Source: Aurantiacibacter poecillastricola | GTDB taxonomy: Bacteria; Pseudomonadota; Alphaproteobacteria; Sphingomonadales; Sphingomonadaceae | Direction: 5' to 3' | Length of the DNA: 64,000 nucleotides | Assembly (NCBI RefSeq): GCF_030730945.1 | Contig: NZ_JAVAMS010000001.1 | Span: 310,001 to 374,000 of the forward strand | Part shown: positions 1 through 64,000 of the stretch, in pieces | Layout of the letters: every line of letters begins with the position of its first letter | Numbering within the stretch: position 1 is the first letter of the stretch | Program-made: the position numbers and the translations under genes | The notes under the pieces: generated by a model | Told to the model about the DNA's origin: nothing | Seen by the model: the letters and a program-made list of their open reading frames with translations, nothing else | The model's database searches: none

Positions 1-1629
1 GTGATGGTCAGCTTTTCCAGCTGGGAAGGCGTCAAGATGACCGGCAACCGCTCGCTGGTGACGGACGTGCTGAAGGACAGGTTCGATTTCGGCGGCTTCG
101 TCGTTTCGGACTGGAACGCGCACGGACAGGTCGCCGGCTGCACCAACGAGAGCTGCCCGCAGGCGCTGATGGCCGGTGTCGACATGTACATGGCCCCCGA
201 CACGTGGCGCGACATCTATGACGACCTGCTGCAACGCACTCGCAGCGGCGAGATTCCCATGGACCGGATCGACGAGGCCGTGACCCGCATTCTCGAGGTG
301 AAGGCGCGGCTCGGCCTGTTCGAGGCAGGCGCCCCTTCCACGCGCCCGCTTGCCGGGGAGTACGAATTGCTGGGCGCGCCCGAACACCGCGAGATCGCGC
401 GCGAAGCGGTGCGCAAGTCGCTCGTGCTGCTGCGCAATGACGGAGCGCTTCCGCTCGCCAGTGATGCAAGGCTGCTGGTCGCGGGCGAGGGCGCGGACGA
501 TATCGCCCGCCAGTCGGGAGGCTGGACGCTGAGCTGGCAGGGGACGGGGGTCGACAATTCGCACTTTCCCGGCGCGACTTCGATATGGTCGGCCCTGAAC
601 GAAGCGATGGAAGAAGGCGGCGGCAGCGCCGAGCTTTCGGCCGATGGCAGCTTCACCACGCGGCCCGACGCCGCCGTGGTGGTTTTCGGCGAACGGCCCT
701 ATGCCGAGTTCCAGGGCGACCGGGCGACCCTCGCGCTCGATGCGGAACTGACCGGGCCCTACGAGACCATGCGCAAGCTGCAGTCCGAGGGCATTCCGGT
801 CATCGCGCTGATGATCACGGGCCGCCCGCTTTACGTGAACCCGGCACTCAATGCCGCCGATGCCTTCGTGGTGGCATGGCTGCCCGGCAGCGAAGGCGGG
901 GGTGTCGCGGACGTTCTGGTGGGCGATGCCGAGGGATCGCCGCGCCACGATTTCTCGGGCAAGCTTCCCGCCGACTGGCCGCTGACGCCGGACATGGAGG
1001 ACGGCGCGCTGTTCGAGTACGGCTACGGCCTGACCTATTCCAGCCCGACCACGCCCTGGCAGGACCTGCCGCTGAGCGAAACGGCCAATGCCGGCGACAG
1101 CCGCGTGTGGTTCGCCGATGGACTGCCCGCATCGGCCTGGTCGCTCCACATCACCGACCCGGCCGAGCCCACCAGCCAGATCCGCATCACCACCGTGCCT
1201 GCGACCGCGCTGGATGGCCGGGCCTCGATCACCGCGGTCAATCATGTCGTTCAGGAAGGGGCGCGCCGCTTCGATATCGCTTCGGGCGACGCGACAATTT
1301 CACTGGGCACTTTCGATCCGATCGACATCACGCGTGAAGCCAATGCCGATATCCTGCTGCTCTTCACGCTCCGCGTGGACGAAGCGCCGGAAAGCGCCGC
1401 CATCGCCATGGTGGGAGGGGCCGGGGAAATGGTCGTGAACCCGGTGGAACTGCCCACGAGCGGCGAGTTCATCCGTTATGGGCTGCCGCTACGATGCCTG
1501 CGCGACAAGGGGCTGGACATGACCGGCGTGCAATCGCCGTTCGTGCTTGCGACAGAGGGCGGAGGCGACATGTCGCTGGCGGAGGTTCGCCTGGGGATGG
1601 ATGCCGAAAGGGTTCTGCCCTGTTCGTGA
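1..1629 (+). CDS. GH3 glycoside hydrolase, C-terminal part (gene cut by window edge)
   Basis: Only the C-terminal 542 residues are present; the frame is open at base 1, so the true start lies upstream. A VVSDW motif near window residue 37 carries the aspartate expected to be the GH3 nucleophile, which means most of the first barrel domain is missing. The second alpha/beta domain follows (about residues 130-350, including a KSLVLLRND segment). A C-terminal beta-rich extension of roughly 190 residues resembles the accessory domain of ExoP-type exo-1,4/1,3-beta-glucosidases. The likely role is release of glucose from beta-glucans in the periplasm. It precedes the cupin gene by 29 bases and may share its transcript. 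Substrate specificity is inferred from architecture only. Confidence 0.85.
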   Translation: MMVSFSSWEGVKMTGNRSLVTDVLKDRFDFGGFVVSDWNAHGQVAGCTNESCPQALMAGVDMYMAPDTWRDIYDDLLQRTRSGEIPMDRIDEAVTRILEVKARLGLFEAGAPSTRPLAGEYELLGAPEHREIAREAVRKSLVLLRNDGALPLASDARLLVAGEGADDIARQSGGWTLSWQGTGVDNSHFPGATSIWSALNEAMEEGGGSAELSADGSFTTRPDAAVVVFGERPYAEFQGDRATLALDAELTGPYETMRKLQSEGIPVIALMITGRPLYVNPALNAADAFVVAWLPGSEGGGVADVLVGDAEGSPRHDFSGKLPADWPLTPDMEDGALFEYGYGLTYSSPTTPWQDLPLSETANAGDSRVWFADGLPASAWSLHITDPAEPTSQIRITTVPATALDGRASITAVNHVVQEGARRFDIASGDATISLGTFDPIDITREANADILLLFTLRVDEAPESAAIAMVGGAGEMVVNPVELPTSGEFIRYGLPLRCLRDKGLDMTGVQSPFVLATEGGGDMSLAEVRLGMDAERVLPCS

Positions 1630-1643
1630 TCTCAGGCGATCCA

Positions 1644-1657
1644 TGGTAGCGCCTTCG
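1644..1657. promoter_or_regulatory. Degenerate half-site resembling the TGGTAGCGCTACCA operator
   Basis: TGGTAGCGCCTTCG matches the left half of the palindrome found before the xylan genes, but the right half is lost. It sits directly before the cupin start at 1659. It may be chance or a decayed operator. Confidence 0.25.
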
Positions 1658-1658
1658 C

Positions 1659-2666
1659 ATGAAGCCTGTCCGAGAAACCGCCTTGCCGGAACCTGCGGAG
1701 TTCGAACGCGATATCCGCGCTGCCTATGAGCCCGTGGTCATACGCGGCGCGGTAAAGGGCTGGCCCCTCCTGGACTCGGGCAGGCGCTCACCGGCGGAGG
1801 GGCTTGCCTATCTCGAAGGTCTGGATTCCGGCGCTCCGACCGAACTGATGGTTGCGCCAGCAAGCGAAAGAGGCCGCTTTTTCTACAGCCCCGACATGCG
1901 CGGGTTCAATTTTCGCCGGGAGCGAGCGTCCCTCTCGCAACTGACCCGACACCTGCGCGAGATCGAGCGTGAAGCGGAACCCATCGGCATCTATGCCGGC
2001 GCGACGCCTGCTGTCAGCCATCTTCCGGGCTTCGAAAGGGAAAACACCTTTCCTCTCGCACAGGCGCAGCCGGGTTCCACCACGCGCGTGTGGGTGGGCA
2101 ATGCAACACAGGTCGCGACGCATTTCGATCTTTCGGACAATTTCGCCGTCGTCGCGGTAGGCAAGCGGCGCTTCACGCTCTTTCCGCCCGAAGCTACCGA
2201 AAACCTTTATGTCGGACCGCTCGACATGACGCTGGCGGGACAGCCTGTGAGCATGGTGGACCCGCTGAAGCCGGACCATGACCGCTACCCGCGGTTCGAG
2301 AAGGCGGCGGCGCTGGCGCAGACGGCGGAGCTTGGGCCCGGGGACGCCATCTACATTCCCACCTTGTGGTGGCACCACGTGCAGGCGACAGAGGCGATCA
2401 ACGTCCTCGTCAATTACTGGCACAACGACGCGCGGCGCGGCGGCGGCTTCCTGGCGCTGGTGCATGCCATCCTCGCCATTCGGGATCAGCCCGAGGGCCA
2501 GCGGAAGGCCTGGCGCAGCTGGTTCGACCATTTCGTGTTCGCGGATGACGCAGCCGAAGCCGCAGCGCATTTGCCACCGGAGGCGCGCACCGTCACCGGT
2601 CCGCCATCGCCCCAGCGCGACGATATGATCCGGCACTTCATCCTGCAGGTTCTGTCAGGGCGCTAG
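1659..2666 (+). CDS. JmjC-like cupin protein (cupin_8 family), paralogue 1
   Basis: The protein has 335 residues, no signal peptide, and a cupin_8/JmjC-like fold with a probable iron site. An HFD triad lies in a THFDLSDN segment, and a distal histidine follows an IYIPTLWWHH segment. Such proteins are usually iron- and 2-oxoglutarate-dependent hydroxylases, but the substrate here is not known. It is clearly paralogous to the cupin gene at 28,330, with the same length and shared FTLFPP, PVSMVD and GDAIYIP motifs. That copy lies among halogenase-like genes, so the two may act in the same process. The gene follows the GH3 gene by 29 bases, and its stop codon lies in a terminator-like hairpin. Confidence 0.75.
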   Translation: MKPVRETALPEPAEFERDIRAAYEPVVIRGAVKGWPLLDSGRRSPAEGLAYLEGLDSGAPTELMVAPASERGRFFYSPDMRGFNFRRERASLSQLTRHLREIEREAEPIGIYAGATPAVSHLPGFERENTFPLAQAQPGSTTRVWVGNATQVATHFDLSDNFAVVAVGKRRFTLFPPEATENLYVGPLDMTLAGQPVSMVDPLKPDHDRYPRFEKAAALAQTAELGPGDAIYIPTLWWHHVQATEAINVLVNYWHNDARRGGGFLALVHAILAIRDQPEGQRKAWRSWFDHFVFADDAAEAAAHLPPEARTVTGPPSPQRDDMIRHFILQVLSGR

Positions 2667-2677
2667 CGTGCGCCCTG
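2656..2677 (+). terminator. Terminator-like hairpin at the end of the cupin gene
   Basis: A perfect 8-bp stem, CAGGGCGC with GCGCCCTG, encloses a 6-base loop and contains the cupin stop codon. There is no clear T-run, so termination is only probable. Confidence 0.5.
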
Positions 2678-2703
2678 CCCCGATTGCAGGGAACCAGCCT
2701 TCA

Positions 2704-2717
2704 TGTTAGCGCTACCG
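2704..2717. promoter_or_regulatory. LacI-type operator upstream of the GH5 gene
   Basis: TGTTAGCGCTACCG differs from the perfect palindrome TGGTAGCGCTACCA at two positions. It ends 41 bases before the GH5 start codon, the same spacing as the copy before the sugar carrier at 33.8 kb. Confidence 0.75.
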
Positions 2718-2758
2718 CCGCGAGCCGCGGAAAGCGGCCCATTCAGGGAGAGACTTCG

Positions 2759-3787
2759 ATGAAACGAGCATTCACTTTGGCAATCAGCGCGCTGGCGCTT
2801 TCGGCCTGCACGGCCACGTCGTCTGCGCAGCCCCTGACAGCGGCTGCGGCACCGGCGGAGGCGCTTCCGGTCGGCACCTGCGTCAACATGGGCAACATGC
2901 TCGAAGCCGATCAGGAAGGCAGCTGGGGCGGTGCGACGATCGCGGCAGAGGATTTCACGCGCATCAAAGATGCGGGCTTCGACACCATCCGCCTGCCCGT
3001 GCGCTGGCACAACAAGACCTTGCAGGAAGCGCCGTGGACGGTCGATCCGGGGTGGATGAACCGTGTGCAGGAAGTGGTCGACCAGGCGCTGGCGGCCGAT
3101 CTCAACGTCATTCTCAACAGCCATCACTTCGATCCCATCCACGAGGATCCGCTGGCCGTGGCGCAGTGGCACGGCGCGGTCTGGAGCCAGATCGCAGAGC
3201 GGTTCGAGGGCTATCCCGAGGACAGCCTGTGGTTCGAGCTGGAGAACGAGCCGCACAACAATTTCGATCACTCGAACCTGCTCCAGACGCTCGAGCCGGC
3301 GCTGGAAGCGGTGCGGGAAAGCCACCCCACCCGCCCCGTCATCATCGGGGGCGAGAACTGGAGCGGCATCGATTCGCTGGCCACCCTGCCGCTGCCCAGC
3401 GACCCGAACATCCACCCTACATTCCACTATTACGATCCCTTCGCCTACACCCATCAGGGTGCCAGCTGGACACAGCCCGACATGCCGCCGCCGGGCCGCG
3501 ATTTTCCCACCACCGAGGATCGCCAGCAGCTTGCTGCCGACGTGAACAAGGTGCGCGACTACATCGAACGCACGGGGCGTGTGCCGTTCATGGGCGAAAC
3601 AGGCGCTTACGACCTGCACATCTCGACCGAGGACCGCGCGGCCTATCACCGCACGGTGACGCAAGCCTTTGCGCCCACCGGTATCGGCATCTGCGTATGG
3701 GCCTATGCCAACACCTTCCCCTTCTGGGATCGGGAGAACGAGGAATGGCTGCCCGGCATGCGCGCAGCCATGGGACTTCCCGAATAA
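2759..3787 (+). CDS. GH5 family secreted endoglucanase-like hydrolase
   Basis: This 342-residue protein starts with a lipoprotein-like signal peptide (MKRAFTLAISALALSAC). The start at 2759 is chosen because it gives this peptide and has GGGAGAG upstream. The GH5 pattern is clear: an RLPVRWHN segment, the acid/base glutamate in LENEP (about E164) and the nucleophile glutamate in GETGAYD (about E280). Family members cleave internal beta-1,4 bonds in cellulose, glucomannan or mixed-linkage glucans; the subfamily was not assigned. The gene is monocistronic, with its own LacI-type operator upstream and a hairpin shared with the convergent GH43 gene downstream. Confidence 0.88.
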   Translation: MKRAFTLAISALALSACTATSSAQPLTAAAAPAEALPVGTCVNMGNMLEADQEGSWGGATIAAEDFTRIKDAGFDTIRLPVRWHNKTLQEAPWTVDPGWMNRVQEVVDQALAADLNVILNSHHFDPIHEDPLAVAQWHGAVWSQIAERFEGYPEDSLWFELENEPHNNFDHSNLLQTLEPALEAVRESHPTRPVIIGGENWSGIDSLATLPLPSDPNIHPTFHYYDPFAYTHQGASWTQPDMPPPGRDFPTTEDRQQLAADVNKVRDYIERTGRVPFMGETGAYDLHISTEDRAAYHRTVTQAFAPTGIGICVWAYANTFPFWDRENEEWLPGMRAAMGLPE

Positions 3788-3806
3788 TCCACTAATCGCC
3801 GGCGAA

Positions 3807-3829
3807 GGCGAGCGCCGCTAGCGCTCGCC
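3807..3829. terminator. Hairpin between convergent GH5 and GH43 genes
   Basis: GGCGAGCGC and GCGCTCGCC form a perfect 9-bp stem around a 5-base loop. It lies between the two convergent genes and covers the GH43 stop codon. It could terminate both strands, though no strong T-run follows. Confidence 0.55.
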
Positions 3830-5476
3830 CGCTACGGCATAGGGGCCGACGACGACGCCGGTGAAGAGGCCGGCATGGATCGACGCCAGCGGCTCCACGT
3901 CGATCTCGGGCGAAGTGTTCCACGCATCTTCCGCAGAAGCCCGCCACGATGCCGTTGCGCTGCCTTCCCGGAAGGTCAGTCGCAGCTGCGCCGAGGTCGA
4001 GTCCCACTGCGCCGAATGGACGAGTTCGCCGCGCTCGGCATCCCCCGGGTCCTTGCGCAGCCGCACCGCGATGCGATTTCCTTCCGGCGCCAGTTCGATC
4101 CCGGCGGTGAGGAAATGGCCCTCGTCCATGAAGGCCAGCATCCCCGCATAATCGCCCGGCGCCCCGTCCGCGAAATCCACCTGCGTCGTGATCGCGGCCT
4201 CATGATGGCGCAGGCGGCGACCGAGGAAAGACGGGCGCGCAAGGCTCCCCGCACTGGCCGTACCGGGCCCGAGCCGCATCGTGCCACGCTCGATATCGTG
4301 GAGCATCGCCGCGCCGCCGTCCGGACTGCGCAAAGTGATCCATTCGGGCGAGAGCGACAACTGGTCGAAATCGTCGCGCCACTCCCTCCACTCCTCGCCC
4401 GGCGAGACCGGCAGGTCGGGCCGCTGGGTGACCATGGGCACCGCCTCCCCCGGCTTGAGGAAATACGGCCAGCCGTCTTCCCATTGCACCGGCAGGAGGA
4501 AAGTCTCGCGGCCCAGCAGGGTGGATTGGCCCTCGAACGGGCGAGTGGCGAGGAACAGCCCCCACCAGCTTCCGTCATCCAGCTGCACCATGTCGGCATG
4601 GCCGGTCGCCTCGACCCTGTCGGGCCGGTCGGCGGGCATGTCGCGCTGGGTGAGGATGGGGTTGATCGGGCCGGGCTCGTAAGGGCCATCGACATTGCGC
4701 GAACGGTAGATCGTCTGCGAATGCTGGTCTGCCGTGCCGCCCTCGGCCGCCAGCAGGTAATACCAATCGCCGATCTTGTAGATATGCGGCCCCTCGGCCC
4801 AGACGGGCTGTTCGCTGAGGTCAACGCCGCCGTTCACCAGCAGCTTGCGCTCGGGCAGTACCTGCATGGCCTCCTGGTCGAATTCCTGGATCCACAGCGC
4901 GCGATGCCCTTCGTATAGCGGCTCTCCCGGAGGGGCATCGTTATAGACGATCCAGGCGCGGTCTCCCTCGAAATAGAGCGAGGGATCGATGCCGCCGAAC
5001 TCGAGCCAGGTGGGATCGCTCCATGGCCCTGCCGCGCTTTCCGCCGTGATGACGAAATTGTTGCCGCATTCGATGCAGGTGTTCACGATCCAGAACCTGC
5101 CGTCGTGATGGGTGATGGCGGGCGCGAACAGGCCGCGGTTCGTGCCGAGGCCGCTGAAATCCATCTGGTCCGGCCGGTCGATGGCGTTGCCGAGAAGCTG
5201 CCAGTTCACCAGGTCGCGGCTGTGGAGGATCGGCAGGCCCGGAAACCAGCTGAAAGTGGAGGTTACCGCATAGAAATCGTCGCCCACTCGCACGAGGGAG
5301 GGATCGGGATGGAAGCCGGGAATGACCGGGTTCGCATATTGTCCTTCGGCAAGATCCCCGCTCTCGCCTAGAGCTTCGTATTCGACGTAATCGAACACCG
5401 CCTCTCCCTGCGCGGACACCGGCGCGCCCAAGGCCAGGGCCAATGTCGCCACCGTTGTTCCGATTGCTCGCCTCAT
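3818..5476 (-). CDS. GH43 beta-xylosidase / alpha-L-arabinofuranosidase with C-terminal ConA-like domain
   Basis: The 552-residue precursor has a signal peptide ending near ALGAPVSAQ. The five-blade GH43 domain shows all three acidic residues: the base in HPDPS (D58), the pKa modulator in GGIDPS (D164) and the acid in WAEGP (E228). From about residue 360 a second beta-sandwich resembles the beta-xylosidase C-terminal concanavalin-like domain (PF17851 type), seen in subfamilies active on xylo-oligosaccharides or arabinose side chains. A GGGAG ribosome site precedes the ATG. The gene is divergent from the XylX-like gene, with a LacI-type operator between them, so xylose-linked control is likely. 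Confidence 0.88.
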   Translation of the reverse strand: MRRAIGTTVATLALALGAPVSAQGEAVFDYVEYEALGESGDLAEGQYANPVIPGFHPDPSLVRVGDDFYAVTSTFSWFPGLPILHSRDLVNWQLLGNAIDRPDQMDFSGLGTNRGLFAPAITHHDGRFWIVNTCIECGNNFVITAESAAGPWSDPTWLEFGGIDPSLYFEGDRAWIVYNDAPPGEPLYEGHRALWIQEFDQEAMQVLPERKLLVNGGVDLSEQPVWAEGPHIYKIGDWYYLLAAEGGTADQHSQTIYRSRNVDGPYEPGPINPILTQRDMPADRPDRVEATGHADMVQLDDGSWWGLFLATRPFEGQSTLLGRETFLLPVQWEDGWPYFLKPGEAVPMVTQRPDLPVSPGEEWREWRDDFDQLSLSPEWITLRSPDGGAAMLHDIERGTMRLGPGTASAGSLARPSFLGRRLRHHEAAITTQVDFADGAPGDYAGMLAFMDEGHFLTAGIELAPEGNRIAVRLRKDPGDAERGELVHSAQWDSTSAQLRLTFREGSATASWRASAEDAWNTSPEIDVEPLASIHAGLFTGVVVGPYAVAGER

Positions 5477-5538
5477 ACTCTCCGCTCCCTTGTAATTGCG
5501 CAGCCTTTTGTCCTTGCTCCGCTGGATTCACGTCCTTA

Positions 5539-5552
5539 TGGTAGCGCTCCCA
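5539..5552. promoter_or_regulatory. LacI-type operator between GH43 and xylX-like genes
   Basis: TGGTAGCGCTCCCA has one mismatch to the perfect palindrome. It lies 22 bases before the XylX-like start on one side and 62 bases from the GH43 start on the other, so one site could control both divergent units. Confidence 0.8.
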
Positions 5553-5574
5553 ATTGGGAGGGCAAGAGCCGCAG

Positions 5575-6699
5575 ATGGCCTTAAATGTAGAATCCATACT
5601 TCCCGCCGATTTCGCGGACGGGACATTCCTCGGACGTGCCGCATCGCCGGATGGTCCCGTCGTCATTGCGATCCGCGATGGCGTCCTGTTCGACCTCACC
5701 CCGGCCGTCTCCACGGTGGCGGGTGCCGTCGCGCGACGCCAGTTCGACGGCGGGCGAGAGATCGGCCCGATTGCTGATGGCTTGCCGGAAGGATGGGAGC
5801 TTCTCTCTCCCATCGACCTGCAATGCATCAAGGCGAGCGGCGTCACCTTCGCTCTTTCTGCGATCGAGCGGGTGATCGAGGAACGCGCCCGCGGCGATGC
5901 CGCCAGCGCCGCCGACATCCGTGCGCAGCTTGAGGGCAAGGTCGGCTCGGGCATACGCTCGGTCGTGCCCGGCAGCGCAGAGGCGCGCGAATTGAAGGCC
6001 GCCCTCATCGAAGAGGACATGTGGTCGCAATATCTCGAGGTCGCAATCGGCCCCGATGCCGAGATCTTCTCGAAGTCGCCCGTGCTCTCCTCGGTCGGGC
6101 ACGGCGCGCAGATCGGCGTGCGATCAGATTCCGACTGGAACAATCCCGAACCCGAAGTGGTGCTGGTCTGCGATGCCGAGGGCGAAGTTGTCGGAGCGAC
6201 ACTTGGCAATGACGTGAACCTGCGCGATTTCGAGGGGCGCTCGGCGCTGCTCCTCTCCAAGGCGAAGGACAACACCGCATCCTGCGCGATCGGTCCCTTC
6301 ATCCGGCTGTTCGACGGGGACTTCACCATCGAAGATGTGCGCAAGGCCAATGTCGACCTGCTGATCGAAGGGCCCGAAGGCTATCGCCTGGAAGGCACCA
6401 ACGTCATGGCGGAGATCAGCCGCGATCCGCTGGAACTGGTGCGCCAGTGCCTTTCCGAACATCATTATCCGGATGGCTTCGTGCTGTTCTGCGGCACGCT
6501 GTTCGCGCCGACGCAGGACCGCGACAAGCCGGGCGCGGGTTTCACGCACAAGATGGGCGACGTGGTGACCATACAGTCCGAGCGTCTCGGCACGCTCAGC
6601 AACACCGTCACCACCTCGCGCGATGCGCCGGCCTGGACGATGGGTATCGCCGAACTCATGCGCAATCTCGGCCAGCGCGGCCTGATCGATCGGATCTGA
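5575..6699 (+). CDS. xylX: 2-keto-3-deoxy-D-xylonate dehydratase, XylX-like (FAH family)
   Basis: This cytoplasmic 374-residue protein of the fumarylacetoacetate hydrolase superfamily closely resembles, from memory, Caulobacter XylX, which dehydrates 2-keto-3-deoxy-xylonate to alpha-ketoglutarate semialdehyde in the Weimberg pathway. Shared landmarks are PVDLQC, SAIERVIEERARGDA, SQYLEVAIGPDAEIF, RSDSDWNNPEPEVVL, GNDVNLRDFEGRSALL and QDRDKPGAGFTHK. The acidic residues of these segments are the expected divalent-metal ligands. The ATG at 5575 is chosen because an upstream ATG in frame (5554) lies almost on the operator. It is the first gene of an operon running through the XylB-like, XylC-like and esterase genes to 10,319. 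Confidence 0.9.
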   Translation: MALNVESILPADFADGTFLGRAASPDGPVVIAIRDGVLFDLTPAVSTVAGAVARRQFDGGREIGPIADGLPEGWELLSPIDLQCIKASGVTFALSAIERVIEERARGDAASAADIRAQLEGKVGSGIRSVVPGSAEARELKAALIEEDMWSQYLEVAIGPDAEIFSKSPVLSSVGHGAQIGVRSDSDWNNPEPEVVLVCDAEGEVVGATLGNDVNLRDFEGRSALLLSKAKDNTASCAIGPFIRLFDGDFTIEDVRKANVDLLIEGPEGYRLEGTNVMAEISRDPLELVRQCLSEHHYPDGFVLFCGTLFAPTQDRDKPGAGFTHKMGDVVTIQSERLGTLSNTVTTSRDAPAWTMGIAELMRNLGQRGLIDRI

Positions 6700-6760
6700 G
6701 CCGATGTCGACGCTGAATGCACTGCAACACAGAGAAGAAGAATACAGGGATGGTAGCCTA

Positions 6761-7546
6761 ATGGCACAAGGGAATCTGGCTCCGAAGGACGGCGCCGCCA
6801 TTTACCCGAGCTTGCGCGACAAGCGGGTAATCATCAGCGGGGGCGGCTCCGGCATCGGTGCAGGTATTGTCGAGGGTTTCGTGCGGCAGGGTGCCCGCGT
6901 CGCCTTCGTCGACGTGCAGAGCGAACCTAGCGAAGCTCTCATGCAGGAACTGTCGGGTGCCGTGCATGCACCGATCTTCATGCATGGCGACGTGACGGAT
7001 TGCGACGATTACGGGGCGAAGATCGCGATCTTCATCGAGAAGCTCGGCGGATGCGACGTGCTCATCAACAATGCCGCCAATGACGATCGCCACAAGCTGG
7101 CCGAAGTTACGCCCGCCTATTGGGACGAGCGGATGGCTGTGAACCTGAAGCACCAGTTCTTTGCCGCAAAGGCCGTGGTTCCGGCCATGGAGCAGGCCGG
7201 CGGCGGCAGCATTGTCAATCTCGGCTCGATCAGCTGGCACCTGGGGCTCGAGGACCTGACGCTCTACCAGACGGCCAAGGCCGCCATCGAGGGGCTTACC
7301 CGCAGCCTGGCGCGCGAACTGGGCCGGCAGAACATCCGGGTGAACACGATCATTCCCGGCAACGTGAAGACGCCGCGCCAGATGAAATGGTACACGCCCG
7401 AAGGCGAGGCCGAGATCGTGGCGGCGCAGTGCCTCGACGGACGCATCCAGCCCGCCGACATCGCCGCCATGGCGATGTTCCTCGCCTCCGACGATGCGCG
7501 CTTCTGCACGGCGCACAATTACTGGGTGGACGCGGGATGGAGATAG
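6761..7546 (+). CDS. xylB: D-xylose 1-dehydrogenase, XylB-like SDR
   Basis: A 261-residue classical short-chain dehydrogenase predicted to oxidise D-xylose to xylonolactone with NAD(P). Visible features are the SGGGSGIGAG cofactor loop, NNAAND in place of the usual NNAG, and the catalytic S156, Y169 and K173. Long stretches (NDDRHKL, AYWDER, GSISWHLGLEDL, KWYTPEGEAEIVAAQCL, YWVDAGWR) match Caulobacter XylB as remembered. An in-frame ATG at 6704 would add 19 residues and lies 4 bases after the preceding stop. The start at 6761 is preferred because AGGGA lies 10 bases upstream and the added residues have no counterpart in the family. The 3' end overlaps the lactonase gene by 10 bases. Confidence 0.88.
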   Translation: MAQGNLAPKDGAAIYPSLRDKRVIISGGGSGIGAGIVEGFVRQGARVAFVDVQSEPSEALMQELSGAVHAPIFMHGDVTDCDDYGAKIAIFIEKLGGCDVLINNAANDDRHKLAEVTPAYWDERMAVNLKHQFFAAKAVVPAMEQAGGGSIVNLGSISWHLGLEDLTLYQTAKAAIEGLTRSLARELGRQNIRVNTIIPGNVKTPRQMKWYTPEGEAEIVAAQCLDGRIQPADIAAMAMFLASDDARFCTAHNYWVDAGWR

Positions 7547-8421
7547 AAGCGCAAGTCCGGCGCGTCCTCGACGCGGAAAGCCTGCTGGGCGAAGGCGTGC
7601 TGTGGGATCCGGTGCGCGAAATCGTGTGGTTCGTGGACATCAAGCGCCACCGCCTGTGGCATTACGATCCCGATACGCGCAGCAATTCCTATGCCGAGGC
7701 GCCCGAGCAGATCGGCTGGGCGATTCCCGCCGAGGGCGGCAAGCTGCTCTGCGGCCTGAAGGACGGGCTTTACACCTTCGATCCCGAGGAGAAGGCTTTC
7801 ACCAGGCTAATGAGCGTTCCGGGCGAACCGGCCGGCAACCGTCTCAACGATGCCTGCACCGATCCCTGGGGCCGCGTCTGGTTCGGCTCGATGGACGATA
7901 GCGAGAATGCTGCATCGGGGCGCTTCTACGTGTTCGATCGCGGCGAAATCCGTCCTTCCGGACCGAGCGGCATCGCCATCACCAATGGCCCCTGCGTCAA
8001 CGCTTCCGGCACCAAGATCTACTTCACCGACACCACCGCGCAGCAGATCATGGTCGCCGATCTTTCGCGGGAAGGCGTCGGCGAAGCGCGGCCTTTCGTC
8101 GATACCGGCGCGCTGTTCCCAGATGCCTATCCGGACGGGCCTGTAGTGGATTCCGAGGACCATGTCTGGACCGGGCTCTATCTCGGCAGCAAGGTCGCAC
8201 GGTTCTCGCCCACGGGCGAACTTGTCGCCACGATCGCCATGCCGGCGCGCGACATCACCAAGATGGCCTTTGGCGGCGCCGATCTGCGAACCGGTTATGT
8301 CACCACGGCGACGAAGAACATGGAAGCCCACGACATGGAAGACTATCCGATGGCGGGCGGATTGCTCGCTTTCGAGGCTCCGGTTAAAGGCTTCGCGCAG
8401 CCGCTGGCGAAGCTGGGGTGA
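7537..8421 (+). CDS. xylC: Sugar-acid lactonase, XylC-like (SMP-30/gluconolactonase family)
   Basis: This cytoplasmic protein of 294 residues has the six-blade SMP-30 fold. The expected metal ligands are visible: the glutamate in LGEGVLWD near residue 18, the asparagine in NRLNDACTD, and the aspartate in AYPDGPVVDSEDHVW. It should hydrolyse D-xylonolactone to xylonate, the step between the XylB-like and XylD-like enzymes. The start codon lies inside the end of the dehydrogenase gene (10-bp overlap), so translation is probably coupled. It is the only lactonase gene in the window, although a second sugar dehydrogenase (39.3 kb) also makes a lactone, so it may serve L-arabinonolactone too. Confidence 0.87.
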   Translation: MEIEAQVRRVLDAESLLGEGVLWDPVREIVWFVDIKRHRLWHYDPDTRSNSYAEAPEQIGWAIPAEGGKLLCGLKDGLYTFDPEEKAFTRLMSVPGEPAGNRLNDACTDPWGRVWFGSMDDSENAASGRFYVFDRGEIRPSGPSGIAITNGPCVNASGTKIYFTDTTAQQIMVADLSREGVGEARPFVDTGALFPDAYPDGPVVDSEDHVWTGLYLGSKVARFSPTGELVATIAMPARDITKMAFGGADLRTGYVTTATKNMEAHDMEDYPMAGGLLAFEAPVKGFAQPLAKLG

Positions 8422-10319
8422 AGCGCACCTTAACTTTCGCCGCCTTGCTTGCGAGCACCCCGGCCCTCGCTGCCCCGGACCTTGGTCCCGCCTATGGCGA
8501 GGGAATGGTCCTCCAGCGCGGCGAACCCATCGTGATCGCCGGCACGGCGGCGCCCGGCGAAACGGTTCGGGGTATGCTGGACGATGTCAGTTCGTCGGCG
8601 CAGGCAGGCGAGGACGGGGCGTTCACCCTTACCTTTCCGGCTCGCGAGGCGAGCGAGGAGAGCGCAACGCTCACGCTGTCGGACTCGACCGGCGAAACCG
8701 TTGTCGACGACCTACTTATCGGCGATGTCTACCTATGCATGGGCCAGTCCAACATGGAACTGCCCGTCACGCGCGCGCTGGACACCGCGAACCAGCTGCG
8801 CCGCGCCGCCGATGATGGCATTCGCTTGCTGAAGATACCGCAGGCAACAGCTTCAGTGCCGCAGACCGCGTTTTCCGAAGCTGTCACCTGGCGCCCCGCC
8901 ACCGCCGAAAGCGTCGCCGACTTTTCGGCAGCGTGTTTCTACATGGCCAGGCAATTGCGCGCGGATCGGGAGGGCGTTCCGGTAGGGCTCGTTCATTCCA
9001 ACTGGGGCGGGAGCGCCGCGAATGCCTGGCTTTCGCCCGAAAGCGTCCGTGCGCTGAATGGGGACGAAGCCCTCGCGCTGTTGAGCCTCTATCAGGAGGA
9101 TCCCCTCGCCGCGACGCAGGCTTTCGTGCCGCGCTGGTATGACTGGTGGGAAAGCGCCGACGAAGGTCGCCAGCCCTGGACCGACAGCGCCTTGCTGGAC
9201 TGGCAGCCCATCCCGCAATTCTCCTTCTGGAACGAATGGGAAGGCACGGGCCTCGATACCAATCCTCAGGCCAATGTATGGCTGCGCCAGACCTTCACGC
9301 TGACAGCCGAACAGGCCGCGAGCGGCGGGCAACTCGCCATTGGAGCCATCGACGACCTGGACCTTACATGGATCAACGGCAACCCCGTCGGTTACACCTT
9401 CGGCTGGGGCGTGGAGCGGACCTACCGGGTGCCGCCCGGGTACCTGCGCGAGGGCGAGAACGAAGTGCTCATCGCTGCCAATAATGCGTGGGATACCGGC
9501 GGCTTCTTCGCCGGTCCCGAACGCCTGCATTTCACTCCCGCGGGGGGAGAGCCGATCCCGCTGGGCGCGGACTGGGAATATTCCATCGGCACGGTCGAGG
9601 GCGTCCCGCCCCGCGCGCCGTGGGACAGCAATGCCGGGCTTGGCGTGATGCATAACGCGATGATCGCGCCGCTTGGCCCGATGCGGGTCGCCGGGGCGGT
9701 CTGGTATCAGGGCGAAAGCGATGTCGGCCAGCCCGGTTACGACGCGAAATTGCGCGAGCTTTTCACCGGATGGCGGCGCCAGTTCAGGGAGCAGGCACGC
9801 ATGCTGGTGGTGCAGCTCGCCAATTTCGGAGAGCGCCGGAGCGAGCCGGTGGAATCGGGCTGGGCGCAGCTGCGGCAGCAACAACTCCAAGCCGTGCAGG
9901 CAGACCGCGATGCAGCGCTCGTCACCGCCATCGACATCGGCGAACCGACGGACATCCACCCGGCGAACAAGAACGTCCTTGGCAGGCGCCTCGCCATGGC
10001 GGCACAGGGGGAAGCCATGCCGATGCCGCTGAGTGCAAGCCGGGCGGGCAACCAGCTCGTGGTTCGCTTCACCGGCGTGGAAGGCGACCTGCGCGCCTTC
10101 GGCGGAGCTTCGCCCCTCGGCGTGGAGGTCTGCTTCGACAATAGCGATAGCTGCCGATGGGCCGACGCCGCGATCGATGGCCAGACGCTGGTCGTCGACG
10201 TCGATCCGGCAGAGTCGATTACGCACATCCGCCACGCCTGGTCCGACGCGCCGGTCGTCAATACCTACGACGCGCGCGAATTGCCGCTGCCCGGCTTCGA
10301 ACTCCGCCTGGGCAACTGA
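8418..10319 (+). CDS. Secreted SASA-type acetylesterase (sialate O-acetylesterase family)
   Basis: The 633-residue protein starts at GTG, overlapping the lactonase stop as GTGA, and has a signal peptide ending near LASTPALAAP. It is an SGNH-type esterase: the serine in MGQSNMELP, a WYQGESD block, and the Asp/His pair in EPTDIHPANK. Between these lies a beta-sandwich insertion (about residues 290-380, with WLRQTFTL and YRVPPGYL) typical of 9-O-acetylesterase-like proteins. No sialic-acid gene is near; because the gene ends the xylX-like operon, the likely substrate is acetylated xylan or xylo-oligosaccharide. That assignment is an inference from context. Confidence 0.85.
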   Translation: MKRTLTFAALLASTPALAAPDLGPAYGEGMVLQRGEPIVIAGTAAPGETVRGMLDDVSSSAQAGEDGAFTLTFPAREASEESATLTLSDSTGETVVDDLLIGDVYLCMGQSNMELPVTRALDTANQLRRAADDGIRLLKIPQATASVPQTAFSEAVTWRPATAESVADFSAACFYMARQLRADREGVPVGLVHSNWGGSAANAWLSPESVRALNGDEALALLSLYQEDPLAATQAFVPRWYDWWESADEGRQPWTDSALLDWQPIPQFSFWNEWEGTGLDTNPQANVWLRQTFTLTAEQAASGGQLAIGAIDDLDLTWINGNPVGYTFGWGVERTYRVPPGYLREGENEVLIAANNAWDTGGFFAGPERLHFTPAGGEPIPLGADWEYSIGTVEGVPPRAPWDSNAGLGVMHNAMIAPLGPMRVAGAVWYQGESDVGQPGYDAKLRELFTGWRRQFREQARMLVVQLANFGERRSEPVESGWAQLRQQQLQAVQADRDAALVTAIDIGEPTDIHPANKNVLGRRLAMAAQGEAMPMPLSASRAGNQLVVRFTGVEGDLRAFGGASPLGVEVCFDNSDSCRWADAAIDGQTLVVDVDPAESITHIRHAWSDAPVVNTYDARELPLPGFELRLGN

Positions 10320-10332
10320 AAGGCCCGCACGA

Positions 10333-10347
10333 ACAGGAACAACCTGT
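10333..10347. terminator. Short hairpin between convergent esterase and xylD-like genes
   Basis: ACAGG and CCTGT form a 5-bp stem around 5 bases in the 61-base gap between the two convergent genes. It is short and has no T-run, so it is weakly supported. Confidence 0.25.
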
Positions 10348-10380
10348 CCTCTTCGCGCCCAACGTCGGAACTTCCTGTCC

Positions 10381-12162
10381 CTAGTGATTGTGTCGCGGCG
10401 GCTTCCGCGCCGTGCCGCGATACTTCAGCGCGAAGTCCATCACCCCGCCTTCCCCCAGCTGGCCGGTCTTCTCGCGGAAAAGCTCTTCCCAGGGCGTGTT
10501 GCTCTCGGGGATCGGGGGTTGCTCTTCAGTGCGCCGCCTTGTGATCTCATCCGGCTCGACCAGCGCGTTGCAAGTGCCCTCATTCAGGTCGACGCGAATG
10601 ATATCGCCGGTGCGCAGCCACGACAGGCCGCCGCCCGCCGCGCTTTCGGGCGAGACATTGAGGATCGATGGACTGTCGCTGGTGCCCGACTGCCGGCCAT
10701 CGCCCAGCGTCGGCAGCCATGCCGTACCCGCGCGGATGAGCGCATCAGGCGGCTGCATGTTCACCACCTCTGCGCTTCCCGGCCAGCCGATGACGCCTGC
10801 CCCGCGAACCACCAGGATGGTATCTTCGTCGATCCCGAGCGAGGGATCGTTGATGCGGTGGTGGTAATCGTCCGATCCATCGAACACCACCGCCCGCGCC
10901 TCGAACACGCCTTCCTTGCCGGGTCGCGAGAGATAGCGGGCGCGGAATTCCTCCGAGATCACGGAGGTCTTGAGAATACCGAAGTCGAACAGATTGCCCG
11001 AGAGGACGAGGAAGCCCGCCTTCTCCTGCAGGGGATCGTCGAACGGCCTGATCATCTCGCGGTCGCGGCTCTCGCGACCATCCAGGTTCTCGGCCATGGT
11101 CCTGCCGGTGCACGTCAAGCAATCGCCATGCAGCACGCCCTTGTTCAGAAGCTCCCACATGGCGGCGGGAACACCGCCCGCGCGGTGGAAGCGCTCTCCC
11201 AGATATTCTCCGGCAGGCTGCATGTTGACCAGCAACGGGAGGTCATAGCCATGCTCCTGCCAGATCGAAGGCGGCAGAGTGACCCCTGCATGTGCCGCCA
11301 TCGCCTGGATATGCGGCTGGGCGTTGGACGATCCGCCAAGGATGCTGACCGTGGCAATGGCATTGAGAAACGCCTCGCGTGTCAGGATGTCCGAGGGCTT
11401 CAGGTCGTCACGCACCATATCGACGATGCGCTGGCCCGTACGGTAGGCGACCTGTCCGCGCTCGCGATAGGGAGCCGGGATCGCGGCGCACCCCGTCAGG
11501 CTGAGGCCGAGCGCTTCGGCCACCGCGTTCATCGTGCTCGCCGTGCCCATCGAATTGCAATGGCCCGCCGAGGGCGCGCTGCTGGTGGCGCGGCGGAGGA
11601 ATTCGTCCTCGTCGATCTCGCCCGCCGCCAGCTTGCGGCGACTGCGCCAGATGACGGTGCCGCTGCCCACCAGTTCGCCCTCGTGCCATCCGTCCAGCAT
11701 CGGCCCGCCGCTCAGCACGATGGCAGGGATGTCGACCGTGCTTGCGGCCATGATCTGGCTGGGCGTGGTCTTGTCGCAGCCCGTGGTCAGCACGACGCCG
11801 TCGATAGGATAGCCGTTCAGGAGTTCGACCAGTCCGAGATAGAGCAGGTTGCGATCCAGCGCCGCAGTGGGACGGCGGCAATTCTCGAAGATCGGATGAA
11901 CCGGAAACTCGATCGGCACGCCGCCCGCATCGCGAATGCCATCGCGTGTCCGCTTTGCCAGCTCCAGGTGGATGCGGTTGCAGGGCGACAGGTCGCTGCC
12001 CGACTGGGCGATCCCGATGATCGGCTTGCCGCTGCGCAATTCCTCGGGCGTGATCCCGTAATTCATGAAACGCTCGAGATAGAGCGCGGTCATGTCCATT
12101 CGTTCCGCGTTGTCGAACCAGTCGCGCGAACGCAGCCTGCGGGTCTTGTCTTGTTCGGTCAT
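10381..12162 (-). CDS. xylD: D-xylonate dehydratase, XylD-like (IlvD/Edd family)
   Basis: A 593-residue dehydratase that should convert D-xylonate to 2-keto-3-deoxy-xylonate. The three cysteines expected to hold a [2Fe-2S] cluster are present: C61 in SPCNR, C129 in GCDKTTP and C202 in GHCNSMG. K131 is the lysine expected to be carbamylated for Mg binding. The length matches Caulobacter xylonate dehydratase, and the gene context makes xylonate more likely than other sugar acids. The ATG at 12,162 overlaps the stop of the LacI regulator gene as ATGA, so the two are translationally coupled. An in-frame upstream extension to 12,396 would read into the regulator gene and is not used. Confidence 0.9.
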   Translation of the reverse strand: MTEQDKTRRLRSRDWFDNAERMDMTALYLERFMNYGITPEELRSGKPIIGIAQSGSDLSPCNRIHLELAKRTRDGIRDAGGVPIEFPVHPIFENCRRPTAALDRNLLYLGLVELLNGYPIDGVVLTTGCDKTTPSQIMAASTVDIPAIVLSGGPMLDGWHEGELVGSGTVIWRSRRKLAAGEIDEDEFLRRATSSAPSAGHCNSMGTASTMNAVAEALGLSLTGCAAIPAPYRERGQVAYRTGQRIVDMVRDDLKPSDILTREAFLNAIATVSILGGSSNAQPHIQAMAAHAGVTLPPSIWQEHGYDLPLLVNMQPAGEYLGERFHRAGGVPAAMWELLNKGVLHGDCLTCTGRTMAENLDGRESRDREMIRPFDDPLQEKAGFLVLSGNLFDFGILKTSVISEEFRARYLSRPGKEGVFEARAVVFDGSDDYHHRINDPSLGIDEDTILVVRGAGVIGWPGSAEVVNMQPPDALIRAGTAWLPTLGDGRQSGTSDSPSILNVSPESAAGGGLSWLRTGDIIRVDLNEGTCNALVEPDEITRRRTEEQPPIPESNTPWEELFREKTGQLGEGGVMDFALKYRGTARKPPRHNH

Positions 12163-13265
12163 GTATCCGTGTGTCGATCGAATTTCGCCAGGCTTGGCCC
12201 GGCTTCTGAACTGCGGCGGATCAGCTCGTAAGGGAACATGACGTGTTCCGGTCCCGGCTTGTCCCCCTGGCGCTGCGTGCGTGCGATCTTGGCAATCATC
12301 TTCACCGCCTTTGCCGTCATTTCGCGGATCGGCTGGCGGATCGTCGTCAATTCGGGCCAGATCGAATTCGCCATGTCGGTATCGTCGAAACCGCACACCG
12401 TGATGTCGCTCGGCACGTCGAGATGGCAGCGATGCGCCACCGCGACGGTTGCGGCCGCCATGTCGTCGTTGGAAGCGAAGATGGCCGTTGGCTGGGGGTC
12501 CACGGCCAGCAGTTTTTCCGCCGCCACCATGCCGGAGCGATAGGTGAACTGCCCCTGGGCCACCAGCCGGTCCGAAACCTTGAGGCCGGCATCCTCCATC
12601 GCGGCGCGATAGCCGTTCAGCCGCCTGCCACTGGCGACCTGTTCGGGGTTGCCGATGATGAAGCCGATACGCTCATGACCGAGATTGATGATATGGCGCG
12701 TCATGTCGTAGGCGGCCTGGTACTCGTCGATCATCACCGCGCCGTTCGATCCACTGGCCTTGCCGGGACCCACCGCGATGGCGATGCCGCCCGCCCCTGT
12801 GATCAGGTCGAGCACGCTCTGGTCGTCGCATAGCGGCGGGGGGAGGATGAAGCCGGTAATGCCGCCCTCGATCATCTTGCCAACCAGCGTGGCGTTGGAG
12901 GGTGCGTTCTCGCAGCTCTGCACCTCGAGATGGATATCGCTGCGGGTCGCCTCCTCCAGCGCGCCCATCAGGAACTCGCTGAGATAGGAGGAAGACGGGT
13001 TGTCGAACATCAGCGCAATACGAAGCTGCTCGCCGCCAGCCAGCGAGCGCGCTGCGCGGTTCGGCGAGTAGTTCAGCTTGCGGACCGCTTCGAGCACCTG
13101 CTCCCGCGTTTCCTCGCGAACGTTGCCTTCGCCATTGATGACCCTGCTCACCGTCATGGGCGAGCAACGCGCCTCGCGCGCGACATCCGCGATCGTGGGG
13201 GCGGCATTGCCCCGGCGCGAGCCACGCTTGCGGCCCTGTTTCCTGCTCTGAGTGGTCGTATCCAT
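12159..13265 (-). CDS. LacI-family regulator, probable xylose repressor (XylR-like)
   Basis: This 368-residue protein has an N-terminal LacI helix-turn-helix (TIADVAREARCS, TVSRVING) at about residues 25-50 and a hinge helix (NYSPNRAARSLAGG). A periplasmic-binding-like effector domain fills the rest, with DEYQAAYDMTRHI, GHERIGFI and FASNDDMAAATV segments. Start MDTTTQS at 13,265 is preferred over an upstream ATG at 13,301 that runs towards the GH67 stop. It lies 42 bases after the GH67 gene and overlaps the xylD-like gene by 4 bases, so these three form one operon whose promoter carries a perfect operator palindrome. It is the best candidate to bind TGGTAGCGCTACCA sites, with xylose or a xylose derivative as inducer; both points are inference. 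Confidence 0.85.
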   Translation of the reverse strand: MDTTTQSRKQGRKRGSRRGNAAPTIADVAREARCSPMTVSRVINGEGNVREETREQVLEAVRKLNYSPNRAARSLAGGEQLRIALMFDNPSSSYLSEFLMGALEEATRSDIHLEVQSCENAPSNATLVGKMIEGGITGFILPPPLCDDQSVLDLITGAGGIAIAVGPGKASGSNGAVMIDEYQAAYDMTRHIINLGHERIGFIIGNPEQVASGRRLNGYRAAMEDAGLKVSDRLVAQGQFTYRSGMVAAEKLLAVDPQPTAIFASNDDMAAATVAVAHRCHLDVPSDITVCGFDDTDMANSIWPELTTIRQPIREMTAKAVKMIAKIARTQRQGDKPGPEHVMFPYELIRRSSEAGPSLAKFDRHTDT

Positions 13266-13307
13266 GTCAGGTGCATAGACCCCTATTCGCGGTTGCAACA
13301 AGTCGTC

Positions 13308-15419
13308 TCATTGCCCCGGAGCCTCGGGAAACGACAAACTGCGATAGTAGTCGAGATCGTGGGAGGGAGCCCGTGTGCCGGATGGCAGTCTGAGCCCGTT
13401 AAGCGATTGCCAGTAGGCGATCGACGCGTCGCGCCACCATGCGGCTTCACGCTGCTGGATGCGGAGGCTCTCTGCGACCGCGCGGTGACGCTCCTCATCG
13501 ACATATCCGGAAAGGCCTTCCCAGGTGCGCGCCATCGCGTCTACCTCGGCCACCCCCTGGTTGTAGCGATGGACCAGTTCGTCCCACAAGGCGCGACCGC
13601 TTTGTGTGCGATAATTCCAGTCCAGGTGGTGGAACCACAGCAGGTAACGCTCGTCCATCGTCGCCGGGTCGGACCAGTCCTGCGCCATCGCCGGCGCGTA
13701 CTGCTCCAGTGCGTTCGATCCCGTTGCGGTGCGGTCGAAGCCGATGCCCTCGCTGTCGGCGCGGTGGTAGTAGCAGGGATTCCATTCCGACCGGGCGAGA
13801 TCGCATACCCACGGAGCGGGCCCGTAGTGGTGCCCGGTCGCCATCAGGTGAGCGAGGCCGAGCGGCGTCATGTAACGCGCCACCGTTTCCTTGCTGCCAA
13901 GCATCATCGGCGCGGCTTCGGCCAGGAAGGCACCCTCGCGGTCGAAGGTCTGCGCCAGCCATTCGCGCGCGATCGTTTCGCTGGAGAGCGAGGGATCCCA
14001 TGCGAGACGCCCGAAAGCGTACCAGTTGGCCTGGTCGAAATCGCTGCCGCTCCAGTTCCTGTCCGACCCGGTATTGGCCACGCCCGCCATCCCAGCAGGC
14101 GAAACGATCTCCGCCACGCTGCCTCCGCGCCCGGTATCGGCCTCCAGCACTTCCCGCCACATCGGGGCGAGGAAGGCGAGGTGGCTGGCAAAGCCGAGAT
14201 ATTCCTTGGTGATCTGCACTTCCAGCATCAGCCTGGTGTTCGGCATGGCGCCGAACATCGGATGAAATGGCTCGCGCGGTTGGAAATCGACCGGCCCGTT
14301 CTTCACCTGCACGATCACGTTGTCGGCGAAGGCACCGTCGAGCGGTACGAATTCATCGTAAGCCTGTTTCGCGCGGTCGGTCTCGTCCTGTGCCGAATAG
14401 ACGAAAGCGCGCCAGATTACCGTTCCGCGCTCTCCGATCGCTTCGGCAAGCATGTTCGCACCGTCCGCATGGGTGCGGCCATAGTCCTGCGGCCCGGGCT
14501 GGCCCTCGCTATTGGCCTTAACCAGGAATCCGCCGAAATCAGGGATGGCGGCGTATATCTCGTCCGCCTTGGCCTGCCACCATGCGCGCACCTCAGGATC
14601 GAGCGGGTCCGCCGTGGCCAGCCCATCTATTTCAGTGGGCGCGCTGAAGCGGGCCGAGAGGTACACGCGGATCCCGTAGGGCCGCCATGCATCGGCCAGT
14701 CGCGCCAGCTTCTCGATATAGCGCGGCTCCAGCATGAAAGCGCGCGCGTTGACGTTGTTCACCACCGCCCCGTTGATGCCCACAGAGGCATTGGCACGCG
14801 CATAGTCGATCATGCGCTGGTCCAGCCGCTCGGGCAGATGCCACCAGTCGAAGATGGAGCGACCGGCATAGCCGCGCTCGACGTGGCCGTCGGGGTTGTC
14901 CCAGTGGTTCAGCAACCGCAGCGGCATGGCAGGCGCCGATTGCAGGTCGATGGCGGAAGGATCGGCGCCGAGTCCAAGCTCGCGCAGCAAGGCGTAGGAG
15001 GCGTAGAGGCACCCCACCGGCTCCCCGGCGCGAATGGAAATGCCCTCGCCTTCGGAGCGGATCGCGTAAGCCCCTTCGTTACCAATGGTGCGATCGCGGC
15101 AGTCGAACACGAAGTCGGCCTCGGCCTGCGCGCCCGGCAGGTCGCCGGGTTCCCCGCGAATCGGATGCGCGCCCTGCAACCGGGCAATTCCCTCCATAAG
15201 CTCCGCAATGGCGAGCCGCGTGGTTACGTCGTCCTGCGACGCATAAGCCGTAGGCTCCAAGTCCAGCAGACGGGCCCGCGCTTCTCCCTGAAGCGGCGCG
15301 TGGCGGAGCCACAGGTCGTATCCGTCCTCGCCATGCGCGGCGGGCGCCACGACGGACGAGGCGAATAGCAGCGACCCTGCTGTCGCAACGATGTTGACAA
15401 GCCTTCTCACCCTCATCAT
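13308..15419 (-). CDS. GH67 xylan alpha-1,2-glucuronidase
   Basis: The 703-residue precursor has a signal peptide ending near APAAHGED. GH67 hallmarks are a VKANSEGQPGPQDYGRTHADG segment with the expected acid glutamate, a VKNGPVDFQPREPFHPMFG segment with the expected aspartate, and LEVQITKEYLG with the second glutamate. The enzyme removes 4-O-methyl-glucuronic acid from the non-reducing end of xylo-oligosaccharides, outside the cytoplasm. Two consecutive ATGs (15,419 and 15,416) can start it. The first uses the T of the operator palindrome, and no ribosome site precedes either, so the mRNA may be leaderless. It heads an operon with the LacI regulator and the xylD-like gene. The same frame stays open far upstream, but only opposite the GH3 gene. 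Confidence 0.9.
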   Translation of the reverse strand: MMRVRRLVNIVATAGSLLFASSVVAPAAHGEDGYDLWLRHAPLQGEARARLLDLEPTAYASQDDVTTRLAIAELMEGIARLQGAHPIRGEPGDLPGAQAEADFVFDCRDRTIGNEGAYAIRSEGEGISIRAGEPVGCLYASYALLRELGLGADPSAIDLQSAPAMPLRLLNHWDNPDGHVERGYAGRSIFDWWHLPERLDQRMIDYARANASVGINGAVVNNVNARAFMLEPRYIEKLARLADAWRPYGIRVYLSARFSAPTEIDGLATADPLDPEVRAWWQAKADEIYAAIPDFGGFLVKANSEGQPGPQDYGRTHADGANMLAEAIGERGTVIWRAFVYSAQDETDRAKQAYDEFVPLDGAFADNVIVQVKNGPVDFQPREPFHPMFGAMPNTRLMLEVQITKEYLGFASHLAFLAPMWREVLEADTGRGGSVAEIVSPAGMAGVANTGSDRNWSGSDFDQANWYAFGRLAWDPSLSSETIAREWLAQTFDREGAFLAEAAPMMLGSKETVARYMTPLGLAHLMATGHHYGPAPWVCDLARSEWNPCYYHRADSEGIGFDRTATGSNALEQYAPAMAQDWSDPATMDERYLLWFHHLDWNYRTQSGRALWDELVHRYNQGVAEVDAMARTWEGLSGYVDEERHRAVAESLRIQQREAAWWRDASIAYWQSLNGLRLPSGTRAPSHDLDYYRSLSFPEAPGQ

Positions 15420-15432
15420 GGTAGCGCTACCA
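15419..15432. promoter_or_regulatory. Perfect LacI-type operator between GH67 and GH3 operons
   Basis: TGGTAGCGCTACCA is an exact 14-bp inverted repeat. It touches the GH67 start codon on one side and ends 47 bases before the GH3 start on the other. It can control GH67-regulator-xylD leftwards and GH3-GH3-GH10 rightwards at once. Confidence 0.85.
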
Positions 15433-15479
15433 CAAGATGCCCGCCAGTCAAGCCGCGGGCCCGGGAGAGGGACTTTTCG

Positions 15480-17885
15480 ATGAAGATGATTGCGCGTGCA
15501 ATGTTGTTGGCTGGTGCAGGCATGATGGCCTGCTCTGTACCGGTCATGTCTCCGGCACTGGCACAGGATACCGTGACCGCCGAGCGGCCGATGGCCGATG
15601 CCGCCTACTGGGATTCCTCCCTGCCCGTGGAGGAGCGCGTTGCCGACCTCATGGCGCGGATGACCATCGAGGAAAAGATGGCCCAGATGATCAGCACCTG
15701 GACCAATAAGGCCGAGGTGCAGGACGACGATACGTTCTTCGATGCCGCAAAAGCGAGCGCCCGCTATCCGGACGGTCTCGGCTTTTTCACCCGTCCGGCC
15801 GACCAGGGCGGGCCCGGCAGCCCGCGCGTAACACCATTCCGCACCATCGAGGACAGCATTCGCTACATCAACGAAGTCCAGCGCTGGGCGCGCGAGGAAA
15901 CCCGGCTGGGCATCCCCGTACTTGCGCATGAGGAATCGTTGCATGGCTTCGCCGCGCGCGATGCGACCAGTTTCCCGCAATCCATCGGACTTGCCTCGAC
16001 ATGGGATCCCGACCTCGTTCGCGACATCAACGATTACATCGCCAGCGAGGTTCGGGCGCGCGGCGTCCACCAGGTCCTCTCTCCGGTGGTGGACGTCGCG
16101 CGCGATCCGCGCTGGGGCCGCATCGAGGAGACCTTCGGCGAGGATCCCTATCTCGTGGGCGAGATGGGCGTGGCGGCCGTCGAAGGCCTGCAGGGCGTGG
16201 GCACCGATCCGAAACTTGGCGAAGGGCAGGTGCTGGCAACGCTCAAGCACATGACCGGCCACGGCCAGCCCGAAAGCGGCACGAATATCGGCCCGGCGCA
16301 GATTTCCGAACGCACGCTGCGCGAAATGTTCTTCCCGCCGTTCAAGGAGGTCGTCGACCGTACCGCCATCGCATCCGTCATGGCGAGCTATAACGAGATC
16401 GACGGCATTCCCAGCCATTCCAGCACCTGGCTGCTGGAGGATATCCTGCGCGATGAATGGGGCTATGACGGGGCGGTCGTCTCCGATTATTTCGCTATCG
16501 AGGAAATGGTTTCGCGCCACAAGATCGCGGAAGACATTCCCGCCGCTGCCGTTCTGGCAATGGACGCCGGGGTGGACATCGATTTCCCGGACGGCGTCTC
16601 ATACCGCAATCTGCCCCAGCTTCTTGCCGAGGGCCGGGTGAGCGAGGAGCAGATCGACGCCGCGGTCGAGCGTATTCTCACGATGAAGTTCAACGCCGGC
16701 CTGTTCGAGCAGCCCTTCGTCACCGATATGGGCCCTGCCCTGCAGTCCAATACCGAGGAAGGCATAGCCCTCGCCCGCACGGCGGCCGAACGCTCGTTGA
16801 TCCTCCTGAAGAATGACGGCGTGCTGCCGCTCGCGATGCCGGACGGCGACGGCGAACGCCCCACCATCGCTGTGATCGGGCCGAATTCCGACGTTGCCCG
16901 CCTGGGCGGCTATTACGGCATTCCGCGCGACACCGTCACGCCGCTGGAGGGCATCCGTTCGCTGGTGGGGGACGAGGCGAATATCGTCCACGCGCAAGGC
17001 GTGCGCATCACCGAGAACGATGACTGGTGGGAAGACGAGGTCGTCCTCGCCGACCCCGAGGAAAACCGCCGCCTGATCGCCGAAGCCGTCGAGGCCGCCC
17101 GCGATGCGGACACGATCATCCTGTTCATCGGCGATACCGAGCAAACCAGCCGCGAGGGCTGGGCCGACAACCATCTCGGCGACCGCACCAGCCTGGACCT
17201 TGTCGGCGAGCAGAACGAACTGTTCGCCGCCCTGCGGGCGCTCGACAAGCCGCTCGTGACCGTCCTCGTGAATGGGCGTCCACCGAGCTATCCCGACGTT
17301 GCCGAGCATTCCGATGCGATCATCGAGACCTGGTATGCCGGCGAGCAGCAGGGCAATGCCATTGCCGATGCCCTGTTCGGACGGGTGAACCCGGGCGGCA
17401 AGCTGCCCGTCACGGTTGCGCGCAATGTCGGGCAGGTGCCAAACTTCTACAACTACAAGCCAAGCGCGCGCCGCGGCTACCTCTTCTCCGACGTAACGCC
17501 GCTCTATCCGTTCGGTTACGGCCTGTCCTACACCGACTTCGAGTTTGGCGCTCCAGCGCTCTCTGCAAGCACGATTTCTGCCGGTGAAGGCGTCACCGTG
17601 CGCGTGCCGGTGACGAATACGGGCGACATGGCGGGCGACGAGGTGGTGCAGGTCTATCTGCGCGACCAGATCAGCAGTGTCACTCGCCCTGTGAAGGAGC
17701 TCGTAGGCTTTCAGCGCGTGACGCTGGAACCGGGCGAAACGCGACAGGTGGACGTCACCATCCGTCCCGATGCCTTCGCCCTGTGGGATCGCGACATGCA
17801 GCGCACGGTGGAGCCGGGCGCATTCACCATTATGGTCGGTCCCAATTCGCAGGACCTGCAGGAAACCGAGCTGGTGATCGAATGA
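15480..17885 (+). CDS. GH3 beta-xylosidase/beta-glucosidase, first of tandem pair
   Basis: The 801-residue secreted enzyme has a signal peptide ending near MSPALAQD. Domain 1 holds the GH3 landmarks HEESLHGF, DPRWGRIEETFGEDP, KHMTGHGQPE and the nucleophile in VVSDYFAI (D336). Domain 2 (ERSLILLKNDGVLPL, PFGYGLSYTDFEF) and a C-terminal fibronectin-III-like domain (GDEVVQVYLRD) follow. The xylan context favours beta-xylosidase activity, but GH3 specificity cannot be read safely from sequence. It is the first gene of a three-gene operon; its stop overlaps the next GH3 start as ATGA. Confidence 0.9.
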   Translation: MKMIARAMLLAGAGMMACSVPVMSPALAQDTVTAERPMADAAYWDSSLPVEERVADLMARMTIEEKMAQMISTWTNKAEVQDDDTFFDAAKASARYPDGLGFFTRPADQGGPGSPRVTPFRTIEDSIRYINEVQRWAREETRLGIPVLAHEESLHGFAARDATSFPQSIGLASTWDPDLVRDINDYIASEVRARGVHQVLSPVVDVARDPRWGRIEETFGEDPYLVGEMGVAAVEGLQGVGTDPKLGEGQVLATLKHMTGHGQPESGTNIGPAQISERTLREMFFPPFKEVVDRTAIASVMASYNEIDGIPSHSSTWLLEDILRDEWGYDGAVVSDYFAIEEMVSRHKIAEDIPAAAVLAMDAGVDIDFPDGVSYRNLPQLLAEGRVSEEQIDAAVERILTMKFNAGLFEQPFVTDMGPALQSNTEEGIALARTAAERSLILLKNDGVLPLAMPDGDGERPTIAVIGPNSDVARLGGYYGIPRDTVTPLEGIRSLVGDEANIVHAQGVRITENDDWWEDEVVLADPEENRRLIAEAVEAARDADTIILFIGDTEQTSREGWADNHLGDRTSLDLVGEQNELFAALRALDKPLVTVLVNGRPPSYPDVAEHSDAIIETWYAGEQQGNAIADALFGRVNPGGKLPVTVARNVGQVPNFYNYKPSARRGYLFSDVTPLYPFGYGLSYTDFEFGAPALSASTISAGEGVTVRVPVTNTGDMAGDEVVQVYLRDQISSVTRPVKELVGFQRVTLEPGETRQVDVTIRPDAFALWDRDMQRTVEPGAFTIMVGPNSQDLQETELVIE

Positions 17886-20272
17886 GCATGAACAGGCGCT
17901 CCGCGCTGGGCTTGCTGACGGGCGGAAGCCTGTCGGCGCTCGCGATCATGCACAGCCCGCTTGCCTTCGCGCAGGCGGGCGCGACCTACAAGGATCCCCG
18001 CGCGCCGATAGCCGCGCGGGTGGCAGACCTCATGGCGCGCATGACCCTGCGGGAGAAGATCGCCCAGATCCGCACCGCCTGGCAGGGCAAGGGAGACATG
18101 ATCGAGGGGCTCGAATTCGTGCCCGAAAAGGCGAGTGTTGCTTTCCCAGACGGAATCGGCCACGTCACCCGCCCTTCGGACAAGCGCGGCGTGCCAGGCA
18201 TCAGCGGCGCGGCGGGAGGGACAGCCGCCCGCTGGCGCACGCCCGAGGAGACGGTCGCCTTCATCAACGCCCTGCAACGCTGGGCACTCGAGGATACCCG
18301 CCTCGGCATTCCGGTCCTGCTGCACGAGGAATCGCTGCACGGCTACATGGCGACAGAGGCCACCATGTTCCCGCAGGCGATCGCACTGGCGGGCACTTTC
18401 GACACGGATCTTATGCGCCGTGTCCAGTCCGTCACGGCGCGCGAAGTGCGTGCGCGGGGCGTGCCGCTGGTGCTCAGCCCGGTGGTGGATATCGTGCGCG
18501 ATCCACGCTGGGGACGGATCGAGGAGACCTGGGGGGAGGACCCCTATCTCGCCGCCGAGATGGGCGTCGCCGCTGTCGAGGGCCTGCAGGGGCCCGGCAA
18601 GTTCGAGATGCTGCGTGAAGGCAAGGTCTTTGCCACGCTCAAGCACATGACAGGGCACGGCCAGCCCGAGGCGGGCAACAACGTCGCGCCGGCCCAGCTT
18701 TCCGAACGCGAGTTGCGCGAGAATTTCTTTCCACCCTTCCGCGAGGTCGTCCGCCGCACCTCGATCGGCGCGGTCATGCCCAGCTACAACGAGATCGACG
18801 GCATTCCCAGCCACGCCAACACATGGCTGCTCGGCGATGTCCTTCGCGGCGAGTGGGGTTTCGACGGCATCATCGTCAGCGACTATGGCGGCGTGCACGA
18901 ACTGGCAACGCTGCATCATGTGGCCGCGGATCTTGAGGATGCCGCGCAACAGTCGCTTCTTGCAGGCGTCGACAGCGAACTGCCCGAGGGCATGGCCTTC
19001 GCCACGCTCGAGGAAGCCGTCGAGGCAGGGCGCATTCCCGTAGAGCTGATCGACACGGCCTGCGCAAGAATGCTCGCGATCAAGTTTCGCGCGGGCCTTT
19101 TCGAAAATCCCTATGGCGATTTCCAGCTTGCGCAGCGCATTACCGGCAATGCCGAGGCGCGTGCCCTCGCCCTCGAGGCCGCGCGAAAGAGCATGTGCCT
19201 GCTGACCAACGGGAAAGGCGCCCTGCCGCTGCGTGAGACGGAGATGGGGCGCGTTGCCGTGATCGGCCCAAACCATGCCATCGCCCGGCTCGGCGGCTAT
19301 TCCAGCGTACCACAGCAGACCGTCAGCCTGATCGAAGGCCTGCGCCAGATAGCCCCCGGTGCCGACTTCGTGACGGCGCAGGGCGTCTTCATCACCACCA
19401 GCGAAGACCGCTCGCAGGACATCATCGAACTCGCTCCGCGCGAAAGGAACCTCGCCTTGATCGAGGAGGCTGTCGAAGTCGCGCGCGGGGCCGATACCAT
19501 CGTGCTGGCCATCGGCGATACCGAGCAGACCAGCCGCGAAGGCTTTGCCACCAATCACCTGGGCGACCGCACCGACATCGATATCGTGGGAGAGCAGAAC
19601 GCCCTCGTCGATGCGATGGCGGCGCTGGGCAAGCCGCTGATCGTGTGCGCCATCAACGGACGCCCGCCGAGCTGGCCCAGCGTGGTTGAAAAGGCCGACG
19701 CCGTCCTCGAGTGCTGGTATCCGGGGCAGGAGGGAGGCACAGCCATGGCCGAAGCCCTGCTTGGACGGATCAATCCCGGCGCCAAGCTGCCGGTGACGGT
19801 GGTGCGCAACGAGGGGCAGGTGCCCTCCTTCTACAATCACAAGCCGAGCGCACGCCGCGGTTATCTGTTCGACGATGCGTCGCCGCTGTTCCCGTTCGGG
19901 CATGGCCTCAGCTATACCACCTTCACCATTTCGGAACCCCGCCCCGGCAAGACGCGGTTCGCCACTGACGAGCCGGTTACCGTCGAGGTCGACGCCACGA
20001 ATGACGGCCCCGTTGCAGGCGACGAGGTGGTACAGCTCTACGTCACACGCACCGAGGCATCGGTAACGCAGCCGGTGCTCGAACTGAAGGGGTTCGAGAG
20101 AGTGACGCTCGCCCCCGGCGAAACGCGCACCCTGCGCTTTACAATCGAACCGCGACGCCTGGCCATCTGGAACAGGGACATGGTGGAGGTCAACGAACTC
20201 GGCCCGCTGACCCTGTCCGTCGGCAATAGCAGCGCGTCGCTCAAGCAAACCGAAGTGGAGATCATTGCATAA
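17882..20272 (+). CDS. GH3 beta-xylosidase/beta-glucosidase, second of tandem pair
   Basis: This 796-residue GH3 enzyme is a paralogue of the previous one, with the same three-domain layout and the nucleophile aspartate in IIVSDYGGVHEL (D334). Its N terminus differs: MNRRSALGLLTGGSL looks like a twin-arginine signal, whereas the first copy has a Sec-type signal. The pair may therefore reach the periplasm by different routes or serve different substrates. Translation starts within the stop of the previous gene (ATG at 17,882 or 17,888), and its own stop shares one base with the GH10 start (TAATG). That makes a tightly coupled xylan operon. Confidence 0.9.
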   Translation: MSMNRRSALGLLTGGSLSALAIMHSPLAFAQAGATYKDPRAPIAARVADLMARMTLREKIAQIRTAWQGKGDMIEGLEFVPEKASVAFPDGIGHVTRPSDKRGVPGISGAAGGTAARWRTPEETVAFINALQRWALEDTRLGIPVLLHEESLHGYMATEATMFPQAIALAGTFDTDLMRRVQSVTAREVRARGVPLVLSPVVDIVRDPRWGRIEETWGEDPYLAAEMGVAAVEGLQGPGKFEMLREGKVFATLKHMTGHGQPEAGNNVAPAQLSERELRENFFPPFREVVRRTSIGAVMPSYNEIDGIPSHANTWLLGDVLRGEWGFDGIIVSDYGGVHELATLHHVAADLEDAAQQSLLAGVDSELPEGMAFATLEEAVEAGRIPVELIDTACARMLAIKFRAGLFENPYGDFQLAQRITGNAEARALALEAARKSMCLLTNGKGALPLRETEMGRVAVIGPNHAIARLGGYSSVPQQTVSLIEGLRQIAPGADFVTAQGVFITTSEDRSQDIIELAPRERNLALIEEAVEVARGADTIVLAIGDTEQTSREGFATNHLGDRTDIDIVGEQNALVDAMAALGKPLIVCAINGRPPSWPSVVEKADAVLECWYPGQEGGTAMAEALLGRINPGAKLPVTVVRNEGQVPSFYNHKPSARRGYLFDDASPLFPFGHGLSYTTFTISEPRPGKTRFATDEPVTVEVDATNDGPVAGDEVVQLYVTRTEASVTQPVLELKGFERVTLAPGETRTLRFTIEPRRLAIWNRDMVEVNELGPLTLSVGNSSASLKQTEVEIIA

Positions 20273-21474
20273 TGGAGAAGTTTACGATCAGCCGCCGTGC
20301 TGCGCTGCTGGGCCTCGCGGCGATGCCCCTGGCTGGATGCGGCTCGGACAGCGGCAGCGGCATCTCGCCCGTCCTGTCTTCTCCGCCGCCTTCGGCCCTT
20401 CCGCCCGGCCCGGCTCCTGGTCCGAGCCTCAACGCGATCGCGCAGACCCGCGGTCGCTATTTCGGCAGCGCCATCGCCTCCATTCCCGGCACCGATCAGG
20501 CGGGCTCCATCCAGAACCCGAGATACACCGAGATCGTGAAAGCCGAATGCGGCATGGTCGTGCCCGAAAACGAGATGAAATGGCAGACGACGCGGCCGGG
20601 GCCCGAAACATACGACTTCACGCAGATGGACGCGATCGTCGCATGGGCACAGGCGAACGACATGGCCGTGCGCGGCCACACCTTGCTGTGGCATCGGCCG
20701 CAATGGTTTCCCGAATGGCTGAACAACTACGATTTCGGCGCCAACCCTGCTGCCGAGGCCGAGCGCCTGCTTACCGAACATATCCGCACCGTGACGGATC
20801 GCTATCGCGGCGTCATCACCAGCTACGACGTGGTCAACGAAGCCATCGACCATGATCGCAACGCCCCCATCGAGACGAGCCTCAGCCGTGCGATGGGGAG
20901 CCCCGAAGCGGTACTGGACCTTGCCTTTCACACGGCCCGCGAACAGCTTCCGCAAGGCCAGCTGGTCTACAACGACTACATGAGCTGGGAGCCTGTGCAT
21001 CTCGAGCATTGCGCCGACGTGCTTCGCCTGCTCGAAGGGTTCCGCAGCCGCGACGTCCCGGTCGATGCGCTGGGCATCCAGTCGCATATCGAGATGTTCG
21101 ATATCGACCCTGCAACGGGCGTTGGCCCCTATGCGGAGCGCGAGTGGCGCAACTTCCTCGATGAGGTCGTAGGCATGGGCTATCGCCTGCTGATCACCGA
21201 GTTCGACGTGAAGGACAAGGCGCTGCCGTCCGACATCGCCCTGCGCGACGAGAGGGTGGCGGACTACACCCGCCGCTATTTCGACCTGATGCTGGATTAT
21301 GATGAGCACCTCGACGACGTGCTGGCCTGGGGCATGGTCGATCAGTTCAATTGGTTGCAATATTTCGACCCGGCCAAGCGTGACGACGGGCTGGAGGTTC
21401 GCGGGACGCCCTACGAATCCGATTACAGTCCCAAGCTCATGCGTACCGCACTGGCCGAGACACTGGGCGCCTAG
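20272..21474 (+). CDS. GH10 endo-1,4-beta-xylanase, Tat-type lipoprotein
   Basis: The 400-residue protein begins with a twin-arginine motif (ISRRAALLGL) and an LAGC lipobox, so it is probably a folded, exported lipoprotein. The GH10 barrel is unmistakable: HTLLWH, the acid/base glutamate in VVNEAIDHD (E190) and the nucleophile in LITEFDVKD (E310). It cuts the xylan backbone or longer xylo-oligosaccharides. A serine/glycine/proline-rich linker (about residues 23-55) separates the anchor from the barrel. It is the last gene of the GH3-GH3-GH10 operon and is translationally coupled through TAATG. Confidence 0.93.
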   Translation: MEKFTISRRAALLGLAAMPLAGCGSDSGSGISPVLSSPPPSALPPGPAPGPSLNAIAQTRGRYFGSAIASIPGTDQAGSIQNPRYTEIVKAECGMVVPENEMKWQTTRPGPETYDFTQMDAIVAWAQANDMAVRGHTLLWHRPQWFPEWLNNYDFGANPAAEAERLLTEHIRTVTDRYRGVITSYDVVNEAIDHDRNAPIETSLSRAMGSPEAVLDLAFHTAREQLPQGQLVYNDYMSWEPVHLEHCADVLRLLEGFRSRDVPVDALGIQSHIEMFDIDPATGVGPYAEREWRNFLDEVVGMGYRLLITEFDVKDKALPSDIALRDERVADYTRRYFDLMLDYDEHLDDVLAWGMVDQFNWLQYFDPAKRDDGLEVRGTPYESDYSPKLMRTALAETLGA

Positions 21475-21550
21475 CTTCTCGAATCCCTCGACGGGACATT
21501 TTCGTTTGCGGTGCTGCTGGCCGCACCAGCTTCTGCGCTCCGGGCAAGGC

Positions 21551-21589
21551 AAAGAAAAGGGCCGCCACGCCGCGATGGCATGACGGCCC
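21551..21589 (-). terminator. Rho-independent terminator downstream of the TonB-dependent receptor
   Basis: Read on the minus strand, a GGGCCG...CGGCCC hairpin is followed by TTTTCTTT. The stem occupies 21,559-21,589 and the T-run 21,551-21,558. It lies 25 bases beyond the receptor stop codon and is the clearest T-tailed terminator in the window. Confidence 0.8.
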
Positions 21590-21613
21590 GAGGTCGAGGA
21601 GCCTGCTATCGTT

Positions 21614-24600
21614 CTAGAAATTGCCTCTTATGATGAAGGAGAACCGGCGATCGTTCATGAAGTACGAGCGCGGGACAAGCTGGTCCGGATCACCCGAATA
21701 GGCCTGCGAAGTCTCGGTCACTTCGTTCAGCAGGTTCACGCCCTGGACGCCGATCCTGATGCCGCCCGGCAGGTCGAACGCGTCGCTGACATTGAAGAAT
21801 ATCGAGGCGTCGAGCTGTCCCGTCGGTTCGTTGAAGATCGAATAGTACGGGAAGATCACGTCAGAGGCGGTCAACAGGAAGCGCGAACGCCAGTTATACG
21901 CACCGCGTAGCGAGATCGGGCCCTTTTCGTAGAAGCCGGTGAAGTTGAAATTGTGCTTGGACAACTGCTCGAGCGGAAGGTTGCCCGGCGGAACCGTGGA
22001 TTCGTTTACCGGCGTTCCTGCATTGAGGAAGGTGTTCGGCAGGCCCGAACTCTCGATATACGTATAGTTCGCCTGGATGCCGAAGCCGTCGAGCGGAGCC
22101 GGAAGGAAGTCGTAGGTCTGCTGGTAGGCAACCTCGAAACCCTTGATCTTGCCGGTGCCGTCGAAGTTCGCCGGACCACGCACGAGCACGTTGCGCGTGA
22201 TGCCATTGCTGGTGATGTCCCGGCTCACGATGTCCTGGAAGAAGAAGTTCTCGACTTCCTTGTAGAACCCGTTGAGCGTCAGCGATCCGACCCGCGCGAA
22301 ATACCATTCGAGGCTGGCATCGAACTGCCATGCGGTTGCCGGCAGGAGGAACGGATTGCCCGCCGTGGCAGTCAACTCGCCACTCGTCCCCAGACCGATG
22401 GTCAGGAAGTTGCGGATATACGAGTTTTCAGGCCGTGTGAGCACCTTGGACCCGGCCAGGCGGAAGATCAGGTCGTCCGTCAGGCCGAAGCGCATGTTGA
22501 GGCTGGGCAGGAAGTAATCGTAAGTCTGCTCGGCCACGTTGTCGACGGTGACGCCGGTCCCCGCGAAGGTCTGCAGCTCTGCATAGCCTGCCGGACCAAG
22601 GGTACAGACGCCGCCCGGTACCTGCGGCGGCGTGCCCGGAGGAGCGTTGGGCGGAACCACCGGTTCGCAGCGCACGTCGAAGGGATCGGCGATGTTCAGC
22701 GCGGCGGTGCTGGGCACACCGATCGAGCCACCGGAGGTAAGGTCCGTATGGACGTAGCGAACGCCGACATTGCCGGCGAAGCGGATGCCGCCGAACAGCT
22801 CGTCGCTGCCGAAGTCAAACTGCACGTAGGCTGCCGTGTCGACCTGCTCCACCGGCTGGATGTCGGCCGGGAGATAGGGCGTGCCGTTGATGACACCGGG
22901 ACGCTGGCTGAGCGGGTTCCAGGTCGGAGCGCCCTCGTACTCGCTGGAGTAGAGATCCTGTATCGACTGGATGAAGTTCACCGACTCATCATAGCCATCG
23001 ATCAGGTCGCCCGAATAATAGAACGCTCCCGGAGAGCCCGGCACTTCGCCACGGAAGAAGTTCGGGAACTCGTACCGCTCGGAATTGCCGACATCGCCGA
23101 AGTTGATCGGACGCGAACCTGACCACGTCTCGCTCAGCATGCCCCAGTTGTAGGTCGTGTAGCGGACCGTCTGGTCACGCTCCTGATAGCGCGCACCCAC
23201 CTTGACCCGGCGAATGAAGGCGTAGTCGTCCAGTTCGTATTGCAGGTCGGCCTGCAAGGCGTACTGATCGCCGTCGCTGTCCTCGATGTGGTCCATCGCC
23301 GCGCGCCAGAACTGGAAGCGCGGATCGGTGAAATATTCCCGCTCGGTCGCGTTGGCCAGCGTCGGGCTGGGGGTCGACCAGGTATAGCCGAGGAATTGCG
23401 GCTTGTGAGGGACGATGACGGGATAGTCGCCGGTGAGATCCAGCTCCTGATCGGCGAAGGTCGAACCGAAGACGCTGAAGTCGAGGTTTTCCTTGCGCGA
23501 GGTCGCATACTGACCGTCGAGGACCACCGTCAGACGATCGGTCAGCTCCATCTGCATGTTGAGGCTGTAGTCCTCGTTGGTGATCTCGTCGTTCACCTGA
23601 CGACGCGCAAGCGACTGCTGGAGGCCGCCGATCGGCACGTAGGGCGAGCCGCCGCCGCTGATCAGGTTGCCGTCCGCGTCGCGCACCGGCGGCGCGGGAT
23701 CGTAATTGTCGACCTGGCCGCGCCAGCCATTGGTGGCGTTGACGATATAGCCCGACTGGAAAACGTTGCGCTCGTCATAGATATAGTCGGTGAACCCGCC
23801 CACCGGGCATTCGGCCCGCGCGGTCGGATCTCCGTTCGAACCGTCGGCCAGGATGATGTTCGGTCCGTTGGCATTCTGCTGGCAGCCGATCGGATACGTC
23901 GAATACTCGGCAAGGTCAGGCGCAGTTTCGTAGGTGTACTCACCCCACTTGTTGGTGGAGTGCGAGCGAATGAATTCCGCCGTTACCAGCACGCGCTCGT
24001 CGAGCGATTCGAACTGGGCTGAAACCGCGATGCCATCGCGCTTGCGATCGAAGTTCTGGGTACGGAACTGGCCGCCAACGGGCGCCACGCGGAAATCGGC
24101 ATAATCGGCAAAGCCATCGGCGCCCGGGCTGCCGAAATTGCCGCACTGGCCGTTGACCGGCGGCAGGGTAAAGGCGTCCGCATTGTTGGGAAGCGGGTTG
24201 CGACAGACCTGCACGCCGTCTTCGTTTGCCGCGTTTACAAGCATGCCGTCACGCGTCTGGTAGTTCGCCACCTGCAGGCCATCGGCGCGGGCCTTGATCT
24301 GCGAGTAGGACCCGCTCACCAGCAGGCCGAAGCGGCCGAGATCGGTATCCCAGGTATTGCTGATGAGCAGCGACCCGGTAGGTGTCCATTCCTCGCTGAA
24401 GTCGCCGTAATTCGCCTCGAGGCTGAAGCCGACGCGGAAGCCATCGCGATCGAAGGGCTTGCGCGTGTTGAGGTTGACCGTACCGGCCAGACCGCCCTCG
24501 ATCATCTCGGCCGTGGCGTTCTTGCTGATGATGACCGAGCCGAGCAGTTCCGAAGGCACATCCGCGAAATTCAGGGCCTGACCGCCGACACCGGCGGCAA

Positions 24601-25063
24601 AGGCACTGCGTCCGTTGAACTCGGAACGCACGAAGTTGAGGCCGCGCACGACGACGCCCGAACCCTCGACCGAGAAGTGGTCGGGGTCGTTCGAACCGGC
24701 GAAGCGGTTGATGGCGATGCCGGGAACGCGCTGGAGAGCCTCGGTCACCGAACGATCGGGAAGGGCGCCGATGTCTTCGGCCGTGATGGCGTCGACCACG
24801 GTATCGGCGTCGCGCTTGAGATCCTGCGAATTGGCGAGCGACTGGCGAATGCCGGTCACGATAATCGCGTTTTCGGCGGCAGTCTGGCCGTCCTCTTCGA
24901 CGCCCTCGATCTCGCTGGTTTCAGGTCGATCCTGGGCGAAGGTCGCCTGGGAAGCAAGCAAGCCGCCCAGTGCCAGGGAAGACGCGCCGGCCTTCAGAAT
25001 ACTGCGGAGTGCCGGCAATTCCCGCTGAAAGATATCGCCCGCACGCGTTTGCGCCTTGATCAC
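21614..25063 (-). CDS. TonB-dependent outer-membrane receptor, probably for xylo-oligosaccharides
   Basis: The 1149-residue protein starts at GTG with GGGAGGG upstream and has a long signal region (cleavage near SQATFAQD). The plug domain (ENAIIVTGIRQSL, DTVVDAITAEDIGALPDRSVTEALQRVPGI) is followed by a large beta-barrel ending in RRFSFIIRGNF, with the usual terminal aromatic residue. Size and plug sequence fit the Xanthomonas/Caulobacter class of large carbohydrate receptors (TIGR01782 type). A LacI-type operator lies 14 bases before the start codon, so it should be induced with the xylan enzymes. It is divergent from the halogenase-like cluster. Ligand identity is inferred from context. Confidence 0.9.
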   Translation of the reverse strand: MIKAQTRAGDIFQRELPALRSILKAGASSLALGGLLASQATFAQDRPETSEIEGVEEDGQTAAENAIIVTGIRQSLANSQDLKRDADTVVDAITAEDIGALPDRSVTEALQRVPGIAINRFAGSNDPDHFSVEGSGVVVRGLNFVRSEFNGRSAFAAGVGGQALNFADVPSELLGSVIISKNATAEMIEGGLAGTVNLNTRKPFDRDGFRVGFSLEANYGDFSEEWTPTGSLLISNTWDTDLGRFGLLVSGSYSQIKARADGLQVANYQTRDGMLVNAANEDGVQVCRNPLPNNADAFTLPPVNGQCGNFGSPGADGFADYADFRVAPVGGQFRTQNFDRKRDGIAVSAQFESLDERVLVTAEFIRSHSTNKWGEYTYETAPDLAEYSTYPIGCQQNANGPNIILADGSNGDPTARAECPVGGFTDYIYDERNVFQSGYIVNATNGWRGQVDNYDPAPPVRDADGNLISGGGSPYVPIGGLQQSLARRQVNDEITNEDYSLNMQMELTDRLTVVLDGQYATSRKENLDFSVFGSTFADQELDLTGDYPVIVPHKPQFLGYTWSTPSPTLANATEREYFTDPRFQFWRAAMDHIEDSDGDQYALQADLQYELDDYAFIRRVKVGARYQERDQTVRYTTYNWGMLSETWSGSRPINFGDVGNSERYEFPNFFRGEVPGSPGAFYYSGDLIDGYDESVNFIQSIQDLYSSEYEGAPTWNPLSQRPGVINGTPYLPADIQPVEQVDTAAYVQFDFGSDELFGGIRFAGNVGVRYVHTDLTSGGSIGVPSTAALNIADPFDVRCEPVVPPNAPPGTPPQVPGGVCTLGPAGYAELQTFAGTGVTVDNVAEQTYDYFLPSLNMRFGLTDDLIFRLAGSKVLTRPENSYIRNFLTIGLGTSGELTATAGNPFLLPATAWQFDASLEWYFARVGSLTLNGFYKEVENFFFQDIVSRDITSNGITRNVLVRGPANFDGTGKIKGFEVAYQQTYDFLPAPLDGFGIQANYTYIESSGLPNTFLNAGTPVNESTVPPGNLPLEQLSKHNFNFTGFYEKGPISLRGAYNWRSRFLLTASDVIFPYYSIFNEPTGQLDASIFFNVSDAFDLPGGIRIGVQGVNLLNEVTETSQAYSGDPDQLVPRSYFMNDRRFSFIIRGNF

Positions 25064-25077
25064 TATCGCCCTCCCAA

Positions 25078-25091
25078 TGTTAGCGCTACCA
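25078..25091. promoter_or_regulatory. LacI-type operator between the receptor and the halogenase-like cluster
   Basis: TGTTAGCGCTACCA has one mismatch to the perfect palindrome. It lies 14 bases before the receptor GTG and 138 bases before the first halogenase-like gene, so it certainly fits receptor control and may affect the cluster. Confidence 0.8.
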
Positions 25092-25229
25092 TAAGTATCG
25101 GCAGCGTTAGCTTTTTGCTGTTGGTATGGTGCATATCGCCACGATCTTGCCTTTGCAAGGGGGCGCGGGGACGATAGGCTTGTGACTGTTGCAAAAGCAT
25201 TTCACCCGTTCCTGTGAGGTTCCCTGCCC

Positions 25230-26801
25230 ATGCCCGACGCCAATGGTATCGTTACCCCCGAGCGGATAGCGAACATAGTGATCGTCGGCGGAGGGACCGC
25301 AGGGTGGATGGCGGCGGCTGCCCTGTCGCGCTTCTTCGACGATGGCAAACGCACCATCACACTGATTGAATCGGACCTCATCGGCACTGTCGGTGTGGGC
25401 GAGGCGACCATCCCGCCGATTCGCAACTTCAACGCCATGCTGGACATTTCCGAGAACGAATTCCTCAGGGAAACCCGGGGCACTTTCAAACTCGGGATAG
25501 AATTCGTCGACTGGGGCAGGATCGGCGATCGCTATTTCCACCCTTTCGGCGAGTACGGGCACGACTTCCACGGCATCCAGTTCCACCAGCTGTTCCTGCG
25601 CCAGCTGGCCCTGGGTGCGGATATCGGCGACATCTCGGACTACTCGATGAGCTGCGTGGCTGCCGCGCACCGGCGGTTCGGCCGTCCTTCCGCCCAAGCC
25701 AAGACGCCGGTTTCCGAGATCAACTACGCCTTCCATTTCGATGCCGGGCTCTACGCCGCATATTTGCGCAAGCTTGCAGAGCGGCAGGGCACGGTGCGCA
25801 GGGAAGGCCAGATCGTTCGCGCCCACCGCGACGGGGAAAGCGGCGATGTATTCGCGGTGGAGCTGGCCGATGGCTCTCGCATCGCCGGCGATCTCTTTAT
25901 CGACTGCTCCGGCTTTCGCGGCCTGCTGATCGAGGAGGAACTGGAAACGGGCTATGAGGACTGGAGCCACTGGCTGCCCGTCGACCGTGCCATCGCCGTC
26001 CCTACCGCCACCACCTCACCGCCAGATCCCTTCACCCGCTCCACCGCGCGGCAGGCGGGCTGGCAATGGCGCATCCCGTTGCAGCACCGTGTCGGCAACG
26101 GGCATGTCTTCTGCAGCCAGCACATGGGCGAGGACGAGGCGCGCGATATGCTGCTCGCAAACCTCGAAGGCGAGCCGTTGGCCGAGCCGCGCACCCTGCG
26201 TTTCACCACCGGCATGCGGCGCAAGGCTTGGAGCCACAACGTCGTCTCCCTCGGTTTGTCCTCGGGCTTTATCGAGCCACTCGAATCGACCAGCATCCAC
26301 CTCATCCAGAACGGCATTGCGAGGCTGTTCGCGCTGTTCCCGGACAAGCCGATCAGCTCGCTTGAACGCGACGAATACAATCGCGGGATGCGCGAGCTCT
26401 ACGAGGACGTGCGCGATTTCATCGTCCTGCATTACAAGGCCACGCAGCGCGATGACACCGAGTTCTGGCGCTATGTCCGCGACATGGAGGTGCCCGATTC
26501 GCTGGCGCGCAAGATGGAGCTGTGGCGCCTCCACGGCAGGGTATTCCGCGAGAATGCGGAGCTTTTCGCGCAGCCCAGCTGGATTGCGGTGATGCTGGGA
26601 CAGAACATCACGCCGCGAAGTCACGATCCCATCGCCGACACGCTGGACCAGCACAAGGTGCGCGAGGCCATGAGGCAGATGCGCGAGGGCTATCGGGCCA
26701 CGGCACAACGCCTGCCGAGCCAGGAGGAATTTCTGCGCCGTGCCGGCGCCTGGCATATGGAGCAACCTACGGCAGAATTCGCCTTTGGGGGGCGCCAGTG
26801 A
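25230..26801 (+). CDS. Flavin-dependent tryptophan-halogenase-like protein 1
   Basis: A 523-residue member of the PrnA/RebH family (PF04820). It has an N-terminal FAD loop (VIVGGGTAGWMAAA), the catalytic lysine in GTFKLGIEF (K87), the WxWxIP signature in GWQWRIP (W278, W280) and the glutamate in EPLEST (E352). By these residues it could be a working flavin halogenase. No flavin reductase or natural-product genes are near, and the place beside a carbohydrate TonB receptor is typical of an uncharacterised branch of the family in sphingomonads and relatives. It starts an operon with halogenase 2 and the cupin gene (4-bp overlaps). The substrate is unknown. Confidence 0.82.
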   Translation: MPDANGIVTPERIANIVIVGGGTAGWMAAAALSRFFDDGKRTITLIESDLIGTVGVGEATIPPIRNFNAMLDISENEFLRETRGTFKLGIEFVDWGRIGDRYFHPFGEYGHDFHGIQFHQLFLRQLALGADIGDISDYSMSCVAAAHRRFGRPSAQAKTPVSEINYAFHFDAGLYAAYLRKLAERQGTVRREGQIVRAHRDGESGDVFAVELADGSRIAGDLFIDCSGFRGLLIEEELETGYEDWSHWLPVDRAIAVPTATTSPPDPFTRSTARQAGWQWRIPLQHRVGNGHVFCSQHMGEDEARDMLLANLEGEPLAEPRTLRFTTGMRRKAWSHNVVSLGLSSGFIEPLESTSIHLIQNGIARLFALFPDKPISSLERDEYNRGMRELYEDVRDFIVLHYKATQRDDTEFWRYVRDMEVPDSLARKMELWRLHGRVFRENAELFAQPSWIAVMLGQNITPRSHDPIADTLDQHKVREAMRQMREGYRATAQRLPSQEEFLRRAGAWHMEQPTAEFAFGGRQ

Positions 26802-28333
26802 ACGGCGAGCCTGTCCGCAAGATCGTGATCGTGGGCGGCGGCACCGCCGGATGGATGGCCGCGGCCGGAATCTCGAAGATCCTCGGCGGGTTTCCGGGCT
26901 TGTCGATCCAGCTGGTGGAAAGCGAGGCCATCGGCACGGTCGGCGTGGGCGAGGCCACGATCCCGCAGATCCTGTCGTTCAACAATCTGCTGGAGATCGA
27001 CGAGAACGAGTTCGTGCGCGAGACCCATGCTACCTACAAGCTGGGCATCGAATTCGTCGACTGGCTGCGCCCGGGCCACTCCTACGTCCACCCGTTCGGA
27101 ACCTACGGCCTCGACATGCTGGGGATCGAATTCCATCACTTCTGGCTGCGGGGGCTGGAGACGGGGGCGCAGGAGCCGCTCGACCCCTATTCGATAGCGG
27201 CGGCAGCGGGCAAGGCGGGCAAGTTCTACTGGCCGCAGCTGAACAATCCGCGCTCTCCGCTGTCGAAACTCTCCTACGCCTTCCAGTTCGACGCCAGCCG
27301 CTATGCCGCGTTCCTGCGGCGCCGCGCGGAAGCGCAGGGCGTGGTTCGCCGCGAGGGCAGGGTCGTCCAGGTACACCAGAATGGCAAGACCGGCTTTGTC
27401 GAAGCAGTCGAGCTGGAGGATGGCAGCCGGATCGAGGGCGAGCTCTTCCTCGACTGCTCGGGCTTTCGCTCGCTACTGATTGGGCAGACATTGGGCGTAC
27501 CGTTCGAAGACTGGAGCAAGTGGCTCCCCTGCGACCGCGCGGTGGCGGTGCCCTGCACGCTTGCCGGGGATCGAGAGCCGCTGACCCGGTCGACAGCTCG
27601 CCCTGCCGGCTGGCAATGGCGCATCCCGCTGCAGCACCGCATCGGTAACGGACATGTCTATTCCTCGGCACATATCGGCGAGGACGAGGCGACCGACCTC
27701 TTGCTGGCCAATCTCGATGGCGAACCGTTCGCCCAGCCGAATCACTTGCGGTTCACTGCCGGTCACCGGGAGCGGTTCTGGGAGAAGAATGTGGTTGCCC
27801 TGGGGCTGGCAGGAGGTTTCCTCGAGCCCCTCGAGTCCACGGCAATCCACCTCGTGCAGTCGTCCATCGCGAGGCTGATGGCCTTCTTCCCCACCACCGC
27901 TTTCGGGGAACAGGAGGTCCGTCGCTTCAACCGGGAGACGACCCGCGAATATGTCGATATCCGCGACTTTCTCGTCCTGCATTACAAGGCGACGGAGCGC
28001 GACGACAGCGAGTTCTGGCGTTACTGCCGCAACCTCCCCCCGCCCGACGGACTGGCCGAGAAACTGGCGATCTACGAAGGCTCGGGCCGCGTGCTGCGCG
28101 AGCATGAGGAGCTGTTCACCGAGACGAGCTGGCTCTCCGTAATGGCGGGACAGGGCATAAAACCGAAGGGTTATCATCCGGTGGCAGCGATGCTCGACGA
28201 GGAAGAGACGACGAGGCGGCTGGCGCATATAAGGCAGGTCGTCGCGCAGGCCGTTTCCCAGATGCCCACGCAGGACGATTTCCTGCAGCAACAGGGTAGC
28301 GCCATCGCCGCGAGCGAACGCGTCACCGCATGA
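26798..28333 (+). CDS. Flavin-dependent tryptophan-halogenase-like protein 2
   Basis: The 511-residue protein starts at GTG, overlapping the previous stop as GTGA. All key family residues are present: VIVGGGTAGWMAAA, the lysine in ATYKLGIEF (K81), GWQWRIP (W272, W274) and the glutamate in EPLEST (E346). It closely resembles halogenase-like protein 1, so the two arose by duplication. Its stop overlaps the start of the cupin gene as ATGA. No signal peptide is seen, so it acts in the cytoplasm. The true substrate may not be tryptophan. Confidence 0.82.
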   Translation: MNGEPVRKIVIVGGGTAGWMAAAGISKILGGFPGLSIQLVESEAIGTVGVGEATIPQILSFNNLLEIDENEFVRETHATYKLGIEFVDWLRPGHSYVHPFGTYGLDMLGIEFHHFWLRGLETGAQEPLDPYSIAAAAGKAGKFYWPQLNNPRSPLSKLSYAFQFDASRYAAFLRRRAEAQGVVRREGRVVQVHQNGKTGFVEAVELEDGSRIEGELFLDCSGFRSLLIGQTLGVPFEDWSKWLPCDRAVAVPCTLAGDREPLTRSTARPAGWQWRIPLQHRIGNGHVYSSAHIGEDEATDLLLANLDGEPFAQPNHLRFTAGHRERFWEKNVVALGLAGGFLEPLESTAIHLVQSSIARLMAFFPTTAFGEQEVRRFNRETTREYVDIRDFLVLHYKATERDDSEFWRYCRNLPPPDGLAEKLAIYEGSGRVLREHEELFTETSWLSVMAGQGIKPKGYHPVAAMLDEEETTRRLAHIRQVVAQAVSQMPTQDDFLQQQGSAIAASERVTA

Positions 28334-29337
28334 GTTCTGCCCGGCCCATGGCAGAGTGCGCGCCTCCCCGCGATGTGAGCGAGCTCGATGCAATCCGGGC
28401 GGCGGGCAAGCCGGTCGTCATGCGCGGGCTGGTGTCGGATTGGCCCGCCGTAAAGGCTGCGGGAGACGGCGACGAAGCGATCGTCCGCTATATCCTCGAA
28501 TCCGGTGTCGCCCGTCCAGTGCGAGCCATCGCCGCCGCGCCCACGGAAGGCGGCAGGTTTTTCTACAATGCGCAGATGACCGGCTTCAATTTCATGCAGG
28601 GCCAGGGCCGGCTCGACGCCTTCCTCGCAGACCTGCTGACGGAGCGCGAGAAGGCCCGGCCGCACGCCATGGCGGTTCAAGCGGAGGCGATCGGCGAATT
28701 GCTGCCAGGCTTCCACCGCGAGAACCGGCTTCCGCTCCTGCCCGGCGTCGATCCGCATATCTGGATCGGCAATCGCATTCGCGTCGCCCCGCATTTCGAT
28801 ATCAAGGAGAATATCGCGTGCTGCGTCGCGGGCAGGCGGCGCTTCACGCTCTTCCCGCCCGGTCAGACGGCCAACCTCTATCCCGGTCCGCTCGAACTCA
28901 CTCCCGCGGGAACGCCCGTCAGCATGGTCGACCTTGCAGATCCTGACCTCACCGCGCATCCGCGCTTTGCCGAGGCGTGGTCCCATGCCGAGGAGGCCAC
29001 TCTGGAGCCGGGCGATGCCATCTACATTCCCTATTGCTGGTGGCACGGCGTGGAATCGCTGGAAGCTGTCAGCATCCTTGCGAACTACTGGTGGAACGAC
29101 GGGCAGGCGCAAGGCAATGGCAGTCCTTACGATGCGCTGCTTCATGCGATCATGGCCTATCGCCACCTGCCACAGGACCAGCGCAAGGTTTGGCGAGGTA
29201 TGCTGGATTACTACGTGTTCGAGGAAAGCGGCGACCCCGCCGCCCATTTGCCCGAACATGCCAAGGGTGTCCTCGGTCCGCCCGGTCCCGACCTGTTCGC
29301 GCGAATCCGCTCGATTATCCGGTCTGCGCTGGGTTAG
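28330..29337 (+). CDS. JmjC-like cupin protein (cupin_8 family), paralogue 2
   Basis: This 335-residue protein has the iron-site pattern of JmjC-like cupins: HFD in APHFDIKEN and a distal histidine in IPYCWWHGV. Family members are usually iron/2-oxoglutarate hydroxylases. It is translationally coupled to halogenase-like gene 2 (ATGA), so the two proteins probably act in one pathway. It is a paralogue of the cupin at 1659. Its last 23 bases overlap the 3' end of the convergent third halogenase-like gene. Confidence 0.78.
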   Translation: MSSARPMAECAPPRDVSELDAIRAAGKPVVMRGLVSDWPAVKAAGDGDEAIVRYILESGVARPVRAIAAAPTEGGRFFYNAQMTGFNFMQGQGRLDAFLADLLTEREKARPHAMAVQAEAIGELLPGFHRENRLPLLPGVDPHIWIGNRIRVAPHFDIKENIACCVAGRRRFTLFPPGQTANLYPGPLELTPAGTPVSMVDLADPDLTAHPRFAEAWSHAEEATLEPGDAIYIPYCWWHGVESLEAVSILANYWWNDGQAQGNGSPYDALLHAIMAYRHLPQDQRKVWRGMLDYYVFEESGDPAAHLPEHAKGVLGPPGPDLFARIRSIIRSALG

Positions 29338-30790
29338 CGCGGAGAACCGATGTTAGCCACTGGGCGTAAGGCGGCGCAAAAGCGACCGCAGCCTGCGATC
29401 TTGCCGCAAAGTCGGCCTGCGTTGCTGCGATGTCCCGCTCTGACAGGTGCTGCTCTCGAGTAGAGAGCCCTCGTGCAAAACCGAGCGCGCCAAGCAGGGC
29501 CAGTTGCTCCTGCTTCAAAAGCGGCGCTTCCTCCTGGAAAGGTAACCGCCCTCGCCTTTCGAACTGGTCGAGCGTCGTTCGGACTGTTCCAGGCACGCCG
29601 GCATCGGGGAAAACCATGCGCGCCCGCGGGGCTGCATAATGCATCGCCAGCAGATCGCGCGCGGCATCGAACATCAGGCCCGCTCTCCGATTGTACTCTG
29701 CCCTTTCGCTCGCAACGATCTGCCTGCCGGGCAGCATTTCCAGCAAGAGGTGCAGCTGGCGGTGCGCGAGATCGAGCGGAAGGAAGCCAAGCGGCTCGCA
29801 GCGCACCGCTGCATCGCCCATCGCAATGACATTTCCGATCCAAGCCTCGCGCGCGCGGCCCGGCGAAAGGTTCAGCACGGCCGCAGGTTCGGCCTGCAAG
29901 GCGGCTCGGGCCGCATCGTCACTCACGGCATCGTCGATGGCCAGCATGGTTTGCAGCCCGTCACGCCCGGCCAGTTCGCACAGCCAGCCCTCGGAAAGCA
30001 GGGAAATCCTGTCCTCCAGTTCGAGCATGGCCTGTCCCGGCGGTGCGACGAGTACGCGGCGGATCGGGGAAATGTCGCTCCACGGGGCCACATCGAATTC
30101 CGGCATGGCGGAGGCGAGGATCGCGTCCGGTCCGCTGCAATCGACGAACAGGTCGGCCTCGATCGTGCCCTGCCCCTCGATGGCAATGCTCGCTATGCCG
30201 CCTCGCCCATCGGGCTGGATAGCCGCGATTAACCCGCTGACATGCGTGACGCCCGCTCGCCGCGCATGGTCCACCAGCAGGTTGCGGTAAGCCGGCGGGT
30301 TCCAGCGCAGCGCATACTCGACCTCGGAGATGGGCGTATCGGCATCGGGCGGAGGCGGAGCGAAGCGGCCGGCTTCGACAAGCGCTTCTGCGATAGAGCC
30401 GGCGGGTCGATCCTGGCTGACATTGCGCGGCCCTCCGCCCCATTGCTGGGCGAAGCGAGTCTGCAAGGCAGGGTCGCTAGCGCCGCCATAGGGCATGATG
30501 CCGTGCTGTTCTTTCCCGCCCCAACCGACATAATGGGTTGCGAGACGGTAGCTGCCACCGGCGGACAGCACCAACTGCGCTTCCTCGATACCCAGCCGGT
30601 CGTGCAACTTGTTGGTGAACGGCAGGGACGTGGAGGCCCGGTCCGCAAAGGCCGCAAGGCCCGATGCGATGCCGATCACCACAACCTCGCAAGTCGGCAG
30701 GGCGCGGCGCAGGCCGATGGCGGTGAGGACTCCTACCTGACCGCCCCCTGCAACCACGATCCTGCGCAATGGCTCGCGCGGCTGGCTCAC
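29315..30790 (-). CDS. Halogenase-like flavoprotein 3, catalytic residues lost
   Basis: The 491-residue protein starts at GTG and keeps a nucleotide-binding start (IVVAGGGQVGVLTAIGL), a DLFVDCSGPDA segment and overall length, so it belongs to PF04820. But the catalytic lysine is arginine (R82 in GSYRLATHYVGW), the WxWxIP motif is absent, and EPLEST has become EPLGFLPLDL. The frame is intact, so this is a diverged protein rather than a pseudogene. It may have a different flavin chemistry or a non-catalytic partner role. It overlaps halogenase-like gene 4 by 4 bases (GTGA) and must be co-expressed with it. Confidence 0.75.
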   Translation of the reverse strand: MSQPREPLRRIVVAGGGQVGVLTAIGLRRALPTCEVVVIGIASGLAAFADRASTSLPFTNKLHDRLGIEEAQLVLSAGGSYRLATHYVGWGGKEQHGIMPYGGASDPALQTRFAQQWGGGPRNVSQDRPAGSIAEALVEAGRFAPPPPDADTPISEVEYALRWNPPAYRNLLVDHARRAGVTHVSGLIAAIQPDGRGGIASIAIEGQGTIEADLFVDCSGPDAILASAMPEFDVAPWSDISPIRRVLVAPPGQAMLELEDRISLLSEGWLCELAGRDGLQTMLAIDDAVSDDAARAALQAEPAAVLNLSPGRAREAWIGNVIAMGDAAVRCEPLGFLPLDLAHRQLHLLLEMLPGRQIVASERAEYNRRAGLMFDAARDLLAMHYAAPRARMVFPDAGVPGTVRTTLDQFERRGRLPFQEEAPLLKQEQLALLGALGFARGLSTREQHLSERDIAATQADFAARSQAAVAFAPPYAQWLTSVLRANPAQTG

Positions 30791-32307
30791 GTGGGTTCCG
30801 CCAGCCGGGCGCTGTTGCGGCGCAGGTAATCGGTATGCGCGGGCATCTGCGAAACCGAGGTGTTGATCTCGCTGCGCAGGCGATCGGTCGCCGATTTCAG
30901 GCGCTCGGGGTCGACAAGGCCGGTGCGCGTGTCATGCCGCTCGGGCATCAGGCCCTGGCCCAGATAAACCGCGATCCAGCTGGCGTCGTAGAACAGGCCG
31001 TCCGAGTATTTCTCGATGCGCCCGGCCTGCCGCCACAGTTCCATTTTACCTGCGAGACTGTCCGGCACGGTCATGGTGCGGACATGGTTCCAGAACTCGG
31101 AATCGTCGCGCGTGGTGGCGTGATAATGCAGGATCAGGAAATCACGGACACGGTCGTATTCCATGTCGACGAGGCGGTTGAACTCGTCGCGGTCGGCGGG
31201 TTCGATAGCGCCTTCCGGGAAAAGCTCGATGAGGTAAGTGATGGCCATCTGCGCGAGATAGATCGAGGTCGATTCCAGCGGCTCGAGGAACCCGCTCGCG
31301 AGACCAACCGCGATGACATTGTGGCTCCAGCTGCGACGCCGCCTGCCCGGGCGGAAACGCAGCACGCGCGGATCTGCCAAAGGTTCGCCTTCGCTTGCTT
31401 TCTTGATAGCGTCACAGGCCTGGTCCTCGCCGATGAATGCGCTGGAAAAGACATATCCGTTGCCCATGCGATGCTGCAGCGGGATCTGCCACCGCCAGCC
31501 TGCGGGCATGGCTGTCGCCGTGGTGAAGGGCCGAATGTCGTCGGTAGCGTGCTTGCAAGGCATGGCAGCCGCGCGGTCGCAGGGCAGCCAGTGGGTCCAG
31601 TCCTCCCACTCCTCGCCCAGTTCCTGCCCGAGGATACGCGAACGGAAACCCGAGCAGTCGACGAACAGGTCGCCTTCGATCCTGCGCCCGTCTTCCAGCT
31701 TGAGCGCGGCGACATCGCCGCTTTCGCCATCGCGCTCCACTTCCGTCACCAGCCCCTCGTGCCGCGTGACGCCGATCGAGAGACCGGACTCGCGCATGAA
31801 CGGGCCGAACAGGGTCGCATCGAACTGGTAGGCATAGCCGTAGGACGAGGCGAGCGACATGTCCTCGGCCGGCGGAGCGAAGCGGTTGGCAAGGGCGGCC
31901 GCCACGCAGAACGAATAGTCGCCCAGCGGTCCTGCTAGCCCGCGCCGGTTCAGTTCGAGCCAGTAGTGATGGAAGCCCACGCCTCCCAGCTCCTCCCCGA
32001 AGGAGCCGAAGGGGTGAATATAGCTTTCCCCGATCCGGCCGAAATCGCGGAAATCGATGCCCAGCTTGTAGGTGGCATGGGTGGCCCGCATGAACTCGGC
32101 CTCTGATATGCCGAGCCTCTCCACGAAGCCGCGAATATGTGGCAGCGTTGCCTCGCCCACGCCGATGATGCCGATATCCTCGCTTTCGACGAGGTCGACC
32201 GTCACCCGGTCACCCATCATCCGGGCGAGCCCGGCGGCGGTCATCCATCCGGCGGTACCACCGCCCAGGACAACCACGCGCCGGGGTTTCGCTTGGGAAT
32301 CGCTCAT
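30787..32307 (-). CDS. Flavin-dependent tryptophan-halogenase-like protein 4
   Basis: The protein has 506 residues when started at the second ATG (32,307), which has AGGG at a good distance; the first ATG (32,313) is almost on top of it. Key residues are present: VVVLGGGTAGWMTAAGL, the lysine in ATYKLGIDF (K81), GWRWQIP (W271, W273) and the glutamate in EPLEST (E345). It lies 42 bases after the sugar carrier gene on the same strand, so it may be expressed from the carrier promoter, which has a LacI-type operator. It precedes the diverged copy 3. Confidence 0.82.
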   Translation of the reverse strand: MSDSQAKPRRVVVLGGGTAGWMTAAGLARMMGDRVTVDLVESEDIGIIGVGEATLPHIRGFVERLGISEAEFMRATHATYKLGIDFRDFGRIGESYIHPFGSFGEELGGVGFHHYWLELNRRGLAGPLGDYSFCVAAALANRFAPPAEDMSLASSYGYAYQFDATLFGPFMRESGLSIGVTRHEGLVTEVERDGESGDVAALKLEDGRRIEGDLFVDCSGFRSRILGQELGEEWEDWTHWLPCDRAAAMPCKHATDDIRPFTTATAMPAGWRWQIPLQHRMGNGYVFSSAFIGEDQACDAIKKASEGEPLADPRVLRFRPGRRRRSWSHNVIAVGLASGFLEPLESTSIYLAQMAITYLIELFPEGAIEPADRDEFNRLVDMEYDRVRDFLILHYHATTRDDSEFWNHVRTMTVPDSLAGKMELWRQAGRIEKYSDGLFYDASWIAVYLGQGLMPERHDTRTGLVDPERLKSATDRLRSEINTSVSQMPAHTDYLRRNSARLAEPT

Positions 32308-32348
32308 CGCCATACCCTAGGCAATCGCGCCCTTGCGGGCAAAGCCGA

Positions 32349-33767
32349 TCAGCCTTCCATCTCCTCCAGTTCCTTGCCCTTCGTCTCGGTGATGAATGCC
32401 TTGACGAGGAAAAAGCTGATCACCGCGCAAACGGCATAGAAGGAATAGCTGGCCGCTAGTCCGATACCCACCGCCATGATCGGGAATGTCTGGGCGATGA
32501 GGTAGTTGGCGAACCACTGGAAGAAGCCCGCCACCGCCAGCGCCGACCCGCGGATCTGGTTGGGGAACATCTCGCCCAGCATCACCCACATGACCGGACC
32601 CCAGCTGACATTGAAGAATATCACGTAGAGGTTCGCCGCGACCACGGCGAGGATGCCAAGCTGCTCCGACAGGACGAGGTTGCCGTCGGCATCGAGGCCG
32701 CCCTGGCTGAAGGCGTAGACCATCACGAACAGCGTGACGGCCATGCCCGCCGAACCGATCAGCAGCAGCGGCTTGCGGCCGATCTTGTCGATCACGGCGA
32801 TGGTAACGAAGCAGGCGGCGATGGAAACGACACCCGAAACCACGTTGATGAGCAGCGAATCCTGCTCGGTAAAGCCCGCCAGCTGCCACAGGGTCGAGCC
32901 GTAATAGAAGATCACGTTGATGCCGACGAGCTGCTGGAACACCGCCAGCATGATGCCGACCCAGACGATGGAGCGGATACCCAGGAAACCCTTTCCGCCT
33001 TCGGGAGTCAGAACGTCGCGCAGGCTCGGTCGGTGATCTTCCCTGAATGTGGCCCGGATCTCCTTGAGCTTCGCGGTCGCCACTGTTGCACCGAACAGCT
33101 TGGTCAGCACGCTCGTCGCTTCTTCATCGCGCCGCTTCGCCACCAGGTAGCGCGGGCTTTCGGGAATGAAGAGCAGCGCCACCAGGAACACCGCTGCCGG
33201 GACGGCCTGCGCAAGGTACATCCAGCGCCATGCGACGATGCCGAACCAGAACTCGTTGGTCGATTCGCCTGCAGCAGCTGCCAGGAAATAGTTGACCAGG
33301 AAGGCCGCGGTCAGACCGGTGATGATCATGATCTGCTGCACCGTGGTCATGCGGCCACGAATGTTGGCGGGCGCGACCTCGGATATGTAGGCCGGCGAGA
33401 GCACGCTGGCCGCGCCGACGGCGACGCCGCCTGCGACACGCGCTATGACGAAGAGGGTGTGATCGGCTGTCAGCCCCTGGATCAGCGCGCCGACGAGGAA
33501 GAGGACGGCCGCGATGCGAAGCACGTTGCGACGCCCCATCGCGTCCGCCAGCGTACCGGCGAAGAATGCCCCGATGAAACAACCGATCAGAAGGGAACCG
33601 ACCGTGAAGCCCAGCGCTGTCTCATCGAGGTCGAACCCTCTTGTGAGGCCTTCCTGCGTTCCGTTGACTGCGCCGCTATCGTAACCGAACAGCAACCCCC
33701 CGATTGTCGCGACGGCGACAATCGCCGAAATCAGCCCCAGATTGGTGCCGCTATCTGCTTTATTCAA
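32349..33767 (-). CDS. MFS sugar:proton symporter, XylE-like (sugar porter family)
   Basis: The 472-residue inner-membrane carrier has twelve predicted helices and the sugar-porter signatures: DAMGRRNVL after helix 2, PESPRYL before the central loop, QQLVGINVIFYY in helix 7, and ITETKGKELEEME at the C terminus. D-xylose uptake is the likely role given the operator upstream and the divergent semialdehyde dehydrogenase gene, but glucose or other pentoses cannot be excluded. The two halogenase-like genes 4 and 3 follow on the same strand. Confidence 0.88.
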   Translation of the reverse strand: MNKADSGTNLGLISAIVAVATIGGLLFGYDSGAVNGTQEGLTRGFDLDETALGFTVGSLLIGCFIGAFFAGTLADAMGRRNVLRIAAVLFLVGALIQGLTADHTLFVIARVAGGVAVGAASVLSPAYISEVAPANIRGRMTTVQQIMIITGLTAAFLVNYFLAAAAGESTNEFWFGIVAWRWMYLAQAVPAAVFLVALLFIPESPRYLVAKRRDEEATSVLTKLFGATVATAKLKEIRATFREDHRPSLRDVLTPEGGKGFLGIRSIVWVGIMLAVFQQLVGINVIFYYGSTLWQLAGFTEQDSLLINVVSGVVSIAACFVTIAVIDKIGRKPLLLIGSAGMAVTLFVMVYAFSQGGLDADGNLVLSEQLGILAVVAANLYVIFFNVSWGPVMWVMLGEMFPNQIRGSALAVAGFFQWFANYLIAQTFPIMAVGIGLAASYSFYAVCAVISFFLVKAFITETKGKELEEMEG

Positions 33768-33808
33768 AATCCCGCTCCCTACCGTTCGGTTGCAACACCG
33801 ATTATTTA

Positions 33809-33822
33809 TGGTAGCGCTACCT
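33809..33822. promoter_or_regulatory. LacI-type operator between the sugar carrier and xylA-like genes
   Basis: TGGTAGCGCTACCT has one mismatch to the perfect palindrome. It lies 41 bases before the carrier start and 83 bases before the dehydrogenase start, in a divergent promoter region. Confidence 0.8.
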
Positions 33823-33905
33823 AGGACAGAAAATCGGTCGCGTGCAAGCGGCTATTGCATGCGCTCCCCGAAGGATGCGTGCCAGACCCATACAGGAGAA
33901 GATTC

Positions 33906-35471
33906 ATGGCGATTACAGGCGAAAACTTTATTGCAGGACAGCGTCGCTCGTCCGGCACGACCTTTCGCGCGCGATCTGCCGACAGTGGAGAAGAATTCGG
34001 TGAGGCCTTTGCCGCCGCCACGTCGCAGGACGTTATCGATGCATGCAAGGCCGCGGCTGAGGCGCAGGACGATTTCGCTTCCCGCCCCCTGTCGGAACGC
34101 GCTGCCTTCCTGCGCCTCGCCGCCGACAAGATCGATGCGCTGGGCGATACGCTGACGCAGCGCGCGATGAAAGAGACCGGACTTCCCGAAGCGCGTCTCA
34201 ACGGGGAGAGAGGCCGGACCGTCGGCCAGCTTCGCCTCTTCGCCGACGAGGTGGAGAACGGTGGATGGCAGAAATTGCGGATCGATCACGCCAATGCCGA
34301 TCGTACGCCGCCCAAGCCCGACCTGCGGTTGCGGATGATCCCGCTCGGCCCGGTCGCGGTGTTCGGCGCTTCCAACTTCCCTCTCGCCTTTTCGGTCGCG
34401 GGCGGCGACACCGCTTCAGCCTTTGCGGCCGGGTGCTGCGTGGTGGTGAAGGGCCACCCGGCCCATCCCGGCACGAGCGAACTCGTTGCGCAGGCCCTTA
34501 CCGAAGCCGTTGCCGAATCGGGACTGCCCGCGGGCACGTTCTCGCTTCTCAACGGCACCGAGAACTCGCTGGGAGAAGCGCTGGTGAAGGATCCGCGCAT
34601 CGCCGCGGTGGGTTTCACCGGCTCGCGCGGGGGCGGCCTTGCCCTCATGAAGCATGCCGCCGAGCGGGAGGTGCCCATCCCGGTATTTGCCGAGATGAGC
34701 AGCATCAATCCCGTTACCCTGATGCCCGCGAAACTGAATGACGCCGCGGAAGATCTGGCGAAAGCCTATGTCGGGTCGCTATCAATGGGAGCAGGACAGT
34801 TCTGCACCAACCCCGGCATCGTGCTTGCCATCAAGGGTGAGGCGCTCGACCGTTTCCTGGCCGCTGCCAAGGAAGAACTGAAGACTGTCGGCGGGCAGAC
34901 GATGCTGACGACCGGCATTCACAAGGCCTATTCCGAAGGGGCATCGCGCCTCGCGAAACGCACAGGGGCCGAGTTGCTCGGCATGGGCGAAGAAGCGCCG
35001 GGCACTTGCGGGCAGGCGCAGGTCTACACCGTCTCGGCAGACGCCTTCCTCGCCGACAAGGATTTCGAGGAAGAAGTTTTCGGCCCTGCATCCATCGTCA
35101 TCCGGTGCGATGACCTCGCCCAGGTGAAGCAGGTTCTTTCCGGTCTGGAAGGCCAGCTTACGACCACCCTGCACATGACAGAGGCAGATCATGCGGAAGC
35201 CGCGTCCCTGATGCCGGTGCTGGAAAAGCTCGCCGGGCGGATCATCGCCAATAGCTGGCCGACAGGCGTCGATGTGACGCATGCCATGGTACATGGCGGC
35301 CCGTTCCCGGCAACATCCGACGGTCGCAGCACGTCGGTCGGCACGCTGGCCATCGACCGCTTCCTGCGTCCGGTGTCCTACCAGGACATGCCTGCCAAGC
35401 TCCTCCCCTCCGCGCTGCGCGAGGGAACGCCAGGCTGCCTCGTCCGCATCGACGGCGAATATCGCGCCTGA
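33906..35471 (+). CDS. xylA: Alpha-ketoglutarate semialdehyde dehydrogenase, XylA-like
   Basis: A 521-residue cytoplasmic aldehyde dehydrogenase that should oxidise alpha-ketoglutarate semialdehyde to alpha-ketoglutarate, the last step of both pentose routes. Visible are the FGASNFPLAFSVAGGDTASAF segment, VGFTGSRGGG cofactor loop, the glutamate in VFAEMSSINP and the catalytic cysteine in MGAGQFCTNPG. Length and sequence fit the KGSADH type found with FAH-family dehydratases. ATG 33,906 is chosen because AGGAGA precedes it; an upstream in-frame ATG at 33,855 lacks this. It is monocistronic and ends in a strong hairpin. The name xylA follows Caulobacter usage and is not xylose isomerase. Confidence 0.88.
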   Translation: MAITGENFIAGQRRSSGTTFRARSADSGEEFGEAFAAATSQDVIDACKAAAEAQDDFASRPLSERAAFLRLAADKIDALGDTLTQRAMKETGLPEARLNGERGRTVGQLRLFADEVENGGWQKLRIDHANADRTPPKPDLRLRMIPLGPVAVFGASNFPLAFSVAGGDTASAFAAGCCVVVKGHPAHPGTSELVAQALTEAVAESGLPAGTFSLLNGTENSLGEALVKDPRIAAVGFTGSRGGGLALMKHAAEREVPIPVFAEMSSINPVTLMPAKLNDAAEDLAKAYVGSLSMGAGQFCTNPGIVLAIKGEALDRFLAAAKEELKTVGGQTMLTTGIHKAYSEGASRLAKRTGAELLGMGEEAPGTCGQAQVYTVSADAFLADKDFEEEVFGPASIVIRCDDLAQVKQVLSGLEGQLTTTLHMTEADHAEAASLMPVLEKLAGRIIANSWPTGVDVTHAMVHGGPFPATSDGRSTSVGTLAIDRFLRPVSYQDMPAKLLPSALREGTPGCLVRIDGEYRA

Positions 35472-35486
35472 TCGGCTTGTATTGCG

Positions 35487-35525
35487 GGAAAGGCGGAGGG
35501 TCGTGGTTCGAGCCTCCGCCTTTCC
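35487..35525. terminator. Strong bidirectional hairpin between xylA-like and esterase genes
   Basis: GGAAAGGCGGAGG and CCTCCGCCTTTCC form a perfect 13-bp stem around a 13-base loop. It lies between convergent genes ending at 35,471 and 35,537 and can serve both. Confidence 0.8.
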
Positions 35526-35536
35526 TCTTGGTGCCG

Positions 35537-36448
35537 CTAATCGGTGAAGCCGTTCACATCGAGCCAGTGCACGAACGCATCGAACCAGCGGTTGCTGGTC
35601 CTGTCGGGATTGCCGAGCCCGAAGCCATGCCCGCCATTCTGGTAAAGGTGGAATTCGACGGGCCTGCCCGCTTCGTACCATGACCTGACCAGTCCTGTTT
35701 CACCGCCGAACAGGAAATCGTCGGCAGCTATCGCCACGAACATGGGCGGCGCATCCTGCGGAACCTCCACCGGGTCCATTCCGCCATAGATCGGCGCAAT
35801 AAAGTCGAGGTCGATGATTTCGGAGTACAGGGCGGAATGCACCGTAAGGGCCGCTCCCGCGGAGAAGCCCATCATGCCCAGCCGGTCGGTATCGACGTTC
35901 CACTCGTCGGCGCGCAATACGATCATCCGGTAGGCTGCCTCGGCGTCGGCCAGCTGGTTCGACAGGTCGCGGCTCGCGCGCTCGCGGGAAGCGTCATCGG
36001 TGTCGGCGGCCTCTTCGAAGCTCCGGTTCATTTCCTGCTCGAACCCTTCCAGCGTCGCCGCCGTGGGCTGGAGGCGGTATTTCAATACGAAGGCCGCAAT
36101 CCCTCGTTCGGTGAGGGCCTCGGCAACTTCCCATCCCTCGTTCCCCATGGACAGCCAGCGAAAACCTCCGCCGGGAGCCACGATGACAGCTGCGCCGTTG
36201 GCAACTGCAGGGTCCGGCAGGAAGGGCGTGAGAGTGGCGGCGGAAACGTTCCGGGCCATGGGATCGCCCCATTGGCGAAACCAGCTTTCCTGCGCGCGCT
36301 GGCCCGACACGCCGCCGGTTTCGAGCGCTATGGCATCGGGCTCTGAGGGAGCTTCCATCGGATGCATCGTGCCGTCCTGCGCGGCGGCGGAAGTGGCCGC
36401 CAGGGCAGCAAGCAAGAGACAGGGCGCGGCGAAAATCGGTCTTCTCAT
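35537..36448 (-). CDS. Secreted alpha/beta-hydrolase esterase
   Basis: The protein has 303 residues when started at MRRPIF, which has GGGAG nine bases upstream, and a signal peptide ending near ATSAAAQD. The fold is alpha/beta hydrolase: VIVAPGGGFRWLS (oxyanion region), the nucleophile in MGFSAGAAL, an AADDFLFG aspartate block, and the histidine in NGGHGFGLG. This resembles acetylxylan-esterase-like (BD-FAE type) enzymes that remove acetyl or feruloyl groups from hemicellulose. The surrounding arabinofuranosidase gene supports that use. It lies 27 bases after the GH51 stop, so the two are probably co-transcribed. Confidence 0.8.
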   Translation of the reverse strand: MRRPIFAAPCLLLAALAATSAAAQDGTMHPMEAPSEPDAIALETGGVSGQRAQESWFRQWGDPMARNVSAATLTPFLPDPAVANGAAVIVAPGGGFRWLSMGNEGWEVAEALTERGIAAFVLKYRLQPTAATLEGFEQEMNRSFEEAADTDDASRERASRDLSNQLADAEAAYRMIVLRADEWNVDTDRLGMMGFSAGAALTVHSALYSEIIDLDFIAPIYGGMDPVEVPQDAPPMFVAIAADDFLFGGETGLVRSWYEAGRPVEFHLYQNGGHGFGLGNPDRTSNRWFDAFVHWLDVNGFTD

Positions 36449-36474
36449 GGGCTCCATCTCCCGGCTATCGAATC

Positions 36475-37995
36475 TCACTCGATGATCCACACCGACACCG
36501 AGCGGGCGGGCAAGGTCGCGGTGAAGCGGTCCTCCTCGGTCCGGATGTCCGCAGCTTGCGGAGCCACGCGGTCAGGCCGCTCTGCGGTATTGTGAGCATC
36601 CATCGCATCGCCCGTCAGCACCCTTCTGGATACGCTTCGTGCGCCCATGCGCTCGAGGGATATGACGTGTTCGTCCCGCGCATCGGCATTGACCAGCGCG
36701 ACAGCCAGCCTGCCATCGCTCATGCGCGCCGCCGATGCGGAGAGGGCGGGAATGGCGATATCGCCCTCGCGATAAGCCGGACCATCCAGCTCGACCGGCA
36801 GAGATGTCGCACCATGGAATGGCGTGAACATCTCGTAGACATGGTAGGTCGGCGTCAGGACCATGTTTTCGCCATCGACGAGGATCATCGCCTGCAGGAC
36901 GTTCACCATCTGCGCGATATTCGTCATCGGCACGCGGTCGGCATGCTTGTGGAAGATATTGAGGTTGAGCGCCGCAACCACTGCATCGCGGATCGTGTTC
37001 TGCTGCCAGAGCGCGGGCATGCCCTCGGTCTCGTCCACCCACATGCCCCACTCGTCCACATAGAGGCCGTAATCGTCCCCGAGGTGTTCATGTGCGTCGA
37101 TCACGCCGAGGGTTTCCTCGATCAGCGCGTCCATCCGCAGGGTGCGTTCGAGCGCCGAGGCCCATTCGCTCTCGGGGAAGGCGGTCGCGGCGCCCTTTGC
37201 GGACCAGTCGCTCGTCGGCAGGGTGTAGAAATGCAGTGAGATGCCGCTCGAAACTTCGCCGATCATCGGGTGGTCGAGCACTTCGTCGGCGAATTCGATG
37301 TTGCCGTCATGCGGGCCGGCAACGATCATCACCGGATCCTGCTCGTCGGCAAACATGAAGCTGGCCCAATGGGTGTAGAGATCGGCGTAGTAATCGGGCC
37401 GCATCCTGCCGCCGCAGCCCCAGGTCTCGTTGCCGATCGACAGGTAGTCGATGGTCCAGGGCTCGCTGCGTCCGTTGGCGCGTCGCTCCTGCGCAAGCGC
37501 GGTCTCTCCCGTGCCGGTAATGTATTCGAGCCAGTCGGCCGCCTCCTCTACAGTCCCGCTGCCCAAATTGACGTTGAGATAGGTTTTCGCGCCAAGCCGC
37601 TCGGCGAGGTTGAAGAATTCGTGGGTGCCGAAGGTGTTGGGCTCCTCGGTCCCGTTCCAGGCCATGTTCTCGCGCGGCACTCTCTCGCCCACACCGTCGC
37701 GCCAGTGATAGAGGTCGGCATAGCAGCCGCCCGGCCAGCGGATGGCGGGCACCTGCAGGGCCTGGAGCGCGGCAAACACATCGTCCCGCACCCCGTCCGT
37801 GTTGGGAATGTCGCTATCCTCGCCGACCCACAGGCCGCCATAGATCTGGCCGCCGAGATGCTCGAGAAACTGGCTGTAGACTTCGGGCTCGATGGTGCCG
37901 ATCTCGGCCTCGCGCTGAATGGAAACCACGGTCTGCGCACTGACCGGAGCAATGCAGGCAGCCAGCGAAATCGCGCCAAGAAGCGAACGGATCAT
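36475..37995 (-). CDS. GH51 alpha-L-arabinofuranosidase
   Basis: The 506-residue protein begins with a signal peptide (MIRSLLGAISLAACIAPVSAQ). GH51 catalytic residues are clear: the acid/base glutamate in LSIGNETWGCGG (E190) and the nucleophile in LYVDEWGMW (E315). A C-terminal beta-sandwich ends in LPARSVSVWIIE. It removes arabinose side chains from arabinoxylan or arabinan, here probably in the periplasm, which is unusual for GH51 enzymes that are often cytoplasmic. An alternative ATG at 38,031 would add a 12-residue lead before the signal peptide. A TCCGACAAA-type site lies upstream, shared with the divergent epimerase gene. Confidence 0.9.
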   Translation of the reverse strand: MIRSLLGAISLAACIAPVSAQTVVSIQREAEIGTIEPEVYSQFLEHLGGQIYGGLWVGEDSDIPNTDGVRDDVFAALQALQVPAIRWPGGCYADLYHWRDGVGERVPRENMAWNGTEEPNTFGTHEFFNLAERLGAKTYLNVNLGSGTVEEAADWLEYITGTGETALAQERRANGRSEPWTIDYLSIGNETWGCGGRMRPDYYADLYTHWASFMFADEQDPVMIVAGPHDGNIEFADEVLDHPMIGEVSSGISLHFYTLPTSDWSAKGAATAFPESEWASALERTLRMDALIEETLGVIDAHEHLGDDYGLYVDEWGMWVDETEGMPALWQQNTIRDAVVAALNLNIFHKHADRVPMTNIAQMVNVLQAMILVDGENMVLTPTYHVYEMFTPFHGATSLPVELDGPAYREGDIAIPALSASAARMSDGRLAVALVNADARDEHVISLERMGARSVSRRVLTGDAMDAHNTAERPDRVAPQAADIRTEEDRFTATLPARSVSVWIIE

Positions 37996-38074
37996 AGTCT
38001 TCACAGGCGTCCCCACATCCTTTTTTCCCATGCCAGAACACTGCCACTGCGCCGACGGACTAGGCAAGCGGTAA

Positions 38075-38087
38075 TTTGTCCGACAAA
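38075..38087. promoter_or_regulatory. GntR-type operator between GH51 and aldose epimerase genes
   Basis: TTTGTCCGACAAA is a perfect 13-bp inverted repeat around a central C and fits the TNGTNNNACNA pattern of FadR-subfamily GntR regulators. Its CCGACAAA half recurs at 42.3 and 45.0 kb. Confidence 0.7.
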
Positions 38088-38115
38088 AGGGAATCGACAA
38101 GTCGGGAGGATGACG

Positions 38116-39282
38116 ATGAAGAAAGGCGCACTCGGGATCATGACAACGATAGTGGGACTGGCCGCCGCCAATCCTGGCCAGGCTGCGGACGCGCAGCGTA
38201 GCGAGGCGGGGGAGTTGCAGGACGGAACAGCTGTGGAGGCGGTCACCCTGTCCAACGCGGCGGGGGTCTCCGCCAGGGTGCTGACCTATGGCGCCACGTT
38301 GCAATCGCTCACCGCGTCCGATCGGGACGGGCGGCCCGCCGATATCACGCTGGGTTATGACGAGACCGCCGATTACGAGGCGTTCCCGAACTATTTCGGT
38401 GTGACCGTAGGCCGTTATGCCAACCGCATCGCGGGCGGGCGCTTTACGCTCGACGGGCAGACCTACCAGCTCTCGCAGAACGACAGCGCCAATTCGCTGC
38501 ATGGCGGCGCGCAAGGCTTCGACAAGCGGAACTGGCGCATCGTGGAGGTCGCCAGCGGGCCGGTCGCCCGCGTGGTGATGGAACTGGAAAGTCCGGACGG
38601 CGACCAGGGTTATCCCGGCAACCTTACCGCCCGGGTGACCTACACGCTGGACGATGGGGGCGACCTTGGCATCCTGTTCGAGGCGACGAGCGATGCTCCG
38701 ACGATCGTCAACATGACCAACCATGCGCTGTTCAATCTTGCCGGCGTTGGTGCGCCGCAAGGGGCGATGGACCACTGGCTCATGATCCCCGCCAGCACCT
38801 TCACGCCGGTGGACGAGACACTGATCCCGACAGGAGAGCTTGCTCCGGTCGCTGGATCGGTGTTCGATTTTCGCCACCCGCGCCCGGTGGAGGACGGACT
38901 TCGCAACGGCAGCAATCCGCAGATCGTCATCGGTCGCGGCTACGATCACAACTGGGCGCTCGACAAGGGGCGCACGCAGGAGCCGGGACTGGCCGCGCGG
39001 CTCGTCCATCCTGCATCGGGTCGCGTGCTGGATGTGCTGACGACGGAACCGGGCATCCAGTTCTATTCGGGCAATTTCCTCGACGGGACTTTGGTCGGCA
39101 AGGACAACACCGTCTACCGGATGGGTGACGGGATCGCGCTGGAACCGCAGACCTATCCCGACGCTCCCAACCGGCCGAGCTTCCCCACGGCGCGGATCGA
39201 GCCCGGCACGCCCTATCGTCACCACATGATCTATCGTGTTGCGGTCATGCCCAGCGATCTCGAGGCCGAGCAGGCGAACTGA
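38116..39282 (+). CDS. Aldose 1-epimerase (galactose mutarotase family), exported
   Basis: The 388-residue protein starts at the second of two close ATGs (38,116), six bases after GGGAGG; the first, at 38,110, directly touches that site. A signal peptide ends near NPGQAAD. Family landmarks are VGRYANRIAGG, the histidine in NSLHGG, NMTNHALFNL with the second histidine, YDHNWAL, and the glutamate in GDGIALEPQTYPD. It interconverts alpha and beta anomers of released aldoses, probably arabinose here, to match the dehydrogenase that acts on one anomer. It is divergent from GH51 and ends 9 bases from the convergent dehydrogenase gene. Confidence 0.88.
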   Translation: MKKGALGIMTTIVGLAAANPGQAADAQRSEAGELQDGTAVEAVTLSNAAGVSARVLTYGATLQSLTASDRDGRPADITLGYDETADYEAFPNYFGVTVGRYANRIAGGRFTLDGQTYQLSQNDSANSLHGGAQGFDKRNWRIVEVASGPVARVVMELESPDGDQGYPGNLTARVTYTLDDGGDLGILFEATSDAPTIVNMTNHALFNLAGVGAPQGAMDHWLMIPASTFTPVDETLIPTGELAPVAGSVFDFRHPRPVEDGLRNGSNPQIVIGRGYDHNWALDKGRTQEPGLAARLVHPASGRVLDVLTTEPGIQFYSGNFLDGTLVGKDNTVYRMGDGIALEPQTYPDAPNRPSFPTARIEPGTPYRHHMIYRVAVMPSDLEAEQAN

Positions 39283-39291
39283 CCGCGCGCC

Positions 39292-40215
39292 CTACTCGTG
39301 GAATTCCTCAGCGGGCGTGTTGCGCGCCCGCAGGAAGGCATCGGCAACCAGTCGCAGCGGCGCGAGGTCCGCATCGCTGCGACCTTGCCCAATCGTATCG
39401 GCAAAAGCGGAGTAGATGCCCGCATATTCCCGGTCCTCGCCCTCGTGGCGATGGCCGGGGGTCTGCAGCACTCGCCCGCCCTGCGACAGCGCGAGTTCGC
39501 CTGAATCCGTCTGCACCACGATGTCCCAGGATTGCGGACCTTCCTTGAGGAAATCCATCACCATCCGGACCGGCACGCCATCGGTATCCTGCATGTCGAG
39601 GCGACCCGCAATCGGCGCGGCACGATTGCTGGGCACTTCGAGTTCGCCTCCCTGCACCATCAGCGCACGCGGCAGGACGGCGGTGACGATGGAAAGGGCG
39701 TTGATCGCCGGATCGAACACGCCGAACCCACCCGCCTCGAATATCCACGCCTGCCCCGGATGCCAGACGCGAACGTCCTCGCGCCAGTCGATGGCGACCG
39801 ACCTGATGGTCTTGCCCCGCAGCCATTCCCTCGCCGGACCGACTCCCGAAGCGAAGCGCGAATGCCAGGCGGCAAACAGGGTGCAACCGTTCCGGTCGGC
39901 GAGATCGATAAGCGCGCGCGCTTCGGAAAGCGTAGCGCATGGCGGCTTTTCCAGCAGCACGTGCTTCCCTGCTTCGAGGGCCTTCGCCGCCAGCCGGTAA
40001 CGCAGTTGCGGCGGTGAACACACTGCGACGGCATCGACCTGCGTATCGCCGCCTATAAGCGTGTCGAGATCGTCGAAATGAGGGACCTCGCCCATGCCCG
40101 CATTCGCCGGATCGACCGTCGCCGCCAGTTCGAAATCGTTAGTGTCGGCAATCGCGGGCAGGTGCTGGTCGCGCGCGATCTTGCCGAGCCCGACGATGGC
40201 CAGCCGCACGCTCAC
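39292..40215 (-). CDS. L-arabinose (D-galactose) 1-dehydrogenase, Gfo/Idh/MocA family
   Basis: A 307-residue cytoplasmic oxidoreductase that starts at GTG, overlapping the upstream AraD1-like stop as GTGA. The N-terminal Rossmann segment (LAIVGLGKIARDQHLPAI) and the EKPP motif (K90) are present, and WHPGQAWIFEAGGFGVFDPAINALSIVT strongly resembles remembered Azospirillum L-arabinose 1-dehydrogenase. It should turn L-arabinose into L-arabinono-lactone, and enzymes of this type also accept D-galactose. It is the third gene of the GH43-AraD1-dehydrogenase operon. Confidence 0.85.
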   Translation of the reverse strand: MSVRLAIVGLGKIARDQHLPAIADTNDFELAATVDPANAGMGEVPHFDDLDTLIGGDTQVDAVAVCSPPQLRYRLAAKALEAGKHVLLEKPPCATLSEARALIDLADRNGCTLFAAWHSRFASGVGPAREWLRGKTIRSVAIDWREDVRVWHPGQAWIFEAGGFGVFDPAINALSIVTAVLPRALMVQGGELEVPSNRAAPIAGRLDMQDTDGVPVRMVMDFLKEGPQSWDIVVQTDSGELALSQGGRVLQTPGHRHEGEDREYAGIYSAFADTIGQGRSDADLAPLRLVADAFLRARNTPAEEFHE

Positions 40216-41207
40216 AACCGCTCGACCGCGACGAGTTGCTCAGGCTCCCCATCGACGGAAAGCCGATTGCGCAGGGGCAGGGTAAAGGGCGGTGCCTCGA
40301 TCTCGAAGGTGTCGCCGTCCTGTGTGACGAAGCCGTCTGCAAAGCTGGCGGTGGAAGTGCCGAAGAAGTGGACGTGGATATCGCCCGGACGGCGGAACAG
40401 CGCGTATTTGAAATGATGGTGCTCGAGATTGGCGATGCTGTGCGCCATGTTTGCCTCGCCCGTCAGGAACGGTTTCTCCCACGCTACCTCGCCGTCTCGG
40501 CGAATGCGCGCGGTGCCGCGAATGTCTTCCGGCAAGTCACCCAACAGCAATTCGGGGCCCAGCGAAGCCTGCCGCAGCTTCGAATGGGCGAGCCAGAGGT
40601 AATTATGCTTCTCGGTAACGTGGTCGGAATACTCGTTCGCCAGCGCGAAACCGAGGCGATGAGGAGAGCCGTCCGGGCCGATCAGGTAGATGCCCGCGAT
40701 CTCCGGCTCCTCCCCGCCATCCCGGGCGTAGGAGGGGCGCGAAAGCGGTGCCTCGGGCGCGGCGAGATGCTGGCCATCGCCTTTCCAGAACCATTCGGGC
40801 TGCTGGCCGATGGCGCCGCGGGAAGGCTTGCCGCCCTCCAGCCCTTCAAGGAACATGCGCATGGAATCGGTCGCATCGCCGGATGCCGCAGCCTTGTGCA
40901 TGCGGTCGCGCCCCTCCGCGCTGCCGAGATGGGTAAGCCCGGTGCCCGCCAGCACGAGGTGGGCGGGGTCCGGATGATCGATGGGCGAAAGCAACCGCCC
41001 TTCGGCAAGTTCGACTTGCGGGTCGAGCCTGTCACCCAACCCTGCCTTTTCGGCGGTTTCCTTCATGCCTTGGCCGGACGCGATGGCCTGCTGCGCCAGC
41101 TCCATCGTGGTGCGCACGCCGAGTACCGGGCGTGTCTCACCGTCGATCGCGGCGAGCACTTGCCGCCCTCCATCCGGCCCGCGTCTTTGCATCAGGATCA
41201 TGGCCAT
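40212..41207 (-). CDS. AraD1/GguC-like FAH-family dehydratase
   Basis: The 331-residue cytoplasmic protein has a fumarylacetoacetase-like C-terminal half. EPEIAGIYLIGPDG, GFALANEYSDHVTEKHNYLWLAHSK, LPEDIRGTARIRRDG and HVHFFGTSTASFADG fit the AraD1/GguC family. Its likely role is dehydration of 2-keto-3-deoxy-L-arabinonate to alpha-ketoglutarate semialdehyde. It is very different from the XylX-like enzyme (5575) in length and motifs, so the two pathways use separate branches of the same superfamily. It lies 32 bases after the GH43 gene and overlaps the dehydrogenase gene by 4 bases. An alternative ATG at 41,201 is possible. Confidence 0.78.
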   Translation of the reverse strand: MAMILMQRRGPDGGRQVLAAIDGETRPVLGVRTTMELAQQAIASGQGMKETAEKAGLGDRLDPQVELAEGRLLSPIDHPDPAHLVLAGTGLTHLGSAEGRDRMHKAAASGDATDSMRMFLEGLEGGKPSRGAIGQQPEWFWKGDGQHLAAPEAPLSRPSYARDGGEEPEIAGIYLIGPDGSPHRLGFALANEYSDHVTEKHNYLWLAHSKLRQASLGPELLLGDLPEDIRGTARIRRDGEVAWEKPFLTGEANMAHSIANLEHHHFKYALFRRPGDIHVHFFGTSTASFADGFVTQDGDTFEIEAPPFTLPLRNRLSVDGEPEQLVAVERL

Positions 41208-41239
41208 CGTGTCTCGGTATTCCTTGTCAGTTCGAGGGA

Positions 41240-42241
41240 TCAGGGCAGGAGGATGCCGGCCTCGGTCTGCTCGACCGGCAGGATCAGTCCGTCTTCACCG
41301 AAGCGCAGTCGCTCAACCGCCACGGCGCGGCGGCCTATGGCGCCGTCCTGGTCGCCGACGGTGAGGTTCCCGACATGGTAGAACAGGTACCATTCGCCCT
41401 TGAATTGGGCCACGCCGGGATGGATCGTGAAGCTGTTGGCGGCGCTTCCGGTAATCTCTCCGCGCGGCGTCCACGGTCCTTCGATGGAGGGTGCCGTGGC
41501 GTAGGAAATACGCTCGTCCGGATCTATCGTCTCGTCCAGCGAGGCGTAGGCGAGATAGTAGGTCGCGCCGCGCTTGAAGATCCACGGTCCTTCCTCGAAA
41601 TGAGGCAATTCGATCTGCTGGATCGGCGCGGCAAAGCTCACCATGTCGTCGTTCAGCGGCGCGTAGTAGAGATTGGCGTTGCCCCAGAACAGCCAGCTGG
41701 TGCCGTCATCCTCGGTCCAGACCGTGGGATCGATATCGTCCCAGTGGTGAGGGCCGTCGGTATCCTCGTTCTGCACCAATGCGCGGCCCAGCGCATCCTC
41801 GAACGGGCCCAGCGGGTTGTCCGCCACCGCGACACCGATGGACTTGCCGTGGCTGCCCTGCTCCTCGTCATGCTCGACCGCGGTGTAGAACCAGTAGCGC
41901 CCATCCTTCTCATGCACCTGGCTGGCCCAGGCATCGCGCGAGACCCAGGAGAAGTCCGTGGGCCGCATGATCGGGCCGTGATAGGTCCAGTTCTCCATGT
42001 CCCTGGTCGAATAGGCGAGCCACTCGGTGATGTTGAACATCTGGTCGCCACGCGCCTCGTCATGCCCGACATAGAGGTACAGCGTATCGCCGACCACCAG
42101 AGGCGCGGGATCGGCGGTGTGCCGGTCGCGGATGAGGGGATTGCCCTGGTAGACGAAGCTCTCGCTGGCAGAAGGTGCCACACCGGTCGCGCAGCCCGCT
42201 ACGCCCACCGCCAGAAGCAAGCTGCCAAAGATACGTTTCAT
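41240..42241 (-). CDS. GH43 arabinofuranosidase/arabinanase-like lipoprotein
   Basis: A 333-residue lipoprotein with an LLAVGVAGC lipobox (C17). The single GH43 domain keeps all catalytic acids: the base in HTADPAP (D44), the modulator in DDIDPTVW (D171) and the acid in HFEEGPW (E217). Compared with the GH43 enzyme at 3.8-5.5 kb it lacks the ConA-like C-terminal domain, so it belongs to another subfamily, probably acting on arabinose side chains or arabinan. An upstream in-frame ATG at 42,292 would begin close to the GntR gene and lose the signal peptide. It heads the arabinose operon, with a TCCGACAAA-type site upstream. Confidence 0.85.
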   Translation of the reverse strand: MKRIFGSLLLAVGVAGCATGVAPSASESFVYQGNPLIRDRHTADPAPLVVGDTLYLYVGHDEARGDQMFNITEWLAYSTRDMENWTYHGPIMRPTDFSWVSRDAWASQVHEKDGRYWFYTAVEHDEEQGSHGKSIGVAVADNPLGPFEDALGRALVQNEDTDGPHHWDDIDPTVWTEDDGTSWLFWGNANLYYAPLNDDMVSFAAPIQQIELPHFEEGPWIFKRGATYYLAYASLDETIDPDERISYATAPSIEGPWTPRGEITGSAANSFTIHPGVAQFKGEWYLFYHVGNLTVGDQDGAIGRRAVAVERLRFGEDGLILPVEQTEAGILLP

Positions 42242-42266
42242 GCGTCCTCCCTTGTATCGGCAGACC

Positions 42267-42282
42267 ATTACTCCGACAAATA
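42267..42282. promoter_or_regulatory. GntR-type operator between GH43 operon and GntR gene
   Basis: ATTACTCCGACAAATA is identical over 16 bases to the site at 44,981. It lies 25 bases before the GH43 start and 75 bases before the GntR start, so the regulator may control itself as well as the operon. Confidence 0.72.
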
Positions 42283-42357
42283 GGCTTGTCAAACCGCGGC
42301 TGCCCCTCCCTCCCCGCGCATTGATTTTCGCGCCGCTAGGCGTGATAGCCTGTCGTC

Positions 42358-43143
42358 ATGACGCGGGATGGATCAGGCAGCGGGAAGGGATCGAAGGGCG
42401 GTAGCGGGATAGCCATTACCGATGCACCGCGCGGCTCGGGCCGCAGGGTGCGCGGCGCGGTGGTCGATTACCTTGGCGAGCGGATCGTCACCGGCGAAAT
42501 CGGCGTCGGGGAAACGCTGCCCGGCGAAATCGAGACTGCCGAGCGGCTCGACATCTCGCGCGGCACCTATCGCGAGGCAGTGAAGATGCTGGCGGCGAAG
42601 GGCCTCGTCGAAAGCCGCCCCAAGACCGGTACACAGGTGCTGGAACGAGCGCGCTGGAACCTGCTCGATCCCGATGTGCTGCGCTGGGCCTTTGCCGGGC
42701 GTCCCGACGCGCAGCTTGTCCGGGACCTGTTCGAGATGCGCATGATCGTAGAGCCGGCCATCGCGGGGCTTGCCGCCATTCGCCGCACGCCCGGCCAGCT
42801 CGAGGCGATGCGCGATGCCCTTGCGCAAATGCAGGCGAAAGGGCTGAGCGACGAGGAAGGCCGCGCGGCGGACCGCGAGTTTCACGAGGTCATGCTGGAC
42901 GCTTGCTCCAACGAAGTGATGAATACGCTGGGCGCCAGCATCGGCGCGGCCGTCGCCTACACCACCCTTTTCAAGGAGCGGTCGGGCGGTTTCCCGCGCG
43001 ACCCGGTGCCCGATCACCTCGCCGTTCTCGCGGCCATCGACGCAGGCGACAGACAGGCTGCCGAAGCCGCCATGCGCGAACTCCTGCGACTGGCACAGGC
43101 CGATACGCAGGACGCGCTTTCGGATTACGCCGCGGCCACCTGA
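42358..43143 (+). CDS. GntR-family regulator, FadR/FCD subfamily
   Basis: The 261-residue protein has a winged-helix domain at about residues 25-100 (YLGERIVTGEIGVGETLPGE, ISRGTYREAVKMLAAKGLVESRPKTGTQV) and a helical FCD effector domain (DLFEMRMIVEPAIAGLAA, DREFHEVMLDAC, HLAVLAAIDAGDRQAAEAAM). FCD regulators often sense sugar acids or organic acids. It lies between the arabinose GH43 operon and the convergent dehydratase gene, and three matching operator-like sites occur nearby. It is therefore the best candidate for the arabinose regulator, with L-arabinonate or a keto-deoxy acid as possible inducer; this is inference. Confidence 0.85.
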   Translation: MTRDGSGSGKGSKGGSGIAITDAPRGSGRRVRGAVVDYLGERIVTGEIGVGETLPGEIETAERLDISRGTYREAVKMLAAKGLVESRPKTGTQVLERARWNLLDPDVLRWAFAGRPDAQLVRDLFEMRMIVEPAIAGLAAIRRTPGQLEAMRDALAQMQAKGLSDEEGRAADREFHEVMLDACSNEVMNTLGASIGAAVAYTTLFKERSGGFPRDPVPDHLAVLAAIDAGDRQAAEAAMRELLRLAQADTQDALSDYAAAT

Positions 43144-43147
43144 CGTC

Positions 43148-44932
43148 TCAGTGATTGTCGCGCGGGACGCCCATGGTCTGGTCTATGCGCTGGTATTTCT
43201 CCGACCCTTCGAGGATCGCGCCTGTGTCGAGCTGGCCGACAAGACTGCGCTGGATTTCCTGCCACGGCGTCTGCGCGGCTGGATAGGGAAAGCCCCCCTT
43301 CGCCTCCAGTGCATCGCGCCGCCGCTGCAGTTCGGCCTCGTCCACCAGCAGGTTCACTTCGCCGCGCGCCAAATCAATTCGCAGGCGGTCGCCCGTCTCC
43401 ACAAGAGCCAGCCCGCCATTGGCCGCCGCCTCGGGAGAGGCGTTGAGGATGGAGGGACTGGCGGAGGTGCCCGACTGCCTGCCATCGCCAAGACAGGGCA
43501 GCGAATGCACGCCCTCGGTCAGCAGGTAGGACGGCGGGCGCATGTTCACCACTTCGGCGGCGCCCGGATAGCCGATCGGCCCGGCGCCGCGCATGATCAG
43601 CATGTGCCGGTCGGTGATGCCTAGCGAGGGATCGTCGATGCGGCGGTGGTAATCCTCCGGCCCGTCGAACACGATTACCGGGCCTTCGAAGGCGTCCGGA
43701 TCGTCCGGGTCGGAAAGATAGCGCTGGCGGAATTCGTCACCGATCACGCTGGTCTTCATGATCGCCGCATCGAACAGATTGCCGCTCAGCACGACGAAGC
43801 CTGCGTCCTTGCGGAGGGGATTGTCGAAGGTGCGGATAACGCGGTCGTCCTCGATCATCGCGCCTCGGCAATTCTCGCCGATAGTCCTGCCGTTGACGCT
43901 CCTGGCCTCCTCGCGGATCAGCCCCTGCCCCATCAACTGGGCGACCACAGCGGGAACCCCGCCTGCGCGGTAATAATCCTCTCCCAGATATTCCCCGGCA
44001 GGCTGCATGTTCACCAGCAGCGGCACCTTGTGGCCGTGGGTCTGCCAGTCCTTCAGCTCAAGCTCGACGCCCAGGTGCCGGGCGAGCGCGGCGAGGTGGA
44101 TCGGCGCATTGGTCGAACCGCCAATGGCGGAATTGACGGCGATGGCGTTGAGAAAGCTGTCGCGCGTCATGATGTCGGACGGCTTCAGGTCTTCCGCCAC
44201 CATTTCCACGATGCGCTTGCCGGTGAGGTAGGCGACTTCCTGGCGGTCGCGATAAGGCGCCGGGATTGCAGCGCTGCCGGGCAGCATCATGCCGAGCGCT
44301 TCGGCCAGCGAGTTCATCGTGGTGGCAGTGCCCATCGTGTTGCAATAGCCGGTGGACGGCGCGCTGCTCGCCACCAGCTTGACGAAGCCTGCATCGTCGA
44401 TCTCGCCCGCCGCGAGCATTTCGCGCGCTTTCCATACGATCGTGCCCGAACCGGTACGCTCGCCCGCGTGCCAGCCGTTCAGCATGGGGCCGACCGACAG
44501 CGCGATGGCAGGGATGTTCACCGTTGCTGCGGCTGACAGGCAGGCGGGCGTCGTCTTGTCGCAGCCCGTCGTCAGCACCACGCCATCGAGGGGATAGCCG
44601 TAGATGAGCTCGACCAGCGCGATATAGGCAAGGTTGCGATCCAGAGCGGCAGTGGGGCGCTTGCCGGTCTCCTGGATGGGGTGGACTGGAAACTCCAGCA
44701 CGATGCCGCCTGCCTCGCGAACGCCCTCCCGTATCCGCTCGGCGAGCACGAGATGGTGCCGGTTGCAGGGCGAAAGGTCGCTCACGGTCTGCGCGATGCC
44801 GATGATCGGCTTGCCCGATTGCAGTTCGGCGAGGCTCAGCCCGAAGTTCAGGTACCGCTCCAGGTACAGCGCCGTCATGTCGATATTGTCCGGGTTGTCG
44901 AACCAGGCCCGGCTGCGAAGCTTGCGTGTCAT
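43148..44932 (-). CDS. L-arabinonate dehydratase-like, IlvD/Edd family
   Basis: A 594-residue dehydratase paralogous to the XylD-like enzyme. Cluster cysteines are C56 (SPCNRHH), C124 (GCDKTTP) and C197 (GYCNTMG), with K126 as the expected metal-site lysine, which matches the [2Fe-2S] L-arabinonate dehydratase type. Its neighbours (arabinose dehydrogenase, AraD1-like, GntR) favour L-arabinonate, but related enzymes take D-galactonate, D-fuconate or D-xylonate. GGGAG precedes the ATG at 44,932. It is divergent from the FucP-like carrier, with an identical GntR-type site between them, and converges on the GntR gene with 4 bases between stops. Confidence 0.87.
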
Positions 44933-44980
44933 TATCGTCTCCCGCCGCGTGAGTGCTTGACCAGCGCGACCTTGGCCCGC

Positions 44981-44996
44981 ATTACTCCGACAAATA
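44981..44996. promoter_or_regulatory. GntR-type operator between arabinonate dehydratase and carrier genes
   Basis: ATTACTCCGACAAATA repeats the 42,267 site exactly. It lies 48 bases before the dehydratase start and 35 bases before the carrier start in a divergent promoter. Confidence 0.72.
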
Positions 44997-45031
44997 AGCG
45001 GATGGCAACCGCATGTGGGAGGTTTTGGAAA

Positions 45032-46315
45032 ATGGCGAGAACGCCCGATTACGTGGCAGCCGGGTCCGAGGGCACGGCGGGTTTCAATTACAAGCCAGCG
45101 CTTGCCCTGCTTGCTTCGCTCTTCTTCATGTGGGGCTTCATCACGGTCATCAACAACACGCTGCTGCCGCATCTGCGCAGCGTGTTCGAGCTGAACTATA
45201 CGGAGACCACGCTGATCGAGAGCGTATGGTTCATCGCCTATGGCGTGATGGGAATGCCGTCGGCCTTCCTGATCGAGCGGACGGGCTACAAGAAGGCGAT
45301 CATCATCGGCCTTGCCGTAATGGCGGCAGGGGCGCTGGGCATGGTGCCCGCCGCGCAGATCCCCTCCTACCCGGTCACGCTGTTCGCGCTGTTCGTGATA
45401 GCCAGCGGGATCACGCTGCTGCAGGTGGCGGCCAATCCATACGTCACCGTGATCGGTCCGCCCGAAAGCTCGGAATCACGCCTCACGCTGGTGCAGGCGT
45501 TCAACAGCTTCGGCACGTTCCTCGCGCCCTATTTCGGCGGCTACCTCATTCTCAGCCGCACCGTGGGCGGCACCTCGCTGGAGGGCACGCAGCTCACCCA
45601 GGCGGAACGTCTGGCCGACGCTCAGGCTACACAGTTACCTTACATCCTCGTCGCGATCGTGCTGGTCGTGATTGCCGTCATCATCTGGCGCTCCGACCTT
45701 CCCAAGCTGGGCAGCGCGACGAGCCGGGTCGCGCGCGAGGAGCGCAAGCACCTGTCGCTCTGGAAGCACCGCAATCTCGTCTGGGGCGTGCCTGCGATCT
45801 TCATCTACCTGATCGCCGAGATCGGGGTGGCGAACCTCTTCATCAACTTCGCCATCCTGCCCGAGATCGCCGGGATCACCCCGGCACAGGCGGCGAATTA
45901 TCTCGTGCTGCTGTGGGGCGGAATGATGGTCGGGCGGTTCGCCGGCGCATTCATCATGCGCAAGTTTCCAGCGGACAAGACCCTCGCCGCCTTCGCGCTC
46001 TTCGCCCTCATCGTCATGATCGGCGCGGCGACCGTCGAAGGGCCGCTGGCGATGTGGTGCCTGATCCTTGTCGGCCTTGGCCATTCGATCATGTTTCCCG
46101 CGATCTTCGCGATGGGCATCAAGGGACTTGGACCGCTGACCGAGGAGGCGTCCGGCCTGCTCATCACCGCCATAGCTGGCGGCGCGCTGGTCGTGGTGCA
46201 GGGCTGGCTTGCCGACATGTACGGGCTGCAGAACAGCTTCTGGCTCACGGTCGCTTGCGAGGTCTACATCATCTGGTATGCGCTTGCCGGATCGAAGCCG
46301 CGCCAGGCGGATTGA
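45032..46315 (+). CDS. FucP/GluP-like MFS sugar:proton symporter (FHS family)
   Basis: The 427-residue inner-membrane protein has twelve predicted helices and FHS landmarks: [18 protein letters not shown] in helix 1, [35 protein letters not shown] and [14 protein letters not shown]. Related carriers take fucose, galactose, glucose or arabinose. Its position in the GntR-site promoter facing the arabinonate dehydratase points to L-arabinose. GGGAGG lies nine bases before ATG 45,032. It belongs to a different family from the XylE-like carrier, so the two pentoses likely have separate uptake. Confidence 0.85.
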
Positions 46316-46328
46316 TAGCGGTGCATGC

Positions 46329-46357
46329 CCGCGCGACAGGTTCACCCCGTCGCGCGG
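46329..46357 (+). terminator. Hairpin after the FucP-like carrier gene
   Basis: CCGCGCGAC and GTCGCGCGG form a perfect 9-bp stem around an 11-base loop, 13 bases after the carrier stop. It separates the carrier from the following SDR gene; no T-run is seen. Confidence 0.55.
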
Positions 46358-46394
46358 TCCATTCGACATTCATGCGAATGAGAGGACACCGGAT

Positions 46395-47081
46395 ATGAGT
46401 GAGAAGACAGCCATCGTCATCGGCGCATCGCGCGGCATCGGCCTCGGCCTGACGAAGGAACTGGCCCGCCGCGGCTACAAGGTCATCGCCACGCAACGCG
46501 GCGAGAGCGAGGGATTGCGTGAAGCTGCAAGGCAATACGAACCCGCGATCGAGATCGCAAAATGCGACGTGACCGACAAGAACAGTGTCGCCGGACTGAA
46601 AGGCAAGTGCGGGGATGGCTCGGTCGACCTGCTGATCGTCAATGCCGGGGTCTGGGGCCCGCAGGACCAATCGCTCGAGGATCTGGATCGCGAAAAGATG
46701 GCCGATATCATCGAGACGAACGCCATCGGCCCCGCCCACGCCGCCCTCGCCCTGCTGCCGCTGCTGAAGAAGGGCGGCACGGTGGGAATGATGACCAGCA
46801 AGATGGGCTCCATCGCCGATTCCTCCGGCGGGACGAACTACTACCGCGTGAGCAAGGTGGCGCAGAACATGCTGTCGCGCTCGCTGTTCGAGCAGCATGC
46901 GAAGGATCGCGGCGTAGGCGTACTTTCGCTGCATCCTGGCTGGGTGCAGACCGACATGGGCGGGCCCAACGCGCTGATCGACGTGGATACGAGCGTGAAT
47001 GGCCTGCTCGATGTGCTCGAGAACGAGAGCGAGCCGCGCCATGCCTTCATCGCCTATGACGGGCAGACGGTGCCGTGGTAG
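46395..47081 (+). CDS. Short-chain dehydrogenase/reductase of unknown substrate
   Basis: This 228-residue SDR has the cofactor loop VIGASRGIGLGL at the N terminus, VNAGVW in place of NNAG, and the catalytic tyrosine/lysine in YYRVSKVAQN with an upstream serine in MTSKMGSIADSS. The C-terminal LHPGWVQTDMGGPNA matches the C-factor-like/carbonyl-reductase type of SDR. The preceding hairpin suggests its own promoter. A link to the pentose genes is not shown by the sequence. Confidence 0.8.
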   Translation: MSEKTAIVIGASRGIGLGLTKELARRGYKVIATQRGESEGLREAARQYEPAIEIAKCDVTDKNSVAGLKGKCGDGSVDLLIVNAGVWGPQDQSLEDLDREKMADIIETNAIGPAHAALALLPLLKKGGTVGMMTSKMGSIADSSGGTNYYRVSKVAQNMLSRSLFEQHAKDRGVGVLSLHPGWVQTDMGGPNALIDVDTSVNGLLDVLENESEPRHAFIAYDGQTVPW

Positions 47082-47125
47082 ACACGCTCAGCCGTTAGGT
47101 GATGCAGACCGGATAAGCCGGGCCG

Positions 47126-47148
47126 CCGCAGCGCGAACCGCGCTGCGG
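47126..47148. terminator. Bidirectional hairpin between SDR and malic enzyme genes
   Basis: CCGCAGCGCG and CGCGCTGCGG form a perfect 10-bp stem with a 3-base loop between two convergent genes. No T-run is visible, but position and stability fit a shared terminator. Confidence 0.65.
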
Positions 47149-47161
47149 GGCCGGGTCAATG

Positions 47162-49423
47162 TCACCCCACGATGCCCGCGCTGGCCAGCACGGCCAGCGT
47201 CAGCACGTCTGGCGCGATGGAGGTCATGGGAGCGATCTGCACCGGCTTTTCCGAACCGATCAGCATCGGCCCGATGGTGGCATCGCCCGACAATTCGCGC
47301 AGCAGCTTGGCCGAGAGGTTCGCGCTCTGCAGGCCCGGCATGATGAGCACGTTGGCCGGGCCCGACAGCCGGCTGAAGGGATAGAGCGCCATCACCTTGG
47401 GATTGAGCGCGGCGTCGGGTGCCATCTCGCCTTCATATTCGAAGCCCGGATCTTCCTTGTCCAGCAGGTGCACGGCATCGCGAATATTGCCCAGCCACTG
47501 GCCCGACGGATTGCCGAAGGTGGAATAGGACAGGAAGGCGACGCGCGGCTCGTGACCCATTCGGCGGGCAACGGCAGCGGTTTCCTTGGCGATGTACGCC
47601 AGTTCCTCGGCCGTCGGTCGTTCGTTGATCGTCGTGTCGGCAAGGAAGGTGGTGTGGTTCTTGCCCAGCACCATGTGAATACCGAAAGGCGTCGCGCCTT
47701 CCTTGGGATCGATTACCCTCGAGATTTCCCGCGCGGACTGGGCGAAAGTGCGGGTGAGGCCGGTGATCATGGCATCGCCCTTGTCCAGCGCCACCAGAAG
47801 CGCGGCGAACACGTTGCGCTCCTGATTCACCATGCGGCGCACATCGCGCTCGGTATAGCCGCGGCGTTGCAGGCGCTTGTAGAGATACTCCACCATCTCC
47901 TCGATACCGTCGTAATTGTAGGAGTTGGCGATCTCGTAGCTTTCGGGATCGTCCACCTGCAGCTCGCGCAGTTTGTCCATCACCCGTTCGGTGCGCCCGA
48001 CGAGGATGGGCGTGCCATAGCCGAAATCGCGGAACTGGATTGCGGCGCGCAGGGCGACGTCCTCCTCCGCCTCGGCAAAGACCATGCGCTTGGGATTGGC
48101 CTTGGCATCCTCGTACACACGCGTCAGCGCGGCGGTGGTGGGGTTGAGGCGGCTGCGCAGCCTCAGCGTGTATTCGTCGAAATCCTCGATCGCGTCCTGC
48201 GCGACGCCCGAATCCATCGCTGCCCTGGCGACGGCGCAACTGACACGCTCCATCAGGCGGGGGTCGAATGGCGCGGGGATGATGTACTCGCGGCCGAACT
48301 GGTGGTTCATCCCGTAGGCGGCGGCAACCTCGTCCGGTACGCGCTCGCGCGCCAGTTCCGCGATGGCGCGGGCGGCGGCGACTTTCATCTCCTCGTTGAT
48401 GGCGGTCGCCCGCACGTCCAGCGCGCCGCGGAAGATGAAGGGGAAGCCCAGCACGTTGTTGACCTGGTTGGGAAAGTCGCTGCGCCCCGTCGCGATGATG
48501 GCATCGGGCCGCACGCGCTTCGCCTCGTCCGGCATGATCTCGGGCACGGGATTGGCCATGGCGAAGATGATGGGCTGGTCGGCCATGTGCTCCACCCATT
48601 CGGGCTTCAGCGCGCCTGCCGCCGACAGGCCAAGGAAGATGTCTGCGCCCTTCAGCGCTTCTTCCAGGCTGCGCGCCTCGGTGGGCACCGCATGCGCGCT
48701 CTTCCACTGGTCGACATTGTCGCGGCCCGGATAGATCGGGCCCGAACGGTCGCACACGATCACGTTCTCATGCGGCACACCGACGGACTTGATGAGCGCG
48801 GTGCAGGCGAGCGCCGAGGCACCTGCACCGTTCACCACCACCTTGCAATCCTTCAGCTTGCGCCCGGTCAGGTGCGCTGCATTGATAAGACCGGCAGCAG
48901 CGATGATCGCGGTACCGTGTTGGTCGTCATGCATGACCGGAATCTTCATGCGTTCGCGCAGCGCCTGCTCGATGATGAAGCATTCTGGCGCACGGATATC
49001 TTCGAGGTTGATGCCGCCAAAGCTCGGCTCCATCAGCGCAACGGCCTCGATGAAGGCTTCCGGATCCTCGGTATCGAGTTCGATATCGATCGAATCGACG
49101 TCGGCAAAACGCTTGAACAGCACCGCCTTGCCTTCCATCACCGGCTTCGATGCAAGGGCGCCGAGATTGCCCAGGCCAAGGATAGCGGTACCATTGGAAA
49201 TCACCGCAACAAGGTTCGAGCGGGCGGTATATTTCGCCGCGAGAGAGGGGTCGCGCGCAATCTCTTCCACCGGCACCGCAACGCCGGGGGAATAGGCGAG
49301 GCTGAGGTCGCGCTGCGTCGTCATCGGCTTGGAGGCGATGATCTCGATCTTACCGGGGCGGATCGTCTCGTGGTAGAAAAGGGCTTCACGAGCGGTAAAG
49401 CTGGTATTCTGTTCGTCGGCCAA
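47162..49423 (-). CDS. maeB: NADP-dependent malic enzyme with phosphotransacetylase-like domain
   Basis: The 753-residue protein decarboxylates malate to pyruvate. The N-terminal malic domain (SLAYSPGVAVPVEEIARDP, LAAKYTARSNLVAVISNGTAILGLGN) and NAD(P)-binding domain (VVNGAGASALACTALIKSVG, ALKGADIFLGLSAAGALKPE) occupy about residues 1-430. The rest resembles phosphotransacetylase, which in this class is regulatory and binds acetyl-CoA without transferase activity. Start TTG at 49,423 is chosen because GGGAG lies seven bases upstream and no ATG or GTG fits the conserved N terminus. It is divergent from mutS. It would help turn the C4 acids made by the pentose pathways into pyruvate. Confidence 0.92.
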   Translation of the reverse strand: MADEQNTSFTAREALFYHETIRPGKIEIIASKPMTTQRDLSLAYSPGVAVPVEEIARDPSLAAKYTARSNLVAVISNGTAILGLGNLGALASKPVMEGKAVLFKRFADVDSIDIELDTEDPEAFIEAVALMEPSFGGINLEDIRAPECFIIEQALRERMKIPVMHDDQHGTAIIAAAGLINAAHLTGRKLKDCKVVVNGAGASALACTALIKSVGVPHENVIVCDRSGPIYPGRDNVDQWKSAHAVPTEARSLEEALKGADIFLGLSAAGALKPEWVEHMADQPIIFAMANPVPEIMPDEAKRVRPDAIIATGRSDFPNQVNNVLGFPFIFRGALDVRATAINEEMKVAAARAIAELARERVPDEVAAAYGMNHQFGREYIIPAPFDPRLMERVSCAVARAAMDSGVAQDAIEDFDEYTLRLRSRLNPTTAALTRVYEDAKANPKRMVFAEAEEDVALRAAIQFRDFGYGTPILVGRTERVMDKLRELQVDDPESYEIANSYNYDGIEEMVEYLYKRLQRRGYTERDVRRMVNQERNVFAALLVALDKGDAMITGLTRTFAQSAREISRVIDPKEGATPFGIHMVLGKNHTTFLADTTINERPTAEELAYIAKETAAVARRMGHEPRVAFLSYSTFGNPSGQWLGNIRDAVHLLDKEDPGFEYEGEMAPDAALNPKVMALYPFSRLSGPANVLIMPGLQSANLSAKLLRELSGDATIGPMLIGSEKPVQIAPMTSIAPDVLTLAVLASAGIVG

Positions 49424-49537
49424 GCGTAATCTCCCTTTGCGGCCCCGCCATAGAGCGCGATTCCATGCGGCGATAGGGGAAAGCGGGCCTTGCTGCCCTT
49501 CCCGAATCGACCACCATCGCTGTAACCCGGCCGCTTC

Positions 49538-52147
49538 ATGGCCAGTTCCGCAACCCCGATGATGCAGCAATATCTCGGCCTTAAGGCAGAGGCGGGCGAT
49601 TGCCTGCTGTTCTACCGCATGGGCGATTTCTTCGAGCTGTTCTTCGACGATGCAAAACGGGCCGCTGCCGTACTCGACATCGCGCTAACCACGCGCGGCG
49701 AGCATGACGGCACGCCGGTTCCCATGTGCGGGGTGCCGGTCCACTCTGCGGAGAGCTACCTTGCACGGCTGATCCGCGCCGGGTGCCGCGTCGCCATCGC
49801 CGAACAGGTGGAAACCCCGGAGGAGGCGAAGGAGCGCGCGAAACGCGAGGGGTCGCCCGTGTCCAAGGCACTGGTGCAGCGCGATATCGTGCGCTTCGTG
49901 ACGGCAGGCACGCTGACCGAGGAAGCGCTGCTCGAACCGCGCCGCGCCAACATGCTGGCCGCCGTGTGTGAGCTTCGCGGCACCTGCGGCGTCGCGGCCT
50001 GCGACATCTCCACTGGTGCGATGAGCCTCGAGGAATGCGAGCCGCAACGCTTGCCCGCCATCCTCGCTCGCATCGGAGCCAGCGAAGTGGTCGCGCCCGA
50101 AGGCTGGGACGACATGCCGTTCGATGCGGTGGCGCGCCCTCGCGGTGACTTTGCCAGCGATGATGGCGAGAAGCGGTTGAAGGCCATCCACGGCGTCGCG
50201 ACGCTGGACGGGTTCGGCCAGTTTACCCGCGCGATGCTGGCGGCGGCGGGCGGCCTCGTCGCCTATCTCGAACATGCCGGGCGCGGCGAGTTGCCGCTGC
50301 TGTTGCCGCCGCAATTGCGGGCAGGCGGCGCGCACATGGCGATGGACGAGGCGACCAGGGCCAGCCTTGAGATCCTCGCCAGCCAGCAGGGCGGGCGAAC
50401 AAACTCGCTGATCGCCGCGATCGACCGCTGCGTGACGGGAGCAGGCGCACGGCAACTGGCAGAGGATCTCTCCGCCCCGCTGGCCGAGCGGCCCACGATC
50501 GAGGCGCGGCTGGCGCTTGTGGGCTACATCCTCGCCGACCCGCTGCTGCGCGGCGACCTGCGCACCATGCTGCGCGGCCTACCCGATATCGGGCGCGCGC
50601 TTGGCCGGCTGGTCGCCGGGCGAGGGTCTCCGCGCGACCTCGGACAGATACGTGACGGATTGGGCGAATCGCGGCGCATCCACGATTTGTTGCGCGCAAA
50701 GGCGGACCGCCCCGCCCTGCTCGAGGCGCTGTTGCCCGATCTTTCCGGCCATGCCGAGCTGACCGACCTGCTAAGCCACGCGCTTGTTCCCTCGCCGCCG
50801 ACCGAGCGGCAATCGGGCGGCTATATCGCCGAGGGTTACGACGCCGCGCTTGACGAATTGCGCGAGGTTTCGGGCAATGCCCGCCGCGCCATCGCCGCGA
50901 TGGAAGCGCGCTACCGCGAGGAAACCGCCACGCCCTCGCTCAAGATCAGGCACAACGGCGTGCTCGGCTATTTCATCGAGGTGCCGAGCAGGCACGCCGA
51001 CAAGCTGATGGAGGCCGATAGCGGCTTCACCCATCGCCAGACGATGGCGAACGCGGTGCGCTTCAACTCGCTTACCCTGCACGAGGAAGCGAGCCGCATT
51101 GCCGAAGCGGGCGGGCGCGCACTGGCGGCGGAGGAGGCGCATTTCGAGGAACTGGTGGAGCGCGTGGCTGCTAGGCGCGAAGCTATCGCCGCAACGGCAG
51201 CGGCGCTCGCGAGACTGGACGTCGCGGCAGGACAGGCCGAGCGGGCGAGCGATGGCGAATGGTGTCGTCCTGCCATCGCCGACGAGCCGGTGCTCGCCAT
51301 CGAGGCAGGCCTTCACCCCGTAGTGGAAGCGGCACTGGCGACCAGCCGCGAGCGCTTCGTGGCGAATGACTGCTCGCTGTCCGAGAGCGATCGGCTGTGG
51401 CTGGTGGGCGGTCCGAACATGGGCGGCAAGTCCACTTTCCTGCGGCAGAACGCGCTGATCGTGCTGATGGCGCAGGCAGGCGGCTTCGTACCCGCACGCT
51501 CTGCCACAATCGGCCTTGTCGACCAGATGTTCAGCCGGGTTGGTGCGGCGGACAACCTCGCTCGCGGCCGCTCGACCTTCATGGTGGAGATGGTGGAGAC
51601 CGCCGCCATCCTCAGCCAGGCGACGGAGCGCAGCTTCGTGATCCTCGACGAGGTGGGGCGCGGCACCAGCACTTATGACGGCCTCGCGCTGGCATGGGCG
51701 GTGGCGGAGGCGATACACGAGACCAATCGCTCGCGCTGCCTGTTCGCGACCCATTACCACGAGATGGCACGTCTGGCCGAGACCTGCGAAGCGTTAAGCC
51801 TGCATCACGTCAGGGCGAAGGAATGGAAGGGCGATCTCGTGCTGCTGCACGAACTGGCGGAGGGAGCGGCGGATCGCTCCTACGGCCTTGCCGTCGCCAA
51901 GCTGGCGGGCGTTCCGCCTCCCGTGGTCAAGCGGGCGCGCAGTGTGCTGGACAAGCTGGAAAAGGGTCGCGCTGAAACGGGCGGACTGGCCGCGGGCCTC
52001 GGCGAGCTGCCGCTGTTTGCAGCGGCGCTGCAGGCCGAGGAGAAAGAAGGCGATACCCTGCGTGAAAAGCTCGAGGGCATCGATGTCGACGCCCTCTCAC
52101 CGCGCGAGGCGCTGGATCTGCTCTATGAATTGAAGCGGGAAATCTGA
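49538..52147 (+). CDS. mutS: DNA mismatch repair protein MutS
   Basis: The 869-residue protein is full length for the family. The mismatch-reading Phe-x-Glu lies in RMGDFFELF near residue 32. The C-terminal ATPase has the P-loop GGPNMGGKSTFLRQ, the Walker B block FVILDEVGRGTSTYDG and the histidine in ATHYHEMARL. It recognises mismatches as a dimer and recruits MutL. It is divergent from maeB and ends 18 bases from the convergent small gene at 52,166. Confidence 0.97.
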   Translation: MASSATPMMQQYLGLKAEAGDCLLFYRMGDFFELFFDDAKRAAAVLDIALTTRGEHDGTPVPMCGVPVHSAESYLARLIRAGCRVAIAEQVETPEEAKERAKREGSPVSKALVQRDIVRFVTAGTLTEEALLEPRRANMLAAVCELRGTCGVAACDISTGAMSLEECEPQRLPAILARIGASEVVAPEGWDDMPFDAVARPRGDFASDDGEKRLKAIHGVATLDGFGQFTRAMLAAAGGLVAYLEHAGRGELPLLLPPQLRAGGAHMAMDEATRASLEILASQQGGRTNSLIAAIDRCVTGAGARQLAEDLSAPLAERPTIEARLALVGYILADPLLRGDLRTMLRGLPDIGRALGRLVAGRGSPRDLGQIRDGLGESRRIHDLLRAKADRPALLEALLPDLSGHAELTDLLSHALVPSPPTERQSGGYIAEGYDAALDELREVSGNARRAIAAMEARYREETATPSLKIRHNGVLGYFIEVPSRHADKLMEADSGFTHRQTMANAVRFNSLTLHEEASRIAEAGGRALAAEEAHFEELVERVAARREAIAATAAALARLDVAAGQAERASDGEWCRPAIADEPVLAIEAGLHPVVEAALATSRERFVANDCSLSESDRLWLVGGPNMGGKSTFLRQNALIVLMAQAGGFVPARSATIGLVDQMFSRVGAADNLARGRSTFMVEMVETAAILSQATERSFVILDEVGRGTSTYDGLALAWAVAEAIHETNRSRCLFATHYHEMARLAETCEALSLHHVRAKEWKGDLVLLHELAEGAADRSYGLAVAKLAGVPPPVVKRARSVLDKLEKGRAETGGLAAGLGELPLFAAALQAEEKEGDTLREKLEGIDVDALSPREALDLLYELKREI

Positions 52148-52165
52148 CCGGCCGAGTTCAGGCAA

Positions 52166-52522
52166 TCAGGTCCCGTCCCCGCGCAGGCCATCGGGCTTGT
52201 TCGCCTTGCCCAGCTTGTCGACATTGTCGTCGTGATTAGGCTCACCCGCATAGGCGCGCATGTCGATGCGGCCCGAACTCTCCATGTCACGCATGTGATC
52301 GATGGTGTCCTGTGTCGAATCATTCATCAGGTCCGTCTTGTTCGGACCCTTCTCGCTTTCGGTGGGCATCTGCGTATTGACCGTGGTGCGGCGCGCCTCT
52401 TCCGAGATTTCCTGCGCCTGCATGCGGTGATCGTCCTGCTCGTCATTGTGCATTTCCGGCGCGAGGTCGGCCATGCGCTCTTCCTTCGATTCGGGCTGCT
52501 CGTTGTTCTTCTGATCGCTCAT
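52166..52522 (-). CDS. Small hydrophilic acidic protein of unknown function
   Basis: The 118-residue protein is rich in Asp, Glu, Asn, Gln and Met, has no membrane segment or signal peptide and is probably largely disordered. AGGAG precedes the ATG. No family was recognised. It lies on the opposite strand to mutS, tail to tail, and upstream of the cobalamin adenosyltransferase gene's 3' end, without overlap. The composition suggests a soluble stress-type protein, but that is only an impression. Confidence 0.6.
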   Translation of the reverse strand: MSDQKNNEQPESKEERMADLAPEMHNDEQDDHRMQAQEISEEARRTTVNTQMPTESEKGPNKTDLMNDSTQDTIDHMRDMESSGRIDMRAYAGEPNHDDNVDKLGKANKPDGLRGDGT

Positions 52523-52578
52523 GGGAAACTCCTTTGCCCTCTCAACGGATGGCGGCTGGAGCAGGTTCCATTCCGGGC

Positions 52579-53160
52579 CTAGCGATTGCCGCCGGGTACC
52601 CAGTTGACGTCGCCCCGCCCCTCGTCATTGGCGATGCGGGCAGCGACGAACAGCCAGTCGGACAGACGATTGATGTAGGCAAGAGCCGCAGGGTTCACCG
52701 GCTCGACTTCAGCCAGCGCCGTCATGCCCCGCTCGGCCCGGCGAGTAATGGTGCGAGCATGATGCAGCCGTGCGGCCAGCTCGCAGCCGCCGGGCAGCAC
52801 GAAGCTGCTGAGCGGCTCCAGCTTTTCATTCATCGCGTCGATGCGCTTCTCGATATGATCGACCTGTGCGGAGACGATGCGCAGCACCATTTCTGAAGGT
52901 TCGAAATCCTCGCCGCCCACCTCTCCCAACGGGGTTGCGAGATCGGCCCCGAGGTCGAACAGGTCGTTCTGAAAGCGCCTCAGGTCGTCCCTAAGTGTCC
53001 CCTCGGCCTCCACACACGCCCAGCCGAGCGCGGCGTTCGCCTCGTCCACATCGCCTACCGCCTGCAGGCGAGGCGCGTGCTTGGGCAACCGAGATCCGTC
53101 GACGAGGCCGGTCGTGCCCTCGTCCCCGGTGCGGGTGTAGATCTTGTTGAGCCTGACCAC
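52579..53160 (-). CDS. Cob(I)alamin adenosyltransferase, PduO/MMAB type
   Basis: The 193-residue enzyme transfers the adenosyl group of ATP to cob(I)alamin. The N-terminal ATP-binding segment IYTRTGDEGTTGLVDGSRLPK and the SSFVLPGG and RRAERGMTAL blocks are characteristic. It starts at GTG directly after the stop of the HIG1 gene with no base between, so translation is probably coupled. It is the last of three genes, GluQ-RS, HIG1 and this one. Confidence 0.92.
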   Translation of the reverse strand: MVRLNKIYTRTGDEGTTGLVDGSRLPKHAPRLQAVGDVDEANAALGWACVEAEGTLRDDLRRFQNDLFDLGADLATPLGEVGGEDFEPSEMVLRIVSAQVDHIEKRIDAMNEKLEPLSSFVLPGGCELAARLHHARTITRRAERGMTALAEVEPVNPAALAYINRLSDWLFVAARIANDEGRGDVNWVPGGNR

Positions 53161-53388
53161 CTAGCTGTTGATCATCAGCAGCACCGCCACCACCACGATG
53201 GCCAGCGCCTGGTACTTGATGCGGTTGAACATGGCCTTGTTCTGCCTGTCCATCAGCACCTTCTGGTTCTCCCCGCCGGTTTCCAGGTCGACCTTGGTCG
53301 TCTGCAGGAAGGCGACGATTCCGCGCACCAGCGAGATGACGACCATGACGGCAAAGAAAGCGAGCAGGATAACGAGGAATGTGTTCAT
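53161..53388 (-). CDS. HIG1-domain twin-transmembrane protein
   Basis: The 75-residue inner-membrane protein has two hydrophobic segments (about residues 3-28 and 58-73) around a polar loop with QKVLMDRQNKAMFNRIKYQ, typical of HIG1-type proteins. Alphaproteobacterial relatives are linked to respiratory supercomplex or cytochrome oxidase function, but the exact role here is not known. Its start overlaps the GluQ-RS stop by 4 bases (ATGA). Confidence 0.8.
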   Translation of the reverse strand: MNTFLVILLAFFAVMVVISLVRGIVAFLQTTKVDLETGGENQKVLMDRQNKAMFNRIKYQALAIVVVAVLLMINS

Positions 53389-54242
53389 GCATCACCATGT
53401 GGGAAGCGGGATAGGGTAATTCCACACGGCATTTCGCCCATGCGCAGCGAATCGGCAAGGGCACGGCCGTCCTTCCCCCCGGTGCGCATGTCGGCGATAC
53501 CGAAGCCCAGTTCGCCCGACCGGCGGCTTTTGGCAAGTTTCTCGCCGTCCTCGTCCAGCAGCAGCTTGTGGTGATGCCAGGTGGGAACAGGAAGGTTCAG
53601 GAGTTCCTGCAACAGGCGATGGATGTGACTGGCAAAGAACAAGTCGGTCCCGCGGGTGACGAGTGTCACCCCATCGGCGGCATCGTCCAGCGTCGCGGCA
53701 AGATGGTAGCTGGCGGGCGCATCCTTCCTCACCAGCACAACGTCGCCGAACTCGCGCGGATCGGCGGCCACCACGCCGGCGGCGGCGTCTTCCCAGAACA
53801 GATCTCCCACGCGTTCCAGCGCCCTTGTCATATCGAGCCTCAGCGCGCTGGTCCGCGTCAGGTCGACATGGCGACCCTTGCAGGTGCCTGGATAGACCAG
53901 CCCCTCGGGCCCGATGCGCGGCTCTAGCGCCTGGATCTCGGCTCGGGTGCAGGTGCAGCGATAGAGCAGGCCTTCGTCCATCAGGCGCCGCGCCGCCGCC
54001 TCGTAGCTGTCGAGCCGCGTCGACTGGGCGGGTACCTCCTCCCATTCCAGCCCCAGCCATTCCAGATCGCGGCGAAATTCGTCGGCCAGTTGGGGGCGGG
54101 AGCGCGCACCATCGATGTCCTCGATCCGCAGGAGGAAGCGGCCTCCTGCCTCCCGCGCCAGGTCATGGGCGACGATGGCAGAGTAGGCATGGCCAAGGTG
54201 CAGCGGCCCGTTCGGACTGGGGGCGAAGCGGGTCACGATCAT
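53385..54242 (-). CDS. gluQ: Glutamyl-queuosine tRNA(Asp) synthetase (GluQ-RS)
   Basis: The 285-residue enzyme attaches glutamate to queuosine at position 34 of tRNA(Asp). The class I motif appears as PSPNGPLHLGH near residues 8-18 and the KMSKS-like loop as KLAKSRR near residue 240. It lacks the C-terminal anticodon-binding domain of GluRS, which is typical of GluQ-RS. The zinc-site cysteines appear around YRCTCTRAEI and TCKGRH. The start at 54,242 fits the conserved MIVTRFAPSP beginning; an upstream extension is unsupported. It is divergent from the HNH gene. Confidence 0.93.
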   Translation of the reverse strand: MIVTRFAPSPNGPLHLGHAYSAIVAHDLAREAGGRFLLRIEDIDGARSRPQLADEFRRDLEWLGLEWEEVPAQSTRLDSYEAAARRLMDEGLLYRCTCTRAEIQALEPRIGPEGLVYPGTCKGRHVDLTRTSALRLDMTRALERVGDLFWEDAAAGVVAADPREFGDVVLVRKDAPASYHLAATLDDAADGVTLVTRGTDLFFASHIHRLLQELLNLPVPTWHHHKLLLDEDGEKLAKSRRSGELGFGIADMRTGGKDGRALADSLRMGEMPCGITLSRFPHGDA

Positions 54243-54387
54243 GTGCGGCGCAGGCCCCTGTCGGCGGTGTCTCGGGTGCAGTCTGGCATCGCGACTCGTG
54301 AAAGTTCCTGTGGATTCGCAGCTTGTAACGGGGTTGACGCTTTTGGCAGTAAATGGTCCTGTCAGCGTATCAGGGAGGACACAAGCT

Positions 54388-54996
54388 GTGTTCAAGGCCG
54401 AACTGATCGAACGGGCCGCGAAGTTCAGAAGCGCGGCGGACGACCCGACGAGGCAGCTGGACAGCTGCCCCGCGCTGGTGCTCAATGCGGATTACACCCC
54501 GCTCTCCTACTATCCGCTCAGCCTGTGGCCGTGGCAGACGGCGATCAAGGCCGTCTTCCTCGAACGCGTCGACATCGTGGCAAGCTACGACCGGGCGGTG
54601 CACTCGCAATCGCTGGACATGAAGGTGCCGAGCGTCATCGCGCTGCGGCAATATGTAAAGACGAGCGAATTTCCCGCGTTCACGCGCTTCAACCTCTTCC
54701 TGCGTGACCGCTTTGCGTGCCAGTATTGCGGCAGCCAGCAGCACCTCACCTACGACCACGTGATCCCGCGCCGGCAGGGCGGCAAGACCACGTGGGAGAA
54801 CATCGCCACCGCCTGCGCGCCGTGCAACATGAAGAAGGGCGGGCGCACGCCGAAGGAGGCGGGGATGCAACTCTACGTGAAACCCTCGCGCCCCACGAGC
54901 TGGCAACTGCAACAGCACGGCAAGAGCTTCCCGCCCAACTACCTGCACGAGACGTGGCGGGACTGGCTCTACTGGGACATCGAGCTGGAGGAGTAG
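54388..54996 (+). CDS. HNH endonuclease family protein
   Basis: The 202-residue protein starts at GTG with GGGAGG nine bases upstream. A zinc-bound HNH nuclease core lies at about residues 110-155: FACQYCGS, LTYDHVIPRRQGGKTTWENIATAC and APCNMKKGGRTPKEAG, with both cysteine pairs and the histidine present. The N-terminal segment (PALVLNADYTPLSYYPLSLWPW) is shared with a widespread bacterial HNH group whose biological role is undefined. No restriction or phage genes are near, so it is probably a resident chromosomal gene. A T-tailed hairpin follows. Confidence 0.88.
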   Translation: MFKAELIERAAKFRSAADDPTRQLDSCPALVLNADYTPLSYYPLSLWPWQTAIKAVFLERVDIVASYDRAVHSQSLDMKVPSVIALRQYVKTSEFPAFTRFNLFLRDRFACQYCGSQQHLTYDHVIPRRQGGKTTWENIATACAPCNMKKGGRTPKEAGMQLYVKPSRPTSWQLQQHGKSFPPNYLHETWRDWLYWDIELEE

Positions 54997-55009
54997 GCGG
55001 CGAACGTGG

Positions 55010-55029
55010 AACACCGACGGGGGTGTTTT
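55010..55029 (+). terminator. Terminator after the HNH gene
   Basis: AACACC and GGTGTT form a 6-bp stem around 6 bases, followed by further Ts. It lies 13 bases after the HNH stop. Confidence 0.6.
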
Positions 55030-55254
55030 GCGTAATTGGATTTGGCCGGTTTTTCTTTTCGTGTCAGGGTTTTGCGAGAAATGGCGCTGTAGGTTTTGTA
55101 ACCTTTCGTTCTTGCGCGGGGATGCGGGTTTGGCGGACATGGTGAGCGGTTTGGCTACAGACCATCCTGGTAGGAAAGTTCGCCGTTGAAATAGACGCGA
55201 GCATGTCCGCTAACGACCCGTTGCTGCCGTTCTGCTTGGCGCTATGATCTGGTG

Positions 55255-55740
55255 ATGGCAGTCTGGCAGTTCGTCATCGATCTCGTTCCTGCGTCTTCGG
55301 CACTGGTCGCCGGAGTTAGTGCTGCGCGCATGAGCCGCGAGCAACTCGACGAAATCTATCTGGATTTCTCAAGTGCAGATACCGAGGCTCTGTTTGCCCG
55401 GCTCGACACGCTTCTCCTCGAAAAGAAGTCTTGGTCTTCCAGCCTACGTATTTGGGGCGACGAGGAAACGGACGACATTCAGGTTTGGTTCGACGGGCCA
55501 AACATTGAGAGCATTCAGTTCCGCCTGAACGTGGCAGACCTTTCCTTACCCTTAGTCGGCGGCATATGCGACCTTGCGTGCCATTTCGACTGCATCCTTG
55601 CCACGCGGGAGGGGGCGATAGTTCAGCCGAACCGAGAAGCTGTCATGCGGACGATCATGCAATCGCGGGCAATGCGTTATGTCCGAGACCCTCAACGCTT
55701 TTTGGAAGAGGCAATCCGTTTGGATCGAGAGGGCGCGTGA
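55255..55740 (+). CDS. Hypothetical protein in an AT-richer patch
   Basis: The 161-residue protein (start ATG 55,255, directly after an in-frame GTG) has no signal peptide or membrane helix. Motifs such as LRIWGDEETDDIQVWFDGPNI and VRDPQRFLEEAIRLD suggest a small soluble alpha/beta protein. No family was recognised. The gene and the 258 bases before it use more A/T and rarer codons than the neighbours, which hints at later acquisition. It could be an orphan immunity-type or defence-associated protein, but nothing in the sequence proves this. Confidence 0.6.
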   Translation: MAVWQFVIDLVPASSALVAGVSAARMSREQLDEIYLDFSSADTEALFARLDTLLLEKKSWSSSLRIWGDEETDDIQVWFDGPNIESIQFRLNVADLSLPLVGGICDLACHFDCILATREGAIVQPNREAVMRTIMQSRAMRYVRDPQRFLEEAIRLDREGA

Positions 55741-55768
55741 CGGCAACTAACCACCCTTTAGCCGCCGT

Positions 55769-56995
55769 TCAAGTCACCGCCGCACGCTCCGCATATTCCG
55801 CCTTCCGCCATTCCCCGCTGTCGAGGATATCGCGCAACTCGCTCACCGCGCGCCAGCAATCGGCGAAGCGGACATAGGCTGGTGCGAAACCGAGGCGCAG
55901 GATGTCGGGGGCGCGGAAGTCGCCGATTACCTGCCGCGCGATCAGGGCCTGGCACAGTTCGTAGGCGTGTTCGTGCCGGAAGGAGAGCTGGCTGCCGCGC
56001 CTCTCAGGTCTGTCGGGTGAGATGCAGGGCAGTTCGGGCACTGTTTCGGCCATCGCCGCCCGCGTGAATTCGGAAAGCTGGCGCGACTTGGCGACCAGCG
56101 CCTCGATGCCGATGCCCGCCATCAGGTCCACGCCCACCTCCAGCGCGCTCATCGAGAGGATGGGCGGGGTTCCGCACATGAGTTGCCCGGCACCGGGCGC
56201 GGGTTCGTAATCGTCGGAGAATTCGAAGGGCTTCGCATGCCCCATCCAGCCGCTGAGGGGCTGCTCCAGCCGCGCGTGATGCCGCTCGGCGACATAGGCG
56301 AAGCCGGGCGCGCCGGGGCCGCCGTTCAGATACTTGTAGCCGCAGCCGACGGCGAAATCCGCGCCCGCCCCCTCGAGGTCCACCGGCACCGCGCCGACGC
56401 TGTGCGAGAGGTCCCACAAGACCAGCGCGCCCGCATCGTGCGCTGCCTTGGTCAGCCGGGCCATGTCGAACATCTCGCCCGACTTGTAATGCACGTGGGT
56501 GAGCAGCAGCAGCGCCACGTCCTCGTCCAGCGCGCTCTCCATTTCGCCGCGCTCCGCCAGCCGCCGCTCGGCGAGGCCCTGCCCTTCGAGGCCCTCGATC
56601 ATGTAGAGGTCGGTGGGGAAATTGCCGGGCTCGCTCAGCACCACCTTGCGGCCCTTCTGCATGGCGAGGGCCGCGCTGACCAATTTGAACAGGTTCACCG
56701 AGACGCTGTCCGCCACCACCACTTCATGCGGCCGCGCGCCCACCAGCGGCGCGATCTTCGCGCCGATGCGCTGGGGCAGGTCGATCCAGCCCGCCGTGTT
56801 CCAGCTCGAAATGAGGTCTGCGCCCCATTCGCTTTGCACCACCTCCTCGATCCTCGCCGGAGTGGCTTTCGGCAGCGCGCCCAGCGAGTTGCCGTCGAGA
56901 TAGGCCACCGCGTCGTCCAGCAGGAAATCCGCGCGATGCTTCACCAGTGGGTCGTCCGCGTCGAGGCGGGTGGCTTCGGTTTGCCAGTCGGTCAA
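55769..56995 (-). CDS. kynU: Kynureninase
   Basis: The 408-residue PLP enzyme cleaves kynurenine to anthranilate and alanine. Landmarks are YLDGNSLGALP, SWNTAGWIDLPQRIG, LWDLSHSVGAVPVDLEGAGADFAVGCGYKYLNGGPGAPGF with the PLP lysine in CGYKYLN, and QLSFRHEHAYEL. The TTG start overlaps the stop of the dioxygenase gene as TTGA, so the two are translated together. Kynurenine formamidase, the enzyme between them, is not in this window. Confidence 0.94.
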   Translation of the reverse strand: MTDWQTEATRLDADDPLVKHRADFLLDDAVAYLDGNSLGALPKATPARIEEVVQSEWGADLISSWNTAGWIDLPQRIGAKIAPLVGARPHEVVVADSVSVNLFKLVSAALAMQKGRKVVLSEPGNFPTDLYMIEGLEGQGLAERRLAERGEMESALDEDVALLLLTHVHYKSGEMFDMARLTKAAHDAGALVLWDLSHSVGAVPVDLEGAGADFAVGCGYKYLNGGPGAPGFAYVAERHHARLEQPLSGWMGHAKPFEFSDDYEPAPGAGQLMCGTPPILSMSALEVGVDLMAGIGIEALVAKSRQLSEFTRAAMAETVPELPCISPDRPERRGSQLSFRHEHAYELCQALIARQVIGDFRAPDILRLGFAPAYVRFADCWRAVSELRDILDSGEWRKAEYAERAAVT

Positions 56996-57786
56996 AGCTC
57001 GGTCCTCACCGCCAGCAGTTCGGGAAAGAAGCCCAGTTTCAGTACGCTTTCAAGGTACGGCACACCTGCCGTGCCGCCGGTGCCGCGCTTGAAGCCGATG
57101 ATGCGCTCCACTGTCTTGAGGTGACCGAAGCGCCAGCGCTGGAAATGGTATTCGAGGTCGACCAGTTTCTCCGCCAGTTCGTAAAGATCCCAGTGCGCCT
57201 GCGGATCGCGGTACACCTGCGCCCACGCCTCGGTCACGGGTTCGAGCGGTTCGTGCGGCGCCTCCAGGTCGCGCTCGAACACCGCATCGGGGATCGCGAA
57301 ACCGCGGCGCTGCAACAGGCGCAGGACTTCACCGTAGAGCGACGGGCGCGCGAGTTCCGCCTCAAGCTTTGCCGCCACTTCGGGCGTCGCCTCGTGCATC
57401 GTGACCATGTCGGGATTGCGGCCGCCGAGGATGAATTCCATCAGCCGGTACTGCGCTGACTGGAAGCCGCTCGACCCGCCAAGATGCGGACGCAGCAGCG
57501 AGTAATCGTGCGGCGTCATGGTGGAGAGCACGTCCCAGCTGGCGATCAGCTGGCGCTGCGCCTGCGCCACGCGGGCGAGCATCTTGAACGCTGGGCCAAG
57601 ATCGTCAGCGATCACCAAAGCGCGTGCGGCTTCCAGCTCATGCAGGCACAGTTTCAGCCACAATTCGCTCGCCTGGTGGACGATGATGAAGAGGAACTCG
57701 TCATGCGCCTCGGACGCGGGATGCTGCGCCGAGAGAATGCGCTCGAGATCGAGATAGGAGGAATAGGTAACGTCGCTCTTGGCCAT
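56992..57786 (-). CDS. kynA: Tryptophan 2,3-dioxygenase
   Basis: The 264-residue cytoplasmic haem enzyme opens the indole ring of tryptophan to N-formylkynurenine. Family motifs are YLDLERIL, DEFLFIIVHQASELWLKL with the substrate-site histidine, LGGSSGFQSAQYR, and the haem-ligand histidine in RWRFGHLKTVERIIGFKRGTGGTAG. It forms an operon with kynureninase. Its co-occurrence with tryptophan-halogenase-like genes 25 kb away is probably coincidental. Confidence 0.95.
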   Translation of the reverse strand: MAKSDVTYSSYLDLERILSAQHPASEAHDEFLFIIVHQASELWLKLCLHELEAARALVIADDLGPAFKMLARVAQAQRQLIASWDVLSTMTPHDYSLLRPHLGGSSGFQSAQYRLMEFILGGRNPDMVTMHEATPEVAAKLEAELARPSLYGEVLRLLQRRGFAIPDAVFERDLEAPHEPLEPVTEAWAQVYRDPQAHWDLYELAEKLVDLEYHFQRWRFGHLKTVERIIGFKRGTGGTAGVPYLESVLKLGFFPELLAVRTEL

Positions 57787-57823
57787 GCCGCATGCCTTTG
57801 GGGCAATTCGCCCGCCAATGAAA

Positions 57824-58294
57824 CTACTGCTCGATCAGCCGCGATTCGGGATGGTGCTTGTCGAGATGCTTCTTCACGATCTTCAGGTTGCGGGTGTTGG
57901 AGCGGAACATGAAGTCGAACAGGTCGCCTGCCACGGGGATCGCACCCACAGCGCTGTCGAACGCGACATTGCCGGCCATGCGCATCAGCTTCCACTTGGG
58001 CATACCCAGATTGCGCGCTTCCCACACGATATAGGCGCCAAGGCCCATGGCGATGAAGTCGCCCACCACCGGCACGAGGCCGACAATTGCGTCGAGTCCG
58101 ACCGGGCGATTGATGCCGGGCACGGTGAAACTGCGTTCCAGCAGCATTTCCATCGCCTCGATCCGGCGGCGGATGGCGACGGGATCGTTGCCGATAGGCA
58201 GGTCGTCGGTGAAGGACATGCGGCGGGGACGCGCGGTCTCCTCGGCGCTTTCGCTTTCGATGATGGTCAGCTTGGATTCCGGCGTGTCGGCCAT
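57824..58294 (-). CDS. DUF4112 family protein
   Basis: The 156-residue protein has a polar N terminus of about 60 residues and then the DUF4112 pattern: GLDAIVGLVPVVGDFIAMGLGAYIVWEA, MAGNVAFDSAVGAIPVAGDLFDFMF and a basic tail. Two moderately hydrophobic segments suggest membrane association. The function of the family is unknown. GGAGAG precedes the ATG. Confidence 0.8.
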   Translation of the reverse strand: MADTPESKLTIIESESAEETARPRRMSFTDDLPIGNDPVAIRRRIEAMEMLLERSFTVPGINRPVGLDAIVGLVPVVGDFIAMGLGAYIVWEARNLGMPKWKLMRMAGNVAFDSAVGAIPVAGDLFDFMFRSNTRNLKIVKKHLDKHHPESRLIEQ

Positions 58295-58315
58295 ATGGGA
58301 CGCTCTCCTTCGGTT

Positions 58316-59797
58316 CTAGTTGGGGATGAGCGCCATGTCCGGCAAGGGATGGAAGGCGTAGGGGTTGGGCAGGTATCCGTCCACGCTGCCCCGCACCAGC
58401 GACCAGCGCAGCGGCGCGCCGAAGGGGATATAGACGTTCGACAGCGTCAGGTTCGCTTCCGCCTCGGCGAGCATGCGCGCCCTCGTGGCAAGGTTGGTTT
58501 CGGCCAGGGCCTCGTCGACGAGGAAATCGACATCCTCCTCGCATAGCCCACGCCGCAGCGAGCAATCGAACTGGTTGAGGAACCAGCGCGCCGCCGGATA
58601 GCGCGCTACCCGGTCGATAAGAAGCAAGTTGGCATCTTCGGCGTCCTGCGCCCGCTCGAGCTCGATCCCGATTTCGGCGAACTGCGCGGCAAGGTCGCGG
58701 TAGAAGAGCGTCCAGCCGGGCGCATCGGGCAGCGCGACGCTGAGCCGCACGGGCTGCGAGATATCGCCTTCATCGAATTGTTCGCGCCAGTCAGAGATGC
58801 GCGTTGCGGCCTCGGCCCGGCGCTCCTCGATGGGTACGTCGGCCCAGCGCTCCAGGACATAGCCCGGGTCCCCCGGAAGGCCGGGAGACACCGGCCGCGT
58901 CGTGGCGACCCAGCCGCTGATATTGTAGCGGGCCATCAAAGCGGAGCGGTCGATCGCCATAGCCAGCCCCTCGCGCACGCCGCTGTTGGAGAGCAGGCCC
59001 TCGTCAGTCATGACCTGCAGGCCGAACAGGCCGAACAGCGTATCGAGCCGCAGGGTGCCGGAGGACAGGGGGCCGGTTTCCACGATCGTATAGGTTCCCA
59101 GCGTTCCGCCAATCACGACATCCGCATCGCCCGTTTCGAACAGGGCGATCGCGTTCGGGGCGGAGGTGACGTGCAGGCGGATTTCGCGCACGCCCTCCTC
59201 CCAGTCCTCGTCCTCGGGAAGTCCGCGCTCCAGCGGCGGGCGGAAAGTGAGGGTCAGGCTGCCTTCCTCCTCGCTCAGCATCATCGGGCCGGTCTGTCCG
59301 CCGGGCTGGCGCAGGGCGAGCTCGGGTTGGGCGAGGAGTTGCAGCAGGTAGGGCTCCGGCGTCGAAAGGCGCAGCTCGATAACGCGCCCCGCCATCGCGC
59401 GCACCTCTTCGATGGGTTCGAGATCGAGACCGAGCGAGGTGCCCTCGAGACCCTCGATGGCGTCCACCAGCGCATCACGCGCGCTGGCGGCGGTCATCTC
59501 GCTGCCATCGGGCCAAGTGCCGTCTCGCAGCCGGAAAATGAAGCTGCGCCCGTCATCGGTGACGATCCACCTCTCGGCCAGTGCCGGGACGACCTCGCCC
59601 TGCGGATCGAGCGCGACCAGGCCCGACTGCGTGGCGGCACGGAGGTGCTGGGCAGGACTGGAAAGACGCTGGCTGGAGGTAAGGATGCTCTCGGGCGTAC
59701 CGATCAGCGCGACATCGAGTGCGCCGTCATCGCTCGATCCGCAAGCCGACAGCGCCGCGCAGGCGGAAAGGAGAGCGAGGAGGCGGCGTGGTATCAT
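58316..59797 (-). CDS. Peptide-ABC-type substrate-binding lipoprotein
   Basis: The 493-residue protein has a lipobox (SACAALSACG) near residue 20 and the family-5 solute-binding fold: SPAQHLRAATQSGLVALDPQGEVVPALAERW, FIFRLRDGTWPDG and VREGLAMAIDRSALM. Such proteins bind oligopeptides or related solutes for an ABC importer, but no permease or ATPase gene is next to it. It is therefore an orphan binding protein of unknown ligand. The DUF4112 gene follows 21 bases downstream. Confidence 0.82.
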   Translation of the reverse strand: MIPRRLLALLSACAALSACGSSDDGALDVALIGTPESILTSSQRLSSPAQHLRAATQSGLVALDPQGEVVPALAERWIVTDDGRSFIFRLRDGTWPDGSEMTAASARDALVDAIEGLEGTSLGLDLEPIEEVRAMAGRVIELRLSTPEPYLLQLLAQPELALRQPGGQTGPMMLSEEEGSLTLTFRPPLERGLPEDEDWEEGVREIRLHVTSAPNAIALFETGDADVVIGGTLGTYTIVETGPLSSGTLRLDTLFGLFGLQVMTDEGLLSNSGVREGLAMAIDRSALMARYNISGWVATTRPVSPGLPGDPGYVLERWADVPIEERRAEAATRISDWREQFDEGDISQPVRLSVALPDAPGWTLFYRDLAAQFAEIGIELERAQDAEDANLLLIDRVARYPAARWFLNQFDCSLRRGLCEEDVDFLVDEALAETNLATRARMLAEAEANLTLSNVYIPFGAPLRWSLVRGSVDGYLPNPYAFHPLPDMALIPN

Positions 59798-59851
59798 GCA
59801 GGTGAACGAATAGGCTCGCCCGCCAGCCGCTTCAACAGTGCAGTAGGCGCT

Positions 59852-60211
59852 CTACAGCTTGAGCATCCGGCGCCCTTCGGAGGCCGGGACGGAGTCTGCC
59901 GGCGGGCGGGGAATCGTACTTGCCACAGGCACATGGGCCCGCGCCTGCTTCGGGTCGATATCGTTGACGAAGGCGATGCCGAAACGGTTGTCCTGCCGCC
60001 ACGCGACCGTCCCCTCGACCCAGCCGATATTCCGCAGCTCCACTTCCACGAGGGCGCCTCGCATGACGCCGACCTCGCCTTCGGCCATCATGCCGCCGGC
60101 GGAAAGGTTGCGCACTTTCACTCGGTACATCTGGTCCTGCCCGTCCACACGCAACTGCGCGAGAAGGAACAGGCTGTCGCGATCGACCTGGCGGGTATCG
60201 ACATTGCTCAT
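59852..60211 (-). CDS. PilZ-domain protein
   Basis: The 119-residue protein is mostly one PilZ domain, with VRNLSAGGMMAEGEV for the family's D/NxSxxG signature and a WRQDNRFGIAFVNDID C-terminal strand pair. The usual RxxxR cyclic-di-GMP motif is not clear at the N terminus (QVDRDSLFLLAQLRV), so binding of cyclic-di-GMP is uncertain. It stands alone. Confidence 0.75.
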   Translation of the reverse strand: MSNVDTRQVDRDSLFLLAQLRVDGQDQMYRVKVRNLSAGGMMAEGEVGVMRGALVEVELRNIGWVEGTVAWRQDNRFGIAFVNDIDPKQARAHVPVASTIPRPPADSVPASEGRRMLKL

Positions 60212-60351
60212 CGGCTCGAACTCTTGGTCTCTTGCTACCGGTACTGCATTATCGCGGGTCTCCGCGGCCCCGCGCCAGCGGGCGCGAAGGAGGGCGGAGC
60301 ATTTACTCGGGTTCCTCTGCGCTGCAATGCCTAACGAGAAGTTAATGCGAA

Positions 60352-60367
60352 CCCCTCTTGCAAGGGG
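60352..60367 (-). terminator. Short hairpin after the dksA-like gene
   Basis: On the minus strand CCCCT and AGGGG form a 5-bp stem 16 bases beyond the dksA-like stop, without a T-run. Weak support. Confidence 0.35.
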
Positions 60368-60382
60368 GTGTCCCGATACGGG

Positions 60383-60841
60383 TCAGTCGTCGCGGGAGAT
60401 CTTTTCGCGGCGTTCGTGGGCCTGCTGGGCCTCCACCGTCATCGTCGCGATGGGCCGGGCGATGAGGCGGTTGATGCCGATCGGGTCGCCCGACTTGTCG
60501 CACCAGCCATATTCGCCCTCGTCGATCCGCCGCAGCGCCGCGTCGATCTTGGAGATCAGCTTGCGCTGCCGGTCCCGCGTGCGAAGTTCGATGCCCCAGT
60601 CGGTCTCGCTCGACGCGCGATCGTTGAGGTCGGGCTCCCGGATCGGGCCGTCCTGCAGGTTCTGCAAGGTGCCTTCCGAGGCCTGCACGATACTGCGCTT
60701 CCATTCGAGCAGCAGAACGCGGAAATAGTTGAGTTGCTTTTCCGACATGTATTCTTCTTCTTCGCTAGGCGAGTAGTCGGCGGGCAGGGCGCGCTTTGCC
60801 TTGGCGAGAATGTCGATGTCGTCATGGGTGGCGGTGGCCAT
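60383..60841 (-). CDS. DksA-like RNA polymerase-binding transcription factor
   Basis: The 152-residue protein has the DksA coiled-coil part (FRVLLLEWKRSIVQASEGTLQNLQDG, DPNDRAS-like LNDRASSETDWGIELRTRDRQRKLISKID) and the globular end (LRRIDEGEYGWCDKSGDPIGINRLIARPIATMTVEAQQAHERREK). Only one cysteine of the usual four-cysteine zinc site remains, as in several alphaproteobacterial DksA proteins. It should modulate promoters with ppGpp. Confidence 0.88.
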   Translation of the reverse strand: MATATHDDIDILAKAKRALPADYSPSEEEEYMSEKQLNYFRVLLLEWKRSIVQASEGTLQNLQDGPIREPDLNDRASSETDWGIELRTRDRQRKLISKIDAALRRIDEGEYGWCDKSGDPIGINRLIARPIATMTVEAQQAHERREKISRDD

Positions 60842-61113
60842 TCAGTCACTCCGATATCCGATCCCGCGCGGCTTCCCCTGCACAAGCGGCGACCGTCCTT
60901 TATCCAGGATCTGTTATCGCCGACTGCTGAAGCCGCGCTCGGCGCGCCTATACGGTGCCCACCCTAGCGGCACAAGCGGCAATCTGGGCCAGTGCCCGAA
61001 AGGGAAGCGGGAGAAATTCCCTTTGTCGTTAACCAATTCTTGAGCACGTTGATCAAAACACAGTCCTGCCCGGATGAAGAAGGGGACCGGGTGAAACAGG
61101 GGACTAGAGCAAC

Positions 61114-61443
61114 ATGGAACTCGCCAGGATCGAGACATTCGCGAAACTGCAGCCGGCCGACCTTTCCAGCATGGACATGCTGGTTGCCAACTGCCTCGCC
61201 GCCGCCGCCGATGGGGACATCGACGCCTATTACGATCTGGGCGTCGCCTATTCTACCGGCAGTCACGGGCTGAATTGCGACCTTGTCGAAGCGCACAAAT
61301 GGTTCAACCTTGCCGCGGCCAACGGCCACGAAGAGGCGAGCTGGTGCCGGGCCGACGTGTCGGACGAGATGACCGCTCGCGAAATCGCCGAGGCCCAGCG
61401 CCGCGCGCGCGAATGGCTGCGCCTCGCGGCCGAAGCAGCGTAA
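61114..61443 (+). CDS. Small Sel1-repeat protein
   Basis: The 109-residue protein has one clear Sel1-like repeat (AYYDLGVAYSTG, CDLVEAHKWFNLAAANGHEEA) and a helical C terminus. There is no signal peptide. Such short forms are common, uncharacterised proteins in sphingomonads. It is preceded by a 272-base region without a recognised feature and ends 12 bases from a convergent gene. Confidence 0.75.
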   Translation: MELARIETFAKLQPADLSSMDMLVANCLAAAADGDIDAYYDLGVAYSTGSHGLNCDLVEAHKWFNLAAANGHEEASWCRADVSDEMTAREIAEAQRRAREWLRLAAEAA

Positions 61444-61455
61444 GGAACACCGGCG

Positions 61456-62589
61456 CTAGCGCTGCCTGAACGGCGTACGCTCGGCAAGGTGCAGCTTGTC
61501 GATGCCGACACCCATCCGTTCGCGTTCGAGGAAATCCTCCACCGCCGCGCGAAAACCCGGATCGGCGAGATAGTGCATCGAGACCGTCGCCACGGGCTCA
61601 TAACCGCGCGCCAGCTTGTGGCCGCCCTGCGCTCCTGCCTCGACCCGGCTCAAGCCAAGCTCGATCGCCAAATCGATTGCGCGGTAATAGCACAGCTCGA
61701 AATGCAGGAAGCGCCGGTCTTCAAGGCATCCCCAGTAGCGGCCGTAGAGCGCCTCTGCCCCGATGAAGTTCAGCGCGCCTGCAATCGGCTGGCCCTCATC
61801 GAAAGCGAGCAATAGCAGCAGCTTGTCGCCCATCCGCTCGCCCATCAGGTCGAACGCCTCGCGAGTGAGATAGGGTGTCCCCCATTTGCGCGCGCCGGTA
61901 TCCTGGTAGAACAGCCAGAAGGCATCCCAGTGCTCGGGGCGGATATCATCGCCCGACAACGCACGAATTTCGAGGCCCTCGCTGGCTGCCCGTCTTTCCT
62001 TGCGCAGGTCCTTGCGCTTGCGGCTGGTCAGGTCTGAGAGGAAATCGTCGAAACTGTCGTAGTCGCGGTTGCGCCAGTGGAACTGGATATCATCGCGCCG
62101 CAGCCAGCCGGCATCCTCGAACATGGCCTGCTGACCGGGTTCGACAAAGGTCGCATGGGCGCTCGACCACCCGTTCTGCTCCACAACTTGCTCTGCAGCG
62201 CGCAGAAGGATCGGCGCATAGGCTTCGTCCGCCAGCAGGAGCCGCGGACCGGTGGCGGGAGTGAACGGCACGCTCACCTGCAGCTTGGGGTAATAGTCGC
62301 CGCCCGCGCGGTGCCATGCATCGGCCCAGGCATGGTCGAACACGTATTCGCCCTGGCTATGGCCCTTGAGATAGCTGGGCATTGCGCCAACGAGCTTTCC
62401 CGCATCCTCCAGCAACAATGGCGCGGATTGCCAGCCGGTGCCGGGACCTACGCTGCCGGAATCCTCGAGCAGCTCGAGGAATGCGTGGCTGGTGAAGGGG
62501 TTGCCGTCTCCGGCCAGCCGATCCCATTCGGCCGCATCCACGTCACCAACGGCGGAAGCAAGTCTGGCGGTGAGCGCGGAATCGGCCAT
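61456..62589 (-). CDS. FemAB/GNAT-like acyltransferase family protein (DUF482 type)
   Basis: This 377-residue protein has a GNAT-type fold duplicated as in FemAB-like proteins. Conserved segments are WDRLAGDGNPFTSHAFLELLEDSGS, VGAMPSYLKGHSQGEYVFDHAWADAW, LPWHGxx-like FHWRNRDYDSFDDFLSDLTSRKRKDLRKERR and FELCYYRAIDLAIELGLSRVEAGAQGGHKLARGY. The substrate is not known. It is the last gene of a run with RidA and glycerophosphodiesterase genes, 10 bases after the latter. Confidence 0.8.
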   Translation of the reverse strand: MADSALTARLASAVGDVDAAEWDRLAGDGNPFTSHAFLELLEDSGSVGPGTGWQSAPLLLEDAGKLVGAMPSYLKGHSQGEYVFDHAWADAWHRAGGDYYPKLQVSVPFTPATGPRLLLADEAYAPILLRAAEQVVEQNGWSSAHATFVEPGQQAMFEDAGWLRRDDIQFHWRNRDYDSFDDFLSDLTSRKRKDLRKERRAASEGLEIRALSGDDIRPEHWDAFWLFYQDTGARKWGTPYLTREAFDLMGERMGDKLLLLLAFDEGQPIAGALNFIGAEALYGRYWGCLEDRRFLHFELCYYRAIDLAIELGLSRVEAGAQGGHKLARGYEPVATVSMHYLADPGFRAAVEDFLERERMGVGIDKLHLAERTPFRQR

Positions 62590-62599
62590 TGCCGGTAAT

Positions 62600-63343
62600 C
62601 TAGGAACCCGATTCCCATGCCGCTACCCCGCCTCCCTCAAGGATTGGCGCGGCGCCGCTTTCCAGTGCGGTTTCATACTGCTGCGCGCTGCGAACCGTCC
62701 AGCTGAACAATGCGCGACCCTTGCGCAACTGCCGCCGTGAGAGCCGGCTGGGCAGATCGCGAATGTCGAGGGCGAGGAAGTGGGGCCTTGCATGACGCAC
62801 CGCCGCCCCGCGCCTGATGCTGTCCAGCAGGGTACGCTTGTCCTGCTCGCTGACCACGAGACCGCGGGCCATGTCGGGCTCATGCGCGGCGAACCAGGCC
62901 GGAATGCGCGGATCGAAGCTCATGATGCCGAACGGGCCCAAATATCCTTCGACATCCCGGCGCACGGCGCGGCACAATGCGTCGATCGGGCGCCGATCGT
63001 CGCTTTTCAGCTCGAGCAGCAATGGTACGGCGCCGCCCACCAATTCGAGCGTGTCGCGCAGCGTGGGTATGCGCTCCTCGCTGCCTGCGAGCGCCATAGC
63101 GGTGAGCTCTCCGACCGAGCATGCGCCGGTCTTTCCGCCGCGCCCGGTCAGCCGTTCCAGTTCCGCATCATGGAAGACGATGGCCCGCCCGTCACTGCTC
63201 TTGCGGATGTCGCATTCGATTCCCAGCCCCGCGGCAATCGCCCCGCGAAATGCGGCGAGGGAATTTTCCGGCACCCCTGCTCCGTGCAGCCCGCGGTGCG
63301 CATAGGCGTGTGCGGCCAACGGTTCGGCCGGGTCCGGTGTCAC
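62600..63343 (-). CDS. Glycerophosphodiester phosphodiesterase family protein
   Basis: The 247-residue protein starts at GTG two bases after the RidA stop. The GDPD catalytic pattern is visible: AHRGLHG, the metal-binding ECDIRKSSDGRAIVFHD block, and LLLELKSD. It hydrolyses glycerophosphodiesters to glycerol 3-phosphate and an alcohol. There is no signal peptide, so it is cytoplasmic. Confidence 0.9.
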   Translation of the reverse strand: MTPDPAEPLAAHAYAHRGLHGAGVPENSLAAFRGAIAAGLGIECDIRKSSDGRAIVFHDAELERLTGRGGKTGACSVGELTAMALAGSEERIPTLRDTLELVGGAVPLLLELKSDDRRPIDALCRAVRRDVEGYLGPFGIMSFDPRIPAWFAAHEPDMARGLVVSEQDKRTLLDSIRRGAAVRHARPHFLALDIRDLPSRLSRRQLRKGRALFSWTVRSAQQYETALESGAAPILEGGGVAAWESGS

Positions 63344-63345
63344 CG

Positions 63346-63807
63346 TCAGGACCGGGAAAGGGCGATCACCGCGTCGACCTCAACCGCCGCTCCAACGGGA
63401 AGCGCAGGCACGCCTACGGCCGCGCGGGCATGGCGGCCCTTCTCTCCGAACACCTCGAACATCAGGTCCGAGGCGCCGTTCACAACCTTGTGCTGGTCGG
63501 TGAAGTCAGGCGTCGAGGCGACGAATCCGCCCAGTTTGACGATTTGCGCCACCTGGTCCAGCGAACCGATGGCGGTACGCAGCTGCGCGAGGATCATCAG
63601 CCCACAGGCCCGCGCCGCAGCGACGGCATCCTCCAGATCCACATCCTTGCCGAGCGTGCCCGTAACCACCTCGCCGTCGATGAAGGGGAGCTGGCCTGAC
63701 ACGAAGGCCATGTCGCCCTGCACCATCACCGGCACATAGCTCGCCAGAGGGGGCGAAGTTTCGGGCAGGACGATGCCCAGTTCTTCCAGCCGTTGTTCGA
63801 TGCTCAT
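63346..63807 (-). CDS. RidA family protein
   Basis: The 153-residue protein belongs to the RidA/YjgF family (long form), which removes reactive enamines and imines. GDMAFVSGQLPFIDGEVVTGTLGKDVDLEDAVAAARACGLMILAQLR and VGVPALPVGAAVEVDAVIAL fit the family. The start at 63,807 has GGAG upstream; an extension to 63,858 would overlap the preceding gene more. It overlaps the upstream partial gene by 4 bases (ATGA). Confidence 0.88.
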   Translation of the reverse strand: MSIEQRLEELGIVLPETSPPLASYVPVMVQGDMAFVSGQLPFIDGEVVTGTLGKDVDLEDAVAAARACGLMILAQLRTAIGSLDQVAQIVKLGGFVASTPDFTDQHKVVNGASDLMFEVFGEKGRHARAAVGVPALPVGAAVEVDAVIALSRS

Positions 63808-64000
63808 CGCTTTTCTCCATGCAGCGTTTCGAGGATCCATGGCAGGGCCTCGTTCCATGTGTCTATCCGCGCGTGGGCATGGCCCGCCTGAAGCGCGCAG
63901 GGCACATGCGGGGCGATGGCGGGCTCGCCGCAGAAATGCAGGCGGTGAACATGCGGGACGGTTCCGGCTGCCGATTCGTGGTGCTTGGCGATATCGTCGA
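63804..64000 (-). CDS. C-terminal end of an unrecognised protein, cut by the window edge
   Basis: A minus-strand frame open to the window edge ends with TGA at 63,804-63,806, overlapping the RidA start as ATGA. The 64 readable residues are histidine-rich (PHVHRLHFCGEP, QAGHAHARIDTWNEAL, PWILETLHGEKR). The ending looks like the tail of an alpha/beta-hydrolase or a similar enzyme, but this cannot be settled from so short a piece. Confidence 0.55.
   Translation of the reverse strand, partial: DDIAKHHESAAGTVPHVHRLHFCGEPAIAPHVPCALQAGHAHARIDTWNEALPWILETLHGEKR

Follow-up and report, generated by a model that had tools for sequence, protein, structure and literature searches.

Halogenase-like genes and a JmjC-like cupin beside a TonB-dependent receptor in a xylan locus of Aurantiacibacter poecillastricola

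Halogenases and Carbohydrate Loci Described to Date

What do the closest described relatives of the halogenase-like genes studied here act on? According to two reports, the native substrates of BrvH (6frl) and of the Xanthomonas enzymes are not known (PMC5945002, PMC7336383); BrvH accepts indole but does not use free Trp, and there could be space in its active site for larger substrates (PMC5945002). BrvH, Xcc4156 (6y1w) and the Pseudoalteromonas protein 9luq share their catalytic motifs with hal2 of the present locus, and the BrvH gene also adjoins a second halogenase gene, as in the hal cluster. In the passages considered, no inactive partner is described for these halogenases (PMC5945002, PMC7336383), and the main text of both papers, figures aside, has 0 occurrences of 'TonB'.

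CUT loci are carbohydrate utilisation loci with a TonB-dependent receptor. They resemble the xylan locus described here in comprising a receptor, glycosidases and a sugar porter, and a xylose-regulon palindrome is common to Caulobacter and Xanthomonas (PMC1790865). The terms halogenase, cupin and SapC do not occur in the main text of that paper, supplements aside.

Two further systems concern the modification of peptides. QhpG is a flavoprotein that dihydroxylates peptidyl Trp, and the protein on which it acts carries crosslinks made by a radical SAM enzyme (PMC7876137); no radical SAM enzyme was seen at the hal locus. The profile matches of hal1–hal4 to QhpG are weak (21–30 bits against a cut-off of 240), and the QhpG and LodB NCBIfam equivalogs together score 18.6–30.3 bits, far below the 240 and 400 bits needed for membership. 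The JmjC protein hydroxylases FIH and JMJD5 share the HxD...H motif and the fold of the cupin encoded at the locus; they are its nearest relatives and appear with peptide substrates in PDB titles.

Organisation of the Locus

The window is the whole stretch of 64,000 nucleotides that was analysed. Its relevant features are as follows.

1659–2666, plus strand: further Cupin_8 gene of this xylan locus, sharing 43% identity with the first cupin
20272–21474, plus strand: GH10 xylanase-like (PF00331, 238 bits)
21614–25063, minus strand: TonB-dependent receptor, TIGR01782 (TonB-Xanth-Caul; 622.9 bits, cut-off 310)
25078–25091, no strand: xylose-type operator TGTTAGCGCTACCA, receptor–hal1 intergenic
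25230–26801, plus strand: hal1 (group C), flavin-dependent halogenase-like, catalytic by motif (PF04820, 639 bits)
26798–28333, plus strand: hal2 (group D), flavin-dependent halogenase-like, catalytic by motif (PF04820, 622 bits)
28330–29337, plus strand: cupin, Cupin_8 (JmjC/FIH-like), putative Fe(II)/2-oxoglutarate oxygenase (PF13621, 211 bits)
29315–30790, minus strand: hal3 (clade P), halogenase paralogue that lacks the catalytic motifs (PF04820, 183 bits)
30787–32313, minus strand: hal4 (clade A), halogenase-like, catalytic by motif, overlapping hal3 (PF04820, 601 bits)
32349–33767, minus strand: XylE-like sugar porter (PF00083, 379 bits)
33809–33822, no strand: xylose-type operator between xylE and an aldehyde dehydrogenase gene

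The GH10 xylanase-like gene marks the locus as one for xylan, which the receptor of this bacterium probably takes up; a TonB receptor, glycosidases and an inner membrane porter occur together, as in a CUT locus for xylan. The top NCBIfam match of the porter is NF007484 (XylE) at 389 bits, below its cut-off of 608, and the porter scores 374 bits against the sugar porter family TIGR00879, above the cut-off of 237.8.

Overlaps of four bases (GTGA or ATGA) join hal1 to hal2, hal2 to the cupin gene and hal4 to hal3, with GTGA at hal1/hal2 and hal4/hal3, and xylE and hal4 are separated by 35 bases. On these grounds hal1-hal2-cupin is one unit, and xylE-hal4-hal3, with xylE as the first gene, is probably another; the two converge tail to tail. 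A reading made from the sequence alone had already placed hal1-hal2-cupin rightwards and hal4-hal3 leftwards between the TonB receptor and the XylE-like carrier, and gene calls and profile matches agree with it. It ended the region at 32307, which is the second ATG, six bases within hal4. The same reading saw no flavin reductase nearby, and the sole PF01613 gene found in the genome is indeed on a different contig. It also saw no indole pathway near the genes, but kynureninase and tryptophan 2,3-dioxygenase are encoded at 55769–57786, about 23 kb from hal4.

Is the region under a xylose-type operator, as that reading proposed? The operator TGGTAGCGCTACCA, with at most two mismatches, has five matches against 0.11 expected, and five were reached in 0 of 100 shuffles. 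The operator between receptor and hal1 has the same placement in six further loci. The operators at the locus fit co-regulation by xylose. As a general mark of halogenase loci the operator was rejected, an intergenic match being present in just 10 of 39 A/P loci versus 5 of 66 others. A GntR/FCD regulator gene lies at 42358–43143, and no LacI-type regulator was identified among the window genes scanned.

Catalytic Halogenases and a Motif-Less Clade

The three genes hal1, hal2 and hal4 all retain GVGEAT, the catalytic Lys, WxWxIP (WQWRIP in hal1) and the Glu of EST; these are the three proteins credited earlier with the Lys, WxWxIP and Glu. Judged by the FAD motif, Lys, WxWxIP and EST Glu, they are flavin-dependent halogenases of the BrvH/Xcc4156 type, and BrvH, Xcc4156 and 9luq are nearest to them. 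For hal2, the nearest PDB entries are 9luq, 6y1w and 6frl (490–524 bits). The catalytic Lys is present in 250 of the 251 halogenase sequences outside clade P, the remaining one lacking that end, and WxW in all 251. A count of the Glu among these sequences is circular because clade P is defined by the loss of the EST motif.

The halogenase tree holds 282 of the 292 genes that score above 100 bits; the 10 omitted are short, and five of these are motif-less copies behind an A gene. Two further halogenase genes below 100 bits also stand outside the tree, and a fragment, G025:C341, is outside the locus sample. Groups C (hal1) and D (hal2) were considered as firm orthologous groups and rejected, with tree support of 0.657 and 0.369, respectively, and C forms no clade in a second tree; both are therefore working labels. 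In the locus gene picks, long spurious open reading frames masked some genes (C in L012; P and D in L018). Apparent fusions of a halogenase with a receptor, a cupin or a second halogenase were also discarded, since the long open reading frames were mis-started and have a single domain each.

The remaining gene, hal3, was not taken up in the sequence-only reading. It has lost GEAT, WxWxIP and EST and has Arg at the position of the catalytic Lys; by its motifs it is a halogenase paralogue and not an active halogenase. Its predicted structure (pLDDT 91) has the BrvH fold (TM 0.84), so that clade P is predicted to fold intact, and the clade seems to be under purifying selection. All 31 motif-less P sequences fall into one clade, with support of 0.999 and 1.0 in two trees, and this clade is the sister of the hal4 clade A (support for P plus A, 0.94). 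L012 and L123 are one and the same stretch and both are in the trees; therefore, the 31 P and 38 A sequences represent 30 and 37 distinct ones.

The two clades also keep company on the chromosome. Wherever a P gene has an upstream same-strand neighbour on its contig, that neighbour is a halogenase (30 of 30; 29 A and one truncated), and 37 of the 38 A genes have a motif-less copy directly behind them (29 of clade P, seven short or weak and outside the tree, and one further). In xylan-type loci the order receptor-A-P recurs, with one or two further halogenases after it, and the A-P pair behind a receptor is kept from Sphingomonas to Gilvimarinus and Cellvibrio. The clade of hal3 is an old motif-less one that accompanies hal4-type genes.

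The Cupin

The cupin had been called JmjC-like, a description that its iron triad and its predicted model, which resembles FIH and JMJD5, bear out. H155, D157 and H239 of the HxD...H triad are invariant in 17 aligned sequences. The protein is about 20% identical to FIH and JMJD5, and the FIH-type Lys is absent: Arg170, invariant in all 17, occupies the position of the FIH Lys for 2-oxoglutarate. The Arg may still serve in place of this Lys, and the claim that the cupin is an oxygenase is therefore lowered, yet kept. All three Cupin_8 genes found in the genome sit in halogenase/receptor loci, and a cupin was found in just 29 of 159 loci.

Linkage of Halogenases to TIGR01782 Receptors

Is the neighbourhood of halogenase and receptor peculiar to one genome? 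The family was surveyed in 59 genomes. Of their 79 halogenase loci, 61 have a TIGR01782 receptor within 2 kb of a halogenase and 18 have no receptor of this type within that distance; halogenases with variant motifs (GEGT, WxWDIG) were scored in this count as 'variant' and not as catalytic. For the named loci the figure is 64 of 80. The linkage recurs in Alpha-, Beta- and Gammaproteobacteria, and the lack of correlation with carbohydrate receptors that would have spoken against the sequence-only reading was not what the related genomes gave. Among the matches listed, a full-length halogenase (E below 1e-80) occurs in 36 of the 51 genomes that have a TIGR01782 receptor and in none of the eight that have no such receptor (Fisher p 2e-4).

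Among the matches listed, six halogenase-bearing genomes have 31 TIGR01782 receptors, of which 17, judged from their coordinates, adjoin a halogenase; the other 14, nine of them in one genome, have none beside them, and 15 of the 51 receptor-bearing genomes have no full-length halogenase among the matches listed. The receptor family therefore works without a halogenase. The genome of A. poecillastricola itself has just three TIGR01782 receptors above the cut-off, each within 2 kb of a halogenase. The tree of the receptors agrees with that of the halogenases (Mantel r 0.73, matched in 0 of 2000 within-genome shuffles). Linkage and tree agreement are expected of any stable operon and do not imply contact between the proteins.

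Halogenases are also found at receptor loci for starch (GH13, GH97), beta-glucan (GH16) and aromatic acids; the family labels of neighbouring genes come from clusters whose representatives were checked by Pfam. In the genome studied, one copy lies by a receptor with a GH16 gene and another by a receptor at a LigAB locus for the opening of aromatic rings (L010). The linkage thus tracks the receptor more than the sugar: the receptor link holds, but the constant partner is the TIGR01782 receptor and not a sugar. No description or explanation of this link was found in the titles, abstracts and passages searched, and within these the earlier statement that a halogenase–sugar link has no established explanation also holds. 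Ismail et al. 2019 reportedly may mention receptors near such halogenase genes, and so may regulon-type annotation; for this reason, first notice of the link is not claimed.

A Proposed Role and Its Alternatives

The recurrence of similar halogenase sets beside one receptor family suggests service to the receptor and not an antibiotic pathway. It is proposed that the hal genes and the cupin gene together form a module for oxidative modification in the xylan uptake locus, dedicated to the receptor; as a whole, this proposal is given a probability of about one in three. That the module is dedicated to the receptor is very likely, and that its substrate is peptidyl is doubtful. In favour of a peptidyl substrate are the behaviour of BrvH towards indole and free Trp together with the potential breadth of its active site, the action of QhpG on peptidyl Trp, and the peptides named as substrates in PDB titles for FIH and JMJD5. 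The halogenases and the cupin would act in the cytoplasm, with FADH2 supplied by a general flavin reductase. A (hal4) and P (hal3) would form a heteromer, in which hal3, as a non-catalytic subunit, would serve for substrate docking or for regulation of A. The active halogenases would add a halogen, probably bromine, to peptidyl aromatic or other residues or would oxidise them, and the cupin would hydroxylate such residues, the target being the cognate receptor precursor or its partner before export.

Several other accounts have to be weighed. The enzymes might produce a small halogenated compound for signalling or defence, such as bromoindole, when sugar is present, the receptor link only coupling production to feeding. 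BrvH brominates free indole in vitro (PMC5945002), BrvH and three Xanthomonas enzymes are active on indole derivatives (PMC7336383), a colony-morphology screen in Sphingomonas gave one transposon hit in a 'tryptophan halogenase' gene (PMC11340318), and a role in competition was guessed for Colwellia and phage tryptophan halogenase transcripts (PMC11337851). However, the indole activity is low and no biosynthetic partner genes were seen; moreover, the genome has five full-length halogenase copies that are catalytic by motif, besides hal3 and L011, and their types follow the receptor types, which would be needless for a single diffusible product. This account is unlikely.

Alternatively, the enzymes might act on the cargo of the receptor, either aromatic groups borne by the polysaccharide (ferulate, coumarate) or co-released phenolics. 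Xylan bears hydroxycinnamate esters, and copy L010 lies within a LigAB-type locus, but enzymes of the same kind accompany the receptors for starch (GH13, GH97) and beta-glucan (GH16), and the substrates of these receptors are without such groups. The ferulate and coumarate put forward earlier as substrates are therefore disfavoured, and modification of the cargo seems quite unlikely. The motif-less hal3 clade indicates that non-catalytic roles exist in the family, in keeping with a part as flavin or oxygen sensors or as sources of oxidant, by which receptor expression or the outer membrane state would be tuned with no specific substrate; the almost invariable retention of the Lys and WxW in 251 sequences makes this improbable. 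Finally, halogenase genes may be mere passengers of mobile sugar loci, functionally unconnected with the receptor. Operon co-transfer would yield matching trees, but the halogenases recur with several separate receptor clades amid differing enzymes, and the A-P pair keeps its place behind the receptor all the way from Sphingomonas to Gilvimarinus and Cellvibrio, which renders such hitch-hiking very improbable.

The receptor tie and the conserved motif-less partner narrow the native-substrate question of the BrvH and Xanthomonas halogenases, and they point to one of two novelties in aquatic and plant-associated bacteria, a protein modification of outer membrane receptors or a halogenation chemistry triggered by sugar. 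In its broadest and rather unlikely form, the proposal would be that TIGR01782 receptors of Proteobacteria are brominated and/or hydroxylated on aromatics before export by dedicated halogenases and JmjC enzymes, with a motif-less copy for targeting, and that the orphan halogenases that brominate indole have their native role in this modification.

Sequence Features of the Receptors

If the receptor precursor were the target of the module, which residues might be modified? There is little room for a separate precursor peptide: the distance to a halogenase neighbour on the same strand is at most 20 bases in 98 of 102 cases, so that little intergenic space is left for a precursor gene of the kind used by RiPP (MibH-like) halogenases in a search covering open reading frames of 90 amino acids or more; the receptor–hal1 gap is 166 bases. 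In the alignment of linked receptors with 29 unlinked controls, hand-picked from receptor loci of the genome survey, no aromatic column is conserved in the linked receptors and missing from the unlinked ones, and a universal aromatic signature was therefore rejected. Trp content was likewise rejected as a mark of linkage; it is raised in xylan and beta-glucan receptors and not in starch receptors (0.94 versus 0.90 per 100 amino acids). Candidate modification sites in the xylan receptor would be its clade-conserved Trp residues W447, W640 and W647, although such clade-specific residues may simply bind sugar. The best discriminator of linked receptors is Ser at residue 105 (numbered by the receptor in the window), present in 81% of them, where all 29 unlinked receptors have Asn; this Ser follows receptor clades and may reflect one single event.

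Halogenase genes of the xylan locus

The genes reported from the sequence-only reading exist at the positions it named, together with a second Cupin_8 gene elsewhere in the window:

1659-2666 (+): second Cupin_8 gene, between a GH3 gene and a GH5 gene
21614-25063 (-): TonB-dependent receptor, over the TIGR01782 cut-off
25230-26801 (+): hal1, halogenase-like
26798-28333 (+): hal2, halogenase-like
28330-29337 (+): cupin (Cupin_8, JmjC/FIH-like), putative Fe(II)/2-oxoglutarate oxygenase
29315-30790 (-): hal3, halogenase-like
30787-32313 (-): hal4, halogenase-like
32349-33767 (-): XylE-like porter

Four-base overlaps join hal1-hal2-cupin and hal4-hal3, and hal4 lies 35 bases downstream of the porter gene. 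Three of the proteins had been said to keep the catalytic residues, and all motifs sought were indeed found in hal1, hal2 and hal4; hal3 has none of them and retains the FAD glycines alone. The hal genes are surrounded by glycosidase genes (GH3, GH5, GH10, GH43) and by genes for an arabinofuranosidase C-terminal-domain protein, an aldose epimerase, an aldehyde dehydrogenase, an FAA-hydrolase-like protein and a short-chain dehydrogenase; thus, this is a xylan/arabinoxylan locus. The proposed xylose-type operator is present as well, with five matches in the window against 0.11 expected. One match stands between the receptor and hal1 and one before the porter gene, so all five hal and cupin genes probably belong to the xylose-type regulon. 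The second Cupin_8 gene, which has an operator-like site beside it at 2704, is a candidate for another receptor-locus hydroxylase. Kynureninase and tryptophan 2,3-dioxygenase genes are found at 55769-57786 (-), about 23 kb from hal4.

Linkage of halogenases to receptors

How general is this arrangement? In the genome itself, three TIGR01782 receptors exceed the cut-off, and each has a halogenase within 2 kb: that of the xylan locus, a second accompanied by a GH16 gene and a LacI regulator (locus L009), and a third inside a LigAB aromatic ring-opening locus (L010). The Cupin_8 genes found in the genome also number three, and all of them fall within these receptor loci. In L010 (827-14063), the receptor, cupin and halogenase stand amid LigA/LigB ring-opening genes, amidohydrolases and a PrpF protein. 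Directly behind the beta-glucan halogenase of L009 are an OmpR-type response regulator (10691-11365) and a second receptor, below the cut-off (11448-14348). A distant PF04820 (halogenase profile) gene, L011 9099-11246 (+), is not receptor-linked; its neighbours, read from translations, are PqqD-like, kinase-like and sulfotransferase-like, and it looks like part of a peptide-modification cluster.

Among the matches listed for 59 Sphingomonadaceae genomes, a full-length halogenase (E below 1e-80) occurs in 36 of 51 genomes with a TIGR01782 receptor, the other 15 having the receptor alone, and in none of the eight without one (Fisher p 2e-4). Regions around listed matches (76), with four from the own genome, make 80 family loci, 79 of which contain a halogenase gene; a TIGR01782-type receptor lies within 2 kb in 61 of the 79. 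Counted by gene, 75/124 halogenases are within 2 kb of a receptor and 96/124 within 6 kb. The best 80 named loci of the genome collection have a receptor within 2 kb in 64 cases, and several of those lacking one are short contigs. LacI or glycosidase labels are present in at least 60 of 78 loci (L011 left out). From the receptor side, six genomes picked because they bear halogenases hold 31 receptors over the cut-off, of which 17 lie next to a halogenase; in one of these genomes just 2 of 11 do. The observation of the sequence-only reading is confirmed, and halogenases do correlate with receptors in relatives. Its wider interpretation stands in part: the analysis supports a halogenase module that is linked to receptors, widespread and equipped with a motif-less partner, but the constant companion is the TIGR01782 receptor rather than the sugar, since copies in this genome also lie beside the receptors of the GH16 and LigAB loci.

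Starch loci have the order MFS-LacI-receptor-hal-GH13-GH13-GH97; in beta-glucan loci the halogenase is back to back with the receptor, with LacI, MFS and GH3 genes, and another kind of locus carries SapC and a cupin. The starch-type loci L135, L138, L150, L153, L155, L168, L172, L180, L183 and L195 also carry a distinct second type of halogenase (GVGEGS, EAT variants), which in most of them comes at the far end of the run of GH13-GH97 genes. DUF6445 proteins recur in 15/159 loci and SapC proteins in 7/159 (L131 7927-8637 and L177 11709-12461 are examples listed for DUF6445/SapC).

In the receptor tree, linked receptors (n=114) group in a handful of clades, separate from most of the unlinked receptors (n=29). 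Tree distances of receptors and their nearest halogenases correlate at 0.73 (51 loci, 32 genomes). Shuffling halogenases within genomes gave a mean of 0.19 and at most 0.65 (2000 tries; 16 genomes, 35 loci), so descent of the species by itself cannot account for the agreement. Matching trees would be equally expected of any stably kept operon gene.

The motif-less partner

In a tree of 282 halogenases, the EST-type motif is lost in 31 sequences, and these make up a single clade, P, which includes hal3 (support 0.999). A second tree, from a different alignment with trimmed columns, supports P at 1.0, P together with the hal4 clade (A) at 0.94, and A alone at 0.86. Fast evolution could inflate the grouping of P, but gene position agrees with it: wherever the upstream gene is on the contig, it is a same-strand halogenase (30/30), from clade A in 29 cases and truncated in one. 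The two genes overlap by exactly four bases in 9/30 pairs and are 0-12 bases apart in 5/30; the other overlaps (16/30) stem in some cases from wrongly picked starts. Conversely, a copy with lost motifs follows 37 of 38 A genes: 29 belong to P, seven are short or weak sequences left out of the tree, including a fragment at the edge of a contig, and one emerged on rechecking. The sole exception is the first of two tandem A genes.

Most loci have one or two further halogenases behind P. With C as the hal1 group and D as the hal2 group, both weakly supported in the tree, the order is A-P-C-D in, for example, Sphingomonas, Asticcacaulis, Maricaulis and Aestuariibacter loci, and A-P-D in Gilvimarinus, Cellvibrio and Parvularcula. 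In the window, C-D-cupin and A-P form two units.

Members of P have decayed to different extents: the catalytic lysine position is occupied by Arg (11), Ser (10), other residues (6) or the original Lys (4). The hal3 model has a whole halogenase fold (pLDDT 91; TM 0.84 to BrvH at 20% identity). Among six close loci, dN/dS is 0.19-0.41 for P versus 0.07-0.19 for A; synonymous sites in this comparison are saturated or close to it. P therefore looks like a maintained pseudoenzyme, and the simplest view is that it arose as a duplicate of A and acts as its subunit.

Known relatives and possible substrate

By sequence, the closest solved structures to hal2 are 9luq, Xcc4156 (6y1w) and BrvH (6frl); tryptophan halogenases score more than 200 bits below these. 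BrvH is reported to attack free indole, with slow bromination at C3, and to need Lys83 for activity; its active site could fit larger substrates, tryptophan is no substrate, and the natural one is given as unknown (PMC5945002). The native substrates of three Xanthomonas halogenases are likewise described as unknown (PMC7336383). FIH and JMJD5 come closest to the cupin in both sequence and fold (the model has pLDDT 83 and is weak beyond about residue 258). The iron triad of the cupin is invariant, and Arg stands where FIH has Lys.

What might the module modify? The likeliest target would be peptidyl: an aromatic residue in the precursor of the receptor, or in a partner. This proposal draws on the tie to one receptor family, the little room for a precursor peptide in the module, the properties of BrvH, and QhpG, a flavoprotein reported to oxidise a peptidyl Trp (PMC7876137), to which profile matches of the module proteins are weak. 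It also draws on the lack of a flavin reductase within the module; the only one found in the genome lies elsewhere, in keeping with the earlier claim that none is near. We infer the reaction of the module enzymes, as well as their cytoplasmic location and the formation of a heteromer. Counting against a peptidyl aromatic target, comparison of the aligned receptors found no aromatic position common to linked receptors yet absent from unlinked ones. Within the xylan clade (n=33), W447 is present in 88% of receptors, W640 in 33/33 and W647 in 97%, as against 0 to 7% of the 29 unlinked receptors; these clade-specific Trp residues may simply bind sugar.
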